Positions 1-64,000 of a stretch of 64,000 bases of DNA are shown here, piece after piece; within the stretch, counting starts at the first letter, position 1; each line of letters begins with the position of its first letter. Both the position numbers and the translations under genes were made by a program. A model generated the notes under the pieces. That model saw nothing but the letters and a program-made list of their open reading frames with translations. It was not told where the DNA came from and did not search any database. The DNA is from an uncultured Bacteroidales bacterium. GTDB taxonomy: Bacteria > Bacteroidota > Bacteroidia > Bacteroidales > Bacteroidaceae. Location: NCBI GenBank assembly GCA_902798685.1, contig CADBXO010000014.1, positions 30,051 to 94,050 of the forward strand, written 5' to 3'.

Positions 1-789
1 CTGTCGGCCCGCGTGGTTGACATGTTCGCACCCATCGGTAAGGGACAGCGTGCCCTGATCGTGGCCCAGCCCAAGACCGGTAAGACCATACTGCTCAAGG
101 ATATAGCAAACTCAATTGCTGCCAACCATCCAGAGGCATACATGATAATGCTGCTCATCGATGAGCGTCCTGAGGAGGTTACCGATATGGCCCGCAGCGT
201 AAAGGCCGAGGTTATCGCATCTACATTCGATGAGCCCGCCGAGCATCACGTAAAGATTGCCAGCATCGTTATCGAGAAGGCCAAGCGCATGGTTGAGTGC
301 GGACACGATGTAGTCATCTTCCTTGACTCTATCACACGTCTGGCACGCGCCTACAACACCGTTGCACCTGCATCAGGTAAGGTTCTCTCCGGTGGTGTCG
401 ATGCCAACGCACTGCATAAGCCCAAGCGTTTCTTCGGTGCCGCACGTAACATCGAGAACGGAGGTTCACTCACAATCGTTGCCACCGCTCTGATCGATAC
501 CGGCTCCAAGATGGATGAGGTTATCTTTGAGGAGTTCAAGGGTACCGGTAACATGGAGCTCCAGCTAGACCGCAACCTGAGCAACAAGCGTATCTTCCCT
601 GCCGTGAACATCGTGGCATCAAGCACCCGTCGCGACGACCTGCTGCTTGACCAGACCACTCTGGACCGCATGTGGATACTGCGCAAGTACCTGAGCGACA
701 TGAATCCCATCGAAGCTATGGAGTTCGTCAAGTCCCGCCTGGAAACGACGATAGACAACGCGGAATTCCTGGCAAGCATGAATTCATAA
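1..789 (+). CDS. rho: Transcription termination factor Rho, C-terminal part (partial at window edge)
   Basis: Rho is a hexameric RNA-dependent ATPase that ends untranslated transcripts. The reading frame is open from base 1, so the gene begins before the window; 262 residues of the ATPase domain are visible. The Walker A sequence AQPKTGKT lies near visible residues 22-29, the Walker B stretch [13 protein letters not shown] near residue 100, and the central-channel segments [16 protein letters not shown] and [15 protein letters not shown] follow. These are hallmark Rho sequences. The RNA-binding N-terminal domain, which is long and variable in Bacteroidota, is not in view. The gene ends at TAA and is followed after 10 bases by a strong hairpin. 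It converges on the DUF3127 gene. Confidence 0.97.
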
Positions 790-800
790 GCAATAAAAAA

Positions 801-825
801 TCCCGCTCAACCGAGCGGGATTTTT
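801..825. terminator. Bidirectional terminator between rho and the DUF3127 gene
   Basis: An 8-bp perfect stem (TCCCGCTC / GAGCGGGA) with the loop AACC has an A-run on its left and a T-run on its right. It can therefore stop transcription on both strands between the two convergent genes. Confidence 0.9.
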
Positions 826-827
826 AT

Positions 828-1208
828 TTAGAATGGTAAGTCGTCTTTCTCGTTAGATGGGGCGAAGGGATCCGGAGCCGAAGCAGCGGGAGCGGCATCG
901 ACGTAAGGCTGCGCTGCGGGGGCAGCGCCGTTAACGTCGTGGCTTACGCGCCATGCACGGATATCATTGTACCAACGGCCGTTGAACTCACGGGCGTTGA
1001 TGTCAAAACTTACTACGACCTCGTCACCTATGTTGATGGCGGCCTGCTGTATCTTATCCTCACCGAAGATGCTGAACATCATCTTCTTGGGATACTGCTC
1101 ACCGATGGTTTCCAGTACGTATTCCTGTATTTTCCACGGATTTCCTGAACTCTTTGCCACACCTGAACGGGCCTCAAGTACAGCGATAATTTTACCTGTT
1201 ATATCCAT
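828..1208 (-). CDS. DUF3127 family protein with an SSB-like acidic tail
   Basis: This 126-residue protein has the pattern of the DUF3127 family, an OB-fold-like group found mainly in Bacteroidota and phages. The conserved core (residues 1-90) includes GKIIAVLEARSGVAKSSGNPW and the motif FNGRWYNDIRAWRV. A low-complexity Ala/Pro linker (about 92-115) leads to an acidic tip ending DDLPF. That layout of OB fold, flexible linker and acidic phenylalanine-ended tip copies single-stranded DNA-binding proteins, where the tip recruits repair enzymes. Its divergent neighbour is dnaN. Function is inferred from architecture only. The upstream strand carries TAATTTCG at about -7, a near match to the phylum promoter box. 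Confidence 0.85.
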   Translation of the reverse strand: MDITGKIIAVLEARSGVAKSSGNPWKIQEYVLETIGEQYPKKMMFSIFGEDKIQQAAINIGDEVVVSFDINAREFNGRWYNDIRAWRVSHDVNGAAPAAQPYVDAAPAASAPDPFAPSNEKDDLPF

Positions 1209-1310
1209 TTCTTTATGATTAGTTTTAGTCTATGCGCGAAATTAAAACTTTTCCTTTTTCCGCCCCACATTTTTCCATGCTATTTTTTCCACATTACCGT
1301 TACTTTTCCC

Positions 1311-1318
1311 TATCTTTG
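1311..1318 (+). promoter_or_regulatory. Probable -7 box for the dnaN operon
   Basis: TATCTTTG matches the Bacteroidota -7 consensus TAnnTTTG and lies 39 bases before the dnaN start codon. No clear -33 TTTG is present at the right distance. Confidence 0.65.
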
Positions 1319-1357
1319 TGAGACGCACTAACTGACTAAAAACAAAAAGAAATATAT

Positions 1358-2482
1358 ATGAATTTTACTGTATCCAGCTCGGCACTTTCAAGCCGTCTGT
1401 CGGCCATCAGCCGCGTTATTAACCCTAAGGCTATCTACCCTATTCTTGAGGATTTCCTGTTCCGTATCGAGAACGGTAAACTGACCGTAACCGCTGCCGA
1501 TAATGACACCACCCTTGAGACCATTATCGACCTTGTTGACTCCAGCGCAGACGGCCAGATAGCCCTGCCCGCCAAGACTCTTCTTGACGCCCTCAAGGAG
1601 ATCCCCGAGCAGCCCCTGACATTTAACGTAAACGAGAGCAACTACGAGATAACCGTAAACTACCAGAACGGTGAGTACAAGATGGTCGGCCAGAACGCCG
1701 ATGAGTACCCCACCCCCGCCGTACTTCAGGAGGGTTCAGTAAGTCTGGAGATATCGGCCCAGATCCTTTCAGACGGTCTGGCACGTACAATTTTCGCTAC
1801 GGCCGATGACGAGCTCCGTCCCGTCATGAACGGTATCTATTTCGACATCAACGAGGAGGGTGCCACATTCGTAGCTTCCGATGGCCACAAGCTGGTATGC
1901 AACCGCAACAACAACGTAAAGGCCGACGGCAAGTCATCATTCATCCTGCCCAAGAAGCCCGCATCACTCTTCCGTTCACTCATAAGCAAGGAGGCTGAGA
2001 ACATCACAATCGAGTTCGACAGCCGCATTGCACGTTTCTCACTGCCTGAGTTCCGTATGGTATGCCGCCTCATCGACGGCCGTTACCCCAACTACGGATC
2101 AGTTATCCCGCAGAACAACCCGCATCATCTGGTTATCGACCGTCAGACTCTGGTAACAGCCCTGCGTCGCGTATCAGTATTCTCACCTGCCAGCAGCGGT
2201 CTTATCAAGCTGCGCATTGAGAAGGACAAGGTTGACATCTCTGCTCAGGATATTGATTTCTCAACCTCCGCAAAGGAGAGCCTGGCATGCCAGTATGAGG
2301 GCACCAACATGAGCATCGGTTTCAAGGCCGGCTTCCTGATTGATATCCTCAACAACATCCCCAGCCAGGAGATCACACTCCAGCTGGCTGATCCTTCACG
2401 CGCAGGCGTGATCGTACCCACCGAGCAGGCTGAGGGCGAGAATCTTCTTATGTTGCTCATGCCAATGGTTCTGAACGACTGA
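1358..2482 (+). CDS. dnaN: DNA polymerase III beta subunit (sliding clamp)
   Basis: The 374-residue product has the normal clamp length and three repeated domains. It forms the ring that tethers DNA polymerase III to DNA. Recognisable stretches are the N-terminal MNFTVSSSALSSRLSAISRV, the central FVASDGHKLV of domain II, and the C-terminal LMLLMPMVLND, which corresponds to the usual clamp end with its Pro-Met residues. The stop codon TGA overlaps the ATG of the next gene by one base, so the exonuclease gene is translationally coupled. The pairing of clamp and exonuclease fits replication or repair. Confidence 0.97.
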   Translation: MNFTVSSSALSSRLSAISRVINPKAIYPILEDFLFRIENGKLTVTAADNDTTLETIIDLVDSSADGQIALPAKTLLDALKEIPEQPLTFNVNESNYEITVNYQNGEYKMVGQNADEYPTPAVLQEGSVSLEISAQILSDGLARTIFATADDELRPVMNGIYFDINEEGATFVASDGHKLVCNRNNNVKADGKSSFILPKKPASLFRSLISKEAENITIEFDSRIARFSLPEFRMVCRLIDGRYPNYGSVIPQNNPHHLVIDRQTLVTALRRVSVFSPASSGLIKLRIEKDKVDISAQDIDFSTSAKESLACQYEGTNMSIGFKAGFLIDILNNIPSQEITLQLADPSRAGVIVPTEQAEGENLLMLLMPMVLND

Positions 2483-3246
2483 TGAAACTCAATCTTGATA
2501 AACCGGTAGTGTTCTTTGACCTGGAGACCACAGGCACCAACACGTCACAGGACCGCATAGTAGAGATTTCCTATCTTAAGGTCTCTCCCAACGGGGGTGA
2601 GGATATGCACACCCGCCGTATCAACCCCTGTATGCACATCCCCGAGCAGGCATCGGCCGTACACGGCATCTATGATGATGACGTAAAGGACTGCCCCACC
2701 TTCAAGGAGGTTGCCAAGGAGATTGCACGTGACTTTGAGGGAAGCGATATAGCAGGATTCAACTCAAACCGTTTCGACGTGCCCCTGCTGGCCGAGGAGT
2801 TCCTGCGTGCAGGCGTTGACATTGACCTGAGCCGTCACCGTTTCATTGACGTACAGGTAATATTCCACAAGATGGAGCAGCGCACCCTTACAGCCGCCTA
2901 CAAGTTCTACTGCGGCAAGGACCTGACCGATGCCCACAGCGCCGATGGTGACACCCGCGCCACCTATGAGGTGCTCATGGCTCAGCTGGACCGCTACCCG
3001 GATGACCTCAAGAATGACATGGCATTCCTCTCGGAGTTCTCATCATTCACACGCAACGTGGACTTTGCAGGCCGCATTGTACGCAATGACAAGGACCAGG
3101 AGGTGTTCAACTTCGGAAAATATAAGGACATGCCTGTTGTAGAGGTGTTCAAGCGTGATCCCGGATACTACTCCTGGATCCTGCAGGGTGATTTCCCCCT
3201 CAACACCAAACAGGTACTTACAAGAATAAAACTGCAGTCCAGATAA
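2482..3246 (+). CDS. DnaQ-like 3'-5' exonuclease with extra C-terminal domain
   Basis: This 254-residue protein has the DEDDh exonuclease signature: Exo I FFDLETTGT (D13, E15), Exo II FNSNRFDVPLL (D99) and Exo III HSADGDTRAT (H152, D157). It probably provides proofreading or nucleic-acid trimming. After the nuclease domain (about 1-185) comes a tail of about 50 residues with FNFGKYKDMPVVEVF and a YYSWIL motif, resembling the small DUF3820-type module. It overlaps dnaN by one base and its stop codon is followed directly by coaBC, so all belong to one operon. Whether it is the epsilon subunit or an accessory nuclease cannot be told here. Confidence 0.9.
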   Translation: MKLNLDKPVVFFDLETTGTNTSQDRIVEISYLKVSPNGGEDMHTRRINPCMHIPEQASAVHGIYDDDVKDCPTFKEVAKEIARDFEGSDIAGFNSNRFDVPLLAEEFLRAGVDIDLSRHRFIDVQVIFHKMEQRTLTAAYKFYCGKDLTDAHSADGDTRATYEVLMAQLDRYPDDLKNDMAFLSEFSSFTRNVDFAGRIVRNDKDQEVFNFGKYKDMPVVEVFKRDPGYYSWILQGDFPLNTKQVLTRIKLQSR

Positions 3247-5324
3247 TGGATATACTGAACGGAAAACATATTGTTCTGGGTGTTACCGGAAGCATAGCAG
3301 CCTACAAGGCCGCATTCCTGGTACGTCTGCTCATTAAACGCGGAGCTGAGGTCCAGGTTGTAATGACACCGGCAGGAAAGGAGTTCATAACTCCCCTCAC
3401 CCTCTCCACACTTACCCGCAAGCCCGTGGTAAGCGAGTTCTTTGACCGTCGCGACGGCTCATGGAACAGCCACGTGGATCTTGGACAGTGGGCCGATGCC
3501 ATGCTGATAGCCCCCTGCACCGCCTCCACAATCGGAAAGATGGCAAGCGGCGTGGCCGACAATATGCTTATCACCACCTACTACTCAATGAAGGCTCCGG
3601 TATTCATTGCACCCGCAATGGACCTGGATATGTACCGTCATCCCGTTACACAGCACAATCTGGAGACCCTTCGCTCTATCGGCAACATCATCATCGAACC
3701 CGCCAGCGGTGAGCTTGCAAGCCAGCTTGTAGGCAAAGGCCGCATGCAGGAGCCGGATGAGATTGTAGCCGCACTTGAGGAGTATTTTTCAAAGCAGGCA
3801 CAGCTTTCAAAAAAAAAAGTCCTGATAACAGCGGGACCAACCTATGAGCAGATTGACCCGGTTCGCTTTATTGGCAACTGGTCAACCGGCAAGATGGGAT
3901 TCGCACTGGCCGAGGAGTGTGCCTCACGCGGTGCTGAAGTTACTTTGATAGCAGGTCCTGTAAACCTGACCACCCAAAACCCCAACATCAAACGCATTGA
4001 TGTAAAGTCTGCCCATCAGATGTATGAGGCAGCCATGGAGAATTTCCCAGGCAGCGATGCCGCCATCCTCTGCGCCGCCGTGGCCGATTTCACTCCCGCG
4101 GTAACATCGGACACCAAAATCAAGCGCAAGGGCGATATGACCATCACCCTTAAGCCCACAGAAGATATTGCAGCCGCTCTTGGTGCCATCAAGCGCCCTG
4201 ACCAGAAGATGGTAGGATTTGCCCTTGAGACAGACCATGAGGCAGCCAACGCACAGGGTAAGCTGGAGCGCAAGAATCTGGATTTCATTGTTCTGAATTC
4301 ACTTAATGACAAAGGTGCGGGATTCGGTTATGATACCAACAAGGTTACTCTGATTGACCGCAAAGGCAGCCAGGAACTCCCTCTGCTGTCCAAGAAGAAC
4401 GTAGCCAAGGCCATCATCGACAAACTGGCCGGACTGCTCTTCTGCCTGGCATTCCTGCTCATGCCCTTCAAGGCTCAGGCGCAGGAACTGGACCCTACCC
4501 TTACCGTCAACACATCCAAGATACAGGGTACTGACAAGGATGTTTTCAAGTCACTTGAGAACGCCATAAAGGAACTGCTTACGCATCAGGTATGGACCGA
4601 GTACCATTTTGCCACCAAGGAGCGCATAAAGTGCAACTTCAACCTCATAGTAAACACCTATGAGGCACAGAGCGGCAAGATGAACTGCGAACTTACCGTG
4701 CAGAGCAGCCGTCCCGTTTACGGATCAACCTACAACACCACCGTGTTCAATTTCCGTGACACTCAGGTGGAGTTCAACTACACGGAGCAGGACCGTCTGG
4801 AGTACATGCCCGGCATGACCCCTGACAACAACCTGACCGCTATCCTGGCTTATTACAGCCTGCTTATCATCGGACTTGATTTTGACACCATGTCACCAAA
4901 CGGCGGCACGGACATACTGCGTCAGGTCGAGAACATAGCAGCCAGCGCACAGTCTCTCGGCAGCGGATGGCGTTCATTCGACAATCAAGCCAACCGCTAT
5001 GCCATCATCAACGACTATATGAACGGCACCATGGCTCCTTTCCGCCAGCTGCAGTACAAGTATCACCGTCAGGGTCTGGACGACATGTCGGCCAATCCTG
5101 ACCGCGGCCGTGCCACCATCACCGAGAGTCTTGATCTGCTCAAACAGGCCAAACAGGCCAAGAGCACATCGGCCCTGCCTACCCTGTTCACCGAGATCAA
5201 GAAGACCGAGCTGGTGAGCATATACAGCGCAGGCGTCAACAAGGAAAAGCAGAAGGTAAAGGATCTGCTCAGCCAGGTGAACCCTTCACTCACCACTGAA
5301 TGGGAAGCCATTAAAACCGACTGA
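3246..5324 (+). CDS. coaBC: CoaBC (PPC synthetase/decarboxylase) fused in frame to a DUF4835 protein
   Basis: Residues 1-393 are a full CoaBC, the coenzyme A enzyme that joins cysteine to 4'-phosphopantothenate (CoaB) and decarboxylates the product (CoaC). The flavin-binding start GVTGSIAAYKAA, catalytic His76 in NSHVDLGQWAD and the clamp region ASGELASQLVGKGRM belong to CoaC; KKVLITAGPTYEQIDPVRFI opens CoaB at residue 189. At about residue 394 the frame runs straight into a hydrophobic stretch, GLLFCLAFLLMPFKAQAQ, which looks like a signal peptide, and then a DUF4835 protein (414-692). In relatives these are normally two adjacent genes. No in-frame ATG precedes the signal-like segment. The product would be a cytoplasmic enzyme carrying an exported domain, unless translation restarts internally. 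recN follows with a one-base overlap. Confidence 0.9.
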   Translation: MDILNGKHIVLGVTGSIAAYKAAFLVRLLIKRGAEVQVVMTPAGKEFITPLTLSTLTRKPVVSEFFDRRDGSWNSHVDLGQWADAMLIAPCTASTIGKMASGVADNMLITTYYSMKAPVFIAPAMDLDMYRHPVTQHNLETLRSIGNIIIEPASGELASQLVGKGRMQEPDEIVAALEEYFSKQAQLSKKKVLITAGPTYEQIDPVRFIGNWSTGKMGFALAEECASRGAEVTLIAGPVNLTTQNPNIKRIDVKSAHQMYEAAMENFPGSDAAILCAAVADFTPAVTSDTKIKRKGDMTITLKPTEDIAAALGAIKRPDQKMVGFALETDHEAANAQGKLERKNLDFIVLNSLNDKGAGFGYDTNKVTLIDRKGSQELPLLSKKNVAKAIIDKLAGLLFCLAFLLMPFKAQAQELDPTLTVNTSKIQGTDKDVFKSLENAIKELLTHQVWTEYHFATKERIKCNFNLIVNTYEAQSGKMNCELTVQSSRPVYGSTYNTTVFNFRDTQVEFNYTEQDRLEYMPGMTPDNNLTAILAYYSLLIIGLDFDTMSPNGGTDILRQVENIAASAQSLGSGWRSFDNQANRYAIINDYMNGTMAPFRQLQYKYHRQGLDDMSANPDRGRATITESLDLLKQAKQAKSTSALPTLFTEIKKTELVSIYSAGVNKEKQKVKDLLSQVNPSLTTEWEAIKTD

Positions 5325-6994
5325 TGCTTAAGGAAATACACATAAACAGCTACGTTCTGATAGACCGTCTGGACATAGACTTCCAGGAGGGCTTTTCAGT
5401 TATGACCGGTGAGACAGGCGCTGGTAAATCCATCATTCTGGGTGCCATGAACCTGTTGCTTGGAGGACGCGCCGACTCCAGAACCATAATGCAGGGCGCC
5501 GACAAATGCACCATTGAAGGCAGTTTCTCAATTGCCGGATACGGTCTGGAGCCCTTCTTTACCGAAAACGGACTGGACTACTACCCCGACGACACCACAC
5601 TCCGCCGCGAACTCCTGCTGTCAGGCAAGAGCCGCGCATTCATAAACGACACCCCGGTATCGCTCAACCAGATGCGTGACCTGGGCTGCCGCCTCATTGA
5701 CATACACTCACAGCACCAGAACCTGGCATTGGGCACACAGTCCTTCCAGCTGGATGTTGTGGATACGATAGCTTCAAACAGCACCATCAAGGCCTCATAC
5801 GAGCAGAGCTTTGACAACTGGTCCGCCCTTAAGGCCGAACTGGCACGCCTCAAGGCCGAATTCGAGTCCGATAACACCGACCGCGAATATCTGGAGTTCC
5901 AGCTCAAGGGTATTGATGACGCCCGCCTCAAGGAGGGTGAACTCCAGGAGCTTGAACAGGAGTCCGATATCCTGGAACATGCCGAGGAGATAAAGCAGGA
6001 GCTTTACCGTGCATCGGAACTTATCTCAGGTGATGAGGAGGGCACGCTGACACGTCTTCGCGGCGCGCTGCAGTCACTCCGCTCGGCACAGAAGAACTGG
6101 CCGCAGGCAGAAGAGCTCTCAGAGCGTCTGGACAGCTGCCTGATTGAACTCAAGGATATAGCCGAGACCGTTGATGACGCTCAGGAGAACATAAACTTCG
6201 ATCCCGCCCGTCTGGAACAGGTAAACGAGCGTCTGGATCTGATTTACACCCTGCTCAAAAAGCACAAGAAGGAGAATATTACAGAGCTTCTAGAACTGGC
6301 CGAGAGCATTCGCACACGTCTGGACCGCAGCGGTTCATACGAGCTCGACATAGAGAAACTGACCCGCCAGGTTGAGGCTGCACGTGCCGAGATGCAGAAG
6401 AGAGCAGCAGAGCTCACCAAATCCCGCTTTAAAGCATCGGACACCATAATTAAGGACATCAAGGCGCTGCTTGTGCCGCTTGGCATTCCCAATGTCCAGT
6501 TCGGCATAGACATACAGCCGGCCGCCGAGTTTGACCGCACCGGTCATGATGACCTCAAGTTCATGTTCTCTGCCAACAAGGCAGTACCCATGCAGGAGAT
6601 ATCACTGGTGGCATCAGGCGGTGAAATAGCCCGTGTAATGCTCTCAGTCAAGTCTCTCATAGCAAGCGTACGCACCCTGCCCACCATCATCTTTGATGAA
6701 ATTGACACGGGCGTATCGGGCGCAGTAGCCGAAAAGATGGCTCTGCTTATGGAACAGATGGCTGGCGGAGGCCGTCAGGTTCTGGCCATCACCCACCTTC
6801 CCCAGATTGCAGCGCTTGGCCACACCCACTATAAAGTTTACAAGACCGAGGAGAAGGATGCCACACGCACCCGCATAGCGCTCCTTGACTATAATGAAAG
6901 AATTCGTGAGATTGCCTCGATGATGAGCGGCGCTACGCTCACCCAGGCAGCTCTTGACAATGCAAAAACACTGATTGACAATAATGGAAGATGA
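5324..6994 (+). CDS. recN: DNA repair protein RecN
   Basis: RecN is an SMC-like ATPase that gathers broken DNA ends during recombination repair. The 556-residue length is normal for the family. The N-terminal half-ATPase has GETGAGKS at about residues 27-34. A coiled-coil centre rich in Glu, Leu and Lys follows (about 160-370). The C-terminal half-site shows LVASGGEIARVMLSVKSL, the signature loop, and TIIFDEIDTGVSG, the Walker B and D-loop. The start ATG overlaps the coaBC stop by one base, and its end overlaps the rlmB start, giving a tightly coupled operon. Confidence 0.96.
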   Translation: MLKEIHINSYVLIDRLDIDFQEGFSVMTGETGAGKSIILGAMNLLLGGRADSRTIMQGADKCTIEGSFSIAGYGLEPFFTENGLDYYPDDTTLRRELLLSGKSRAFINDTPVSLNQMRDLGCRLIDIHSQHQNLALGTQSFQLDVVDTIASNSTIKASYEQSFDNWSALKAELARLKAEFESDNTDREYLEFQLKGIDDARLKEGELQELEQESDILEHAEEIKQELYRASELISGDEEGTLTRLRGALQSLRSAQKNWPQAEELSERLDSCLIELKDIAETVDDAQENINFDPARLEQVNERLDLIYTLLKKHKKENITELLELAESIRTRLDRSGSYELDIEKLTRQVEAARAEMQKRAAELTKSRFKASDTIIKDIKALLVPLGIPNVQFGIDIQPAAEFDRTGHDDLKFMFSANKAVPMQEISLVASGGEIARVMLSVKSLIASVRTLPTIIFDEIDTGVSGAVAEKMALLMEQMAGGGRQVLAITHLPQIAALGHTHYKVYKTEEKDATRTRIALLDYNERIREIASMMSGATLTQAALDNAKTLIDNNGR

Positions 6995-7715
6995 AATGAT
7001 ATTCGGCATACGTGCCGTGATTGAAGCAGTTCAGGCCGGCAAGGAGATTGACCGCCTTCTCATTAAGAAAGATATGCAGGGAGACCTCTCAAAAGAGCTC
7101 TTTGCTGCCATCAAAGGATTGGATATTCCCGTTCAGAAAGTACCCATAGAGCGCTTGAACCGCATCACCCGCAAGAATCATCAGGGCGTGATAGCCTTCA
7201 CCACCCAGATAACCTACCAGCATGTGGAGGATCTGGTTCCCATGCTCTTTGAGGAGGGCAAGGACCCGTTCTTTGTGCTTCTGGACGGCGTGACCGATGT
7301 CCGCAACTTCGGAGCCATTGCCCGTACGGCCGAATGTGCCGGCGTGGATGCCATCATCATCCCCTCCCGCAATAGCGTAAGCGTAAATGCCGATGCCATA
7401 AAGACATCGGCCGGTGCCCTGCATACCCTGCCGGTTTGCCGTGAAAACAACATTGCACAGACCATCAGGTTTCTCAAGAACTGCGGAATCCGCATTGTAG
7501 GAGCCACCGAGAAGGGTGACAAGGACTACACCAAGGGTGATTACACCGGCCCCGTATGCCTTATCATGGGCGCCGAGGACAAGGGTATCCCGCAGGAACA
7601 TCTGGCACTTTGTGACGAATGGGCACGCATCCCTATCCTGGGCAAGATCGAATCACTGAACGTATCTGTAGCCGCAGGCGTCCTCATGTACGAAATCGTC
7701 AAGCAGAGACACTGA
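6984..7715 (+). CDS. rlmB: TrmH/SpoU family 23S rRNA 2'-O-methyltransferase (RlmB-like)
   Basis: This 243-residue SPOUT enzyme methylates the 2'-hydroxyl of a guanosine in 23S rRNA. The N-terminal substrate-binding domain begins MEDEMIFGIRAVIEAVQAGK. The catalytic trefoil-knot domain carries LLDGVTDVRNFGAIARTAE, IIMGAEDKGIP and the closing ESLNVSVAAGVLMYE, the three SpoU motifs. I chose the ATG at 6984, inside the end of recN, because family members begin at this point. A TTG nine bases upstream is possible but unlikely. It is the last gene of the dnaN-recN run. Confidence 0.93.
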   Translation: MEDEMIFGIRAVIEAVQAGKEIDRLLIKKDMQGDLSKELFAAIKGLDIPVQKVPIERLNRITRKNHQGVIAFTTQITYQHVEDLVPMLFEEGKDPFFVLLDGVTDVRNFGAIARTAECAGVDAIIIPSRNSVSVNADAIKTSAGALHTLPVCRENNIAQTIRFLKNCGIRIVGATEKGDKDYTKGDYTGPVCLIMGAEDKGIPQEHLALCDEWARIPILGKIESLNVSVAAGVLMYEIVKQRH

Positions 7716-7723
7716 CAATTTGT

Positions 7724-7753
7724 CGCAAAACAGCGTTTGGTCTGTTTGTTGCG
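7724..7753. repeat. Imperfect inverted repeat upstream of clpB (candidate operator)
   Basis: CGCAAAACA at 7724-7732 pairs with TGTTTGTTGCG at 7743-7753, with two unpaired bases in the right arm. It lies between rlmB and clpB in an otherwise short spacer, so it could bind a stress regulator. It could also be chance. Confidence 0.3.
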
Positions 7754-7784
7754 TGTCATTCCATAGAAATAAAAACTTAAGACT

Positions 7785-9941
7785 ATGGAATACAATCAGA
7801 ACAATCAGAACAAACCGCAGAACCTTGAGCAGTTCGCCATCAATCTGAATGAGCGGGCGCGTAAGGGCAAGCTCGATCCGGTCATAGGCCGTGACGAGGA
7901 GATAAGGCGTGTCTTGCAGATACTGAGCCGCCGAACCAAGAACAATCCTATCCTGATAGGTGAACCGGGAACCGGTAAGACCGCCATAATTGAGGGTCTC
8001 GCCCAGCGTATCGTGCGCGGCGACGTACCTGAGAACCTTAAATCCAAGACCGTCTATTCACTTGATATGGGCGCGCTCGTTGCAGGCGCCAAGTACAAGG
8101 GCGAATTCGAGGAGCGTCTTAAAGGCGTAATTAATGAAGTGATACAGTCCGACGGCAGTTTCATCCTCTTCATAGATGAGATTCACACTCTGGTAGGAGC
8201 CGGAGCCGGTGAAGGCGCCATGGATGCCGCAAACATCCTCAAGCCCGCCTTGGCCCGCGGTGACCTTCGCGCCATAGGAGCCACCACCCTGAACGAGTAT
8301 CAGAAGTACTTTGAGAAGGATAAGGCCCTGGAGCGCCGATTCCAGACCGTAATGGTCGATGAGCCCGACGTACAGAGTTCAATCTCAATACTTCGCGGAC
8401 TGAAAGAGCGCTACGAGAACCACCACAAGGTCCGTATCATGGATGAGGCCGTGATAGCCGCTGTAGAGCTCTCAAACCGTTACATAACTGACCGTTTCCT
8501 GCCCGATAAGGCCATTGACCTTATGGATGAGGCCGCAGCCAAACTGCGTATGGAGCGCAACTCGGTCCCCGAGGAACTGGATGAGATAACCCGTCGTCTC
8601 AAACAGCTTGAGATAGAGCGTGCCGCCATCAAGCGAGAGAACGACACCGTAAAACTCAAACAGCTCAATGCAGAGATTGAGGACCTCCAGAAACAGGAAA
8701 AGGATATTCGCGGCAAATGGGAGTCCGAGAAGGCCCTGGTATCAAAGATCCAGCAGGACAAGCAGCGCATTGAGCAGCTCAAGATTGAGGCCGACAATGC
8801 CGAGCGTGACGGAAATTACGGCCGCGTAGCCGAGATACGTTACGGCAAACTCAAGGAGTTGGAGGCCGATATCGCCAAAATACAGGAGGAACTCCACTCC
8901 AAGCAGGGTGACAGTGCCCTTGTTAAGGAGGAGGTAACCGCCGATGACATAGCCGAGGTGGTATCCCGCTGGACCGGCATACCTGTAAACCGTATGCTGG
9001 AGAGCGAGCGCGAGAAACTGCTTCACCTTGAAGAGGAACTGCACAAACGTGTAGTCGGCCAGGAAGAGGCTATCAGCGCAGTGGCAAACGCCGTACGACG
9101 CAGCCGCGCCGGACTGCAGGATCCCAAACGTCCTATTGGCAGTTTCATATTCCTGGGTACTACCGGCGTAGGTAAGACAGAACTTGCCAAGGCTCTGGCC
9201 GAATACCTGTTCAATGATGAGAAGCTCATGACCCGAATAGATATGAGTGAATACCAGGAGAAGTTCTCAGTGACACGTCTTATCGGAGCCCCTCCCGGAT
9301 ACGTAGGTTATGACGAAGGTGGCCAGCTTACCGAGGCCGTACGCCGCAAGCCCTACTCCGTCGTACTGTTCGATGAGATTGAGAAGGCACACCCGGATGT
9401 GTTCAACATTCTGCTGCAGGTACTTGATGACGGCCGTCTGACCGATAACAAGGGACGTACGGTCAATTTCAAGAACACCATAATAATCATGACCAGCAAT
9501 CTGGGAAGTGATTATATACGTGAAAAGTCCGCTCAGATAGGTTCATCCGATGCCCAGCGTCAGGAGTGGCTTGAGGAGACCCGCAAGCATCTGCTTGACA
9601 TGCTTAAGCAGACCATACGTCCGGAGTTCCTGAACCGTATTGATGAGACAGTTGTATTCATGCCTTTGCGTGAATCCGAGATACGTCAGATAGTCAAGCT
9701 GCAGATTCAGGGTGTATGCCGTATGCTTGCTGAAAGCGGAATCAACCTGACGATAGATGATTCTGCCATAGACATTATATCAAAAGCCGGATTTGATCCT
9801 GAATTCGGTGCCCGTCCTGTAAAACGTGCCTTGCAGACTATGCTGCTGAATAATCTTTCAACGATGATTCTGTCAGGGCAGATTGACCGCAACAAGCCAG
9901 TCAAGGCATCAGGTGTGAACGGGCAACTGGTTTTCAGTTAA
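7785..9941 (+). CDS. clpB: ClpB-type disaggregase lacking the N-terminal domain
   Basis: ClpB is a hexameric AAA+ machine that pulls proteins out of aggregates together with DnaK. Both ATPase modules are complete: AAA1 with GEPGTGKT (59-66), pore tyrosine in AKYKGEF and Walker B FIDEIHT; AAA2 with GTTGVGKT (458-465), pore loop [11 protein letters not shown] and [10 protein letters not shown] near the end. The long coiled-coil middle domain (about 260-385) identifies ClpB rather than ClpA or ClpC. The 718 residues are about 140 fewer than a usual ClpB. The whole Clp_N domain is replaced by the short Asn/Gln-rich leader [13 protein letters not shown]. No remnant of the missing domain lies in the 69-base spacer before it. 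Confidence 0.95.
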
Positions 9942-9964
9942 TAAGATAGATATAAAAAACAACC

Positions 9965-10000
9965 CCGAGTGACTACAATCAAATCACTCGGAGTCGTTTT
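9965..10000 (+). terminator. Terminator after clpB
   Basis: An 8-bp stem CCGAGTGA / TCACTCGG (9965-9972, 9984-9991) is followed by GAGTCGTTTT. It starts 23 bases after the clpB stop codon. Confidence 0.75.
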
Positions 10001-10232
10001 CTATCAATTATTGGAAAAGGTATAGGATTTAATTTTTTTTCCTTTTTTGTTCGTGACAAAATTAGTTACGGAATTATTCACGACTTTATTAATTATTCCC
10101 AAATCCATTAATGTTTGTTCCATATAAATGGTCAAAACAACAAATTCACAAATTTTAAAGAATAACATTCAGTGAATGGCTTTTTTTTGGAAATAAAACG
10201 GGATACTAGTAAGGTGGTATCAAAAAATCAAT
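10001..10232. other. AT-rich non-coding spacer
   Basis: The spacer between the clpB terminator and the tRNA-Cys promoter has no convincing gene on either strand. It holds homopolymer T stretches and a perfect 13-base palindrome, CATTCAGTGAATG, at 10166-10178. I see no other recognisable signal. Confidence 0.6.
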
Positions 10233-10240
10233 TACCTTTG
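10233..10240 (+). promoter_or_regulatory. Probable -7 box for tRNA-Cys
   Basis: TACCTTTG fits TAnnTTTG and ends 17 bases before the tRNA 5' end, so the transcript would need only minor 5' trimming. Confidence 0.65.
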
Positions 10241-10257
10241 CAACCGCAAATGCAAAT

Positions 10258-10331
10258 GGTACCTTGACCGAGCGGCTAGGTATCGGTCTGCAAAACCGAG
10301 TACGGCGGTTCGAGTCCGCCAGGTACCTCCA
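10258..10331 (+). tRNA. tRNA-Cys (anticodon GCA)
   Basis: The 74-base sequence folds as a cloverleaf. The acceptor arms GGTACCT and AGGTACC pair, the D stem is ACC/GGT, the anticodon stem TCGGT/ACCGA holds the loop CTGCAAA with anticodon GCA, and the T arm is GGCGG-TTCGAGT-CCGCC. The 3' CCA is encoded after discriminator T. A strong terminator follows at once, so it is transcribed alone. Confidence 0.95.
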
Positions 10332-10334
10332 GGT

Positions 10335-10366
10335 AAAAAGTCTGACCCAAATGGGCCAGACTTTTT
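10335..10366 (+). terminator. Terminator after tRNA-Cys
   Basis: A long stem (AAAAAGTCTG and CCC paired with GGG and CAGACTTTTT, one mismatch, loop AAAT) ends in a run of five T. It begins three bases after the tRNA. Confidence 0.9.
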
Positions 10367-10395
10367 ATCTGAAGGTACCTAGAGGCCTTATTTTA

Positions 10396-10493
10396 GTTTG
10401 CCACAGCAAACGCGCTCATTTCATTCGCTTGGCGGCCTCCGGCCGCTCTCGCTCGGGGTCTCGCTCGCTCCAATACGTATGCACATGCGTATT
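10396..10493. repeat. Cluster of three palindromes with a direct repeat (REP-like)
   Basis: Three hairpins stand in a row: GTTTGC-CACA-GCAAAC at 10396-10411, GCGGCC-TCC-GGCCGC at 10432-10446, and AATACG...CGTATT at 10472-10493. Between the last two, TCTCGCTCG occurs twice (10447-10455 and 10459-10467). The block sits between the tRNA-Cys terminator and the menA promoter and does not code for protein. It resembles repetitive extragenic palindromes, but whether it recurs in the genome cannot be seen. Confidence 0.55.
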
Positions 10494-10498
10494 TTTTA

Positions 10499-10506
10499 TA
10501 ACTTTG
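10499..10506 (+). promoter_or_regulatory. Probable -7 box for menA
   Basis: TAACTTTG fits the phylum consensus and lies 17 bases before the menA ATG. The transcript leader would be very short. The -33 region falls inside the third palindrome. Confidence 0.6.
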
Positions 10507-10523
10507 CGTCACATTTTTAGATT

Positions 10524-11312
10524 ATGACTGCTAAAGCTGTTGTTCGCTCAATGAGACTTAGAACTCTTCCTCTATCTACTGCTGGAATTGTTCTTGGTAT
10601 TTTTATGGCTTGTAAGGGACATCAGGACAGGTCGGGACCTCAGTACAGTATGCAGGAGGGCGGTCTTACCGAGGATGATATGCGTTCTTGCATCAGGATC
10701 ATGGTTCTGGTATGCTGCATATTCGGTTTGGGAATGATCCGCGCATCGTTCAAAACCATATTCTGCATAGAATCCGAGAGTCTGATAGTTCTGGGCGCTG
10801 CCGCCATCTGGGCCGCCATGCACTACACGCTTGGGAAAAAGCCTTACGGATACAGGGGTCTGGGAGATCTCTTCGTGTTTATTTTTTTCGGACTCGTTCC
10901 GGTAACCGGAGGATACTTTGTATGCGCACACGCCATTGAGCCCACCACCCTCATCCCCGGAGCAGCAATAGGACTCTTCAGCGTAGGAGTCCTGAACGTG
11001 AACAACATCCGAGACATGAAAACCGATGCCGCAAACCGCGTTACCGTTCCGCTCAAACTGGGCGAACACCGCGCCAAGATATACCACACCATACTGATAA
11101 CAGGCGGATGGATCCTGATGCTGCTGTTTACAATACTGTTTACCGCCGGCTGGACACCATACCTTTATATAATCACCCTCCCACTCTATGCAAAGCATCT
11201 TGCGGGAGTCTGGAAACGCTCCGGCCGTGAGCTGGATCCTATGCTGCCCATGCTGGTAATTTCAACATTCATCTTTGCCCTGCTTGCAGGCACAGGTTAC
11301 ATTCTCCAATAA
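10524..11312 (+). CDS. menA: UbiA-family prenyltransferase MenA, missing the first Asp-rich motif
   Basis: MenA attaches the polyprenyl tail to 1,4-dihydroxy-2-naphthoate in menaquinone synthesis and is an integral membrane protein. The start (RLRTLPLSTAGIVLGIFMA) and the segment from GPQYSMQEGGLT onward match the family. The second Asp motif NNIRDMKTD (160-168) and the loop KPYGYRGLGDLFVF are intact. Family members normally have about 40 more residues between these two parts, including the first Mg-diphosphate motif (N-x3-D-x3/4-D type). Here residue 29 runs directly into KGHQDRSGPQ at about base 10614. The gene is 262 residues instead of about 300. The first 100 bases use AT-rich codons unlike the rest. 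It may be inactive. menG follows after two bases. Confidence 0.85.
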   Translation: MTAKAVVRSMRLRTLPLSTAGIVLGIFMACKGHQDRSGPQYSMQEGGLTEDDMRSCIRIMVLVCCIFGLGMIRASFKTIFCIESESLIVLGAAAIWAAMHYTLGKKPYGYRGLGDLFVFIFFGLVPVTGGYFVCAHAIEPTTLIPGAAIGLFSVGVLNVNNIRDMKTDAANRVTVPLKLGEHRAKIYHTILITGGWILMLLFTILFTAGWTPYLYIITLPLYAKHLAGVWKRSGRELDPMLPMLVISTFIFALLAGTGYILQ

Positions 11313-11314
11313 AT

Positions 11315-12004
11315 ATGCCCAAGAAAGAAGGAATACGTGAGCTTTTTGACGATATAGCAGTCAAGTACGACCGCTTCAACCATATATCCTCATTCGGAGC
11401 CGACCGTTCGTGGCGTCGCAAGGCTGTCCGTGCCATTGCCGATACAGACCAGCCCATTGAGGTCCTTGACGTGGCAACCGGTACGGCCGATTTCGCCATT
11501 GCAGTCACAAAGAAAGCTGCTCAAGGCTCACATGTGACAGGAATAGACCTCTCAGAGGGCATGCTTGAGGTTGGAAAAGCCAAATGCCAGGGACTGCCCA
11601 TTGACCTTGAAGTCGGAGACGCTGAGAACCTGCGTTTTGCAGACGGAACGTTTGACCGAGTCTGCGTGGCGTTCGGAGTACGCAACTTTGAGAATCTCAT
11701 GCAGGGTCTCAAGGAGATGCTCCGCGTACTCAAATCCGGCGGCAAACTCATTATCCTGGAACTCTCCTACCCCAAGAACCGCCTGATTTTCAGCTTCTAC
11801 AAGTTCTATTCACTTAAGATACTGCCCAAAATCGGCGCATCAATGACAGGCAACACCGGAGCGTTCACCTACCTGCCCGATTCCATACTCAAATTCCCGC
11901 TCCCCGAGAAATTCATCCCCATGCTCAAGGAGGCAGGTTTCTCCACAGTACGCGCACGCCAGTTCATGTTCGGCGTATGCCGCATGTATTGCGCTGTAAA
12001 ATAA
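11315..12004 (+). CDS. menG: Demethylmenaquinone methyltransferase (UbiE/MenG)
   Basis: This 229-residue class I methyltransferase carries out the last step of menaquinone synthesis, C-methylation of demethylmenaquinone with SAM. The start MPKKEGIRELFDDIAVKYD-RFNH is typical of UbiE. SAM motif I is VLDVATGTADFA (about 50-61), motif II is GIDLSEGMLEVG, and the family signature FGVRNFENLMQGL and SYPKNRLIF follow. It lies two bases after menA, so the two menaquinone genes form one operon. Confidence 0.95.
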   Translation: MPKKEGIRELFDDIAVKYDRFNHISSFGADRSWRRKAVRAIADTDQPIEVLDVATGTADFAIAVTKKAAQGSHVTGIDLSEGMLEVGKAKCQGLPIDLEVGDAENLRFADGTFDRVCVAFGVRNFENLMQGLKEMLRVLKSGGKLIILELSYPKNRLIFSFYKFYSLKILPKIGASMTGNTGAFTYLPDSILKFPLPEKFIPMLKEAGFSTVRARQFMFGVCRMYCAVK

Positions 12005-12078
12005 GTGCGTAATGACAACCGACCGACTTTTTTTATAATTTCGCAACCATAATACAACCAATAAAGACATGACTACTG

Positions 12079-12888
12079 ATGAAAAAGAAAATTCCTAACC
12101 TGATCCTTGCATTTGCGTCATTCTCAGCATTAATGTTTATCGGATGTGATAAAGAAGATCCGGATGCCATCAAGATGGACGAAGTTAGCGTAGGAGCTCA
12201 GACAGTAATGTGTGCCGACGGAAATGAATATCAGGTCGTAGACCTTGGTCTGACTTCAGGAAACCTCTGGGCCACATGCAACCTGGGAGCCACCAGCCCC
12301 GAGCAGTCCGGCTCATACTATGCATGGGGTGAGATTGAGCCCAAGACCCAGTTCGGATGGGATACATACACACATTCCAAAACCCTTGACAACGGCAGTG
12401 AATACATTACAAAATACTGCACTGACAGTATATACGGAAGGCCGGATCAGGAAACAAAACTGGCCAAGGAAGACGATGCGGCATACATGCTTTTGGGAAA
12501 AGACTGGCAGATTCCTGAAAAGAGCGATTTCAACGAACTCATGACCAAAAAGAACTGCAACATCAAATGGTGCAAACTCAACGGCGTAGGAGGTTTTCTC
12601 TTTACCAGCGTCCGCAAGGGTTATGAAGGCAACAGCATTTTCATTCCTCTGGCAGGCATGAATGATTGGGACAAGACAAGGTGGGCCGGTCAGATGGGCT
12701 GGTACTGGTGCAACACCCTCTATTATGATCTGGGCGACGGAACCGACCCCGACTATGTTCCCCATTATAAATCAGACGAGGCAGCATCCTTACGGCTGGA
12801 GCACACTGACGTTGACAATCACCTTGTCAAGTCAAGAGCGCGCCGCGTAGGCCTTCCAATCCGTCCGGTTTATAAGGGCGAATTATAA
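12079..12888 (+). CDS. FISUMP-domain lipoprotein
   Basis: The 269-residue product has a lipoprotein signal peptide ending FIGC (Cys23), so it is lipid-anchored in the envelope. The mature part has the FISUMP pattern (Fibrobacter succinogenes major paralogous domain): VDLGLTSGNLWATCNLGA, then SGSYYAWGE, DWQIPEKSDFNELM and a closing GLPIRPV. Such proteins are common surface or periplasmic proteins of unknown role in Bacteroidota. It stands alone: 74 bases separate it from menG, with TATAATTTCG as a weak promoter at 12034-12043. No terminator is clear after it. Confidence 0.8.
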   Translation: MKKKIPNLILAFASFSALMFIGCDKEDPDAIKMDEVSVGAQTVMCADGNEYQVVDLGLTSGNLWATCNLGATSPEQSGSYYAWGEIEPKTQFGWDTYTHSKTLDNGSEYITKYCTDSIYGRPDQETKLAKEDDAAYMLLGKDWQIPEKSDFNELMTKKNCNIKWCKLNGVGGFLFTSVRKGYEGNSIFIPLAGMNDWDKTRWAGQMGWYWCNTLYYDLGDGTDPDYVPHYKSDEAASLRLEHTDVDNHLVKSRARRVGLPIRPVYKGEL

Positions 12889-12936
12889 TTTAACGCAAAA
12901 TAATACAACAAATATTCACAATTCCCATTCTTGAAT

Positions 12937-12944
12937 TATCTTTG
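12937..12944 (+). promoter_or_regulatory. Probable -7 box for marC
   Basis: TATCTTTG fits TAnnTTTG and lies 17 bases before the marC start codon. Confidence 0.6.
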
Positions 12945-12961
12945 CACCCGATTCAGAAACA

Positions 12962-13549
12962 ATGGATATGGCAATTAACTTCAAGGAGATAGCAGGAGCT
13001 TTCGTAGTTCTGTTCGCTATTCTGGATATCACAGGGTCAATTCCTATCATAATTGACCTGCAGCATAGGACGGGAAAGGTCCCCGCTTTCAAGGTGACCA
13101 TCATTTCCTGGCTTCTGCTCACCATTATCTATTTCCTTGGTGACGGAATACTGTCTCTGTTCGGCGTAGATATCGAATCATTCGCCGTGGCCGGTTCCAT
13201 TGTGATCCTGGCTATCGGATTCGAGATGATCTTTGATATCACGATATTCAAATACGATTCAGGCCCCAAGGAACTCTCATCATTCGTTCCCCTGGTATTC
13301 CCGCTCATAGTAGGTGCAGGTTCATTCACCACCCTGCTCTCTCTGAAAGCCGAGTATCAGGCCATCAACATCATGATTGCCCTTGGTTTGAACATGATTT
13401 TCATATTCGTGGTGCTCAGGTCAATCAACCGCATTGAAAAGATCCTTGGCCCCGGTCTTATCTACGTCCTCAGGAAGTTCTTCGGAATTATCCTGCTGGC
13501 CATTGCAGTGAAGCTTTTCACTACCAACATAGGACGCATCATAGGATGA
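12962..13549 (+). CDS. MarC family integral membrane protein
   Basis: This 195-residue protein has six hydrophobic segments, the usual fold of the MarC/NAAT family. It begins with the family pattern (FVVLFAILDITGSIPIII) and carries VPLVFPLIVGAGSFTTLL, the equivalent of the conserved FPL-GPG loop. Family members were once linked to multiple antibiotic resistance, but that role was withdrawn, and the substrate is unknown. The start at 12962 and a second ATG six bases later are both possible. A terminator follows 24 bases after the stop. Confidence 0.9.
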   Translation: MDMAINFKEIAGAFVVLFAILDITGSIPIIIDLQHRTGKVPAFKVTIISWLLLTIIYFLGDGILSLFGVDIESFAVAGSIVILAIGFEMIFDITIFKYDSGPKELSSFVPLVFPLIVGAGSFTTLLSLKAEYQAINIMIALGLNMIFIFVVLRSINRIEKILGPGLIYVLRKFFGIILLAIAVKLFTTNIGRIIG

Positions 13550-13573
13550 TACATCCCTAAACTTTATATGACG

Positions 13574-13599
13574 GCGGCTCCCTGCGGGGGCCGCTTTTT
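13574..13599 (+). terminator. Terminator after marC
   Basis: GCGGC-CCC pairs with GGG-GCCGC (13574-13594, one bulge on each side) and is followed by five T. Confidence 0.8.
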
Positions 13600-13648
13600 G
13601 TTGATAAATAATAACATGTGCCATACATCCGATTACGCAATAATTGGG

Positions 13649-13656
13649 TAACTTTG
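13649..13656 (+). promoter_or_regulatory. Probable -7 box for the phoH-purC-aroE operon
   Basis: TAACTTTG fits the phylum consensus. It lies 21 bases before the ATG at 13677, which rules out the in-frame TTG at 13644 as the start, because that codon would be upstream of the mRNA. Confidence 0.65.
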
Positions 13657-13676
13657 CACCATATTTAATAAAAGGA

Positions 13677-14657
13677 ATGATAGAAAAGCACCTCGTCCTT
13701 AATGATGCCGACCCCGCAGTGTTTTACGGAGTCAACAATACCAATATGCAACTGCTTAAGGCACTGTTCCCAAAGCTTCGCATAGTGGCACGCGGCAACG
13801 TGATCCGCGTAATGGGTGATGAGGATGAAACGGCACGTTTTGAGCAGGCTGTACGCCAGCTCGAGATGTACTGCGCCAAGTACAACTCACTCAAAGAGGA
13901 GGTAATAGTAGACATAGTGAACGGCGACGAGCCTAACGGTGAGAAGAGCTCCGATGTGATACTGTTCGGTGTCACCGGACGTCCCATCATGCCCCGCAGC
14001 GTCAACCAGAAGAAACTGGTGACCGATTATGCTGATCATGACATGCTCTTTGCCATCGGCCCCGCCGGATCAGGCAAGACATATACCGCCATAGCACTGG
14101 CTGTACGCGCCCTCAAGAACAAGGAGGTAAAGCGTATAGTTCTGTGCCGTCCCGCAGTTGAGGCCGGTGAGAAGCTGGGATTCCTGCCGGGTGATATGCG
14201 TGAAAAGATAGATCCGTTCCTGCAGCCTCTCTATGACGCTCTCCAGGATATGATTCCTACGGCCAAGCTCAAGGAGTACATGGATCTGAACATAATACAG
14301 ATTGCACCTCTGGCATTCATGCGCGGACGTACCCTGAATGACGCAGTGGTTATTCTGGATGAGGCCCAGAACACCACCCCGCAGCAGATCAAGATGTTCC
14401 TTACCCGCATGGGCTGGAACACCAAGATGATCGTAACGGGTGACCTCACGCAGATTGACCTGCCGCCCACACAGATATCGGGCCTTGTTCAGGCACTTGA
14501 CGTTCTGGAGGGAATAGAGGGCTTGAGCATTATCCGCATGACCAAGAAGGATATTGTCCGCCACAAGCTGGTTACACGCGTTGTAGACGCCTATGACCGC
14601 TATGAGCAGGCTCACAAGACAGATAAAAGAACTAAAAAACAAGATAACAATGAGTAA
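13677..14657 (+). CDS. PhoH family protein (PhoH-like ATPase)
   Basis: PhoH-like proteins are P-loop ATPases related to the helicase superfamily I core, often linked to RNA metabolism. The 326-residue product has Walker A GPAGSGKT, the [20 protein letters not shown] segment, [19 protein letters not shown] as Walker B and sensor, and [10 protein letters not shown]. The N-terminal 100 residues look like a KH-like RNA-binding part. The start ATG at 13677 is preceded by AAAGG. Its stop codon lies inside the beginning of purC (8-base overlap), so the two are coupled. Confidence 0.92.
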
Positions 14658-15597
14658 CGCACTTACAAGAACAGACTTCAACTTCAAAGGACAGAAGAGT
14701 GTTTATCACGGTAAAGTCCGTGACGTGTATAACATTGACGACGACCTGATGGTAATGGTTGCCACTGACCGTATATCGGCCTTTGACGTTATCCTGCCCA
14801 AGGGTATCCCCTTCAAGGGCCAGGTGCTCAACCAGATTGCCGCCAAGTTCCTGGATGCTACAGCTGACATCTGCCCCAACTGGAAGCTTGCCACTCCCGA
14901 TCCTATGGTAACCGTAGGTCTCAAGTGCGAGGGTTTCCGCGTAGAGATGATCATCCGCGGTTATCTGACCGGCTCAGCATGGCGTGACTACAAGAACGGC
15001 TGCCGCAACCTTTGCGGTAACATCCTGCCCGAGGGCATGAAGGAGAACCAGAAGTTCGCAGAGCCTCTGATCACCCCCACCACCAAGGCTGAGGAGGGTC
15101 ACGATGAGAACATCTCCAAGGAGGAGATCATCAAGCAGGGCCTGGTAAGCAAGGAGGATTACGAGGTTATGGAAAAATACACCCGTGCCCTCTTCAAGCG
15201 CGGTACCGAGATCGCTGCCCAGAAGGGTCTTATCCTGGTTGACACCAAGTATGAGTTCGGAAAGCGTGACGGTAAGGTTTACCTGATCGATGAGATCCAC
15301 ACTCCCGACAGCTCACGTTACTTCTACGCTGACGGCTATCAGGAGAAGTTTGAGAAGGGCGAGTCCCAGAAGCAGCTTTCAAAGGAGTTCGTACGCCAGT
15401 GGCTCATTGAGCATAACTTCATGAACCAGCCCGGTCAGGTTATGCCCGAGATCACCGATGCATACGCTGATACCGTTTCAGAGCGCTACATTGAGCTCTA
15501 CGAGCACATTGTAGGTGAGAAGTTCGTAAAGGAGAGCGGCACAGACCTTGCCGCCCGTATTGAAAAGAACGTAACCGCCTGGTTGGCAAAAAGATAA
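14650..15597 (+). CDS. purC: Phosphoribosylaminoimidazole-succinocarboxamide synthase (SAICAR synthetase)
   Basis: PurC joins aspartate to CAIR with ATP in purine synthesis. The 315-residue form resembles the eukaryote/Bacteroidota type, longer than the 237-residue E. coli enzyme. Recognisable parts are [32 protein letters not shown] (ATP-binding), [12 protein letters not shown], and [11 protein letters not shown] near the C-terminus. The ATG at 14650 gives the normal N-terminus ([15 protein letters not shown]); the frame is open further upstream within phoH but that part is not conserved. The aroE-containing gene follows at once. Confidence 0.96.
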
Positions 15598-15603
15598 TTG
15601 ATT

Positions 15604-16641
15604 ATGGCATTCCCTTTCCTTGTTGTTCTTGCCATCATTTTCATGGTACTGGTAAAGAACGTGAACGCTAAGCTTAACAATCCCGATGACACATCATTCG
15701 GGAGTGAGACCGGTACCCCTCAAGTTGAGGAGGTTATAGATGATGATTTCCCGCCCGTAGACGAGGTATTCAAGAACAACAAGGAGCCTGAAAGGGAGCC
15801 TGAGCCCGTATTCACCCAGACCCGGGAGCCACAGCCAGAGCCTGAGCCCCAGCCGGAACCGCAGCCGGAACCCGCAGTTCCGCTCAAGACTTATGACAGT
15901 CTCTACGGACTCATCGGCAAGCCTCTGGCCCACTCCACATCAATGGTTCGCTTCAACAAGTTCTTCCGTGAGCAGCACATCAACGCCCACTACAACAACT
16001 ATGAGCTTGAGAGCATCGAGGATGTGACAAAACTGATTGAGAAGTATCCCAATCTGCGCGGCTTCAACGTGACGATACCCTACAAGCAGGATATCATCCC
16101 CTACCTGAACCGTCTGGACGAGACGGCACAGTCAATAGGCGCAGTCAACACCGTAAAGGTGCTTCACCGTGACGGTGGCGTTGAGCTGGTTGGTTACAAC
16201 ACTGACTGGACCGGTTTCACCAAGTCATTCGGCGAGCTGCTCGAGGGGCACAGCAAGGCGCTCATACTGGGAACCGGAGGCGTATCAAAGGCAGTCAAGT
16301 ATGCTCTTGACAAGATGGGAATAGAGAACAAGTTCGTATCACGCAACTCAAACTTCGAGATTATGGGTTATTACGAGCTCTCACCCTCTGTTATGGAAGA
16401 GTATGACGTGATTGTGAACTGCACTCCCATGGGAATGTGGCCCGATGTAAACCAGTGCCCCGATATCCCCTACACCTTCCTGTCTGAGAAGCATCTGCTT
16501 CTGGATGTCATAGCCAATCCCGATGAGACAACCTTCATGAAGAAAGGCCGTGAGCACGGTGCCACAGCCAAGGGAGGCAAGGATATGCTCGAGCAGCAGG
16601 CTGTAGCCGCATGGGAGATCTGGGAAAGAATTGGAGAATAA
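15604..16641 (+). CDS. aroE: Shikimate dehydrogenase with N-terminal membrane anchor and Glu/Pro linker
   Basis: Residues 96-345 are a complete shikimate dehydrogenase, which reduces 3-dehydroshikimate with NADPH in the aromatic pathway. Key parts are YGLIGKPLAHSTSM, NVTIPYKQ with catalytic Lys161, VNTVKV, YNTDWTG (Asp201) and the dinucleotide loop LGTGGVSKAV. It is preceded by a hydrophobic segment at residues 4-18 (PFLVVLAIIFMVLVK) and an acidic, proline-rich spacer (19-95) that ends in repeated Glu-Pro and Gln-Pro-Glu units. AroE normally has about 250 residues and is soluble. This version should sit on the inner membrane with the enzyme on the cytoplasmic side. The stop overlaps the next ATG by one base. 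Confidence 0.92.
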   Translation: MAFPFLVVLAIIFMVLVKNVNAKLNNPDDTSFGSETGTPQVEEVIDDDFPPVDEVFKNNKEPEREPEPVFTQTREPQPEPEPQPEPQPEPAVPLKTYDSLYGLIGKPLAHSTSMVRFNKFFREQHINAHYNNYELESIEDVTKLIEKYPNLRGFNVTIPYKQDIIPYLNRLDETAQSIGAVNTVKVLHRDGGVELVGYNTDWTGFTKSFGELLEGHSKALILGTGGVSKAVKYALDKMGIENKFVSRNSNFEIMGYYELSPSVMEEYDVIVNCTPMGMWPDVNQCPDIPYTFLSEKHLLLDVIANPDETTFMKKGREHGATAKGGKDMLEQQAVAAWEIWERIGE

Positions 16642-17519
16642 TGAGAAGATTTGCACTCGTACTGTTTCTGCTGTTCGGCTCACTCCTGGCTGTAGCCAAG
16701 GTTTACAAGCCTGCAGACATCAAACCTGTCCATCTGGAGGACAGAAACCGTTACGTGTGCAATCCTGACGGAATACTTTCACGCTCCGCCGTTGACCGCA
16801 TAGATGCTGCTTTCCGCACCATTGAGGACAGCACCGGCATACAGACTCTTGTTGCAGTCGTTACGGATATCGACCCTGATGACTGCTTTGAGTTTGCCCA
16901 CCAGTTGGGTGAGAAGGTCGGCGTAGGCCGCTCAAGTTCAGACAACGGCCTGGTCATACTGCTCAGCACCGGTGAGCGCTGCATCCAGTTTGCCACCGGA
17001 TACGGAATTGAGGGCGTTCTGCCCGATGCACTGTGCAAGCGCGTCCAGGAACGTTACATGAACCGTTACTTTGCCGATGACAACTGGGATGAAGGTATGA
17101 TTGCAGGCGCCGAGGCGCTCAGGGACATCCTGCTCAAAGGCGAGTATGCCGATGATGACGAGTTCAACAGGGTGGCAGTTTTTGGAGGTCTTGGCATATT
17201 GCTGGCAGCGTTCATTTTTGTAGTCGTAATTGCGGTTATCATAGACCGTCGCAGCCGCAAATGTCCCCAATGCGGACATATTGCCCTCAAGCAAGTAGGC
17301 GTATCGACCATATCAAAGATGAACGGCATCAAAAAGGAACTGATTACCTTCAAGTGCAGCCACTGCGGTCACGTCATGTCAAGGAACCGCACATCATACT
17401 ACTCTACCGGTAGTCGCGGAGGCGGACCGCATGTAGGCGGAGGTTTCGGAGGCGGAAGCTTCGGAGGCAGTTACGGAGGCGGCCATTTTGGCGGCGGAGG
17501 TGCCGGATCACGTTTTTAA
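16641..17519 (+). CDS. TPM-domain membrane protein with zinc ribbon and Gly-rich tail
   Basis: This 292-residue protein has a signal peptide (cleavage near AVA-K20), a TPM domain (about 35-165, with RNRYVCNPDGILS and FATGYGIEGVLPD), a transmembrane helix at 180-201, a cytoplasmic zinc ribbon formed by CPQC (208-211) and CSHC (239-242), and a tail of Gly-Gly-x repeats ending GGGGAGSRF. TPM proteins have been described as phosphatase-like or photosystem-assembly factors; the role here is unknown. The zinc ribbon and glycine tail are common in Bacteroidota members. It is followed by lemA, the usual partner of this family. Confidence 0.88.
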   Translation: MRRFALVLFLLFGSLLAVAKVYKPADIKPVHLEDRNRYVCNPDGILSRSAVDRIDAAFRTIEDSTGIQTLVAVVTDIDPDDCFEFAHQLGEKVGVGRSSSDNGLVILLSTGERCIQFATGYGIEGVLPDALCKRVQERYMNRYFADDNWDEGMIAGAEALRDILLKGEYADDDEFNRVAVFGGLGILLAAFIFVVVIAVIIDRRSRKCPQCGHIALKQVGVSTISKMNGIKKELITFKCSHCGHVMSRNRTSYYSTGSRGGGPHVGGGFGGGSFGGSYGGGHFGGGGAGSRF

Positions 17520-17550
17520 AAAAGAGATATAAATCAAAACCGATACAGTT

Positions 17551-18135
17551 ATGAAAAAGAAGAGTATTTGGATTATCATTGCGGTTATCGTCGTTATTGT
17601 ACTTTGGGGTGTCAAGGTAAACAACAGGATGGTAACTATGGAGGAGAACGTAAACAAGGCCTGGAGTAACGTTGAGAACGTTTATCAGCGCCGTGCAGAC
17701 CTCATCCCCAACCTTGTAAATACGGTAAAGGGTTACGCCGCACATGAGACATCGACCTTTGAGGCTGTCGTAAACGCACGTGCCAAGGCAACTTCAATCA
17801 CAGTCAATCCCGAGAACATGACTGCCGATCAGCTCAAGGAGTTCCAGAAGGCACAGAACGAGGTTGGCGGTGCACTGGGTCGTCTGATTGCCGTCAGCGA
17901 GTCATATCCCGAACTCAAGGCCAATGAGAACTTCAAGGAACTTCAGGCACAACTTGAGGGCACTGAGAACCGCATTGCCGTTGAGCGCCGTAACTTCAAT
18001 GAGGATGCTTCCAAATTCAACACTTATATCCGCAAGTTCCCGCAGAGCATCATCGCAGGAATGCGCAATTTTGAGAAAAAGCCCTATTTCGAGGCTGAAG
18101 AGGGTGCAAACAAAGCTCCTAAAGTAGAATTCTGA
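17551..18135 (+). CDS. lemA: LemA family protein
   Basis: The 194-residue protein has an N-terminal membrane anchor (about 6-24) and a helical LemA domain. Motifs are NVNKAWSNVENVYQRRADLIPNL (quoted in part), LVNTVKGYAAHE and YPELKANENF. Family members are membrane-bound helical proteins, mostly of unknown function, and often sit beside TPM-domain genes as here. Its stop TGA overlaps the purM-like ATG by one base (TGATG), so all three genes are likely co-transcribed. Confidence 0.93.
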   Translation: MKKKSIWIIIAVIVVIVLWGVKVNNRMVTMEENVNKAWSNVENVYQRRADLIPNLVNTVKGYAAHETSTFEAVVNARAKATSITVNPENMTADQLKEFQKAQNEVGGALGRLIAVSESYPELKANENFKELQAQLEGTENRIAVERRNFNEDASKFNTYIRKFPQSIIAGMRNFEKKPYFEAEEGANKAPKVEF

Positions 18136-19304
18136 TGGAATCGAACGAACGTTATATGCTGCGTGGCGTATCTGCATCCAAGGAGGATGTACACAACGCC
18201 ATCAAGAACATTGACAAAGGTCTTTATCCCAAGGCCTTCTGTAAGATCATCCCCGATATCCTGGGCGGTGATCCCGAGTACTGTAACATCATGCACGCCG
18301 ACGGCGCAGGTACCAAGTCTTCACTGGCATACGCCTACTGGAAAGAGACCGGTGACCTGTCTGTATGGAAGGGTATTGCACAGGATGCTCTCATAATGAA
18401 TATCGATGACCTGCTCTGCGTAGGTGCCGTTGATAACATCCTTGTCAGCTCAACCATCGGCCGTAACAAGAACCTGGTTCCCGGCAGCGTAATCAGTGCC
18501 ATAATCAACGGTACCGATGAGCTCCTGGCCGAGCTCCGCGAGATGGGTGTAGGCGCATACGCCACAGGCGGTGAGACTGCCGATGTAGGTGATCTGGTAC
18601 GCACCATCATCGTGGACAGCACCGTTACCTGCCGCATGAAGCGCAGTGACGTAATCAACAACGCCAACATCCGTCCGGGTGATGTCATTGTAGGTCTCTC
18701 ATCATCAGGCAAGGCCACATATGAGAAGGAGTACAACGGCGGTATGGGCAGCAACGGTCTTACCAGCGCCCGTCACGACGTATTTAATAAGGAGATTGCC
18801 AAGAAGTATCCCGAGACTTATGACCACGCAGTTCCCGAGGAGCTGGTTTACTCAGGCGGTCTGAGCCTGACCGACAAGGTTCAGGATTCACCTCTGGATG
18901 CAGGTAAGCTGGTACTCTCACCCACCCGCACATACGCTCCCGTAGTAAAGAAACTGCTTGACGCCCTGCGTCCCCAGATTCACGGTATGGTTCACTGCTC
19001 AGGCGGTGCACAGACCAAGATCCTACACTTTGTAGAGGGCGTACATGTAATCAAGGACAACCTCTTCCCCATCCCGCCCCTGTTCCGCACCATCCAGCAG
19101 CAGAGCAAGACCGAGTGGAAGGAGATGTACAAGGTATTCAACTGCGGTCACCGCTTCGAGGTCTACCTGCCTAAGGAATATGCACAGCAGGTTATAGACA
19201 TAAGCAAGTCATTCGGAATAGATGCACAGATCATAGGACGCATAGAACAGTCCGATCACACACACCTGACCATTCACAGCGAATACGGAGTATTTGAATA
19301 TTAA
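18135..19304 (+). CDS. purM: AIR synthetase (phosphoribosylformylglycinamidine cyclo-ligase)
   Basis: The 389-residue protein is the Bacteroidota form of PurM, which closes the imidazole ring in purine synthesis. The start YMLRGVSASKEDVHNAI, DGAGTKSSLAYAYW (nucleotide and substrate loop), DALIMNIDDLLCVGA, TGGETADVGDLVRT and SSGKATYEKEYNGGMGSNG are characteristic. HCSGGAQTKILHF is the second-domain signature. It is coupled to lemA, an unexpected neighbour, and ends in front of a shared terminator. Confidence 0.93.
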   Translation: MESNERYMLRGVSASKEDVHNAIKNIDKGLYPKAFCKIIPDILGGDPEYCNIMHADGAGTKSSLAYAYWKETGDLSVWKGIAQDALIMNIDDLLCVGAVDNILVSSTIGRNKNLVPGSVISAIINGTDELLAELREMGVGAYATGGETADVGDLVRTIIVDSTVTCRMKRSDVINNANIRPGDVIVGLSSSGKATYEKEYNGGMGSNGLTSARHDVFNKEIAKKYPETYDHAVPEELVYSGGLSLTDKVQDSPLDAGKLVLSPTRTYAPVVKKLLDALRPQIHGMVHCSGGAQTKILHFVEGVHVIKDNLFPIPPLFRTIQQQSKTEWKEMYKVFNCGHRFEVYLPKEYAQQVIDISKSFGIDAQIIGRIEQSDHTHLTIHSEYGVFEY

Positions 19305-19310
19305 AAAATG

Positions 19311-19340
19311 AAACGGCTGACGGATTTCCGCCAGCCGTTT
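19311..19340. terminator. Bidirectional terminator between purM and the head-GIN gene
   Basis: AAACGGCTG and CGG pair with CCG and CAGCCGTTT around the loop ATTT, with one mismatch. The stem has A and T ends on both sides and stands between convergent genes. Confidence 0.8.
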
Positions 19341-19380
19341 ATATCGATTGTTAACTTTATCCTTTATCCTTTTTATTCTA

Positions 19381-20184
19381 TTACCAATCGATATCTCCTG
19401 ATCCGGCCTTGACTTTCGTGATATGATCGTATGAAATACGTCCGGAGATATCACCTGAGCCGGCTACTTTGGCTGTTACATTGCGGGCATGTCCGCTTGC
19501 TTTAATATCACCGCTACCGGCTACGCTGGCAGACAGATGATCGTCAATATCCACATTCACTATATCTATATCGCCAGAGCCGGCTACTGCCACTGACAGA
19601 TTATCGGCCTTGATGCGGGGTGAATACCAGTCACCGCTTCCTGAAACATTCACATTTACATCCAGTGCTTCAATACGGCCGGCTTTAAGGTATCCTGAAC
19701 CTGTAACTGATGTTGTCAGGTCAGAACATACAATCTTCTCGGTTATAAGGTCACCGCTTCCAGCTACTTTAAGGTTCATATCACCTTCTGTAATTATGTC
19801 TGACTTACATATGATACTGCCGCTTCCGGCCATTGTCAGCTGATTGATCTCAGGTGAACCCACCCTTACTCTCAGACGAACGTTACGGTAACGGGCCGGA
19901 TCGATTGTGATCTCAAGCACACCGCGTTTTACATCCGTATGAAGACGATCAAAGTACTCCTCATCACCTTCAACGATTACATATCTGTCATTAGACTGCT
20001 CATAGAACACGTCAAAGGGACATGAGTTTGAAATAGCGTCAAAAGGTTTAAGATCACGCTCCTCACAGTCGCAGTTTGTGAAATCGGCGTTCTTGGTTGA
20101 AAGCCATACTACCTGCGCATCAACGAGGTTGCATGAATACAGCAATGCACTTAAGGCATAAATCAGAAAAGATCTTGTTTTCAT
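19381..20184 (-). CDS. Head-GIN domain (DUF2807) exported protein
   Basis: The 267-residue product has a signal peptide (SALLYSC around residues 12-18, possibly a lipobox though Tyr at -2 is unusual). The mature part has eight copies of a short repeat with the core A-G-S-G-D followed by Ile, Leu or Trp, spaced about 18-22 residues apart. This is the DUF2807 (putative auto-transporter adhesin, head GIN) pattern, a right-handed beta-solenoid built from short strands. Such proteins are common in Bacteroidota envelopes and their role is unknown. It may follow metY-metA in the same transcript, with 63 bases between. Confidence 0.87.
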   Translation of the reverse strand: MKTRSFLIYALSALLYSCNLVDAQVVWLSTKNADFTNCDCEERDLKPFDAISNSCPFDVFYEQSNDRYVIVEGDEEYFDRLHTDVKRGVLEITIDPARYRNVRLRVRVGSPEINQLTMAGSGSIICKSDIITEGDMNLKVAGSGDLITEKIVCSDLTTSVTGSGYLKAGRIEALDVNVNVSGSGDWYSPRIKADNLSVAVAGSGDIDIVNVDIDDHLSASVAGSGDIKASGHARNVTAKVAGSGDISGRISYDHITKVKAGSGDIDW

Positions 20185-20185
20185 T

Positions 20186-20226
20186 TTTATAGTGTTTTTG
20201 TTTTTGTTTACTGATTACACTATAAA
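20186..20226. repeat. 10-bp inverted repeat in the leader of the head-GIN gene
   Basis: TTTATAGTGT (20186-20195) and ACACTATAAA (20217-20226) are perfect inverted copies around a 21-base AC-rich spacer. One arm ends one base from the head-GIN start codon. It could be an operator or a stem that limits translation. It is not a typical terminator, since no T-run follows on the minus strand. Confidence 0.4.
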
Positions 20227-20247
20227 GACGAAACCGCCCTGGAATTG

Positions 20248-22455
20248 TTAACCGATATCCTGCAAATTATACGGAGTTTCCTGATAAACGTAGTAATTGA
20301 GCCAATTTGCGTAGAACAGATTGGCATGTGCACGCCAGCGGTCTTTAGGTCCCTTGGCAGGATCATCATCCTTATAATAGTGCCTGGGCATCTCAATGGG
20401 GAGTCCCTTGGCAAGGTCGCGTTTGTACTCATTGTCAAGGGTATACGGGGAATACTCCATATGCCCTGTTATGAATATCTCCCTACCCCCGCGGGCCGAT
20501 ACCATAAAGACGCCGGCCTCATCGGACTCTGACAGGAGTTTGAGTTCGGGATGTTTCAGGATATCCTCCCTGCGTACCTCCGAATGACGGCTGTGCGGGG
20601 CATAGAACTCATCGTCAAAGCCACGGAAAATAGGCAGCGGCTCATCAATTGTGGTATGCTTGAATATGCCGAACTTCTTTTCAGGCAGCGGGTACTTGGG
20701 CACGCCATAGAAATGGTACATTGCAGCCTGTGCGGCCCAGCATATATATAAGGTCGATGTCACATGGGTGCGTGCCCAGTCAAAAATCTCCTTGAGCTCA
20801 TCCCAGTAAGAAACCTCCTCAAACTCCATCTGCTCCAGCGGGGCACCGGTCACAATGAATCCGTCAAACTTCTGGTCACGCATGCTCTCAAAGGTCTCGT
20901 AGAATACCTTCATATGCTCTACAGGGGTATTTTTGGAGGTGTGACTGCGCAGTTTCATCAGCTTGAGCTCAATCTGAAGGGGTGTGTTGGAGAGCAGACG
21001 TATCAGGTCTGTCTCTGTGGTAATCTTGATGGGCATCAGGTTGAGCACCACAATTCGCAGCGGACGGATGTCCTGACTGGTGGCGCGGCTGGTATCCATG
21101 ACAAAGATATTCTCCCCTTTGAGAATCTCTATCGCAGGCAGTTTATCGGGTAATTTAAGAGGCATAACCGGACTGATTATTATAAAACCGAAATATCCAC
21201 AGCCCCAATCAAGGGACTGTGAAACACCGATTGAAAGACGTACCGTTGTGGGAGTTATGTGCTGCTCGGCCAGCTCCTTTGAAGTCATCTGAGAGTGTGT
21301 GGTGGTGTAAGGATGTATAACAAGGCTCTTTACATCGGCCACGTTGGCCAGCAGTGAGAAAATCTGCAGTGAGTCAATGAACTTCCAGGTATCCTCCTGA
21401 GTGCCGTTAATCTCAAATGTGAAGATTGAACCGCCACCGTTCGGGAAATACTTCTTGTAGAGTTCATGATCGGGATGACCGGGCAGTGAAGGATGGTTAA
21501 CCTTGGCAACCTTGGGGTTCTTAGCCAGATAGTCAACTACCTTGAGTGCGTTCTCAACGTGACGCTCTATGCGCAGAGGCAGTGACTCGACACCCTGCAG
21601 CAGGATCCAAGCGTTGAAGGGGCTGATGGCAGCACCGGTATCACGCAGGATGACGGCGCGGATACGGGTTACGAATGCGGCTGCACCGGCTACATCGGCA
21701 AATACTGCACCGTGGTATGAGGGATCGGGCTTGGCAAGTGTGGGATACTTGTCGGGGTTGGCCTTCCAGTTGAATGAACCGCCGTCAACGATAACGCCAC
21801 CCAGTGATGAACCGTGACCGCCGATGAACTTGGTTGCAGAGTGTACAACGATGTCGGCACCGTGCTCCAGCGGACGGATAAGTATGGGAGCGAATGTGTT
21901 ATCCACGATAAATACTATTCCATGCTTGTGAGCGATCTCTGCTACAGCCTCCAGGTTGGTAACGTCACTGTTGGGGTTACCGAATGTCTCGGCGTAGATT
22001 GCCTTGGTGTTGGGGCGGATGGCTGCCTCAAGAGCCTCCAGGTCATTCACCTTAACGATGGTGTTGCTCACGCCCTGGGTTGAAAGTGTGTGTGTTATCA
22101 GGTTGAATGAACCGCCGTACAGGTTGTCGGCTGCCACGATGTGGTCACCGGCCTGAGCAATATTCTGCAGGGCGTATGTTACTGCGGCTGCACCCGATGC
22201 AACTGCCAGACCGGCTACACCACCCTCAAGAGCGGCAATGCGCTTCTCAAGTACATCCTGTGTGGAGTTGGTCAGACGGCCGTAGATATTACCTGCATCA
22301 CGCAGACCAAAACGGTCAGCAGCATGCTGTGAGTTACGGAACACATAAGATGTGGTCTGATAAATAGGCACTGCGCGTGCGTCTGAAGCGGGATCGGCCT
22401 GTTCCTGGCCTACATGGAGTGCAAGTGTCTCAAGATGGAATTTGTTGTTTGCCAT
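20248..22455 (-). CDS. metYA: MetY-MetA fusion: O-acetylhomoserine sulfhydrylase plus homoserine O-acyltransferase
   Basis: One frame of 735 residues holds two methionine enzymes. Residues 1-410 are MetY, which makes homocysteine from O-acetylhomoserine and sulfide; PLP-lysine 209 lies in [13 protein letters not shown]. From residue 431 ([15 protein letters not shown]) comes MetA, which acylates homoserine, with acyl-enzyme Cys in [14 protein letters not shown] and the His-Glu pair in GHMEYS. The specificity position reads APLEQMEF: Glu here marks acetyl-CoA users (Gly in succinyl-CoA enzymes), so MetA should make the very substrate that MetY uses. The last 20 residues before MetA do not match a normal MetY end. 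The start at 22455 lies just after a good promoter; the open frame upstream of it is promoter DNA. Confidence 0.9.
21198..21221 (-). other. Hairpin inside the metY-metA junction
   Basis: CACAGTCCC and GGGGCTGTG (minus strand) form a nine-pair stem with one G-T pair and the loop TTGATT, followed by a T-rich stretch. It lies within the coding junction and looks like a former terminator or an attenuation stem. Confidence 0.5.
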
Positions 22456-22502
22456 AGTTGTATGTTTTTTATTGTTATTTCGTTTTTGTTCTTTTGACGA
22501 TG

Positions 22503-22534
22503 CAAAGTTACGGCTGTTAGAAAATTCTACCAAA
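22503..22534 (-). promoter_or_regulatory. Promoter of metY-metA
   Basis: On the minus strand TTTG (22531-22534) is followed after 20 bases by TAACTTTG (22503-22510), matching both consensus boxes. The expected start site lies about 40 bases before the metY ATG. Confidence 0.8.
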
Positions 22535-22538
22535 CATA

Positions 22539-22570
22539 TTGTGTTATTAAAGAAAAACAAACTACCTTTG
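22539..22570 (+). promoter_or_regulatory. Promoter of the Lrp-type regulator
   Basis: TTG (22539-22541), a 21-base spacer and TACCTTTG (22563-22570) fit the Bacteroidota promoter. It overlaps the divergent metY-metA promoter region closely, so binding of the regulator here could affect both. Confidence 0.7.
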
Positions 22571-22613
22571 TCCAAAATCAAAGAAAATAAACCAACAAAA
22601 TCAACTATAAACT

Positions 22614-23114
22614 ATGGAAAAGGAGAATATTTCAACTATGATTGAGCCAAAAGCCGGTGAACTGGATGCTACAGACATCAAAATCCTGACCTGCCTGCAG
22701 GATAATTCACGCCTTACAACCAAGGAACTTGCCGCAAAAGTACATCTTTCAACCACCCCCGTGTTCGAGCGCCAGAAACGTCTGGAACGCGAGGGCTATA
22801 TAAAGAAGTATATAGCAGTGCTGGATCCCGAGAAGCTCAACTTAGGCTTCGTGGTATTCTGCTGCGTCAAGCTGCGTGAGATGACCCGTGAGACTGCCTA
22901 CACCTTTGAGGAGGCCGCACGTAATATGAAAGAGGTGGCAGAGTGCTACAACATCTCCGGTGAGTTTGACTACCTGCTAAAAGTCTACTGCCCCGATATG
23001 CGCTCCTACAAGGAGTTCATCATGAACGTGCTGGGCACAACCGATACCGTGGGCTCCATCCAGTCCATGTTCGTAATGAGTCCCATCAAGAAAACGTTTG
23101 GCTTATCCATATAA
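22614..23114 (+). CDS. Lrp/AsnC family transcriptional regulator
   Basis: The 166-residue protein has an N-terminal helix-turn-helix (about 18-65; LDATDIKILTCLQDNSRLTT then ELAAKVHLSTTPVFERQKRL) and a C-terminal RAM ligand-binding domain with GEFDYLLKVYCPDM. Members sense amino acids and regulate their metabolism. It is transcribed divergently from metY-metA with a shared 158-base region, so control of methionine synthesis is the natural guess. The first ATG at 22614 is chosen; another ATG at 22638 is possible. Confidence 0.93.
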   Translation: MEKENISTMIEPKAGELDATDIKILTCLQDNSRLTTKELAAKVHLSTTPVFERQKRLEREGYIKKYIAVLDPEKLNLGFVVFCCVKLREMTRETAYTFEEAARNMKEVAECYNISGEFDYLLKVYCPDMRSYKEFIMNVLGTTDTVGSIQSMFVMSPIKKTFGLSI

Positions 23115-23118
23115 AATT

Positions 23119-23144
23119 AAAGGCTTGCCGATTGGCAAGCCTTT
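23119..23144. terminator. Bidirectional terminator between the Lrp gene and pepD
   Basis: An 11-bp perfect stem, AAAGGCTTGCC / GGCAAGCCTTT, with loop GATT serves both convergent genes. Confidence 0.9.
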
Positions 23145-23147
23145 ATT

Positions 23148-24629
23148 TTATTTAGCAGGTATCGCAGCGAGAACCGCTTTCAGGTAGTCCCAAACCTTCT
23201 GGACGGATGGGATGTAGCAGCGCTCGTCGGGTGAATGCGGGCTCATAAGTGTGGGACCGAACGATACCATATCCCAGTTGGGGTATGCTCCGCTCAGGAT
23301 ACCGCACTCCAGACCGGCATGGATAGCCATAACCTTGGGCTCGGTGCCGAACATCTTCTTGTACTCCTGCTTCATCACGTGCAGAATGGGTGATGCTGCG
23401 TTGGGAGCCCAACCTGAGTAACCGCCGGTAAGTTCAATCTTGCAGCCGGCCAGGTCAGCTACGCTGCGAACGCGCAGAGCCAGAAGTTCCTTGGCAGAGT
23501 CAACGGAACTGCGAAGCAGGTTGCCGATAAAGAAATCACCCTTGTATATCTTGACCATAGCCATGTTGTTCGATGTCTCAACCAGACCGGGCATCTGGTC
23601 ACTCATGCGCTCAACACCATCCGGGCAGGCCAGAATAGCCTGGATATAACGCAGAGCTGTACCCTCCTCCACATAGAGGCACTCATCGGGATCACAGGTC
23701 TCACCCGGAGCGCACTGATAAGGCTCGAATACATAGTTGCAGCCGGGATCAGTTGCGGCATACTCAGCCTTGACCTCTGCGAATACATCGGCCACAACCT
23801 TCTTGGCTACATCCAGCTTGGCGGGATCAACGTAAACGGTAGCAAAGCACTCACGCGGAATGGCGTTACGCAGTGTGCCGCCCTCCATATCGATCAGCTT
23901 GACATCGGCCTTGGTAAGAAGAGCGTACATTACGCGCGCGCCTACCTTATTGGCATTGGCACGGCACAGGATGATATCCATACCTGAGTGGCCGCCCTGG
24001 AATCCCTTAACCGCCAGGCTGTAGCAAAGCCATCCCTTGGGCTCCGGCTTACGCTCGTACTTGCCCTTGATTGAAGCATCCAGACCGCCGGCGCAGCCTA
24101 CATAGATCTCGCCCTCGGTCTCAGAGTCAAGGTTAAGCAGGATCTCGCCCTTGAGAACACCCGGCTTAAGAGCCTGAGCGCCGGTCATACCGGTCTCCTC
24201 ATCATAAGTAACGAGAAGTTCCAGAGGACCATGCTTGATATCGTTTGATTCCAACACTGACAGTGCCAGAGCTACGCCAAGGCCGTTATCGGCACCAAGA
24301 GTCGTACCTTTAGCCTTGAGCCATTCACCGTCCACCCAAGTCTCAATGGGGTCCTTTTCAAAGTCATGCTTAACATCTGCATTCTTCTGAGGAACCATAT
24401 CCATGTGACCCTGCATGATGACGCCTTTGAGGTTCTCCATGCCGGGAGTGGCAGGCTTACGCATGATCACGTTTCCGGTCTCATCGGCAAAAGCCTCTAT
24501 ATTATGCTGCTTAGCCCAGTCCAGAAGCCATGCACGGATCTTCTCCTCATGCTTTGAAGGACGAGGCTGACGGGTAATGCCGTAAAAGTTATCCCAAACA
24601 ATCTTAGGCTGTAAATCCTTGATAGTCAT
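23148..24629 (-). CDS. pepD: Aminoacyl-histidine dipeptidase (Xaa-His dipeptidase, M20 family)
   Basis: The 493-residue product is a zinc dipeptidase of the PepD group of family M20, which splits dipeptides and other short peptides in the cytoplasm. Metal-binding residues appear in MQGHMDMVPQK, LGADNGLGVALAL and TYDEETGMTGA, with a further Asp in LLNLDSETEGEIYVG and the C-terminal His in MSPHSPDE. The length is normal (about 485). It starts at 24629 after a separate promoter and is convergent with the Lrp gene. It does not belong to the export operon upstream, whose hairpin lies between them. Confidence 0.95.
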   Translation of the reverse strand: MTIKDLQPKIVWDNFYGITRQPRPSKHEEKIRAWLLDWAKQHNIEAFADETGNVIMRKPATPGMENLKGVIMQGHMDMVPQKNADVKHDFEKDPIETWVDGEWLKAKGTTLGADNGLGVALALSVLESNDIKHGPLELLVTYDEETGMTGAQALKPGVLKGEILLNLDSETEGEIYVGCAGGLDASIKGKYERKPEPKGWLCYSLAVKGFQGGHSGMDIILCRANANKVGARVMYALLTKADVKLIDMEGGTLRNAIPRECFATVYVDPAKLDVAKKVVADVFAEVKAEYAATDPGCNYVFEPYQCAPGETCDPDECLYVEEGTALRYIQAILACPDGVERMSDQMPGLVETSNNMAMVKIYKGDFFIGNLLRSSVDSAKELLALRVRSVADLAGCKIELTGGYSGWAPNAASPILHVMKQEYKKMFGTEPKVMAIHAGLECGILSGAYPNWDMVSFGPTLMSPHSPDERCYIPSVQKVWDYLKAVLAAIPAK

Positions 24630-24665
24630 ATTCTCTATTATTAAATGGTTATATACGTAATAAAA

Positions 24666-24695
24666 GCATATCAGTCACTTTCGTGACCGATATGC
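24666..24695 (-). terminator. Hairpin ending the export operon
   Basis: GCATATC and GTCAC pair with GTGAC and GATATGC around TTTC, with one mismatch. On the minus strand it is followed by TTTTATTA. It also falls at the 5' end of the predicted pepD transcript. Confidence 0.65.
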
Positions 24696-24696
24696 C

Positions 24697-24727
24697 AAAG
24701 TTAATATTTACTGGATTATTATCCAAA
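24697..24727 (-). promoter_or_regulatory. Promoter of pepD
   Basis: On the minus strand TTTG (24724-24727), 19 bases, then TAACTTTG (24697-24704). The start site would fall inside or at the edge of the hairpin at 24666-24695. Confidence 0.65.
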
Positions 24728-24732
24728 AATAT

Positions 24733-25449
24733 TTATCCAAGGAATTTGCCTCTGTTCTGAAGGCCGAGCAATCCCGACATAAGGAAGATTATTGCCGCGA
24801 CTGCCATTGCGATGCGGTTCTTGAGCAGCGTAAGGCTCCAGATTGCAGCGTTGATGTTCTCGGGTTCCTCATACGGATTGATGGTTACATCCCATACCTT
24901 GTTCTCAACGAGCGGAATATTGCCCAGGATCATAGCCAGTATCACCGTAAGTACGGATAGTACAGCAGCGGCGTTTCCGTTGCGGATAAGGGTTGAGTAC
25001 AGGAATGCCAGGTTACCGAACAGTGTGACAGGGAGCATAAGCTGCCCTGCCATTGTGAACGGCGATACCGGATACAGCAGAATTCTGGCCAGGAAGGCAT
25101 ATACCACCAGGATCAGATATACCTCAACGTATATCATCACCAGGCGGAACAGCCATACCTTATACATGTAGTTGGGTATACCGAACAGAAGTTCCAGAAT
25201 TCGGTGATCGGCATCATTCTGAATTCCGAAGCATGAGGGATAGAACACCAGAAGAAGACCCGGTATGATAAGCTGACTGTATACCATACCGTGACTCAGC
25301 GACGTACCACGTGCTGCTGCGGTATACATAAGGAAGAAGAACAGGACCAGGCCCACCAGCAGGAACCAGATGAACTTGCCGGCAAAAATGATCCTCATAT
25401 TGTAACCGCACAACTTGGCGAATGATTTTGTTGTCTGTAATACTGACAT
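24733..25449 (-). CDS. ABC-2 type permease of the hybrid export system
   Basis: The 238-residue protein has six hydrophobic segments and no other domain, as in ABC-2 permeases. Segments include FIWFLLVGLVLFFFLMYTAA, LIIPGLLLVFYPSCFGI and a final MAVAAIIFLMSGLLGL. The coupling-type region QNDADHRILELLFGIPNY lies after the second membrane segment. It is the last gene of the minus-strand operon and starts 12 bases after the RND-ABC fusion. It is probably one of two membrane partners for the two ATPases of the locus. The substrate is unknown. Confidence 0.85.
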   Translation of the reverse strand: MSVLQTTKSFAKLCGYNMRIIFAGKFIWFLLVGLVLFFFLMYTAAARGTSLSHGMVYSQLIIPGLLLVFYPSCFGIQNDADHRILELLFGIPNYMYKVWLFRLVMIYVEVYLILVVYAFLARILLYPVSPFTMAGQLMLPVTLFGNLAFLYSTLIRNGNAAAVLSVLTVILAMILGNIPLVENKVWDVTINPYEEPENINAAIWSLTLLKNRIAMAVAAIIFLMSGLLGLQNRGKFLG

Positions 25450-25461
25450 TGGTCAACTTCT

Positions 25462-28400
25462 TTAAAGGTTCTTCAATAAGCACAGGTATGCATCCTCAAG
25501 GTTGGGCTCGGCAAGTTCGGCACCCGGCCACGGGCATTCAGGTGAAATGTAACGCACCTTGATCTTACCTCCGTCCTGAATGTGGTTGGCAATGAGTTTC
25601 TCGTCAAGTTCTCCCAGACGTGATGCCTCAATGTCAAACATCCAAACCTTGTCCTTGGCCAGCTTAACCATGTCGCCCGGTTCTCCAAAGTACTTGAGTG
25701 AACCCTTCTCAATGACTACAACCTGGTTACATGAGCTTGCAATATCCTCAATGATATGGGTTGAGAATATCACGATACGGTCACGGCTAAGCTCTACCAG
25801 CAGGTTACGGAAGCGTATACGCTCACGCGGGTCAAGTCCGGCGGTAGGCTCATCGACCACAAGGATACGCGGCAGGTTGAGCAGGATAAGCGCAATACCT
25901 ATTCGCTGCTTCATACCGCCTGAGAACGATCCTATCTCAGAGTTGCGCTGCTCATACATATGGACCGATGTGAGCACATACTCAAGTCTCTCATTACGGA
26001 CCTTCTCATCGGTAATACCCTTGAGGATGGCCTGATAGTTCAGAAAATCCCATGCGCTCATGGACTCGTACATGCCGAATTCCTGAGGCAGGAAGCCGAT
26101 AAGACTCTGCAGCTCCTCCCTGTACTTGAGCGTATCCATACCGTTGATGAATACCGTACCATAGCTCTGACGCAGGATACCGGTTACAATACGCATGAAC
26201 GTGGACTTACCGGCTCCGTTCGGACCCAGAAGGCCGAACATACCGCTATGAATCTCAAACGTCACACCACGCAGTGCCTTGAACGGTTTCTTGCGCTTGC
26301 CGATGATAGGAATGCTCTTTACGAACACGAACCATGCACGTCTCATGCCGGCTGTCTCGCCCTTGAGACGCTCCACGTTTATATTGTTCTCATAGAGATA
26401 ATCGGCAGTCTTGCTGATGCAAAGACCCAGAATCCATACGACGGCAATGAATACCATGAATCCCTTGCTCTCAATGCGGGTACTCAGGAATATCATGGCG
26501 AATATGGGCAGAGCCCAATAGAGGATTCTCCTTATTATCTTAACTGCCTTCGCCCCACTCTTGAACTTGTAGCCGATATACTCAAGGATTGCCTTGATGA
26601 TATTGTTTACGCCTGCAAGTGTGACGATGGTCATAAGCAGAATCCATCCCTGCTTCTCAAAATACCATCCGGCCAGATATGCGGTGTAACCGAATACCAC
26701 AACCTGCCACAGCAGACCCACAAAGTCCTTTGCATGATGGTAAGTGCGTGCCAGTCCGAGACGGCGGCGTATGTTGAGTCCGCTACGCCACTGACGCAGG
26801 AACAGGCTGTACCAGTCATACACCTTAACCAGGTTACGTACCTCAATGACGATGGGCTCATCTGGCTTGACAATATCCTTGCGGGCAATCCTGACTGAAC
26901 TCTTTATGAAGTATGTAACTCCGGGTATTGCGACTGCAAGCACCAGGATGTAAATGAGAATACGGAATATTCCGCGGGTGGTGGTAAAGATCAGAATCAG
27001 GCCCACTGCAAAGAGTATGACATGCAGGATATGGGTGTATCGGCCCAGATTCTTATACCATGCCCTCATGTTCTCAAACGATATGTAGAGCGTAGGAATG
27101 AGCAGAAGCGTCAGTACGGCCGAGAATGTAAGACCGCCAATCACAGTCAGAGCGAACGGTGCACCGATGGCGCCTGCATACTCATTGTCACCCATTGCCA
27201 TCGGGATAAGCGTGACAATTGTGGTGATTGTGGTGATACAGATAGGCCTGAGTCGTGAGTAGCCGCTGTTCATGATTGACCTCATACGGTTATAGCCCCT
27301 GCGACGCAGTGTCGACGAGTAGTCTATAAGTATGATACCGTTGTTGACCACTATACCCAGAAGGATCAGGAATCCGGTAAGGGTATTTGCATTCATCAGG
27401 CTGTTGCCCGACAGAAGCAGTGCCAAAAGTGAGCCGATGGCAGCCAGCGGTATTGAGAACAGCAGTACCAAAGGTGTTGTGAGTGACTCAAAAGCCGATG
27501 CCAATATCATGAATATGAGTATGATAGAGGCCAGAATCAGGAACTTGAACTCACTGGTGGAGTCATCACCGCGCTGTACCTCAAGAGCCAGTCCTGAAGG
27601 CAGGTTGTAGTTGGCAATCAGGTCATCAATCTGGTCATGATAACCGTCAAGCACATCCTTAGGCAGATCCTCGCTCTGAGAGATGGCGTAAGTCACATTG
27701 ACGCGACGGTCACGGTTTACACGCCTTACCTCCGACGGGCCGCGGCTGAGACGGATATTGGCCAACTGCTGGAGCTCATGGGTTCCGCCGTTTGCATCGG
27801 TCACGGTTAAGCGTCGCAGATCATCCAGGGTTTTCTCCCATGCCCTCATCTCCTCCTCTTCCTCAGTGAGGTCCTCCATGATGACAATGTCATACTCATC
27901 GGTACCTACCTTAAAGCTGGCACCGGTACTGGTGGAGCGGTTCATTGAGTTCAGGGCCGATGTAATGGCCTGGCTGGTGATATTGTACGATGCAAGAGCC
28001 ACCGGATCAAAGGTAAGCTGTACCTCACGGCGGCCGCCCGGGTTGTCAACCCTGACATCACGTACAAACTCCAACTGCTCCAGATAGTATCTGAGGTTGT
28101 TGGAGACGATACGCATGGTCTCAGTGTCGGAACCCTTGACAACTATACGCTCGGTATTGTCGCCCACACCCAGCACGCTCATAAAGCGTGTAACCGAATT
28201 CAGGCCCGATGCATTCTGGTTGTAGCGGGCATATCCGGGTGTCACACGGACATCAATCTCGTTCTCAAGAGTCAGTTCATCACTCAACTGTTCAACCAAC
28301 TGACTGATGGTAGGACCACCCTTCTTGTTGTAACCCTCCTGAAGGGTGACAGTGATGGATGCCTGCTCCTCCTGGATACGGCTTATGACATCCTTCTTGT

Positions 28401-30159
28401 ACTTGAGGCTGTCCAGACGTTTCTCAAGAGTGGCGGTTGCCTCGTCAGTATCGTCAAGCGTACTTCCGGTAGGCATGGTGATGTTCACACTGATTCGGTC
28501 ACTGTCCACCTGACGGTTCTGACCCGTATTGCGGGACAGAGCGAATATGAAGGCAATGACAAGAACGGCCACCGCCGATCCTATAGTGGGACCCGGCTTG
28601 CGCAGACAGGTCTTAAGTACCGTCGAATACATCTGCAGCGGACGGTCATGTATGGACATCTTCTGGAAGAAGACGTTGTTGCCTCCGCCTCCACGCTCCA
28701 TCATCGCTGCTGTAGCCATAGGTATGAACGTGACAGCCACCAGAAGCGAGAAAATCAGCGTTGAAATGATTGAGAAGCCGATATTCTTACCCAAGAGCTT
28801 GATCATCGGCTCATCAGAGAATACGAACGGAAGAAATACCGTAATGGTGGTAAGCGTTGAGGCGATAAGGGCCTTACGCACCTCCTTGACACCCTGCAGG
28901 GCCGCCAGCCTGGGCGGCATACCCATAGATGCCAGACGGTAGATGTTCTCCAACACCACTATACTGCTGTCCAACAGCATACCTATGGCCAGCGCCATTC
29001 CCAGAAGGGTCAGTGTGTTGATGGATATATTAGCAGCATAGAATACGTTGAAGGCCGATAATATCGAAACCGGGATGGAGAGTGCGATAAAGAACACCAG
29101 ACTCAGGTTGCGCAGGAAGAACCAGAGCACCAGAATGGCCAGGAGTCCTCCCATCAGACCCAGTTTGACTATCTGTGATATGTTGTTGCTTATCTGGTCG
29201 GCCGAGTTGGACTGAACCACAAGCTGCATATCCTGACTGGCTATCTCACGGTTAACCTCGTCAATGCGCTTAAGTGTTCTTTGGGAGAGGCTCAAAAGGT
29301 TCTCACCTGTGCTGTTCACCAGTGAAACGGATATGGCGTCCATACCGTTTACACGGCTTATGGTAGTCTCCTCCTTATAGTCGAAGAATACCGTTGCCAC
29401 ATTCTTAAGATATATCGGTCCCGGTGCAACAACCAGATTCTCAACCTGTGACACATCATCATAGTTTGCGTCAAGCTGCACGTAATACTTCATGTCAGGC
29501 TCGCTGATAAAACCCAGGAATGTACGTTCCTGGTTATATTGGCTCAATGCCTGACTTATCTGTGAGTTGGATATATTCAATGCCTGCATGGCCTCGGTGT
29601 TGGAACGTATCTCGATTGACTTGACACGTCCGCCGTACACCGTTACGCCGGCAATACCGTCAATGCTCTCCAGACGGGGCACCACATCCTTGTCCACGAT
29701 GGCTCTCAGGCGGTCAACACCTCCTGATCCGCGCACCTGAAGTGACATGAACTGGTTGCTTACGCCTGTAAGGTTGGCCTGCTGGACATTGACGTTTACA
29801 TCGGACGGAAAATCGCCCCTGATGGAACTGATCTTCTCCTGCAGCTTCACGGTGGTCATCTTCAGGTTGGTACCTCTCTTGAAGTCCACCCTTATGGAGC
29901 CCTGTCTGCCGGATACTGTCGATTCCATGTTCTCGACACCACCCACGGCGCTGATGGCTCCCTCAAGCGGAATCACCACCTGCTGCTCCATGTATGAGGG
30001 ACTGATGTCACTCCTGGAGTTGGCAGTAATGTAAAGCTGGGGAAGTTCAGTATTGGGCAGCAACTCAACAGGCAACTGCTTGTATGAGAAGTAGCCCAGC
30101 AGCGTCATAGCCACCAGAAGCATGCATATAGTTACTCTTCTGTCAATAAATGACTTCAT
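25462..30159 (-). CDS. RND permease fused to an ABC ATPase with a membrane insertion in the ATPase fold
   Basis: Residues 1-1030 form a complete RND permease: 12 membrane segments, two periplasmic loops, TM4 motif IGMLLDSSIVVLEN and TM10 motif GIVVNNGIILID. Two further membrane segments (1041-1085) lead to IVIEVRNLVKVYDW (1103-1116), which matches the first strand and adenine-contacting Tyr of an ABC ATPase. About 180 residues with some four membrane segments (1145-1250) intervene before KPFKALRGVTFEIHSG and the Walker A GPNGAGKST (1312-1320). Q-loop LPQE, signature FSGGMKQR (1412-1419), Walker B ILVVDEPTAGLD and switch FSTH are intact. The product of 1565 residues would join a proton-driven and an ATP-driven pump. 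The start overlaps the preceding RND gene by one base (TAATG). Confidence 0.9.
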   Translation of the reverse strand: MKSFIDRRVTICMLLVAMTLLGYFSYKQLPVELLPNTELPQLYITANSRSDISPSYMEQQVVIPLEGAISAVGGVENMESTVSGRQGSIRVDFKRGTNLKMTTVKLQEKISSIRGDFPSDVNVNVQQANLTGVSNQFMSLQVRGSGGVDRLRAIVDKDVVPRLESIDGIAGVTVYGGRVKSIEIRSNTEAMQALNISNSQISQALSQYNQERTFLGFISEPDMKYYVQLDANYDDVSQVENLVVAPGPIYLKNVATVFFDYKEETTISRVNGMDAISVSLVNSTGENLLSLSQRTLKRIDEVNREIASQDMQLVVQSNSADQISNNISQIVKLGLMGGLLAILVLWFFLRNLSLVFFIALSIPVSILSAFNVFYAANISINTLTLLGMALAIGMLLDSSIVVLENIYRLASMGMPPRLAALQGVKEVRKALIASTLTTITVFLPFVFSDEPMIKLLGKNIGFSIISTLIFSLLVAVTFIPMATAAMMERGGGGNNVFFQKMSIHDRPLQMYSTVLKTCLRKPGPTIGSAVAVLVIAFIFALSRNTGQNRQVDSDRISVNITMPTGSTLDDTDEATATLEKRLDSLKYKKDVISRIQEEQASITVTLQEGYNKKGGPTISQLVEQLSDELTLENEIDVRVTPGYARYNQNASGLNSVTRFMSVLGVGDNTERIVVKGSDTETMRIVSNNLRYYLEQLEFVRDVRVDNPGGRREVQLTFDPVALASYNITSQAITSALNSMNRSTSTGASFKVGTDEYDIVIMEDLTEEEEEMRAWEKTLDDLRRLTVTDANGGTHELQQLANIRLSRGPSEVRRVNRDRRVNVTYAISQSEDLPKDVLDGYHDQIDDLIANYNLPSGLALEVQRGDDSTSEFKFLILASIILIFMILASAFESLTTPLVLLFSIPLAAIGSLLALLLSGNSLMNANTLTGFLILLGIVVNNGIILIDYSSTLRRRGYNRMRSIMNSGYSRLRPICITTITTIVTLIPMAMGDNEYAGAIGAPFALTVIGGLTFSAVLTLLLIPTLYISFENMRAWYKNLGRYTHILHVILFAVGLILIFTTTRGIFRILIYILVLAVAIPGVTYFIKSSVRIARKDIVKPDEPIVIEVRNLVKVYDWYSLFLRQWRSGLNIRRRLGLARTYHHAKDFVGLLWQVVVFGYTAYLAGWYFEKQGWILLMTIVTLAGVNNIIKAILEYIGYKFKSGAKAVKIIRRILYWALPIFAMIFLSTRIESKGFMVFIAVVWILGLCISKTADYLYENNINVERLKGETAGMRRAWFVFVKSIPIIGKRKKPFKALRGVTFEIHSGMFGLLGPNGAGKSTFMRIVTGILRQSYGTVFINGMDTLKYREELQSLIGFLPQEFGMYESMSAWDFLNYQAILKGITDEKVRNERLEYVLTSVHMYEQRNSEIGSFSGGMKQRIGIALILLNLPRILVVDEPTAGLDPRERIRFRNLLVELSRDRIVIFSTHIIEDIASSCNQVVVIEKGSLKYFGEPGDMVKLAKDKVWMFDIEASRLGELDEKLIANHIQDGGKIKVRYISPECPWPGAELAEPNLEDAYLCLLKNL

Positions 30160-33100
30160 TACTTTCCAGTGATTCTTATTTTGGCGCTTTCAAATACATA
30201 ATAAACACACGGTATCACCACGAGACTCAAGAGAGTTGAAGTGACCAGACCGCCTATCACGGCAATAGCCATGGGTGAACTCAGCGATGCGCCGTCTCCC
30301 AGTCCCAATGCCATAGGCACAAGTGCCAGGATTGTGGTAAGGCTTGTCATGAGGATAGGACGGATACGCTGCTGGCCTGCCTCGGCAATGGCGTCGACAA
30401 GGCTCAGACCGGACTCCTTAAGCTGTCCTATACGGTCTACAAGTATGATTGAGTTGTTGACCGCGATACCGGCCAGCATCACCATACCTATGATACCCAT
30501 AATATTGACTGTAATGCCTGTTGCAAGGAACATCAGTACTGCGCCCACCAGAGCCAGAGGAATGGTGAGCAGGATGGTGAACGGATGCAGCAGTGACTCG
30601 AACTGTGATGCCATTACCATATATACCAGTACTATTGAGAGCAGCAGTGCCAGCAGAAGGCTGTTCATGGATTCTGCGCGGCGCTCCTCCTCACCGGTTA
30701 CGGTGATTGAGTAGTTCTGAGGCAGCTCGATACCGGATACAGCCTCTCTTGTACGCTGTGCAGCCTTGTCAAGCGATACAGACTCGTCAATATCGGCAGT
30801 GACGCGTGTCACACGGTTCTGATTGAGACGGTAGATCTCCTTAGGAGCAGTGCTCTCTGTAATTCTGGCAAGCTCCACAAGGCGGAAATCCTTCTGGCCC
30901 GATGTGATAACCATATTGTTCAGATCGGCCAGTGATATTCCGGGCACCTTGATGCTGATATCTCTCATGTCACCCTTGTAGTCCATCTGTCCGGCTTCAC
31001 GTCCGGCAAGATGCTGCTGAATCTGGGTGATGATGGTTGATACGTTGATGTTGTTCATACCGGCCATGGCGCGGTCAACCGTGATGATGATCTCAGGTGC
31101 GCCGCCTGCCAGCGAGCTCTCTACATTATAGAGGCAGTCAATGGAATCAACCGCAGCCTTAACCTGATTGGTCAGTGCCGACAGCAGATCCAGGTCCTCA
31201 CCCTTTATCTCCACAACCAGCGGAGCATCCTCGGTACCCATCATTGAGTTCAGGGAGTTCTCATCCTGAGTGAATGAGAGTTCCATACCCTCCACTCCGG
31301 CTACATATGATGAAAGTACCTCAGTAAGGTCATCGGGACTTAAAACCGATGCCTTTGAAAGCTGAATCTTCATTGATGCGGTGTTCTCACCCTCAAAATC
31401 CATATTCTGGGCCGATGCGCCCGGACCTACGTGAGTGTAGATGACGCACTCGGGATCCTCGGTCAGGTCAAACACCAGGTTCTCAAGACTCTCAACTGTA
31501 GATGATGTACGCTCCAGGCTTGTACCCTCGCCCATTCTAACCTTAACGTTAATGGTACTTGCATCGGCCTTGGGCATGAACTCGGTACCTACATACGGCA
31601 GCAGGAACACCGTTCCGGCAACCAGAATGACAGAACCTAATATAACCCACCAGCGTTTCTCCACAAGACGTTTCAGGAATGAGCTGTAACCCTTGATGTT
31701 CACGGAACTGAAGTTCTTGAGAGGCACAGCCTTCTTGCGACCGAATATCTTGTCATAGAGTGTAGGAATCACCAGGATAGCCACAAAGAGTGATGAAACC
31801 AGTGAGAACGTAACTGTCCAGGCCTCATCCTTGAAGAGTTCACCTGTTGCTCCGTGCAGATATACGATAGGCAGGAACACCACGATGGTTGTAAGGGTTG
31901 ATGCCGATACGGCACCGGCCACCTCGGATGTACCGGTTATTGAAGCGTCGCGCACCGAAAGCCCACGCTCCTGATTTCGGAATATGCTCTCGATAACCAC
32001 AATGGCGTTATCCACAAGCATACCCGCACCCAGCGCAAGACCTCCCAACGTAAGGATGTTTATGGTCAGTCCGCTGAAGAACATCAGGTTGAATGTAGCG
32101 ATGATGGAGACAGGGATTGAAATGGCCACGATAAGTGTGGTACCCATCCTGCGCAGGAACACGAACAGAACGATAATAGCCAGAATTACACCCATTATGG
32201 CGCTGTTCTTGACCTCACCGATGGAACTGTTAATGAATGTAGCCTGGTCACTGATAACCTTTACTTCATATCCTGGCAGTGACTTCTGTATCTTGGCAAG
32301 GCTTGTCTTGACTCCCTCTACCGCCTTGACGGTATTGTAGTCCATCTCCTTGAACACAGAGATACCTATGCTTCGCTTTCCGTTCACACGTACTATGTTC
32401 TCAGGATCACGGTTCTCAAAGCGTATGGTGGCCACATCACGCAGATAAATAGGTGCCATGCTGGCCGATTCAAACTCGCCCACTCTGGCCTGGCTTGTCT
32501 CGGTGTTGCGGTAACCTACTATGATGTTGCCGAATGCGGTCTCATCAGTCAGGGTATTTGAACCTGTAACAAGATACTGGAAACCCTGTTCGGTGATACG
32601 GCCGCCTGATACTCTCTGGTTACTCTCCTGAATACGTGACGAAATGTTGTCAACGGTTATGTTGAAAGCCTTCAGTTTGTAGGGATCGGCATCAATGACC
32701 AGGTTGGTGAACTCATCACCGGCCAGTGATACATCGGCCACGCCCTCCACTCTCATCAGCTCATTGCACACGTATGAGTCAGCCACCTTGCGCAGCTCGG
32801 CCATATCGGTTATGTCCGGGTTGGAGAAACCTATGATCATGATAGGCGCGGTAGTAGGATCCTTCTGGGATATTCTCAGGTCAGTCACACGGCTGTCCTG
32901 TGAGAAACTGCTCATGGCCTTCTCCAGATCCAGGAACGCCTCATCCATATTCTTGCGCCATGCGTACTCGACAGTAATGCGGGCAGTACCCACCTTTACG
33001 ACCGATGAGACCGAACGCACGTCACTCTGACGGGCAATCTGAGACTCCATGCTGCGCACGAACTGCTTCTCAATCTCTTCTGGCGGACGCTCGCCGGCGT

Positions 33101-33251
33101 CAATTTCGACAAACAGGCGCGGGCTGTTCATGCTTGGAAGAAGCTCCACGCTCAGCCTGTCATATGATATTTTTCCGAGCAGCAGAATAGCCAGCACCGC
33201 CATCGTGACAGTGACCGGTTTCCTGACCGCCCAACTTACAAGTTTTTTCAT
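30159..33251 (-). CDS. RND efflux permease (HAE-1-like, inner membrane)
   Basis: This 1030-residue protein has the classic RND layout: TM1, a large periplasmic loop, TM2-7, a second loop and TM8-12. The TM4 motif is GAGMLVDNAIVVIES and the TM10 motif GIAVNNSIILVD. It would drive export with the proton or sodium gradient, taking substrate from the periplasm or inner membrane through the adaptor and TolC protein encoded just upstream. A second RND permease follows in the operon, so a heteromeric pump of the MdtBC kind is possible. It starts 14 bases after the adaptor gene. The substrate cannot be read from the sequence. Confidence 0.95.
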   Translation of the reverse strand: MKKLVSWAVRKPVTVTMAVLAILLLGKISYDRLSVELLPSMNSPRLFVEIDAGERPPEEIEKQFVRSMESQIARQSDVRSVSSVVKVGTARITVEYAWRKNMDEAFLDLEKAMSSFSQDSRVTDLRISQKDPTTAPIMIIGFSNPDITDMAELRKVADSYVCNELMRVEGVADVSLAGDEFTNLVIDADPYKLKAFNITVDNISSRIQESNQRVSGGRITEQGFQYLVTGSNTLTDETAFGNIIVGYRNTETSQARVGEFESASMAPIYLRDVATIRFENRDPENIVRVNGKRSIGISVFKEMDYNTVKAVEGVKTSLAKIQKSLPGYEVKVISDQATFINSSIGEVKNSAIMGVILAIIVLFVFLRRMGTTLIVAISIPVSIIATFNLMFFSGLTINILTLGGLALGAGMLVDNAIVVIESIFRNQERGLSVRDASITGTSEVAGAVSASTLTTIVVFLPIVYLHGATGELFKDEAWTVTFSLVSSLFVAILVIPTLYDKIFGRKKAVPLKNFSSVNIKGYSSFLKRLVEKRWWVILGSVILVAGTVFLLPYVGTEFMPKADASTINVKVRMGEGTSLERTSSTVESLENLVFDLTEDPECVIYTHVGPGASAQNMDFEGENTASMKIQLSKASVLSPDDLTEVLSSYVAGVEGMELSFTQDENSLNSMMGTEDAPLVVEIKGEDLDLLSALTNQVKAAVDSIDCLYNVESSLAGGAPEIIITVDRAMAGMNNINVSTIITQIQQHLAGREAGQMDYKGDMRDISIKVPGISLADLNNMVITSGQKDFRLVELARITESTAPKEIYRLNQNRVTRVTADIDESVSLDKAAQRTREAVSGIELPQNYSITVTGEEERRAESMNSLLLALLLSIVLVYMVMASQFESLLHPFTILLTIPLALVGAVLMFLATGITVNIMGIIGMVMLAGIAVNNSIILVDRIGQLKESGLSLVDAIAEAGQQRIRPILMTSLTTILALVPMALGLGDGASLSSPMAIAVIGGLVTSTLLSLVVIPCVYYVFESAKIRITGK

Positions 33252-33265
33252 CCTTTACGCTCTGT

Positions 33266-34336
33266 TTATCTTTGGATCTTCACCTTTGAACCGTCTCTCA
33301 GGGTCTCAAAACCACGGATGATCAGCTGATCGTCTCTTTCCAGACCGCTCAGCACCTCTACCTGGTTCTTCTCCTCAAGACCCAGTCTTACCTGCTTGGC
33401 GCGGGCAATACCCTGGTCAACTACGAATACGATACGTCTGTTGCGCTCGTTACGTACAATGTTCTTGGGGATAATGATGGTTGAGCTGTGACTCTCGGTA
33501 ACGATATCGGCCTTTACGAACATACCCGGACGGATAAGCATCTTATTGTTGTCAATCATGAGCTTGCCCTTGAATGTACGGGTCTCGGAACTGATAGCCG
33601 GTGAAAGCTCGGTGATCTCACCCATGATGGTGTCCTTGGGGAGTGTATAATGGGTAATATAAGCCTTCTGGCCTACCTTAACCTCATTGATGGCGCTCTC
33701 CGGGAGGTTGATCTCAAGCAGCATCTGGCTGTAATCCATAATGGTTACGACCGATGTACCGCTGTTAACCTTTGCCTCCTCCGAGAAGTGCGGCAGGTTT
33801 ACTATCACGCCGTCAAAGGGAGCGCGTATGTTCATCTTCTCCAGATTCATCTCGGCGTTCTCATAATCCAGACGTGAGTTCATGATCTTAACCTCTGAGT
33901 TCTTTACCTCGGTCAGAGTGGCACCGCCCTTGTCATAGAGAGACTTGGTCTTGACCTGCTCCTGCTCGGCAAGCTCCAGATTCAGACGCTTGGTTTCGAT
34001 GGATATGCCGTTCTCATAAGACTTATCCTCGATACGTACTATCAGGGCGCCCTTCTTTACCTTGTCACCCAGTTTGTAAGGTTTGCCTGTAGCGGGATTC
34101 TTCTGCAGATGGTACTTGCCGGCCATCTCGGTCGACAGTTCAGCCTCGGCACTTGAGATTGCAGTGCTGTTGGTGGTGAATACCCTGCTGATAGAGCCAT
34201 AGGTAATGTCCGATACTGATACCGGAGTCGGTATCTCGGCACGGTTCATTGTGTTCTCTTGTCTGCACCCTGCCATAAGTACGGTCAGTGCAGCCAGTGT
34301 AAGTACGCTGATTCCTGATTTCATATGCTGTTTCAT
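33266..34336 (-). CDS. RND periplasmic adaptor lipoprotein (membrane fusion protein)
   Basis: The 356-residue product has a lipoprotein signal ending LMAGC (Cys24). It then shows the adaptor order: beta-barrel and lipoyl halves (GDKVKKGALIVRIED and MNIRAPFDGVIVNLP), a short alpha-hairpin (about 105-155), and C-terminal barrel and membrane-proximal parts (IRPGMFVKADIV, EVLSGLERDDQLIIRG). Such adaptors connect an RND pump to a TolC channel. Only one adaptor gene serves two RND permeases and two ABC permeases, which suggests a shared duct. It starts five bases after the TolC gene. Confidence 0.95.
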   Translation of the reverse strand: MKQHMKSGISVLTLAALTVLMAGCRQENTMNRAEIPTPVSVSDITYGSISRVFTTNSTAISSAEAELSTEMAGKYHLQKNPATGKPYKLGDKVKKGALIVRIEDKSYENGISIETKRLNLELAEQEQVKTKSLYDKGGATLTEVKNSEVKIMNSRLDYENAEMNLEKMNIRAPFDGVIVNLPHFSEEAKVNSGTSVVTIMDYSQMLLEINLPESAINEVKVGQKAYITHYTLPKDTIMGEITELSPAISSETRTFKGKLMIDNNKMLIRPGMFVKADIVTESHSSTIIIPKNIVRNERNRRIVFVVDQGIARAKQVRLGLEEKNQVEVLSGLERDDQLIIRGFETLRDGSKVKIQR

Positions 34337-34341
34337 TTTTG

Positions 34342-35847
34342 TTATTTCTTTTTCTTGTTGGAACTCTCCTCATAGGTTATGGGAACCACAGGCTCATCCT
34401 TCTCAAAATCGTAAAGGGTCAGGATCTTGATGTTCAGAAGCTGAACCTTATAGTTGATGATAGCCTGAGTGTATGACATCTTGCTGTTTGACAGCTGGGT
34501 CTGGAACTGGTTCATCTGCATACCGGTAAGCTCACCGTTGCGGTAACGCTCCTCATTGAGCTCATAGGTGAGCTGTGCGTTCTGCTGGCTCTGCTCTGCT
34601 ATTGAAATCTGCTCGAGCAGGTTGTTCAGACTGCGGCATGTGCTGCGTACGTTGATCTCTATGCTCTTGAGTTCCTCCTCTGCACTGAGCTCAAACATCT
34701 TTCTCTCAATCTCGGCAGCCTTGATACGTGCCTTACGGGCACCCCAATCAAAGATAGGTACGCTGAATGAGACTGATACGCGCGGGTTGTTTGTGGGATT
34801 GTCATAGACGTGCGGGAACTGCGGGTCATCACCCATGACACCTACTGACAGTGAGATATTACCGCTGAAACTGTCATTGTCCTTGACCTGAATCATCGAC
34901 ATCTCCTGCTGTTCTCTCTGAATCTGACGCTGACGGAGCTCAAGCCTGGTTGTAGTGGCACTCTCCAGAGCCTTCTCGAAATCAACGAATACGGGATCGG
35001 CCTCGATATCGCAAACCACAATGATATCCTCCTCCAGAGGAATTCCCAGTGCCTGTTTGAAGTTGTCCTTTGAATTCTCAAGGCTCACCTTCTGGTTCTC
35101 CAGACTGGAACGTGACTGAGCCAGGTTAACCTGTGCCTGGTAGTACTCATCCTTTGTTACAAGGTCAGCCTCTACCTTATCCTTGATGATATTGAAGTTC
35201 TTCTCGGCATTCTCAAGTTCTGATTCGCTGATCTCCAGGTTCTGCTGGGCAGTGAACAGGCTGTAGAACTGACTTGTGATGTTACGCTCCACGTTGAGCA
35301 GCTGCAGTGCATAGCTTATGCGGGCGTTCTCATAGTTCATCTCAATCTGACGCAGGTTCATCTTGGTCCTGTTGTAGGTAAAGATAGGCTGGGTCAGACT
35401 CAGATACAGGCTGTTGCTGAAGCCTTTGTTGCTGTTGGTAGTACCGCCTACTGATGACCGGTTGTTCTGCCACGACAGGTTGTTGTTGAGTGACAGCGTA
35501 GCATCGGTCCAGATAATGGGCTGAGAGATGCTGAAAGTACCTGACGACGACAGCGAACGGTTGGTGTACCAGTCTGAGAATCGGTTGTCAAACTGACGCG
35601 ACTGCGAGTATGAGATGGGCTGCAGATTAAGTGAGAACCTTGATTTCAATGATGCCTTCTGGGCTATCAGGTTCTGCTCATAACGCTCCATGCTCATTCG
35701 TGAGTTAATCAGGTCAGGATTGTGCTGTTCGCTGTACTCCAGAGCCTGTTCCATGGTCATGACAATCTGCGCCTGCGCCCCGCTCTCAAAAGCAGGTACA
35801 GCCGCTAACATCAGGACTGCCGTAAAAAATGCTTTTTTCTTTTTCAT
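34342..35847 (-). CDS. TolC-family outer membrane efflux protein
   Basis: The 501-residue product begins with a signal peptide (cleavage near AQA-Q) and consists mainly of two long heptad-rich helical repeats with short beta segments, the TolC pattern. Repeat landmarks are MEQALEYSEQHNPDLINSRM and, in the second half, FSVPIFDWGARKARIKAAE. TolC proteins are trimeric channels through the outer membrane and periplasm. It is encoded between the ABC permease and the adaptor gene, so this locus carries its own exit channel. The C-terminus ends in a lysine run. Confidence 0.93.
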   Translation of the reverse strand: MKKKKAFFTAVLMLAAVPAFESGAQAQIVMTMEQALEYSEQHNPDLINSRMSMERYEQNLIAQKASLKSRFSLNLQPISYSQSRQFDNRFSDWYTNRSLSSSGTFSISQPIIWTDATLSLNNNLSWQNNRSSVGGTTNSNKGFSNSLYLSLTQPIFTYNRTKMNLRQIEMNYENARISYALQLLNVERNITSQFYSLFTAQQNLEISESELENAEKNFNIIKDKVEADLVTKDEYYQAQVNLAQSRSSLENQKVSLENSKDNFKQALGIPLEEDIIVVCDIEADPVFVDFEKALESATTTRLELRQRQIQREQQEMSMIQVKDNDSFSGNISLSVGVMGDDPQFPHVYDNPTNNPRVSVSFSVPIFDWGARKARIKAAEIERKMFELSAEEELKSIEINVRSTCRSLNNLLEQISIAEQSQQNAQLTYELNEERYRNGELTGMQMNQFQTQLSNSKMSYTQAIINYKVQLLNIKILTLYDFEKDEPVVPITYEESSNKKKK

Positions 35848-35865
35848 ATATTATTGTTTTATCTC

Positions 35866-38800
35866 TTATCTCTCTCTTTTTACCAGTCTCACTGCATCGG
35901 CCACAACCACGCTCACGCCTGACTTGTTGTTGAGACGTATGTTGACGGTGTCAGCCTCGAACCTGAACGTTCCGAGCATGTTCCAGCCCTCATCGGCACG
36001 GCGCATGTTCAGTGAAACGGGATCCCACATGTCGAACTGTCCTATCTCGAAGTTGTAGTCAGTGGGTGTCCATCGGCCGTTATTGTTATTATTGAAATTG
36101 TTATTGTTGTTCCACCTGCGGTTACGGTTATTGTTGTTGTAAAGAGACGGTGAAGCATAGAAATAGACGTCATAGACGCCGGCCTCAGTCAATGGCACCT
36201 TCCAGCGGGCAAACTGTGAGCCGTCACCCGGGCTGATGATATAGGCCGAGCGGATATAGTCACCGTACAGGGACTGCTCAGTAACCAATGTCCACAGGGC
36301 GTATAGTCTCCAGTCAGAGAAGCCCTCGTAAGCGAACTCATTCTTTTTCTCACGTGACTTGTCTATCCATTTGGAGAGATATCCGGTACGTATAGGTTTG
36401 GAAAGTGAGAACAGACGGCTGTCCTCATTATCCACAATAATCTCACCTGCAAGAGTGTTGTCCACACCGCTGCGCAGCGTATAGACGCCCTCGGGAGTGA
36501 GCTCGGTGCCGGTATATGTGCTCCAGTTGGAATTATCCAGTCTTACTACATGAGGCAGGTTTGATGAGAGCATGGTATTCACGGCTATCTCACTCGGGGT
36601 ATTGAACCAGTGGGTCACTACCCTGCGTGTCTCATGTGCGCCAACGCTTACCATCATCCTCCTGGGCTTGTCCTCATCACCGGCATTCTCCATCTCATAG
36701 AACACATACTCCAGGGTAACATAGCCGGGATAGTCCGATATGTTCTCAAACGCGATCTCAGCTTGGTAGATATCGGCCGTATCGGTGGTGACCGTAGTCA
36801 TCTGGGGATTGCCTATCTTGTAGCAGGCCAGACGTACGGGCTCGTCCCATCCGTCTATCTTCTCCTTGAGGCTGACACCCGAAATCTCCTGCAGCCAGAT
36901 CAGTACCGAGTCAAACGAAACGTTTGAGAACTCCTTCTCCCTGGTCTTGGCGGTAATGGAGTCAATCATGGCCTCATAACCGATTGCGGCCGATACGGGA
37001 GCAAAGAAATCATTTGTCTTGAGTGCCAGGGCATTGTCGGCAAGGTCCTCCCACTCCGGATCTGACATGATGCGGTTGAAGTCATATTTGCCCATCAGGA
37101 TAAGGGCCTTCTCATCTTCAGAGAGACCGTTCATTCTACGGATCCAGTCTCCGTTACCGTTGTTGTCTCTGGTGTTGGTCACGGACTCAACCATACGCTT
37201 GGCCATCGGCCAGTCAGATGAATAGATGTTGTATCTGAAGTTGTAGAACAGAGGCATGTAGTAGTACGGATTTTCAGTCTGGGTCATGGTGAACTGTCCG
37301 TTTCGGCTGCTGCCCGAGTAAGTGCCCGACTGCATCATGAAGTTGATGGCCGATACAAACACGCTCACAAGTATATCCTTCTCTGACATGTTGGTGGTTC
37401 CACCGCGGCGGCCACGGCCGTTTCCGTACATACGCATCATGTTCTCGAACTGGAACGACCGCATGTCACAGCCTCTCTCATGTACCAGAGCCATCTCAGG
37501 CTGAAGCTGCTCATAGGCTGTTGTCCACACACGTTTGTATGAAGTGAAATTGACAGGCACCTCCACAATCTGGAAGCGCTTGAACGGATAGAGCATATCT
37601 GCCTGATACTCCATGGTGCGGCGTGTGTCGCGGATAAAGTTGGGAAGGGTGTCGATTATGGAGTCAAACACCGCGAACTGGTCATCCCACTCGCCAAGTT
37701 CCCATACTATATAATCTATGGAGTCTACAGTCATGGACTTGGGCCTGTAATCACCTATTAAAAGTGATACTGACGGCAGTGACGATTCAGGTGTGAATGT
37801 ATACTGTGTCGAATCAGCGTTAACCTGGCACTCTCCCTGTGATATGGGTCTGAGTCCGGGATTGGGAGTTACGCTGAGATTGAAATCAGTAAAGTATGAC
37901 ATCTCCCACTCCGGGTTCTCGTTGCTGAACGCAACACCGGGACGCGGATACCAGTAACTCTCGGGAGTGAGCATGGTGAAATCCTTCTGCTGGAAGAGAT
38001 AACGCTTGCCTACGTTGAGCATTGAGAGCACCTTGCTGTTCTCAATCATCTTCTCATCAGTAATATCCAGATAGCAGATGCGCTCATCGGCCATACCGCC
38101 ATATTCCATGGTCAGTTTTACAGGCTCGTCGGCAGGCAGGGTCTCCTTGAAAGTGAGCACTATCAGATGCATCTGACGCTCGAACTCCATATCATGTCCT
38201 GGGGCACTGATGTTACTGATCTCAAAACCCGGATTGAGCGTGAAGACCATAGTCTTGCCGTCCTCCCTGGGCCTTACGGTCATATCGGCTTTCACATAGA
38301 TGGAATCACCCCTCTGGGTTACTGACAGCAGGCATGAGTCAGCTACTGCGCCTCCCTGATTGACATATCTGTTATCCAGCGCAATCATATCGGCCCTGAA
38401 ACCCTCATCCATCTTGTAGAGATGAATATGCCTGTAACCGGCATAGAGACCGGCCAGCAGGAACACTCCTGCGGCAATACGCCACGGCAGCAGGCTGTAT
38501 CTGGAGTTGGCCAGACGGTGGAACAGTGATATATCAGTAAGTATGAGTCCTATGCCCAGCAGCAGATAGCACAAACGGTGGTTTATCAGTCTGGGCAATC
38601 CGCTGAAGCCTGTCACCACGGACTTGAGCATGGGTAGGTTGAAACCTATATAATCAAAAAGGTAATAGTAGAGGTCATCAATGTAGAACAGCGTCACGCC
38701 GATGTAAGCCAGCAGCAGGACCATCGTGATGGCCTGGTTGTTGAGAATCAGCATCAGTGTTGTTGACAGACCTACTATGAATACCAGCGTAGGCACTGAC

Positions 38801-39255
38801 AGCAGCAGGAAATACCATATGTAACTAAGGTAATCCAATGCGAAACCGTACTTGATAAGGCTCATTATCAGCGCTATGGCAGCAACTGCAAAATCGAGCA
38901 GGAAAAAGACCTTCAATGTAGCCCACATCTTGCCCAGCAGATACTCCGCGTTACTCAGCGGACGGGTGTAGAACACCTCGGAGGTATCAAGCTGCTTGTC
39001 ACGTTTAAGGTACTCTGATGCAAGGAATACCGATACCACAGCCTGCCCCACATTCATTACAAGCATGAATATGTAGGGAATGACTGACCTGTTAACCACC
39101 TGAGGCTGCGGATACTGTGTAAGTATGTAATTGACTCCAAGTATCAGACCGGCAAAAAGGGCCAGAAAGGCAAAAACCTTGAAGAACCAGCCTCGTACGA
39201 GCAGTTTTGTCTCGTACTTTGAAACTATGCGTATGTTAGTTATTCCCAGCATCAA
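35866..39255 (-). CDS. ABC permease with large M1-peptidase-like and golvesin-like periplasmic domains
   Basis: The first 275 residues hold about seven membrane segments and resemble ABC-2 permeases (YFL-type loop EYLKRDKQLDTSEVFYTRPL). Residues about 310-810 look like a gluzincin aminopeptidase scaffold (YWYPRPGVAFSNENPEWEM) but the zinc motif HExxH is absent; the matching region reads TAYEQLQPEMALVHERGCDM. A Gly/Arg loop (GNGRGRRGG, 611-619) interrupts it. The C-terminal 130 residues, ending VVVADAVRLVKRER, resemble a golvesin/xanthan-lyase beta domain and contain an Asn-rich loop at 1040-1059. Similar ABC permease-M1 hybrids exist in Bacteroidota, usually described only as permease or M1 family proteins. 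It overlaps the ATPase gene by four bases. Confidence 0.82.
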   Translation of the reverse strand: MMLGITNIRIVSKYETKLLVRGWFFKVFAFLALFAGLILGVNYILTQYPQPQVVNRSVIPYIFMLVMNVGQAVVSVFLASEYLKRDKQLDTSEVFYTRPLSNAEYLLGKMWATLKVFFLLDFAVAAIALIMSLIKYGFALDYLSYIWYFLLLSVPTLVFIVGLSTTLMLILNNQAITMVLLLAYIGVTLFYIDDLYYYLFDYIGFNLPMLKSVVTGFSGLPRLINHRLCYLLLGIGLILTDISLFHRLANSRYSLLPWRIAAGVFLLAGLYAGYRHIHLYKMDEGFRADMIALDNRYVNQGGAVADSCLLSVTQRGDSIYVKADMTVRPREDGKTMVFTLNPGFEISNISAPGHDMEFERQMHLIVLTFKETLPADEPVKLTMEYGGMADERICYLDITDEKMIENSKVLSMLNVGKRYLFQQKDFTMLTPESYWYPRPGVAFSNENPEWEMSYFTDFNLSVTPNPGLRPISQGECQVNADSTQYTFTPESSLPSVSLLIGDYRPKSMTVDSIDYIVWELGEWDDQFAVFDSIIDTLPNFIRDTRRTMEYQADMLYPFKRFQIVEVPVNFTSYKRVWTTAYEQLQPEMALVHERGCDMRSFQFENMMRMYGNGRGRRGGTTNMSEKDILVSVFVSAINFMMQSGTYSGSSRNGQFTMTQTENPYYYMPLFYNFRYNIYSSDWPMAKRMVESVTNTRDNNGNGDWIRRMNGLSEDEKALILMGKYDFNRIMSDPEWEDLADNALALKTNDFFAPVSAAIGYEAMIDSITAKTREKEFSNVSFDSVLIWLQEISGVSLKEKIDGWDEPVRLACYKIGNPQMTTVTTDTADIYQAEIAFENISDYPGYVTLEYVFYEMENAGDEDKPRRMMVSVGAHETRRVVTHWFNTPSEIAVNTMLSSNLPHVVRLDNSNWSTYTGTELTPEGVYTLRSGVDNTLAGEIIVDNEDSRLFSLSKPIRTGYLSKWIDKSREKKNEFAYEGFSDWRLYALWTLVTEQSLYGDYIRSAYIISPGDGSQFARWKVPLTEAGVYDVYFYASPSLYNNNNRNRRWNNNNNFNNNNNGRWTPTDYNFEIGQFDMWDPVSLNMRRADEGWNMLGTFRFEADTVNIRLNNKSGVSVVVADAVRLVKRER

Positions 39256-40133
39256 TCCTTATCCTTAATCTCCGTAAAATAAACATATGCATGCTCCAGG
39301 TTTGGAGGATAGTTCACTGCGCCGTATCCGGGGTTCTCCTTGGATACAACCTGCAGATCCCATCCCAAGCCATGCGGTATGGTTGAAATCACTGCGTATT
39401 TCTGATTTATCTCAGCATACTGTTCGTTGGTAACCTGAAGACGCCAAACCTTGCCATTGGTCTCACCCAGCATACCGGCAGGGGATCCGCGGAACATGAC
39501 CTGCCCCTGGTTGAGCATGGCCATCTCGGTACATGAACTTGAAATGTCACCCACTATATGGGTTGACAGTATGATTGTGGTATCCTTTGAACTTGCCTCG
39601 CTCAGAAGATTACGGAATCTGATACGCTCCTCGGGGTCAAGACCGGTTGTAGGCTCATCGACCACCAGAACCTTGGGCTTGTGTATGAGGGCCTGGGCAA
39701 TACCCAGACGTCTCTTCATACCACCCGACAGATTCTGTGCATATCGGTCACGGGCCTCATAGAGACCAACCTGCTCCAGCATCTCGTCTACTGCCTTGCC
39801 GCGCTGTGACGAATTGGTCATACCCGTAAGGGCGGCAGCATAATCCAAAAACTCACGAACCTTATACTTGGCAAAAAACCTGAAATCCTGAGGCAGATAA
39901 CCCAGTATGCGGCGCACCTCCTTGCGTTGTGTGCGTATATCATAGCCGCATACGTCAATCTGCCCTTCGGTAGGTTCCATCAGGGTTACCAGGATACGCA
40001 TCAGCGTGGACTTTCCGGCACCGTTAGGTCCCAGAAGTCCAAACATCCCTGATGGTATCTCCAGGTTGATATCGGTCAGCGCTCTCTTCCCGTTGGGATA
40101 GTAGTGGCTTAACCCTTTAATACTTATCGACAT
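39252..40133 (-). CDS. ABC transporter ATP-binding protein of the export locus
   Basis: The 293-residue ATPase has Walker A GPNGAGKST (near residue 38), Q-loop LPQD, signature LSGGMKRRLGIAQ, Walker B VLVVDEPTTGLD and switch STH. The stretch SGMFGLLGPNGAGKST, the segment DPEERIRFRNLL and the C-terminal pattern PNLEHAY recur in nearly the same form in the fused ATPase at the end of the RND-ABC protein, so the two are paralogues and could dimerise. The gene overlaps the permease start by four bases. It begins 36 bases after the GH9 stop with no obvious promoter between. Confidence 0.93.
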   Translation of the reverse strand: MSISIKGLSHYYPNGKRALTDINLEIPSGMFGLLGPNGAGKSTLMRILVTLMEPTEGQIDVCGYDIRTQRKEVRRILGYLPQDFRFFAKYKVREFLDYAAALTGMTNSSQRGKAVDEMLEQVGLYEARDRYAQNLSGGMKRRLGIAQALIHKPKVLVVDEPTTGLDPEERIRFRNLLSEASSKDTTIILSTHIVGDISSSCTEMAMLNQGQVMFRGSPAGMLGETNGKVWRLQVTNEQYAEINQKYAVISTIPHGLGWDLQVVSKENPGYGAVNYPPNLEHAYVYFTEIKDKD

Positions 40134-40169
40134 TTCTTGTCAAACAGGACTCTATTTACAAACAATCAA

Positions 40170-42800
40170 TCATTTATTAATCGCAGCGGCAATCTCCTCG
40201 GCTCCGATTGAAAGCGTCACGTATGACGGAACGGTACGGGTACAGCACTCGTTCTCACCCCACAGGAACGGATAGTCGTCCTTGTGCTCGAGCAGGTCAG
40301 GCTGCAGGAGTACCAGTCCGGGTGCGATACCGCCGGGTATGAATGTGTAATCTGCACGGTTGTTTCCGTAAGCGACCTTCTTGGTGTTGACACCTACTGC
40401 GGTCACAAACGATACATTGGAGTACGGATGGTTGCCGTATATGAAATTCAGGCCTGACAGTACCAGCTCGGGATCAATCAGATCCGGGTAGTAACGCCAT
40501 ACCATATAGTTATTCTGAGCCCAACTGATTACGCGCTCGCTGCCTCCCCATGTGCCGCCTGCAACGGGAACACCGTAAGGAGTTGACTCGGCGGTACGCT
40601 TGGCATCCTCTACGAATACGGGGATAACCTCACGGAGGCTGGCCTTGAAATCATCATCCATATAAGGAAGCAGTGAAAGTGCCGTGGTAATGTTCACACG
40701 CGGAGCACGCATTGCGCTGCCGCCGCCGGTACGGTTGTCCTCAACGCCCTGGGGAGCGGTTTTGGCCATCTCGATCTGACGCATAACCATAGGCAGGAAC
40801 ATCTCCTTGTACTTGTCATCACCGGTAAGGAGCCACAGTTGGATGGCTGCGGCCGAGCGGTCTCCTCCAAAGCCACGGTTGTTTCTCATGGCGTTGGCGT
40901 TGGCATTGGCCTGCGGGTTACGTGCCAGACGTGCCTGGAACTCATCCATCTCCTTCCAGAGTTTCAGGGCGTTCTTTTTGCAACGCTCTGCAGTCTCAGG
41001 GATATATGGAGCAAGCACGCGTGCAGCATGTGCCAGAGCGGCGCATACGTTCGAGTTACCCATTGGATTTCCGCCGTTGTTGGTGAATGCGAAACGGTCA
41101 TCAAGTGTACCTGAACGGTTTCCGCGAACCTCATAAGGCTTGAGGCTGGGATCATAGATATATCCGTCAGTGATTGTAACGGCATCACCCAGATGATGAT
41201 ACTGGTGCATGGTTCCCTGAACGATACCGCCTGCAATGAAACCTATGTTCTCAATCTGGGCGCACAGGTTCAGAGCGCCATGCTCAACCTGCTGAATGAT
41301 ATCGGGCAGACCGTCCGGACGGTGAATGTCCACGAACTGGGTCTTCTGGTCAATGAAAGTCTGGTCACGCTCGGGCTTGAGAACATCCCAAACCTCAGCC
41401 AGCTGGTTTGTAAGGCCGATGACCGTACCTGACTGGATATCAAAGTCACCTGCGTCATACCATGCACCTACAGCAAGTCCGGGGATATGCTCGTAGGGCT
41501 TGTACTTGGTGTTTGTGGAGTTGCCCATGCGGTAACCGTCCTGCTGCTGATAGTTGGTGGGAGCCTGTACGGCATCATCCATATGGGAACGGCCATGCCA
41601 TACGCGGTATGCCTCGTTTACCATCATGTGGTCCATCTGAACGGGCAGCCATACATCCATGGTGTTGTACCACTTGCCGTCATATACGTTCACGTTGATG
41701 GGGAACGGATTTGTCTTTACGCCCTTGTACTCTATGTAATATGTACCGGGCTCGCGTACGTCACTGAAATCACACTGGGCATAATTGTAACGGTCATAGA
41801 ACACGCCCCACTCCTTCACTGCGGGAGTAAGCGCCAGAGTGGTGCTGCCGTCGGCGTTCACGCGCCATATCTTAGCCTTAGCTGCAACCTTGTCGTTGCG
41901 GTCCAACTCTATTACAGCCACCTTCTTCTGGGCGGGAGTATAACCTATCTGTGAGAATCCCACATTGGGCTCACGGATCCACTCCGCATTGGGAGTTGGA
42001 TTGACCAGCCATTCCAGAACTTTTCCGGTCTTGCCGGCGGGCAGATATGAACGTACCACGAATGTACCGTTCTGTGACAGGTCGCGTCCGTCAAACAGGT
42101 TCAGCTCGGTTTCAGAACTGAAAGCCACACGCAGTGACTCATCCTCGGGAGCCAGAACCAGATTATGTCCCTTTGAAATGGGTTTGGGTACGATGAACTC
42201 GTTACGTCCGCGGTCATCGAAAGTGGAGAGACCCCAGAACTGAGGTATCTTTTCCTCATAGGGACGCATCTCGGTGTCACTTGACGGATAGCGGGGGAAT
42301 ATCTCCGACTGGCCGTCCACCAGATATGTCTTTCCGAAATAGGTTGCGGGGAAGAACTCCATGTTCAGACCGGCTTTTCCGACAAGATTCTCAGGAACCG
42401 GTTTGTCCAGTTCTACCCACATACGAAATCCGGTACCCTCCTCCTTGACCTTGAGGTCATACTCGAATTCATAGTCCTGATACTTGAAATGGCAGCTTAT
42501 CACACCGCCCAGGGTATCGATGGTACGTTCGGTAAGCGTGGAGTATATATCCCACTGCTCGGGAGTGTTCATCAGGCGCACGCCACCGCCGGTAGCGATA
42601 CGGACACCTCGCTGTACAATCTCCACACCGGCTGTTTTCTCGTCACAGAAAACACCCTGATACCTGTTTGAGTAAACAAGAACGTTGACACCTTGGGTTT
42701 CGAAATAGCCCCTTTCATTGATTTCAAGCTTGGCCGGCTCCGTTCTGGAGCAGGAAGCGAATGCACATAATGCGGCAATAATTGGTAGTAATCCTTTCAT
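40170..42800 (-). CDS. Glycoside hydrolase family 9 lipoprotein
   Basis: The 876-residue protein has a lipoprotein signal with FASC (Cys17). An N-terminal beta-rich region (about 25-375) includes the Ig-like domain often found before GH9 catalytic domains (VGFSQIGYTPAQKKVAVI). The (alpha/alpha)6 catalytic domain (about 380-876) has the hallmark AWYDAGDFD (Asp449, Asp452) and the catalytic Glu near the end in GENECCTRTVPSY. GH9 enzymes cut beta-glucans such as cellulose, mixed-linkage glucan or xyloglucan oligomers; the exact substrate is not readable. It heads the operon with the export system, an unusual pairing. The promoter lies at 42829-42836. Confidence 0.9.
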   Translation of the reverse strand: MKGLLPIIAALCAFASCSRTEPAKLEINERGYFETQGVNVLVYSNRYQGVFCDEKTAGVEIVQRGVRIATGGGVRLMNTPEQWDIYSTLTERTIDTLGGVISCHFKYQDYEFEYDLKVKEEGTGFRMWVELDKPVPENLVGKAGLNMEFFPATYFGKTYLVDGQSEIFPRYPSSDTEMRPYEEKIPQFWGLSTFDDRGRNEFIVPKPISKGHNLVLAPEDESLRVAFSSETELNLFDGRDLSQNGTFVVRSYLPAGKTGKVLEWLVNPTPNAEWIREPNVGFSQIGYTPAQKKVAVIELDRNDKVAAKAKIWRVNADGSTTLALTPAVKEWGVFYDRYNYAQCDFSDVREPGTYYIEYKGVKTNPFPINVNVYDGKWYNTMDVWLPVQMDHMMVNEAYRVWHGRSHMDDAVQAPTNYQQQDGYRMGNSTNTKYKPYEHIPGLAVGAWYDAGDFDIQSGTVIGLTNQLAEVWDVLKPERDQTFIDQKTQFVDIHRPDGLPDIIQQVEHGALNLCAQIENIGFIAGGIVQGTMHQYHHLGDAVTITDGYIYDPSLKPYEVRGNRSGTLDDRFAFTNNGGNPMGNSNVCAALAHAARVLAPYIPETAERCKKNALKLWKEMDEFQARLARNPQANANANAMRNNRGFGGDRSAAAIQLWLLTGDDKYKEMFLPMVMRQIEMAKTAPQGVEDNRTGGGSAMRAPRVNITTALSLLPYMDDDFKASLREVIPVFVEDAKRTAESTPYGVPVAGGTWGGSERVISWAQNNYMVWRYYPDLIDPELVLSGLNFIYGNHPYSNVSFVTAVGVNTKKVAYGNNRADYTFIPGGIAPGLVLLQPDLLEHKDDYPFLWGENECCTRTVPSYVTLSIGAEEIAAAINK

Positions 42801-42828
42801 AAGTTTACATGTTAAGAAAGCAGTTACG

Positions 42829-42836
42829 CAAAGATA
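42829..42836 (-). promoter_or_regulatory. Probable -7 box for the GH9-export operon
   Basis: On the minus strand TATCTTTG lies 29 bases before the GH9 start. No clear -33 box is seen. It is the only good promoter I find for the eight-gene run. Confidence 0.6.
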
Positions 42837-42952
42837 GCGTAAGCTTATATAATAAAAAAAGCAGTTAACTATTTTTATAGATGTGTATTTGGATAAAAAA
42901 AGCGGGGTTCAGGACCATTATATCCTTTTTTTTCCGAATTTTGGCACTCAGT

Positions 42953-42982
42953 TTTGCATACTCCGTGTTTGAACTACTTTTA
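42953..42982 (+). promoter_or_regulatory. Probable promoter of the large secreted protein
   Basis: TTTG (42953-42956), 18 bases and TACTTTTA (42975-42982), one mismatch from TAnnTTTG. It supports the ATG at 42992 rather than the earlier ATG at 42881. Confidence 0.5.
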
Positions 42983-42991
42983 GTCCTTTTT

Positions 42992-45478
42992 ATGAATACA
43001 ATTACAAGAACTCTTAAACGAGTACGCAGCATTGTGCTGCTTTTTATCGTGATGTTCACGACACCGTCGTTGAAAGCGACCGATTTCATCAAAGATGTAA
43101 TGGCTATAGGCGGAACCAAGGGATGGACAAATCTGCTAGGGGATGTCTATGGACAAGTTGACTGGAAAGTCATTGACTATGACCTGAATAAGGGTGTCGA
43201 AGGAGACTATGTTTACCTCCTTTATCAGACTTCATCCAACGAGTCGAATATCAACGACAACTACATCAGAGATTTTTATCTTTACAGGGTTGCATCACAG
43301 AACACTCCATATAGTTTTAAGGACGGTTATGGCAGAACGTGGTATCTGGCGATGTTTGACGGAGCGGATCATTTCAGAGGGCAGCTGGGTGACTTTAACA
43401 GCGGAACCGGCGAGAGCACAGATCCCATACACCTCTATTACACCCGAGATCCGTTACCTAATGACGACCGTGCCGTTACCAAGATATGGTTCAACGACGA
43501 CCCATCAGGCGCTGTAGGCAAGAACGGCGGTTCCGAAGCCTATAACCTCAACGAAGGTTGCGGAAAGAAGACCACCAAGATCTATATGCACATACAGAAA
43601 GAAAGAGTTAATCCTTCACGCATACCTTCGGTCGTACAAGTTGATAAAATTTCAGGAGGAGACGGACAAATCAACATCAAAGGAGCAGTTTATGACCCCG
43701 ATGTCCCTTCAGTAACAATAGACCTCAAAGTTTCAATCTATAAAGTCGGAAGTTACTTTTCAGAACCTTACAAGGAAGTCACTATAACCCCCCAATTAAC
43801 CGACAAATCATTCAACTCAGAGAAGAAGCTCGAGGGGCCACACAATTTTGACACTCATATCCCGTGCATTGAAGAGGGTGACTATAATGTTATCCTTCAG
43901 CCGATAGACCACAACGGAGACAACTCGTCGGAATATAAGACCGACGCCCCCGTCCATGTGAAATACAAGCCGGTTCTCATCTTAGATGATTATGAGAGTG
44001 AGAACCAGAACAATTATATTGGCCAAAAAGTTGATGTAATGCTTAAAGGACATTCGTTACTTTGGGACGGCCAGTATCACACCATATGTTTGCCGTTCGA
44101 TGTGGATGACTTCAAGGATATTCCTTTTGAATTTGCAAATATTGTGACTTTGTATGGTTCAACCTTTGAATATGATACATTGTCAATTTATCTGGGTCCC
44201 AAGCAGACTTCAATCAAAGCCGGAGTTCCATACCTGATAAGCTATACAAAAACGATTTATGACCTTATAATCAGGACCGTAGAAGACTGGAATGCTTTTG
44301 CCGCCAGCGTTGCAAACGGAAACACATATGAAGGCAAGACCGTAGTAATGGCGAACGACATAGGTAGGGGATATGAACCTGTCAAAACAATGGTTGGCAC
44401 AGAGGAGCATCCGTTCCGCGGCACATTCGATGGAAACCACAACGTATTATACGTCAATATTGACGGTTATGAATCCGGAGCGGCGCCATTCCACTGCATC
44501 GAGGGTGCGACAATCCGCAGTCTCAATGTACAAGGAGCCGTAAGAGGCGCAGATATGACCGCCGGATTAGTGGGATATGCCCAAGGCGACAACAACCGTA
44601 TTGAGCAATGTGACGCCTGCCTTTTATTGTATACGATAAAATCCTTTACCGGAGGATTGGTGGGTTGTTGCAAGAAAGGCGCTACCGTTACCATTGAGGA
44701 CAGCTTTGGAGCATGCGCTGCACTTTTAGGAGTGAATCATTATACTGGATTGATGTGTGGCTATTGCTATGAAGGAGGTACCGTCAACATCAATAACTGT
44801 TATGCAGAAGGCTCCATCTTTCATTGGGATACTGCCGATAATATAAAAATCGATCTGCTGTATGGAAACGGGAACATCAACATAAACAACACCTACAAAC
44901 GCTGGGATTACGGAAAATACGGTCAATATATGATTTTTGACAATAACAGGGAACTGATCAAAGCCCTTCTGGGTGATAATTTTACCGTTAACAGTAACGG
45001 AGATCCGACTCTTCACATACATTCGATTCATAACCTTAAAAAAGTCTTCGATGTAATGCCTGATCCCGTATTTGAGAATGTCACCATCAAAGAAACAAGT
45101 TACACCGATCCCGAAACCTGGGTTATCAGCAATTACACGGCTTTCATAGGCAGTACCATTCCTTTGGATCTGTCAAAAATCCCTTATTTCTATGTCGGAG
45201 AAGACGGAATCAGCAACCTTGGCATATTGTCCAACTGCCGTGCATTCTTCATACCCAGAAACATTCCGGCCGGCAGTTCCGTAATAGGCTTAAGGATTAT
45301 TCCCGGCAAATATGAATTATACGATGAGATAGTAAAGGCGCTGGTGCTTCCCGTCAAGGAAGATACAGTACCAGTAAAGGTTGACGGATGGTATACCATT
45401 GACGGACGTAAGCTGGAAAGCGCACCCACGACCAAAGGACTGTACATCTACAACGGACGGTCCGTAATGATCAGATAA
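42992..45478 (+). CDS. Large secreted protein with GLUG-type region
   Basis: The 828-residue product has a signal peptide (IVLLFIVMFTTPSLKA). I do not recognise a function for the first 450 residues, which look like beta-sandwich domains. Residues about 455-650 resemble GLUG-motif adhesin regions: an NGNTYEGKTVVMANDI stretch, FRGTFDGNHNVLYV, and repeats with GLVGYAQG and GLVGCCKK. The last 30 residues, YTIDGRKLESAPTTKGLYIY and NGRSVMIR, copy the short C-terminal module of many surface proteins in this order. The base composition is more AT-rich than that of its neighbours, which may mean transfer. The start at 42992 follows the promoter-like boxes; an upstream ATG (42881) would add 37 residues. 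Confidence 0.75.
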   Translation: MNTITRTLKRVRSIVLLFIVMFTTPSLKATDFIKDVMAIGGTKGWTNLLGDVYGQVDWKVIDYDLNKGVEGDYVYLLYQTSSNESNINDNYIRDFYLYRVASQNTPYSFKDGYGRTWYLAMFDGADHFRGQLGDFNSGTGESTDPIHLYYTRDPLPNDDRAVTKIWFNDDPSGAVGKNGGSEAYNLNEGCGKKTTKIYMHIQKERVNPSRIPSVVQVDKISGGDGQINIKGAVYDPDVPSVTIDLKVSIYKVGSYFSEPYKEVTITPQLTDKSFNSEKKLEGPHNFDTHIPCIEEGDYNVILQPIDHNGDNSSEYKTDAPVHVKYKPVLILDDYESENQNNYIGQKVDVMLKGHSLLWDGQYHTICLPFDVDDFKDIPFEFANIVTLYGSTFEYDTLSIYLGPKQTSIKAGVPYLISYTKTIYDLIIRTVEDWNAFAASVANGNTYEGKTVVMANDIGRGYEPVKTMVGTEEHPFRGTFDGNHNVLYVNIDGYESGAAPFHCIEGATIRSLNVQGAVRGADMTAGLVGYAQGDNNRIEQCDACLLLYTIKSFTGGLVGCCKKGATVTIEDSFGACAALLGVNHYTGLMCGYCYEGGTVNINNCYAEGSIFHWDTADNIKIDLLYGNGNININNTYKRWDYGKYGQYMIFDNNRELIKALLGDNFTVNSNGDPTLHIHSIHNLKKVFDVMPDPVFENVTIKETSYTDPETWVISNYTAFIGSTIPLDLSKIPYFYVGEDGISNLGILSNCRAFFIPRNIPAGSSVIGLRIIPGKYELYDEIVKALVLPVKEDTVPVKVDGWYTIDGRKLESAPTTKGLYIYNGRSVMIR

Positions 45479-45508
45479 CACCTGAAAACAGGCTTCCGGA
45501 ATACACAT

Positions 45509-45556
45509 AGCCGGGAGGAGAAAAAAAAAGTTAACGATTTTTTTCTCCTCCCGGCT
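45509..45556 (+). terminator. 19-bp inverted repeat: terminator of the secreted-protein gene
   Basis: Arms 45509-45527 (AGCCGGGAGGAG plus A7) and 45538-45556 (T7 plus CTCCTCCCGGCT) are perfectly complementary. The A/T ends make it a terminator in either direction. It ends only five bases before the next -7 box. Confidence 0.85.
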
Positions 45557-45561
45557 TGCAG

Positions 45562-45569
45562 TATCTTTG
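45562..45569 (+). promoter_or_regulatory. Probable -7 box for the hydroxyacid dehydrogenase operon
   Basis: TATCTTTG fits TAnnTTTG, 28 bases before the ATG. Its -33 region would fall within the right arm of the preceding hairpin. Confidence 0.65.
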
Positions 45570-45596
45570 CAGTTTGATTGGAGATAAAACACAGTT

Positions 45597-46577
45597 ATGA
45601 AGAAACGTGTTCTGGTAACATACAACATGTTCCGCACAGGATATGCGGAACTGATCAAAAAATACGATGTCACATTCCCCCCTGAAGGCCGTGAGACATT
45701 CACATACGATGAAGTGTATGAGATGCTCCCGGAGTATGACGTACTACAGTCCATGTTCAATTTCCCGGTTGACCGCAAGCTCATGGAGCGCGGTCTGCCC
45801 CGTCTGGAACTGGTAAGCAACTATGCCGTAGGATTCGACAACATCGACATTCCTACCGCCACAGAACTGGGTATTGCCGTGACAAACACCCCCGGTCCCG
45901 TAACCGAGCCTACAGCAGACCTGGCATTCGGCCTGATGCTGGCCGTAGCACGCCGCATCACCGATGTAGACCGCCGTCTGCGCATTCCCGGAGCTCTGGA
46001 ATGGACCCTTCTGGCCAACCTGGGCTACTCTCTGGGAGGCAAGACACTGGGTATCCTGGGCATGGGTCGCATAGGTCAGGCACTTGCACGCCGCGCCAAG
46101 GCCAGCTGCATGAACGTGATCTACTACAACCGTCACCGCGTAAGCCCCGAGATCGAGCAGCTGTACGATGCCAAGTACGTAGAGTTTGAGGAGCTGCTCA
46201 AGACATCTGACTTTATATCAGTCAACGTCCCCTACTCCAAGGAGACCTGGCACATGATAGGCAAGGAGCAGATTGAGCTCATGAAGCCCACCGCCATCCT
46301 GGTAAATACCGCCCGCGGACCCATTGTCGATGAACTTGCACTGGCCGATGCCCTCAAGAACAAGCGTATCTGGGGCGCAGGTCTTGACGTGTTCGAGTTC
46401 GGTGACAAGGTAAGCCCCGAGATCCTGGAGCTTGAGAACGCCGTCATCACCCCGCATGTAGGCACACAGACCTACGATGTGCGCAACGAGATGGCCGAAT
46501 ACGTATCACGCAACATCATCAACTTCTATGAAGGCGGTCCTGTTTCATTCGTAAACAAAGTAGAGAAGAGAAAGTAA
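45597..46577 (+). CDS. D-2-hydroxyacid dehydrogenase (NAD-dependent)
   Basis: The 326-residue protein belongs to the family of phosphoglycerate, glyoxylate and D-lactate dehydrogenases. The Rossmann loop is LGILGMGRIGQALARRAKA. The catalytic Arg lies in VNTARGPIVDE, the Glu further on near EFGDKVSPEIL, and the His in VITPHVGTQT. The substrate may be glyoxylate, hydroxypyruvate or another 2-oxo acid; family motifs do not separate these. The stop codon overlaps the prfA start by one base, an arrangement with no obvious metabolic link. Confidence 0.9.
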   Translation: MKKRVLVTYNMFRTGYAELIKKYDVTFPPEGRETFTYDEVYEMLPEYDVLQSMFNFPVDRKLMERGLPRLELVSNYAVGFDNIDIPTATELGIAVTNTPGPVTEPTADLAFGLMLAVARRITDVDRRLRIPGALEWTLLANLGYSLGGKTLGILGMGRIGQALARRAKASCMNVIYYNRHRVSPEIEQLYDAKYVEFEELLKTSDFISVNVPYSKETWHMIGKEQIELMKPTAILVNTARGPIVDELALADALKNKRIWGAGLDVFEFGDKVSPEILELENAVITPHVGTQTYDVRNEMAEYVSRNIINFYEGGPVSFVNKVEKRK

Positions 46578-47683
46578 TGGCTGCCGAGAGTCTGCTACAG
46601 AAACTGGATGACCTTGAGGCCCGTTTCCACGAGGTCAGTCTGCTCATAACAGACCCTGCCGTCATTGCCGATATGAAACGGTTCGTCAAGCTGAACCGTG
46701 AATACCGCGACCTGGAACGCATATCCCAGGCCCGCTCAGAGTACGTAAGCCTGCTCTCCAACATCAGCCAGGCCAAGGAACTCCTGGGCGAGAGCGACCC
46801 CGAGATGCGCCAGATGGCCCGCGAGGAACTGGATACCGCCACAGCACGCCTTGAGACCCTTGAGGAGGAGATCAAGCAGCTTCTTATCCCAGCCGATCCG
46901 CAGGATGAGAAGGATGTCGTAATGGAGATACGCGGCGGCACAGGCGGCGACGAAGCTGCCCTGTTTGCCGGTGACCTTTTCCGCATGTACTGCAAATATT
47001 TCGAGACAAAAGGCTGGAAGTACGCAGTTTCCTCATGCTCAGAGGGCACATCCGGAGGATTCAAGGAGATCATATTCACCGTAACGGGTGACAAAGTATA
47101 CGGCACGCTCAAATATGAATCAGGCGTTCACCGTGTACAGCGCGTACCTGTAACAGAGACACAGGGCCGCATCCACACATCGGCCGCCACCGTTGCCGTC
47201 CTGCCCGAGGCCGATGCCTTTGAGGTTGAGATAAACGAGGGCGAGATCAAGTGGGATACATTCCGCAGCGGCGGTGCCGGCGGCCAGAACGTGAACAAGG
47301 TCGAGTCAGGTGTAAGACTCCGATATAATTGGAAAAATCCCAACACCGGAGTTGTTGAGGAGATACTCATTGAGTGCACCGAAACCCGTGACCAGCCCAA
47401 GAACAAGGAGCGTGCGCTGTCACGCCTGCGTACCATGATCTATGACCGCGAGCATCAGAAATACATGGATGACATTGCAGCCCGCCGCAAGACCATGGTA
47501 TCCACCGGTGACAGATCGGCCAAGATACGTACCTACAATTTCCCGCAGGGACGAATAACCGACCACCGCATCAACTGGACCTCTTACAATCTGCCGGCAT
47601 TCATGGACGGCGACATTCAGGAGTGCATCGATCAGCTCACCATAGCTGAGAACGCAGAGCGTATGAAAGAGGCCGAAATGTAA
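46577..47683 (+). CDS. prfA: Peptide chain release factor 1
   Basis: RF1 ends translation at UAA and UAG. The 368-residue product has the codon-reading tripeptide P-V-T in VQRVPVTETQGRIHTSA (RF1 type PxT, not RF2 type SPF) and the catalytic loop GAGGQNVNKVES with GGQ near residue 235. The N-terminal helical domain (1-100) and C-terminal switch region are complete. The presence of a standard RF1 agrees with the normal use of TAG here. The start overlaps the dehydrogenase stop by one base, and pyrF follows after 24 bases. Confidence 0.97.
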   Translation: MAAESLLQKLDDLEARFHEVSLLITDPAVIADMKRFVKLNREYRDLERISQARSEYVSLLSNISQAKELLGESDPEMRQMAREELDTATARLETLEEEIKQLLIPADPQDEKDVVMEIRGGTGGDEAALFAGDLFRMYCKYFETKGWKYAVSSCSEGTSGGFKEIIFTVTGDKVYGTLKYESGVHRVQRVPVTETQGRIHTSAATVAVLPEADAFEVEINEGEIKWDTFRSGGAGGQNVNKVESGVRLRYNWKNPNTGVVEEILIECTETRDQPKNKERALSRLRTMIYDREHQKYMDDIAARRKTMVSTGDRSAKIRTYNFPQGRITDHRINWTSYNLPAFMDGDIQECIDQLTIAENAERMKEAEM

Positions 47684-47707
47684 AGAAATTTCAAAACGAT
47701 TCAAGAT

Positions 47708-48526
47708 ATGACAAGAGAAGAGTTGTACCAGAACATAAAGCGCAAGAAGTCGTTTTTGTGTGTAGGTCTTGATACCGACATCAAGAAGATACCGCAGCAT
47801 CTGCTGTCCGAGGAGGATCCCATATTCGCCTTCAACAAGGCAATCATCGACGCCACCGCAGACTACTGCATAGCTTACAAGCCCAATCTGGCATTCTATG
47901 AGAGTGGTGGCCTCAAGGGCATGCAGGCTCTCTACAAGACAATAGACTACATCCGCACCAATTATCCCGACCAGTTCATCATAGCCGATGCCAAGCGCGG
48001 TGATATCGGTAACACATCAAAGATGTACGCCGAGAGCTTCTTCGGTGAGATGAATGTGGATTCAGTAACCGTAGCGCCCTATATGGGACAGGACAGCGTA
48101 ACCCCGTTCCTGGGCCACGACGGCCGCTGGGTGATACTTCTGGCACTCACCAGCAACAAGGGAGCCGATGATTTCCAGTACATCCAGGATTCAAACGGTA
48201 CTCCTCTGTATCAGAACGTGCTCAAGAAATCACTTGAGTGGGGCGGAAACGCAGACAATATGATGTACGTGGTAGGTGCCACACGCGCCGAAATGCTCAC
48301 AGACATACGTAAGACAGTACCTGACAGCTTCCTGCTGGTTCCCGGTATCGGAGCGCAGGGCGGATCACTGGCCGACGTATGCAAATACGGCATGAACAGC
48401 AAGTGCGGACTCATTGTAAACAGCAGCCGCGCAATCATTTACGCTGACAGCACAGAACAGTTTGCACAGGTAGCCGGACAGAAAGCACAAGAGGTGCAGA
48501 AGGAAATGGCCGCCTATATTAAATAA
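47708..48526 (+). CDS. pyrF: Orotidine 5'-phosphate decarboxylase (long form)
   Basis: PyrF makes UMP by decarboxylating OMP, the last step of pyrimidine synthesis. The 272-residue type 2 form has [16 protein letters not shown], the substrate Lys in [10 protein letters not shown], the catalytic motif [19 protein letters not shown] and the C-terminal [11 protein letters not shown] phosphate loop. It directly follows prfA. The lpxD promoter overlaps its last bases and the short gap after it. Confidence 0.96.
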
Positions 48527-48531
48527 TTTGC

Positions 48532-48539
48532 TATATTTG
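48532..48539 (+). promoter_or_regulatory. Probable -7 box for the lpxD operon
   Basis: TATATTTG fits TAnnTTTG and lies 30 bases before the lpxD ATG at 48570. It rules out starts upstream of about 48546. Confidence 0.6.
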
Positions 48540-48569
48540 CAATCTATACAATCACGCGAAGACTTACAA

Positions 48570-49613
48570 ATGGAATTTACAGCAAAACAGATAGCCGAAT
48601 TTCTGAACGGAACCGTTGACGGCAATGAAAATGCCGCCGTTCATACTTTCGCCAAAATTGAGGAGGGTGCCCCGGGTGCACTCTCTTTTCTTTCGAACGT
48701 CAAATACACCCAGCACATATACACAACCAAGGCCAGCGTAGTACTGGTAAACAAGGATTTCAAGCCCGAGCAGCCCGTAAGCGCAACTCTCGTCAGGGTT
48801 GACAACGCATATGAGGCACTGGCCAAGCTGATGTCTCTCTACGCATCAATGAAACCCGCCAAGACCGGAATCAGCTCGCTGGCATCGGTCTCAGAGAAGG
48901 CCAAGATAGGCAAGAACGTCTACATAGCCCCGTTCTCAGTCATTGAGGACGGTGCCACCGTAGGTGACAACACACAGATATATCCGCTGGTTACCATCGG
49001 TGAAGGCGCATCGGTAGGTTCCGACTGCATACTTTACCCGCATGTAACCATCTACTACGGCTGTAAGGTAGGCAACCGATGCATTCTCCACGCAGGCAGC
49101 GTGGTAGGTGCCGACGGATTCGGCTTTGCACCCGCCAAGGACGGTTATGAGAAGATACCTCAGATTGGTATTGCAGAACTTGAGGATGACGTTGAGATTG
49201 GTGCCAACACCTGTATTGACCGCTCCACAATGGGTCGCACCCTGGTTCACAAGGGTGTCAAGCTGGACAACTTCGTTCAGGTAGCCCACAACGTAGAGGT
49301 CGGCGAGAATACGGTAATATCGGCCCAGTCAGGCATTGCAGGATCAAGCAAGGTCGGCGCATGGTGCATGATTGGCGGCCAGAGCGGTGTATCAGGCCAT
49401 CTGACAATCGGTGACAGGGTTAACTTCGGTGCCAAGACCGGTGCTTTGAGCAGCTTTGACAGTGATCAGAACATCATGGGTTATCCCGCCATCGGATACC
49501 GCAACTTCATGCGTTCGTCAATTCTCTTCAGGGATCTGCCCGAGATGGATAAGAAGGTTCGTCAACTGGAAAAAGAAATAGAAGAACTAAAAGCTCAACT
49601 TGCCAACAAGTAA
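48570..49613 (+). CDS. lpxD: UDP-3-O-(3-hydroxyacyl)glucosamine N-acyltransferase
   Basis: LpxD adds the second acyl chain in lipid A synthesis. The 347-residue product has the N-terminal uridine-binding domain ([36 protein letters not shown]) and a left-handed beta-helix of hexapeptide repeats (about 105-310), with the catalytic His in [15 protein letters not shown]-terminal helix rich in Glu and Lys closes the protein. The ATG at 48570 gives the normal N-terminus. It leads the lipid A cluster lpxD, lpxC/fabZ and lpxA. Confidence 0.96.
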
Positions 49614-49635
49614 GCTTTAAGACATATAGCATAAC

Positions 49636-51027
49636 ATGTACAAACAGAAGACTTTAAAGAGTAGTTTCTCACTTAGCGGCAAGGGCCTTCACACAGGTCT
49701 TGAACTTACCGTGACATTCAATCCGGCCCCCGCAGACTACGGCTACAAGATACAGAGAACAGATCTTGATACCCAGCCCATAATTGAAGCGTTTGCAGAG
49801 AACGTACGTGAGACCCAGCGCGGTACCGTACTGTTCAAGGGTAACGTAAAGGTAAGCACCGTCGAGCACGGCCTGGCTGCCCTCTACGCAGCAGGTATCG
49901 ACAACTGCCACATCGAGGTTAACGGCCCTGAGTTCCCCATTCTGGACGGAAGTGCCATAGATTATGTTGAGAACATACAGCGCGTGGGAATCAAGGAGCT
50001 GGATGCCCTGAAGGACTTCTACGTAGTAAAGAACAAGATCGAGGTCAAGGATGAGAAGACCGGTTCTTCAATAATCCTGCTCCCTGACAATGAATTCAGC
50101 GTGAACGTACTCATTTCGTATGATTCCAAGATACTCTACAACCAGTACGCTTCACTCGAGGATATGAATGACTTCCCCACTGAGATAGCCCGCAGCCGCA
50201 CATTCGTGTTCGTACGCGAGATTGAGTCACTGCTGGATGCCGGACTGATCAAGGGAGGTGACCTGGACAACGCCATCGTAATCTACGAGCGTGAGATGTC
50301 ACAGGAGCGTTATGACAAGATATGCGAGATCATGGGCGTACCCACCATGGATGCCACCAAGCGCGGTTACATCATGCACAAGCCCCTTCAGTGGGACAAT
50401 GAGCCGGCACGTCACAAGCTTCTCGACATCATAGGTGACCTGGCACTGGTAGGAAAACCCATCAAGGGCCGTATCATCGCCACCCGTCCGGGACACACCA
50501 TCAACAACAAGTTCGCCCGCATACTGCGCAAGAACATTATCATGAACGACGTCCAGGCACCCGCCTATGACCCGTCAGTTCCGCCGGTAATGAACCTGCA
50601 GCAGATCCAGTCCATCATGCCGCACCGCTACCCGATGCAGCTTCTGGACAAGGTCATCTCACTGACAGACCTCTACGCCGAGGGTGTCAAGAACGTGACC
50701 AACAACGAGTTCTTCTTCTCAGGACACTTCCCCGAGCACCCCATCATGCCCGGCGTTCTCATCATCGAGGCAATGGCACAGCTGGGAGGAACCCTGGCAC
50801 TCCAGATCACAGGAGAACCCAAGGATTATGAGGCCATGTTCATCAAGATTGACAACACCCGTTTCCGTCAGGCCGTAGTACCCGGCGACACCCTTCTGAT
50901 GCGTGTTGTAAGGACTGCACCCATACGCCATAACATCCTGTCAATCAAGGGATACGCCTTCGTAGCCGACAAACTGGTTGCGGAGTCTGAGTTCATGATT
51001 CAAATAATGAAAAAAGATAATAACTGA
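49636..51027 (+). CDS. lpxC/fabZ: Bifunctional LpxC deacetylase / FabZ dehydratase
   Basis: The 463-residue fusion is typical of Bacteroidota. Residues 1-310 are LpxC, the zinc deacetylase of lipid A synthesis ([18 protein letters not shown] with a zinc His; [16 protein letters not shown] with the second site). Residues about 320-463 are FabZ, the 3-hydroxyacyl-ACP dehydratase ([34 protein letters not shown] with catalytic His and Glu). The pair balances lipid A and phospholipid synthesis. Its stop overlaps the lpxA start by one base. Confidence 0.97.
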
Positions 51028-51803
51028 TGATAAGTCCGTTAGCATACGTTGACCCCTCGGCCCAGATAGGCGAGAACGTCGAAATCGGCCCGTTCTGTTT
51101 CATTGACAAGAACGTGGTTATTGGTGACAACAACATTATCATGCCCCACGTGAACATCATGTACGGTTCACGCATAGGTAACGGCAACCAGATACATCCG
51201 GGAGCCGTAATCGGCGGTATTCCCCAGGACCTCAAGTTCCGCGGTGAGGATACCACAGCCGAGATCGGTGACAACAACCGCATCCGTGAGAACGTGACCA
51301 TCAACCGCGGTACCGCCTCCAAGGGCAAGACCGTAGTGGGCAGCAACAACCTGCTCATGGAGAACATGCACGTAGCCCACGACTGCGTCATCGGCAGCAA
51401 CTGCATCCTTGGCAACAGCACCAAGATTGCCGGTGAGGTTGTGATTGACGACTTTGCCATCCTGAGCGCCTGCGTTCTGGTACACCAGTTCTGCCACATC
51501 GGCGGTCATGTAATGATCCAGGGAGGTTCAGGCTGCAGCAAGGACATCCCGCCCTACGTAATCGGCGGACGTCATCCGGTCATCTACGCCGGTCTGAACA
51601 TTGTAGGTCTGCGCCGCCGCGGCTTCTCAAATGAGACCATCGAGGCCATCCACAACGCATACCGCATCATTTACCAGAACGGTCTGAACGTAAGCCAGGC
51701 TATTGCAGCCCTCAAGGAGGATCCCATTTCACAGACTCCTGAGGTTCAGTACATAATCAACTTTGTGGAGACATCAGAAAGAGGAATTATCACGACTAAA
51801 TAA
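51027..51803 (+). CDS. lpxA: UDP-N-acetylglucosamine O-acyltransferase
   Basis: LpxA carries out the first step of lipid A synthesis. The 258-residue product is a left-handed beta-helix of hexapeptide repeats (for example IGENVEIGPFCFIDKNVVIG) with the catalytic His in MENMHVAHDCVIGSNC and the C-terminal helical domain after GLNIVGLRRRGFS. It is coupled to lpxC/fabZ by a one-base overlap. Confidence 0.97.
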   Translation: MISPLAYVDPSAQIGENVEIGPFCFIDKNVVIGDNNIIMPHVNIMYGSRIGNGNQIHPGAVIGGIPQDLKFRGEDTTAEIGDNNRIRENVTINRGTASKGKTVVGSNNLLMENMHVAHDCVIGSNCILGNSTKIAGEVVIDDFAILSACVLVHQFCHIGGHVMIQGGSGCSKDIPPYVIGGRHPVIYAGLNIVGLRRRGFSNETIEAIHNAYRIIYQNGLNVSQAIAALKEDPISQTPEVQYIINFVETSERGIITTK

Positions 51804-51815
51804 ATACTTAACGAT

Positions 51816-52385
51816 ATGATTTACAGATTCATTTTCATTTCCGATGAGGTCGATGACTTCTATCGTGAAATCCAGATCAATTCATCAGCGTCATTCCTGG
51901 ATTTCAGCAATGCTATTCTGAAATCTGTAGGATATCCCGATGACCAGATGACCTCATTCTTCATGTGCGAGGACAACTGGGAGAAGCGTGAGGAGATTAC
52001 CCGCGAGGAGATGAACACCAGCTCCGAGGTGGACAATTTCGTTATGGCCGATACCCCCCTCGATGAACTGATTGAGGACGAAAAGCAGCGTCTGATCTAC
52101 ATCTTCGATCCTTTAACAGAACGTTGCTTCTTCATTGAATTAAAGGAGATTATCACAGGCAAGACTCTCAAGGAAGCCGTCTGCACCGCAAGTCAGGGCA
52201 ACGCCCCCAAGCAGACCATTGATTTTGATGAGATGGCTAAGGCCAACCCCACCATCGACGTCGATGAGAACTTCTACGGTGATGAAGGATTCGAGTCCGA
52301 TGAACTTGACGAGGAGGGATTCGGCATGGAAGGCGGCGAAGGAGGAGGCACAGTAAGCCTGGATTCCATAGACGACCTTTATTGA
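51816..52385 (+). CDS. PRiA4_ORF3-family (IS1096 TnpR-like) protein
   Basis: The 189-residue product starts with MIYRFIFISDEVDDFYREIQ and has FLDFSNAILKSVGYPDDQM, the pattern of the pRiA4b ORF3 / IS1096 passenger family. The name comes from a mobile element, but this chromosomal copy sits between lpxA and miaA, a common place in Bacteroidales, and no transposase is near. The last 50 residues are acidic with a Gly-rich patch (GMEGGEGGGTVS). The function is unknown. Confidence 0.8.
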   Translation: MIYRFIFISDEVDDFYREIQINSSASFLDFSNAILKSVGYPDDQMTSFFMCEDNWEKREEITREEMNTSSEVDNFVMADTPLDELIEDEKQRLIYIFDPLTERCFFIELKEIITGKTLKEAVCTASQGNAPKQTIDFDEMAKANPTIDVDENFYGDEGFESDELDEEGFGMEGGEGGGTVSLDSIDDLY

Positions 52386-53306
52386 GTGAAGACGTTAGTC
52401 ATCATACTAGGACCAACCGGCGTGGGCAAGACCGAATTATGTCTGACCCTCGCCGATTTGTTTCATACCCCCATAATTTCGGCCGATTCCAGGCAGATGT
52501 ATGCCGACATTCCCATATGTACGGCAGCCCCTACTCCCTCTGAGAGGGCACGTGCCGAGCATTATCTGGTAGGAAACCTGAGTCTTGATGACTACTACAG
52601 CGCAGCCAAGTACGAAGAGGATGTCATGTCGCTCGCAAATAAACTATTCGCAGATCATGACATTTTACTCGTCACAGGCGGCTCAATGATGTATATAGAT
52701 GCCCTGTGCTATGGTATAGACCAGATTCCCACCATTCCGGACGATATCCGTCTGCCCCTTCTGGAGCGCTATGAAAAGGAAGGTTTGGAGAAGCTGGTTC
52801 AGGAACTCAAACTGCTCGATCCGGAGTACTATAAACAGGTGGACAGAAAGAATCCCAAGCGTGTCCTGCACGCTCTTGAGGTCTGCTACATGACAGGACA
52901 TCCCTACTCTGACCTTCGCAAGGGACAGAAAGCCGAGCGTCCGTTCAAGATCGTTCGTATCGGCCTTACAAGACCACGCGAGGAGCTCTACGAGCGCATC
53001 AACCGCCGCGTCGACAACATGGTCAAGGAGGGCCTTATTGAAGAGGCACGCCGCATGTATCCGCGCAAAGGGCTCAACTCACTCAACACGGTGGGTATGA
53101 AGGAGCTTTTCAGCTGGATGGACGGCGCCCTGACCCCTGAAGGCAAGCCCTGGACGCTGGAGTTTGCCATAGAGAAGATCAAACAGAACTCGCGTATATA
53201 TTCACGTAAACAGATGACGTGGTTCAAGCGTGACGAGAACACACGCTGGTTCCACCCCGATGATATTGAGGGCATAACCCGTTATATTAAGGAGAGCATA
53301 TGCTGA
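52386..53306 (+). CDS. miaA: tRNA dimethylallyltransferase
   Basis: MiaA adds a dimethylallyl group to A37 of tRNAs that read codons starting with U. The 306-residue product has the P-loop [12 protein letters not shown], the substrate segment [28 protein letters not shown] and the C-terminal [14 protein letters not shown]. It begins with GTG directly after the TGA of the preceding gene (TGAGTG), with no in-frame ATG nearby. Its end overlaps the next start by seven bases. Confidence 0.95.
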
Positions 53307-53911
53307 TAAGACTATACGAAAAGAACCCAAGCCAGCGCGATCTGGACCGCATTCTGGATGTCCTGAACGGCGGCGGAGTCATAGTATTCCCTACTGACAC
53401 CGCCTATGCAATAGGATGCCATGCACTCAAGGAGCGTCCCATAGAGCGTATATGCCGCATCAAGGGACTCAACCCGCAGAAACACCGTTTCTCAATAGTG
53501 TGCTATGACCTGAGCGACATCAGCCAGTACGTCCAGATAGACAACGCCACATTCAAGACGATGAAACGCAACCTGCCAGGCCCATTCACCTTCGTGCTTC
53601 GCGCCGGCAGCCGTCTGCCCAAGATATTCAGCAACCGCAAGGAGGTGGGAATCCGCGTGCCCGACAACGAGATAACACGTGAGATCTGCCGCCAGCTGGG
53701 TGCTCCCCTTCTTTCCACCACCGTCCCCTATGATGAGTCCGATGACATAGGCTATCTGACTGACCCCGAGCTCATTGACGAGCGTCTGGGCGATGACGTA
53801 GATCTGATCATCAACGGCGGAGCCGGCGGATTCGAGTACTCCACTGTGGTCTACTGTGTTGAAGGAGAACAGGAAATCATACGTCAGGGTAAAGGAATTC
53901 TTGACGATTGA
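53300..53911 (+). CDS. Threonylcarbamoyl-AMP synthase (Sua5/YciO/YrdC family)
   Basis: The 203-residue protein has the YrdC fold: [36 protein letters not shown] (nucleotide-binding Lys-Arg patch), [12 protein letters not shown] and [14 protein letters not shown]. The family makes the threonylcarbamoyl-adenylate used for t6A37 in tRNA. It overlaps miaA, which modifies the same position 37 of other tRNAs. The YciO subgroup has a less certain role, and this protein could belong to it. Confidence 0.88.
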
Positions 53912-53962
53912 CAATCTAACAAAACACCCTCACAGGTATATTAAATGTATAATCCTACAATT

Positions 53963-56167
53963 ATGAAGAAAATAACTGTCCTATTTGTTGCATTACTTAC
54001 AGCACTCTCCCTGAATGCCCAGAACAAGAAAATAACTCTTGACAGCGTAATATCCGGAAGCTTTTCCGGAAGCGGCCTGGGAGCCATAACCCCGATGGCC
54101 GACGGAGAACACTTCCTGCAGGCACAGGATGACTGCATCCTCAAGTATTCATTCAAGACCGGCGAGGTTACCGACACCGTCCTCAACATCCGCACTGCAC
54201 GCGGTGAAAGGCTTTTCTCACTGGGCCGTTTCATCCTCTCACCTACTGAGGATCTGATTCTGCTCGAGCAGAACGTAAACAAGATATTCCGCCGTTCATA
54301 CACGGCCGATTACTATATCTTTACCATCCGAAACAACAAGATCGATCCCCTTACAACAGGAGGTCCCGTTCAGGTTCCGTCATTCTCTCCCGACGGCCAT
54401 AACATAGCATTTGTACGTGATAATAACTTATTTATAGTCAAGTTGTTATTCAATAATGCTGAAGTACAGGTAACTAAGGACGGAGAGCTTGGAAAGATAC
54501 GTAACGGTATACCCGACTGGGCCTATGAGGAGGAGTTCGGAGTTACCCGCGCATACGAGTTCAGCGCCGACAGCCGCATGCTGGCATGGATACGTTTTGA
54601 CGAGTCAAATGTAGGCGGCTACCAGCTTCCCTTCTTCTCAACCGGCATTGACCGTGACGAGTATTATCAGGAACTGGTATCATACCGTCCCCAGCAGTAT
54701 CCCACTGCAGGTTCAGCCAACTCAAAGGTATCGGTCCACTCATTCGATATAAAGAGTTCCGTAATTCGTGACATGGACCTCAAGCTTGACAGCACCAGTT
54801 ACATTCCGCGCATTAAGTTCGTAGAGAATGATGACAACGACATCTTCATCTTCACTCTGAACCGCGCCCAGAACAAGCTGGAAATCTACGCAGCCAATCC
54901 CCGCTCCACCGTATGCACCCTCACCCTCCGTGAGCAGGATGACCGTTACATTGACGAGTTCGCATACATGCAGACCCAGTTCTTTGGTGACCAGTTCATA
55001 ATGCAGAGCGAACGTGACGGACACCGCCACCTCTACCTCTACAACCTCAAGGGCCAGCTCAAGCGCCAGATCACCAGCGGCGATTTTGATGTTCTCTCTC
55101 TCCACGGATTCGATCCCAAGAGCGGCACAACCTACTACGAGAGCAATGAAACCGGCATATACGACTGCGCAGTCTGGAAGATTGACGGCAAGGGCAAGAA
55201 GACAATCCTCACACCCAAGGAGGGAACCAGCCACGCCCGTTTCAGCGCCGGTTGCAAGTATTTCATCAACTCATGGTCCGATATGTCCACCCCCGCCCGC
55301 GTTACAGTCATTTCAAACGCCGGCAAGACCATACGCACCATCGAGGAGAATCAGGATATAGCCACATCAGTACTTGAATACGGATTCCCCAAGAAGGAGA
55401 AGTTCTCATTCGAGACTGTTGACGGCACCACCCTCTACGGCTGGCTGGTTAAACCCGCCACCGCAAGCGAATCGGCCCCCTGCCCTGTCATTCTCTATCA
55501 GTACAGCGGTCCCGGATCAAACGAGGTTCTTAATGAATGGTCTGCCGGATTCTATCCCGGTGGCAGTCTAGAGGCACTCTTGGTTCAGCACGGCTATGCT
55601 GTTGCAGTTGTTGACGGCCGTGGCACTGGACGCCGCGGAGCCGACTTCAAGAAGCAGACTTACAAGCAGCTGGGCGTTATGGAAAGTCAGGATCAGGTTG
55701 CTGCTGCCCAATACCTTGGCTCGCTCCCTGAGTTCGATGCTGAGCGCATCGCCATCTGGGGCTGGAGCTATGGTGGCTACACCACCCTGATGTCAATGAG
55801 TGAGGGCACTCCGGTATTCAAATGCGGTGTTGCAGTAGCTCCTGTAACTGATTGGCGCTTCTATGACGCTCCCTACACCGAGCGCTTCATGCAGCAGCCC
55901 AAGGAGAACGCCGACGGCTACCACGAGGCCTCAGCCCTGGATCGCATCAACCGCCTCCACGGCAAGCTTCTGATAGTTCACGGCCTGGATGACGACAACG
56001 TCTTCTTCAGCAACACCACCGCCTACATCGAGGCCCTGATCCGCGCCGGCATCGATTTCGACATGCAAGTCTACCCCGGCAAAGAGCACAGCATCACCGG
56101 CACCGCCCACCGCAAGCACCTCTTCACCCGCATCCTGCGCTTCTTTGACGAGAATCTCAAAAGATGA
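53963..56167 (+). CDS. Dipeptidyl peptidase IV family serine peptidase (S9)
   Basis: The 734-residue product has a signal peptide (MKKITVLFVALLTALSLNAQ), an eight-blade beta-propeller domain (about 30-470) with the double-Glu motif DWAYEEEFG that binds the peptide N-terminus, and an alpha/beta hydrolase domain. The catalytic Ser is in GWSYGGY (near residue 602), the Asp in DDDNVFF (near 677) and the His in GKEHSI (near 709). It removes Xaa-Pro dipeptides in the periplasm and feeds protein-using metabolism. An upstream ATG at 53945 is possible, but the second ATG gives the clean signal peptide. The stop codon TGA is the first base triplet of a palindromic element. Confidence 0.95.
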   Translation: MKKITVLFVALLTALSLNAQNKKITLDSVISGSFSGSGLGAITPMADGEHFLQAQDDCILKYSFKTGEVTDTVLNIRTARGERLFSLGRFILSPTEDLILLEQNVNKIFRRSYTADYYIFTIRNNKIDPLTTGGPVQVPSFSPDGHNIAFVRDNNLFIVKLLFNNAEVQVTKDGELGKIRNGIPDWAYEEEFGVTRAYEFSADSRMLAWIRFDESNVGGYQLPFFSTGIDRDEYYQELVSYRPQQYPTAGSANSKVSVHSFDIKSSVIRDMDLKLDSTSYIPRIKFVENDDNDIFIFTLNRAQNKLEIYAANPRSTVCTLTLREQDDRYIDEFAYMQTQFFGDQFIMQSERDGHRHLYLYNLKGQLKRQITSGDFDVLSLHGFDPKSGTTYYESNETGIYDCAVWKIDGKGKKTILTPKEGTSHARFSAGCKYFINSWSDMSTPARVTVISNAGKTIRTIEENQDIATSVLEYGFPKKEKFSFETVDGTTLYGWLVKPATASESAPCPVILYQYSGPGSNEVLNEWSAGFYPGGSLEALLVQHGYAVAVVDGRGTGRRGADFKKQTYKQLGVMESQDQVAAAQYLGSLPEFDAERIAIWGWSYGGYTTLMSMSEGTPVFKCGVAVAPVTDWRFYDAPYTERFMQQPKENADGYHEASALDRINRLHGKLLIVHGLDDDNVFFSNTTAYIEALIRAGIDFDMQVYPGKEHSITGTAHRKHLFTRILRFFDENLKR

Positions 56168-56282
56168 CAAAGGGGACGGTTCCGTTTGGCCTGTTCACTA
56201 AACACAAAAATCCCATCTGGACATACTGTAGCTCAGATGGGATTCTTTTTTACCATGCCAAACGGAACCGTCCCCTTTGTCA
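56165..56282. mobile_element. 118-bp palindromic element (REP/MITE-like) at the end of the dipeptidyl peptidase gene
   Basis: Perfect 26-base inverted repeats lie at 56165-56190 and 56257-56282 (left arm begins TGACAAAGGGGACGG). Between them is a second hairpin, AATCCCATCTG (56209-56219) paired with CAGATGGGATT (56234-56244), flanked by A and T runs that act as a terminator on both strands. The left arm starts exactly at the peptidase stop codon. The GGGGACGGTTC core resembles palindromic repeats widespread in gut bacteria, recalled from general knowledge. It carries no gene and would depend on enzymes encoded elsewhere. Confidence 0.7.
56206..56250. terminator. Terminator hairpin within the palindromic element
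   Basis: An 11-bp stem with A5 on the left and T5 on the right stands between convergent genes, so it should end transcription in both directions. Confidence 0.75.
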
Positions 56283-56300
56283 CCTTGGCGCCTTTGCTCG

Positions 56301-57005
56301 TTATTTGTAGATTAAGAAGATACAGGGTATCTTTTCAAGTGTTGGAAGCTTGCCGTTCCAGTCTTTTATGGTGCGGGTTTTGATGTACTCTTCTTTGGTT
56401 GTGAGACCGGCGGCTATGCAAAGATTAGTTTGAGGACGGCAGGCTTTTAGGATGTCGGCCATCATCTTGGAATTTCTGTAGGGAGTCTCTATGAAGAGTT
56501 GAGTCTGATTCTCGGTGTAGGCTCTTTGCTCCAGTTTCTTTAGGGTTTTGATGCGCTCATCTGGCTCTATGGGAAGGTAACCGTTGAAGGCGAAGCTTTG
56601 GCCGTTGAAGCCGGAGCCCATTACTGCCAGGATTATGCTGGAGGGACCTACCAGGGGTACTACCTGCAGACCTTTGCGCTGAGCGATTGCAACTACGTCG
56701 GCTCCGGGATCGGCTACGGCGGGACAACCGGCTTCTGATATTACTCCCATGGGACTTCCCTCTTCCAGGGGTTTCAGCATGCTTGATACCTCTTCGGGAT
56801 TGGTATGCTTATTGAGGGTGTAGAAGGTGAGCTGATCTATGTCTATGCTTCGGTCTACGAGCTTGAGGAAACGGCGTGCTGTGCGTACGTCTTCTACTAT
56901 GAAATGACGTATGCCCAGGATTATCTCGCGGTTGTAAGGCGGCAGAACCTGCTCTACAGGTGTTTCGCCCAGCAGATTGGGAATAAGGTATAAAGCGGGA
57001 ATCAT
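56301..57005 (-). CDS. RsmI-like SAM-dependent methyltransferase (tetrapyrrole methylase fold)
   Basis: The 234-residue protein has the fold of RsmI, the 16S rRNA 2'-O-methyltransferase for C1402. Landmarks are LYLIPNLLGE at the start, MGVISEAGCPAVADPGA (SAM-binding) and VVPLVGPSSIILAVMGSG. It is a little shorter than E. coli RsmI (286) and lacks its C-terminal domain, and matches a second subfamily found in Bacteroidota. The exact target is therefore uncertain. It faces the peptidase gene and is divergent from the ModF-like ATPase with a 52-base gap. Confidence 0.87.
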   Translation of the reverse strand: MIPALYLIPNLLGETPVEQVLPPYNREIILGIRHFIVEDVRTARRFLKLVDRSIDIDQLTFYTLNKHTNPEEVSSMLKPLEEGSPMGVISEAGCPAVADPGADVVAIAQRKGLQVVPLVGPSSIILAVMGSGFNGQSFAFNGYLPIEPDERIKTLKKLEQRAYTENQTQLFIETPYRNSKMMADILKACRPQTNLCIAAGLTTKEEYIKTRTIKDWNGKLPTLEKIPCIFLIYK

Positions 57006-57030
57006 GGTGCTAAGGTAGTGCTTTTTACAC

Positions 57031-57038
57031 TAACTTTG
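57031..57038 (+). promoter_or_regulatory. Probable -7 box for the ModF-like ATPase
   Basis: TAACTTTG fits TAnnTTTG and lies 19 bases before the GTG start. The divergent methyltransferase gene would need its promoter in the same 52 bases, where TACCTTAG (minus strand, 57011-57018) is a weaker candidate. Confidence 0.6.
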
Positions 57039-57057
57039 CAGTCATAAGCGCAAGAAA

Positions 57058-58518
57058 GTGGAAAGCAGGGATTTTACCATAAGGATAGAGAACGGCCTGG
57101 CGTGCGACGCACGCTACAGAATGGCTTCTCCCATCAATCTTTGTATACGTGAGGGCTGGCAGACTGCTATTGTAGGCCCCAACGGCTCTGGTAAAACCCT
57201 ACTGGTAAACACTTTGCTCCGCCAATATCCCCTACTCGACAACCGCGAGGTAGAATACGGCAGCGGTATTTGCGGGGCCGATATCCGCAACATCACGTTC
57301 CGCGACAGCTACGGCAGCGCCGACAGCACCTACTTCTACCAGCAGCGCTGGAACATGACCGAGATGGGCGAATCGCCTGTTGTACGCGATGCATTCCCCG
57401 ATATCAAGGATCCCGTCTGGAAAGAGCGCCTATTTACTCTGTTTGACCTGCCATTCATCTGGGAAAAACAGCTTGTGACACTCTCCAGCGGCGAAATGCG
57501 CAAGTACCAGCTGGCCCGTTCGCTGGCCGTACGCCCCCGCATGGTCATCATCGACAGCCCCTTCATAGGCCTTGATGCCCAGACCCGCGATATGCTCTGC
57601 CGCCTGCTCGAGAACCTTGTTACAGAGTGGAAGATGCAGATTATCCTTGTGGTTTCACGCCGTGAGGACATCCCCTCATTCATAACCCATGTCGTTGAGG
57701 TTCATGACCGCCGATGCAGCACAGTAATGCCCGTCCAGGACTACATGGCCGAGCCGGAGGAATCACTGCCAGAGCATCTTCTGCCGCAGAATCTTGTGGA
57801 TCTGATGCACAATCTGCCTGAGAACGGAATGGACAGCAATGAAATAGTACGCTGCAACAAGGTAATACTGCAATATGAGAGCCGCCGAATCCTCAACGAA
57901 CTGGACTGGACAGTACGAAAAGGTGAGCATTGGGCTCTCCTGGGACCCAACGGAAGCGGCAAATCCGCCCTTCTGAGCATGGTTTATGCCGATAACCCGC
58001 AATCCTACGCCTGTGACATAGCCCTGTTTGGCCGTCCACGCGGTACCGGCGAGAGCATTTGGGAGATCAAGAAGCACATCGGTTACGTATCACCCGAGAT
58101 GCACCGCTCCTACTGCCGCCGCTACCCCGCCATCGACATAGTGGCATCGGGCCTTCACGACACCATAGGTTTGTATAAAAAAATTACTGCCGATGAACGC
58201 GACCGCTGCCGCGTCTGGATGAACATATTCGGAATAACAGATCTGGAAAACCGCGATTTCCTGGAACTCTCCAGCGGAGAGCAGCGAATGATTCTGCTTG
58301 CCCGCGCTTTCGTAAAGAACCCCTCCCTACTCATTCTTGACGAACCCCTTCACGGACTGGACCGCCGGCGCCGCACCCTGGTAATGCAAATAATAAAGGC
58401 CTTCTGCGACAACCCGCAGAAGACCCTCATCATAGTAACCCATTACCCCGAGGAACTCCCCTCCACCATCGACCACACCCTGACGCTAGTCCGTCACAGT
58501 GCCGATAAAAAATCCTGA
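57058..58518 (+). CDS. Twin ABC ATPase protein (ModF-like), first domain degenerate
   Basis: This 486-residue protein has two ABC ATPase domains in a row and no membrane part, as in ModF. Domain 1: GPNGSGKT (40-47), signature LSSGEMRK, and Walker B RMVIIDSPFIGLD. The usual catalytic Glu after Asp166 is Ser167. Domain 2: GPNGSGKS (296-303), LSSGEQRM and LLILDEPLHGLD with normal Asp428-Glu429. Only the second site should hydrolyse ATP well. Soluble twin ATPases of this kind act in molybdate-linked regulation or in other non-transport roles; no permease gene is near. The start is GTG, the only good codon after the promoter. Confidence 0.88.
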   Translation: MESRDFTIRIENGLACDARYRMASPINLCIREGWQTAIVGPNGSGKTLLVNTLLRQYPLLDNREVEYGSGICGADIRNITFRDSYGSADSTYFYQQRWNMTEMGESPVVRDAFPDIKDPVWKERLFTLFDLPFIWEKQLVTLSSGEMRKYQLARSLAVRPRMVIIDSPFIGLDAQTRDMLCRLLENLVTEWKMQIILVVSRREDIPSFITHVVEVHDRRCSTVMPVQDYMAEPEESLPEHLLPQNLVDLMHNLPENGMDSNEIVRCNKVILQYESRRILNELDWTVRKGEHWALLGPNGSGKSALLSMVYADNPQSYACDIALFGRPRGTGESIWEIKKHIGYVSPEMHRSYCRRYPAIDIVASGLHDTIGLYKKITADERDRCRVWMNIFGITDLENRDFLELSSGEQRMILLARAFVKNPSLLILDEPLHGLDRRRRTLVMQIIKAFCDNPQKTLIIVTHYPEELPSTIDHTLTLVRHSADKKS

Positions 58519-58520
58519 CA

Positions 58521-58712
58521 TTAATCAAGCTGGAAAAGATCGTTCACGCTCTTGCCGAAATAAGCCGACAATTTGAGAGCAAGTTCAGTTGACGGAATGA
58601 ATTTCTCATTCTCAATGGCGAATATTGTCTGGCGTGACACGCCTATGGCATTTGCCAGATCCTGCTGGGATATCCTAAGGATAGCCCTCTCAACACGTAT
58701 GTTATTTTTCAT
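58521..58712 (-). CDS. Small XRE-family HTH regulator
   Basis: The 63-residue protein is a single Cro/CI-type helix-turn-helix: RISQQDLANAIGVSRQTIFAIE carries the two helices (quoted in part), followed by YFGKSVNDLFQL. It resembles YozG-type regulators. The ATG lies inside the end of the membrane protein gene (11-base overlap), so the two are made from one mRNA. It probably controls its own operon, whose promoter is at 59763-59794. Confidence 0.93.
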   Translation of the reverse strand: MKNNIRVERAILRISQQDLANAIGVSRQTIFAIENEKFIPSTELALKLSAYFGKSVNDLFQLD

Positions 58713-59742
58713 CGTTACTCTCCTTTAAGTTGTTTGACAATACCTTCCTCAACACCAGCGCATACACCAAAGCTACCAATGGAACCCAAATCAGTATTGG
58801 CAGTATTTTTTCAGCCCCTTGATAGGCATAAATATACGGGCCTCCATATGGGGAAATACGAATTGCAGCAATTGCCAGTACATGTATCACACGTGATATA
58901 ACAAAAGAGGCAACCAAATAGTAAACGGCAAAGTATGCCAGGATACGCGCCCTGATATGACGGATAAACTCATCCTCCTGTTTTTCCCTACTCAGGCAAA
59001 TAAAAATTATTGCTATATATGGCAACAGGATTATCAGTCTCATTATTAAGTGATATGGCCCTGATATGGCATCAGGAGTACTATCCTTTACGGGATAAAG
59101 TAAAATAAATGCAAATAGAGGAAAGAGCAACAAGGAGAAAGGAAGCATCCACCAGCCAATCTTTTTGTATCGGTAAGGAAGCAGGATTGAATCATATCCG
59201 GTTTTGTCACCTACCTTTTTCAGCACTTTCAATAAAATCAGATAAAGTAACTGAGTATTAATCGAAGAAGAGAAAAAGCCTACTATCCTGTCTAAAACAA
59301 CAAGTCCCATGGAGCCAATCAGATGACCTCTGATAGGATCATCTGATACCGGGAGATTAAATGTAACAGAGAAAATGCCGTTTGAGATCCGATGAAAACC
59401 TCCGTATATCATCTCTCCGAATGCTCTTGACAGAAAGAATACAATGACAGCTATTGTCAGAGCGCGATAGCGCACCGATATGGTATATTCGTCTTCTTCC
59501 TTCTCCTTAGACAGGCAGCATATCATTAGAAATACAGATGCCAAAATATTTGTCAGATTAGCCCAAGGCACCAATGCATTGTATTCCGGAAGAGATTTTT
59601 GAGTTTCCCAAATAATAGGGAGAAGAACTGATAATTTGTAATGTAGATAATACAAAGGAATCAGCACAATGCAAGATGCAACGATTCCAACCACCTGCCA
59701 TTTATGAGGCAAAAGCGTAAGATGTTTCCGATAATCTCTCAT
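58702..59742 (-). CDS. Multi-pass membrane protein with internal duplication, partner of the HTH regulator
   Basis: The 346-residue protein has about ten hydrophobic segments. The cytoplasmic-looking loop CLSKEKEEDEYTISVRYRAL (76-95) is repeated in its second half as CLSREKQEDEFIRHIRARIL (249-268), each after a membrane helix, so the protein is an internal tandem duplication. I do not recognise a characterised family, but single-unit proteins with an EKxEDEF loop beside a 60-70 residue HTH gene are common in Bacteroidota. The start at 59742 follows the promoter; an ATG at 59793 would precede the start site. The region is more AT-rich than the neighbours. Confidence 0.8.
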   Translation of the reverse strand: MRDYRKHLTLLPHKWQVVGIVASCIVLIPLYYLHYKLSVLLPIIWETQKSLPEYNALVPWANLTNILASVFLMICCLSKEKEEDEYTISVRYRALTIAVIVFFLSRAFGEMIYGGFHRISNGIFSVTFNLPVSDDPIRGHLIGSMGLVVLDRIVGFFSSSINTQLLYLILLKVLKKVGDKTGYDSILLPYRYKKIGWWMLPFSLLLFPLFAFILLYPVKDSTPDAISGPYHLIMRLIILLPYIAIIFICLSREKQEDEFIRHIRARILAYFAVYYLVASFVISRVIHVLAIAAIRISPYGGPYIYAYQGAEKILPILIWVPLVALVYALVLRKVLSNNLKESNDEK

Positions 59743-59762
59743 AATTGTAAAGTTTAACGCAA

Positions 59763-59794
59763 CAAATGTAATGCGTACTTTACATTTATCCAAA
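59763..59794 (-). promoter_or_regulatory. Promoter of the membrane protein-HTH operon
   Basis: On the minus strand TTTG (59791-59794), 20 bases, then TACATTTG (59763-59770). Both boxes match. The area also contains repeated TTTACA-like and GTAAA segments that could bind the HTH protein. Confidence 0.75.
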
Positions 59795-59838
59795 CAAAGT
59801 TTACACTTTAACGTTCATTATTAGTTGACACGTCAATG

Positions 59839-60858
59839 TTATTCTATCAGCTGATTGTAGGTTTTCTGGCGTTTTACGTGGTAACGCCACAGGAGACTGA
59901 ATTTTACCCGCTCGGGAATATCGGTGATGGATGCCTCCTGGAGGTTCTCCTGACGGCTGTCAAGGAACTCCGGTTTAAGGCGACGGAATTCACGGCGGGC
60001 ACGGAACACTGCCTTGAAATCGCCCCAATGGAATTTAAGAAGGAACATGAGTGCAGCCAGGCAGTCCAGCCAGAAACGCACTCTCATAACCTTGTTCAGC
60101 TCTTCCTCAGGAAGATTCTTGTAGAGCATGAGCAGGTTGTTGCGGAAATTGAGGAATGTCTTGTAGGGATTTGACTTGTTCAGGGTAGCACCGCCTACAT
60201 GATAGACCGCGCTCTCGGGGATGCAGACGATCTTGCGGTTGCGGCTGCGAAGACGCCAGCACAGATCTATCTCCTCCTGATGTGCAAAGAAACGGTCATC
60301 CAGACCGCCGGCAGCCCAATAATCGGCACTGCGAACCATCAGGCAGGCACCTGTAGCCCAGAAAACATTGGCGATTGTATCATACTGGCCGTTATCCTTC
60401 TCAATGCTGTCAAACACACGGCCGCGGCAGAACATATAGCCCCACTTGTCCATATATCCGCCAGCACCGCCGGCATACTCAAACATCTCAGGAGCCTTGA
60501 AATCCAGCAGCTTGGGCTGGCATGCAGCCACCTCAGGATGCACATCCATATAACTCAGCAGAGGCAGAAGCCAATCCTCAGACACCTCAACGTCCGAATT
60601 GAGCAGAATGTAATACTCCGCCTCAACCTCGCGAAGCGCCATATTGTAACCCTTTGCGAATCCCCAGTTCTTCTCCAACTGAATGGTCTGAATATCCGGA
60701 AATTCCCTGTACATCATCTCCATGGAGTCATCCTGTGAGGCATTATCGGCCACAATAATCTCCACGCCCTCCATCTTGGAGCACTTGATGAGTGTAGGCA
60801 GGTAACGCTTGAGCATCGCGCTGCCGTTCCAGTTCAATATGACGATCGCAACTTTCAT
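59839..60858 (-). CDS. Family 2 glycosyltransferase
   Basis: The 339-residue protein begins with the GT-A nucleotide-sugar site KVAIVILNWNG, has the metal-binding motif LLNSDVEVSEDWL and the acceptor region HQEEIDLCWRLRSRNRKI, with ATGACLMVRSADY before it. It resembles rhamnosyl-type GT2 enzymes of surface polysaccharide synthesis (WbbL-like). The sugar and acceptor are unknown. A hydrophobic stretch near residues 265-280 may attach it to the membrane. It starts one base after the mtaB stop, so both come from one transcript. Confidence 0.92.
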   Translation of the reverse strand: MKVAIVILNWNGSAMLKRYLPTLIKCSKMEGVEIIVADNASQDDSMEMMYREFPDIQTIQLEKNWGFAKGYNMALREVEAEYYILLNSDVEVSEDWLLPLLSYMDVHPEVAACQPKLLDFKAPEMFEYAGGAGGYMDKWGYMFCRGRVFDSIEKDNGQYDTIANVFWATGACLMVRSADYWAAGGLDDRFFAHQEEIDLCWRLRSRNRKIVCIPESAVYHVGGATLNKSNPYKTFLNFRNNLLMLYKNLPEEELNKVMRVRFWLDCLAALMFLLKFHWGDFKAVFRARREFRRLKPEFLDSRQENLQEASITDIPERVKFSLLWRYHVKRQKTYNQLIE

Positions 60859-60859
60859 A

Positions 60860-62179
60860 TCACTTTATGATTGTTCCCGTAAGAGCATCAGCGGCAGCAT
60901 TAAAACCACCCAGCAGCACCCTTACAAGACTGTTTTCCTGAACCTGAGCCGAATCCAGCTCCACCCTGATATAGTTATCGGTAAAACCGTGAGCCGGCAT
61001 ACCGCGACGGGGCTTCTCCACAAGAACAGTAGCTTCACTGCCCGTGTGCGCCTCATAGAAAGCCCGAGTCTTATGGTCCGATAACTCCAGCAAGCGCTGA
61101 CTGCGCTCATGCTTGGTCTGCGGTGATACCTTATGCGGAATCCTCAGAGCCGCCGTTCCCGGACGCTCCGAGTAACTGAACACATGCAGCTGAGTCACAT
61201 CCAGTCCCTCAATAAAACGGTAAGCATCCTCAAACAGTTCATCAGTCTCACCACGCATACCCACAATGACATCTACGCCGATGAACGCGTCGGGCATAAC
61301 GCTCTTAACGCGGGCCACCTTTTCAGCAAACACCTCACGCTCATAACGGCGGTGCATCAGCTTGAGCACCTCATTCGATCCGCTCTGCAGAGGAATATGG
61401 AAATGCGGCATAAACGCCCTGGAGCCTGCCACAAAGTCAATCACCTCATCTGTAAGCAGGTTAGGCTCAATAGATGATATCCTGTAACGCGATATCTCCT
61501 CCACCTTATCCAGCTCACGGATCAGATCGATGAACTTATCACCCGTGGATTTGCCAAAGTCGCCGATGTTGACACCGGTAATGACAATCTCACGGCCGCC
61601 CTCCTGACCTGCCTGACGTGCCTGTTCCACCAGACTCTCAACAGACGGGTTGCGGCTGTGTCCACGAGCATAAGCCACCGTGCAGTAAGTGCAATAGTAG
61701 TCACATCCGTCCTGAACCTTCAGGAAAAAACGTGTCCTATCACCGCGTGAGCATGACGGAACAAAGTTCTTGATATCATTGGTGCCGACGGTCTTGGAAA
61801 TGCCGTGATCACGTTTCTGCAGTCCGTTCAGGTTCTCCAGCACATTACCCTTCTGGTCCTGTCCCAGCACGATATCCACGCCGGGGATATCGGCCACAAC
61901 TCCCGGCTGCAACTGTCCATAGCAGCCTGTAACCACGATATAGGCATCGGGATTCTCGCGAACGATCTTGTGGATTGCCTGGCGGCACTTCTTATCGGCC
62001 ACCTCAGTAACCGAGCAGGTATTGATTACGCAGATATCGGCCTTCTCACCCTTGACAGCCTTATGTGCGCCAGCCTCAATGAGCTGTCGCATAATGGTCG
62101 ATGTCTCCGAGAAGTTCAGTTTGCATCCCAGAGTATAGAACGAAGCACTACGGCCTACAAGAGTCAGTTGGTTTCCCAT
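60860..62179 (-). CDS. mtaB: tRNA t6A37 methylthiotransferase MtaB
   Basis: MtaB is a radical SAM enzyme that turns t6A37 of tRNA into ms2t6A. The 439-residue product has the N-terminal UPF0004 cluster domain with three Cys (GCKLNFSET, NTCSVTEVADKKC, VTGCYGQ), the radical SAM motif CDYYCTYC and a C-terminal TRAM-like domain (ATVLVEKPRRG). It complements the YrdC-family gene at 53300, which makes the t6A precursor. The start at 62179 lies 17 bases after TAATTTCG, a variant -7 box. The glycosyltransferase follows. Confidence 0.95.
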   Translation of the reverse strand: MGNQLTLVGRSASFYTLGCKLNFSETSTIMRQLIEAGAHKAVKGEKADICVINTCSVTEVADKKCRQAIHKIVRENPDAYIVVTGCYGQLQPGVVADIPGVDIVLGQDQKGNVLENLNGLQKRDHGISKTVGTNDIKNFVPSCSRGDRTRFFLKVQDGCDYYCTYCTVAYARGHSRNPSVESLVEQARQAGQEGGREIVITGVNIGDFGKSTGDKFIDLIRELDKVEEISRYRISSIEPNLLTDEVIDFVAGSRAFMPHFHIPLQSGSNEVLKLMHRRYEREVFAEKVARVKSVMPDAFIGVDVIVGMRGETDELFEDAYRFIEGLDVTQLHVFSYSERPGTAALRIPHKVSPQTKHERSQRLLELSDHKTRAFYEAHTGSEATVLVEKPRRGMPAHGFTDNYIRVELDSAQVQENSLVRVLLGGFNAAADALTGTIIK

Positions 62180-62212
62180 CGCTTTGCGAAATTAGCAAAA
62201 TAATGGATAAGA

Positions 62213-62250
62213 AAAGAGGATGTCCTAAAAGAACATCCTCCTCTTATCTG
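62213..62250 (-). terminator. Terminator of the rpsF-rpsR-rplI operon
   Basis: On the minus strand GAGGATGT pairs with ACATCCTC around a nine-base loop and is followed by TTTTCTT. It lies 18 bases after the rplI stop. Confidence 0.8.
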
Positions 62251-62267
62251 TGTGTAACAGAATTCAA

Positions 62268-62717
62268 TTATTCAGCAGCCTCAGCTACAACCTCGAAAGC
62301 AACCTCAGCCTTAACCTCCTTGTGAAGGTTGATGGTAGCGGTGTACTCACCGGCAGCCTTAACTGTCTCGGCTACGATTGCCTTGCGGTCAATCTCAAAG
62401 CCCTTAGCAGCGAGAGCCTCAGCAACCTGAGCAGCACCTACGCCACCGAAAATTGTGCCGTCCTCGTTAACCTTAGCAGAGATGCTAACCTTAACGCCGT
62501 TCAGCTTAGCAGCCAGAGCCTCAGCATCAGCCTTGATCTTGGCGAGCTTGTGAGCGCGCTGACGCTCGTTCTCTGCCAGTACCTTCTTAGCTGACTCTGT
62601 AGCAATAACAGCCTTTCCCTGGGGAATCAGATAGTTACGACCGTAACCGTCCTTAACCTTTACTATATCGTTCTTGTATCCAAGACCTGCAATATCTTCC
62701 TTAAGTATAATCTCCAT
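62268..62717 (-). CDS. rplI: 50S ribosomal protein L9
   Basis: The 149-residue protein has the L9 N-terminal rRNA-binding domain (MEIILKEDIAGLGYKNDIVKV and DGYGRNYLIPQGKAV, each quoted within limits) joined by a long helix (about 45-75) to the C-terminal domain ending in an alanine-rich acidic tail. It is the last gene of the ribosomal operon rpsF-rpsR-rplI, the standard order. Confidence 0.97.
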   Translation of the reverse strand: MEIILKEDIAGLGYKNDIVKVKDGYGRNYLIPQGKAVIATESAKKVLAENERQRAHKLAKIKADAEALAAKLNGVKVSISAKVNEDGTIFGGVGAAQVAEALAAKGFEIDRKAIVAETVKAAGEYTATINLHKEVKAEVAFEVVAEAAE

Positions 62718-62741
62718 AGTTATTTCCTTCTTTAAAGATTA

Positions 62742-63011
62742 TTACTTCATCATATCAGTTACATAAGGCAGAAGAGCCAAGTGACGTGCTCTCTTAACAG
62801 CCTGAGCCACGCGGCGCTGGAACTTCAGTGAAGTACCGGTGATGCGACGGGGCAGAAGCTTACCCTGCTCGTTAAGGAATCTCTTGAGGAACTCAGGATC
62901 CTTATAGTCGATATACTTGATACCTGCCTTCTTGAAACGGCAATACTTTTTCTTCTTAACGTCAGTTGTCTGGGGTGCCAGATATCTGATCTCTGATGTC
63001 TGCTCTGCCAT
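62742..63011 (-). CDS. rpsR: 30S ribosomal protein S18
   Basis: The 89-residue protein has the S18 core: [19 protein letters not shown], then [20 protein letters not shown] and [12 protein letters not shown]. It binds S6 in the 30S platform. It starts two bases after rpsF. There is no ssb gene between them, unlike in many other phyla. Confidence 0.97.
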
Positions 63012-63013
63012 GA

Positions 63014-63361
63014 TTATGCCTCCTCTGCTTTAGATTGTCTAAGACCTCTTCTCTTTGCTGCGTATTCAGCTGCATACTTGTCCTGCTTGATGGTCAGGAA
63101 ACGGAGCACGCGCTCGTCACGACGGAAGTTAACTTCCAGCTTAGCAACTACTGAAGGCTCAGCATTGAACTCGATAAACTCATAGAAGCCGGTTGACTTC
63201 TTCTCAATAGGATAGGCCAGCTTACGCATACCCCAATTCTCTTCATTGACGATCTCAGCGCCCTCGGCAGTGAGAATGCCCTTGAATTTTTCTACCGCTT
63301 CCTTCATCTGAACATCAGATAAAACGGGAGTCAAAATGAAAACGGTTTCGTACTGATTCAT
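63014..63361 (-). CDS. rpsF: 30S ribosomal protein S6
   Basis: The 115-residue protein begins [20 protein letters not shown] and contains [20 protein letters not shown] and [13 protein letters not shown], all typical for S6. It pairs with S18 on the small subunit. It is first in the operon, behind a clear promoter. Confidence 0.97.
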
Positions 63362-63405
63362 TTGTTTTTAATTAAATAATAAATAGTGTTTGCAAAATGC
63401 GGATG

Positions 63406-63435
63406 CAAAGGTACAAAATAATTTCACCCCCGCAA
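63406..63435 (-). promoter_or_regulatory. Promoter of rpsF-rpsR-rplI
   Basis: On the minus strand TTG (63433-63435), 19 bases, then TACCTTTG (63406-63413). The leader before the rpsF ATG is about 37 bases. Confidence 0.75.
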
Positions 63436-63616
63436 CCTTTTTCAAGGCAAAAACACGCCTAAATCCCTATTTTATACCACAATAACATGGTCCGATGTGC
63501 GCGTTAATCATTTTTTACTTATGACGGGGAACATAAATGGGCCTTTCATTTCATTTTTCGGATAAAAACCATTTATTTTGCACCCAATAGAAAAAACAAA
63601 TAAAACAATATAGACA

Positions 63617-63787
63617 ATGAACAACTTCAAGAAGTATTTGGGAGCCATCGTAGTCATTCTTGGTGCCATCCTGCTCATCTGCAGTTTCTTCCTTGGCTGG
63701 AATAACTACAACGGAGTACAGGTAGGAGCCTTAGCCCTGATGTTAGTAGGTCTCCTCCTCCACATCTTCCTGGGAAAGAAAGCGTAA
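63617..63787 (+). CDS. Small two-helix membrane protein (56 residues)
   Basis: An ATG at 63617 opens a frame of 57 codons ending in TAA. The product begins MNNFKKYLGAIVVILGAILL and has two hydrophobic helices (about 8-28 and 34-53) joined by a short NNYNGVQ turn, with Lys residues at both ends. Codon use matches the neighbours. A near-consensus promoter element (TATTTTG, 63574-63580) precedes it and a strong terminator follows, so it is an independent gene. The function is unknown. Confidence 0.82.
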   Translation: MNNFKKYLGAIVVILGAILLICSFFLGWNNYNGVQVGALALMLVGLLLHIFLGKKA

Positions 63788-63808
63788 GCTAACCTAACCC
63801 CTCAAATC

Positions 63809-63843
63809 AAATAGGTGGATCATTCCAGATCCACCTATTTTTT
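63809..63843 (+). terminator. Terminator of the 56-residue protein gene
   Basis: A 13-bp perfect stem, AAATAGGTGGATC / GATCCACCTATTT, with loop ATTCCA and a run of T after it. Confidence 0.9.
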
Positions 63844-63867
63844 ATTCAATTGGGTAACACAAAAAGA

Positions 63868-63900
63868 AAGAGAGCCAAGGATTAACTCCTCAGCTCTCTT
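63868..63900 (-). terminator. Terminator of the rRNA operon
   Basis: On the minus strand AAGAGAGC pairs with GCTCTCTT around a 17-base spacer and is followed by TCTTTTTG. It lies directly after the 5S gene. Confidence 0.8.
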
Positions 63901-63904
63901 GAAA

Positions 63905-64000
<96 letters not shown>

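Follow-up and report, generated by a model that had tools for sequence, protein, structure and literature searches.

Organization of the locus

The window, a 64,000-nucleotide stretch of contig CADBXO010000014.1 from an uncultured Bacteroidales bacterium, carries on its minus strand a tight operon of seven genes in the order NBD1, TMD1, OMF, MFP, RND1, fusion and TMD2 (Table 1). The sixth of these is a single open frame of 1565 codons and a stop, starting with the ATG at 30159 and running to 25462 without an internal stop; the strand had been left unstated in the original prediction. In the sequence TAATG the stop codon of RND1 and the start codon of the fusion share one base.

Table 1. Features of the fusion gene and its operon in the window
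Feature	Residues	Position	Strand	Basis
NBD1, stand-alone ABC ATPase, paralogue of the fused one (42% identity)		39252..40133	-	Pfam, sequence comparison
TMD1, ABC-2-like permease with M1-peptidase-like and golvesin C-terminal parts		35866..39255	-	Pfam on 15 rows
OMF, outer membrane efflux protein, TolC-like		34342..35847	-	Pfam OEP
Periplasmic adaptor (HlyD/CusB-like MFP)		33266..34336	-	Pfam
RND1, second RND permease		30159..33251	-	Pfam ACR_tran
RND permease-ABC ATPase fusion gene, 1565 aa (coordinates include stop)	1-1565	25462..30159	-	Open frame, Pfam ACR_tran and ABC_tran, same frame in relatives
RND permease domain	1-1030	27070..30159	-	Pfam PF00873 at 2-1028; best solved relative by phmmer MdtB 9lyq
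Linker with two extra membrane helices	1031-1100	26860..27069	-	Two hydropathy segments in 33/34 rows
Displaced first ABC strand with A-loop Tyr1114	1105-1114	26818..26847	-	Profile test 65/65; strand in model
Insertion between ABC strands 1 and 2, 174 residues	1117-1290	26290..26811	-	Four helices at 1143-1257
ABC ATPase core, strand 2 to C terminus	1291-1565	25465..26289	-	Pfam PF00005; fold match 4yer, 1vpl
Walker A, GPNGAGKST	1312-1320	26200..26226	-	Motif
Signature, FSGGMKQR	1412-1419	25903..25926	-	Motif
Walker B and D-loop, ILVVDEPTAGLDP	1432-1444	25828..25866	-	Motif
Switch His, STHII	1466-1470	25750..25764	-	Motif
TMD2, small ABC-2-like permease, 238 aa, co-occurring partner		24733..25449	-	ABC2_membrane_3 in 6/38 rows
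Terminator-like hairpin after TMD2, possible operon end		24665..24696	-	14-pair stem; consensus match only

In Pfam the fusion matches ACR_tran over its full length, residues 2–1028 corresponding to profile positions 3–1020 of 1021 (E 2.9e-166), and ABC_tran at residues 1296–1440 (E 2.3e-24), with no domain found between these two. The open frame and the two Pfam matches bear out the prediction of a full RND permease and an ABC ATPase in one chain. The closest solved relative of the fused RND part is E. coli MdtB (9lyq, E 1.1e-68 by phmmer). For the fused nucleotide binding domain (NBD), the Foldseek matches listed are NBDs, with E 1.6e-21 for 4yer and a TM-score by target length of 0.82 for 1vpl, a fold comparison that says nothing on strand 1; by phmmer against the PDB the ABCA transporters are best, and 4yer and 1vpl are the best single-domain entries. 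A comparison with a viral library placed ABC transporters on top and P-loop or unrelated proteins below, and was uninformative. All 65 aligned fusions, the window included, have Walker A (residue 1312), the Q-loop (1356), the signature (1412), Walker B (1432) and the switch His (1466) in intact form, in agreement with the motifs first read from the window, and the A-loop Tyr1114 is kept in 34/34 rows of the fusion.

The motifs of NBD1 are likewise intact (32/32). TMD1 was compared with Pfam in 15 rows, giving ABC2_membrane_2 in 9, Peptidase_M1 in 5 and Golvesin_C in all 15, the last being the sole match of the window copy; the combination of an ABC-2 permease, an M1-peptidase-like region and a golvesin domain in TMD1 orthologues is a seemingly unusual load for an ABC permease. 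The ABC2_membrane_3 matches of TMD2 are weak (6/38 rows, best 1.4e-4), the window copy has no Pfam match, and a TMD2 profile found no relative among solved structures (best E 0.12). The order TMD1-OMF-MFP-RND1-fusion-TMD2 on one strand is found in 33/33 divergent loci, and NBD1 heads the operon in 32 of them, while in the remaining one (L152) the contig ends inside TMD1. At the level of genes, an adaptor, an OMF and two adjacent RND permeases are thus present in all 33. The minus strand also carries a gene with GH9 cellulase and CelD_N domains at 40170–42800, upstream of NBD1 and separated from it by 36 bases.

A probable displaced first strand of the ATPase

From motif likeness, the original prediction had taken IVIEVRNLVKVYDW, at residues 1103–1116, for the first strand of the ABC fold, and its position is as given there. 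In the 33 divergent loci (42–61% identity) this segment has the consensus I-x-[IVL]-x-[NK]-[LVI]-V-K-[IV]-Y and is followed, after an insertion of 107–223 residues, by [FY][KR]A[LV] and then by a second strand leading into GLLGPNGAGK. The same two pieces occur in unfused relatives with only a few residues between them, as in ISIRNLNKVYPNGNHALKDVNLEI (L159).

A strand-1 profile of 10 columns was built from 61 unfused ABC ATPases only. When applied to the fusions, it ranked residues 1105–1114, or their equivalent, first among all segments scored in 65 of 65; these 65 rows are kin, and some genomes stand in both collections (L071 and L134 have identical scores). Within the window protein the segment scored 14.7 bits and the runner-up 2.7. 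In 1000 shuffles of the same protein the 99% level was 12.95 and the best score 15.83 bits, and since a shuffle exceeded the real score the window by itself is not decisive; the weight lies on the first rank, at a fixed position, in 65/65. Lys1112 and Tyr1114 are invariant in 34/34 rows (the window and the 33 divergent loci), and residues 1100–1116 show 71% identity to the window in eight divergent rows.

A structure model of residues 1031–1565 made from 33 rows was poor (pLDDT 66, pTM 0.34) and was set aside. An AlphaFold2 model of residues 1095–1565 was then obtained with 109 more divergent rows, in which the unfused sequences were trimmed to start at strand 2 and so gave no direct hint of strand 1, although the ABC fold as such may be familiar to the network. 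This model reached a pLDDT of 91.4 and a pTM of 0.78, and has residues 1105–1114 as a strand (mean pLDDT 96), a helix at 1119–1133 directly after it, four more helices in 1143–1257, and the second strand at 1293–1303. No other strand of the model comes before residue 1293, and the partner of strand 1 must therefore be within the ATPase; its exact partner there is something we infer from the model. The unfused profile, the two invariant residues and the modelled strand together support the prediction, and residues 1103–1116 are best read as the displaced first ABC strand, which would pair inside the ATPase fold.

Linker and insertion helices

Between strand 1 and the Walker A core the window has 174 residues with four membrane segments in a hydropathy scan, close to the separation of about 180 residues and some four helices first noted. 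Over 34 rows the scan gives four segments in 23, three in 9, two in 1 and one in 1. Two natural fusions of family f78 (L156 and L158) have an insertion of 107 residues with two or one hydropathy segments, and represent a minimal form. The same scan shows two membrane segments in residues 1031–1100 of the window, which had gone unmentioned before. In AcrB the RND C terminus is cytosolic; if this holds here, helix counts of two and four place both strand 1 and the ATPase core in the cytosol.

The four insertion helices are the least conserved part, with 30% identity to the window in the eight divergent rows compared with 82% for residues 1291–1500, and the linker is 45% identical. The residues around the helices include several that are near-invariant, namely R1122, W1151 and P1284 (each 34/34) and W1124 and G1127 (each 31/34). 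An insertion profile (A2) found no relative among solved structures, with matches at chance level only (best E 0.26), and Pfam on 11 insertion rows gave scattered weak matches, the best to EcsB (0.0087, in 1/11), which were taken as chance. The helices may be a mere anchor, since they are variable, number four in only 23 of the 34 rows, and are contained in 107 residues in L156 and L158.

Distribution of the fusion

A scan of genome_contigs with exact window peptides as query, which reaches close kin only, found 35 loci in MAGs of Bacteroidaceae, Bacteroidales or Prevotellaceae, mostly from animal guts. The whole fusion lies in one frame in 31 of these, at 48–98% identity; among the other four, L040 and L058 are cut by the contig and L066 and L073 have broken frames. 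In the last two the fusion frame is in two or three pieces.

Searching the family with residues 1031–1565 gave a full-length match in one frame of 1568–1594 aa in 14/201 genomes, and one further match at a contig end (G004). Nine of the 12 genomes of the window's own genus have the fusion, its own genome included, and its own assembly holds a single copy. A profile of strand 1 and the insertion matched 53 of 393 genomes of the order, of which 52 are genuine and spread over 23 families; 44 matches are in frames of 1515–1640 aa, and eight are in shorter frames whose N-terminal side runs into the end of the contig. The one spurious match, G328, has an E-value of 9.3e-4 and stops within. At the level of the phylum, 6/395 genomes carry the fusion over the whole tail (E <1e-190, frames of 1561–1640 aa), and two of these, G703 and G930, lie beyond the window's class. 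In all 102 of the 395 genomes pass E 1e-50, the 96 non-fusion ones through the ATPase part. A 1432-aa frame in G929 (L202) was considered as a second fusion and rejected, as Pfam finds an ABC domain only and there is a separate start motif for the ATPase; this is an ordinary unfused ATPase, a relative of NBD1, preceded by an open frame without any domain.

The ratio dN/dS, determined for six pairs, is 0–0.17 in every segment, linker and insertion included; the values are rough since dS exceeds 1 in several pairs. An artefact of assembly or a frameshift might join two neighbouring genes, and the broken frames of L066 and L073 show that frame errors or decay do occur in this family of MAGs. Such an origin is effectively refuted by conservation, as the whole frame is present in 31 of 35 contigs and in 44 of the 53 order genomes with a match, and dN/dS across the junction does not exceed 0.17. 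The frame recurs in relatives and in genomes of the order and the phylum, and the fusion is thus a conserved gene of gut bacteria and no assembly accident. Within the window's own phylum, to which the searches were confined, other RND-ABC fusions were found with the insertion kept, and the joining of RND and ABC in one chain is conserved over two classes within a conserved operon. A literature search, largely without subscription papers, had no RND-ABC fusion among the matches listed, which does not prove absence; one match to the phrase 'fused to an RND' concerns Snf7.

TMD2 is present in exactly the genomes that bear the fusion, 6/395 in the phylum and 52/393 in the order, as judged with a profile built from fusion-bearing loci only, by which a very distant TMD2 elsewhere could be missed. 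The two genes share a contig in 51 of the 52 order genomes, the exception being G297, where they are on two contigs; G525 has a partial TMD2 match at a contig start. This strict co-occurrence points to an ABC permease as the partner of the fused NBD. Distance correlations are 0.54–0.91 for all pairs of components and no pair stands out, the NBD1-NBD2 contact included.

Origin of the fusion

In a tree of 100 NBDs the 39 fused domains form one clade and the 29 NBD1s of the operons another, each with support of 100/100, and the two clades join at 91/79, a node that carries a long-branch warning. The tree fits a duplicated ATPase pair and a single fusion event before these families parted. An RND2 profile was applied to 198 genomes, with up to four candidates scored per genome. 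Four fusions reached 1504–1591 bits, and no unfused RND exceeded 573; with this gap in scores an unfused intermediate is not seen, and no split version of the fusion was found in the 198 genomes.

These results bear on a rival view, that the fusion is only an assembly tether, by which the genes of two independent transporters were joined for stoichiometry or location without any functional relay. In favour of a tether, conservation is lowest in the linker and in the helices of the insertion, and the gene order, with RND1 and the fusion overlapping by one base, already holds the parts together. On the other side, a neutral link would probably have been lost at such divergence, no split version is seen in the 198 genomes, and there are invariant residues in the flanks of the insertion; we therefore consider a pure tether rather improbable.

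Residues of the RND ion relay

In PMC12802153, Asp407, Asp408 and Lys938 are described as required for proton translocation and as conserved in both MdtF and MdtB. Compared with MdtB, the fused RND keeps the first Asp of TM4 (D397, 34/34), while the second is Ser in the window and, over the 34 rows, Asn in 28, Thr in 3, Ser in 2 and Cys in 1; the Lys site of TM10 is Asn (N939, 34/34). The fused RND consequently lacks the full proton relay, which comprises two Asp in TM4 and a Lys in TM10. RND1, aligned by motif, shows Asn in place of the second Asp in 34/34 rows and either Asn (32 rows) or Ser (2 rows) in place of the Lys. Two further RNDs of the window's genome, L003 and L004, retain the Lys, and L006 has Asp-Asn in a 1013-aa frame without an ATPase.

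An RND powered or gated by ATP could account for these replacements, in that the NBD would drive or gate the RND trimer through the extra helices and supplement a weakened proton relay. That the second Asp and the Lys are replaced in both permeases of the operon and the Lys is kept in L003 and L004 is in its favour. The Asp-Asn of L006 occurs without any ATPase, however, D397, D946 and R971 are invariant in the fused RND (34/34), so that a changed ion relay is possible, and the occurrence of TMD2 with every fusion suggests that the NBD has its partner in an ABC permease. We take ATP drive or gating of the RND to be unlikely; the residue changes may leave an ATP-assisted RND open, yet by themselves they are no sign of ATP coupling.

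Comparison with known transporters

As in MdtABC and MuxABC (HAE-1 RND), two RND permease genes stand beside an adaptor, and MdtB is the nearest solved relative; unlike MdtB the fused RND is without the second Asp and the Lys of the relay, and the operon has OMF and ABC genes of its own. MdtBC is not known to include an ABC ATPase. For the E. coli RND pair an MdtB2C heterotrimer is reported as the active form in PMC12802153, and heterotrimers are also named in PMC8277102.

The channel-type (type V) ABC exporters WzmWzt and TarGH resemble the fusion in carrying an additional element where strand 1 leads over to strand 2, next to the A-loop Tyr. According to PMC6379404, the gate helix of Wzt arises from an extended connection of these two NBD strands. 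The element is a cytosolic gate helix in these exporters, whereas in the fusions it is the long insertion with membrane helices and the NBD is joined to an RND permease. The modelled helix at residues 1119–1133 is at this site, but four more helices come after it. The genes expected of a type V exporter, two NBDs and two ABC-2-like permeases, are present in the operon, with ABC-2 model matches in 9/15 TMD1 rows and weak ones in 6/38 TMD2 rows. The best NCBIfam ABC models for the fused NBD, and the top two for NBD1, are GldA (TIGR03522) and DrrA (TIGR01188), with scores far below the cut-offs (173 vs 402.6 bits for GldA and 166.5 vs 312.45 for DrrA); in contrast to the fusion, ATPases of the GldA/DrrA type are without RND and without insertion. 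MacB is similar as an ABC exporter with an adaptor and a TolC channel; according to PMC8386196 it is itself the inner-membrane pump and has four TM helices, whereas here RND permeases take that place.

A possible hybrid export machine

RND and ABC exporters are textbook opposites in their source of energy, and whether inner-membrane exporters pass substrate on to tripartite pumps is an open question. That a chain with both appeared mechanistically surprising in the original prediction is fair. The partner permease TMD2 and the second ATPase, which were not part of that prediction, however suggest that an ABC exporter works alongside the pump more than they suggest an RND driven by ATP. NBD1, the fused NBD, TMD1 and TMD2 would be enough for one heterodimeric ABC exporter, and the two RND permeases with the adaptor and the outer membrane channel would be enough for one two-RND tripartite pump. 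We propose a hybrid export machine, in which the ABC exporter is tethered to the pump and the two work as a relay, a reading to which we give about even chances.

In such a machine residues 1–1030 of the fusion would sit in the RND trimer, and the fused NBD, anchored to the membrane through the two helices of the linker and those of the insertion, would drive TMD2 together with NBD1 and TMD1. An amphiphilic or lipid-like substrate would be carried across the inner membrane, or extracted from it, by the ABC half, and the half made of RND, adaptor and channel would then send it out of the cell. The resemblance to the ABCA, GldA and Wzt types leads to the guess that the substrate may be an amphiphile or a lipid-linked compound. 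The insertion takes the place that the gate helix has in Wzt, and its conserved flanks (R1122, W1124, G1127, P1284 and G1287) might touch the permease and the entry site. The fusion, its conservation, the signal and model for strand 1, the operon and the joint occurrence with TMD2 are observed, and the NBD heterodimer, the relay or coupling, the class of substrate and the role as a gate are what we infer. A bolder reading is a new class of transporter, in which a single chain would couple ATP hydrolysis by the split ABC ATPase, embedded in the membrane, to an RND trimer; the resulting dual-energy ABC-RND supercomplex, using ATP and an ion gradient, would span both membranes and export its substrate in one committed pass, which we regard as possible but somewhat doubtful.

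ABC modules act as sensors elsewhere, and BceAB-type sensing offers a comparison. The fused NBD and TMD2 might by analogy form a sensor or loading device, an ABC module that controls the pump and does not transport, and the conserved C-terminal extension of the NBD at residues 1501–1565 (59% identity to the window in the eight divergent rows) could serve such a function. All seven genes of the window operon are typed as transport parts, however, and the catalytic motifs are complete in both NBDs, making a sensor very improbable.

For the hybrid export machine, RND and ABC are covalently tied over two classes, with the same partner permease in every genome in which a fusion was found, and owing to this tie and the constant partner the question of a relay is directly testable on a single purified complex. 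The fusions further suggest that the connection of ABC strands 1 and 2, known to hold one gate helix, can accommodate an entire membrane domain while the motifs of the ATPase are kept.

The window has a second composite frame, located at 20248–22581 on the minus strand, of 777 aa. It joins a PLP enzyme of Cys/Met metabolism (residues 51–455) to a homoserine O-succinyltransferase (474–771), and thus has two enzymes of methionine synthesis in a single chain.
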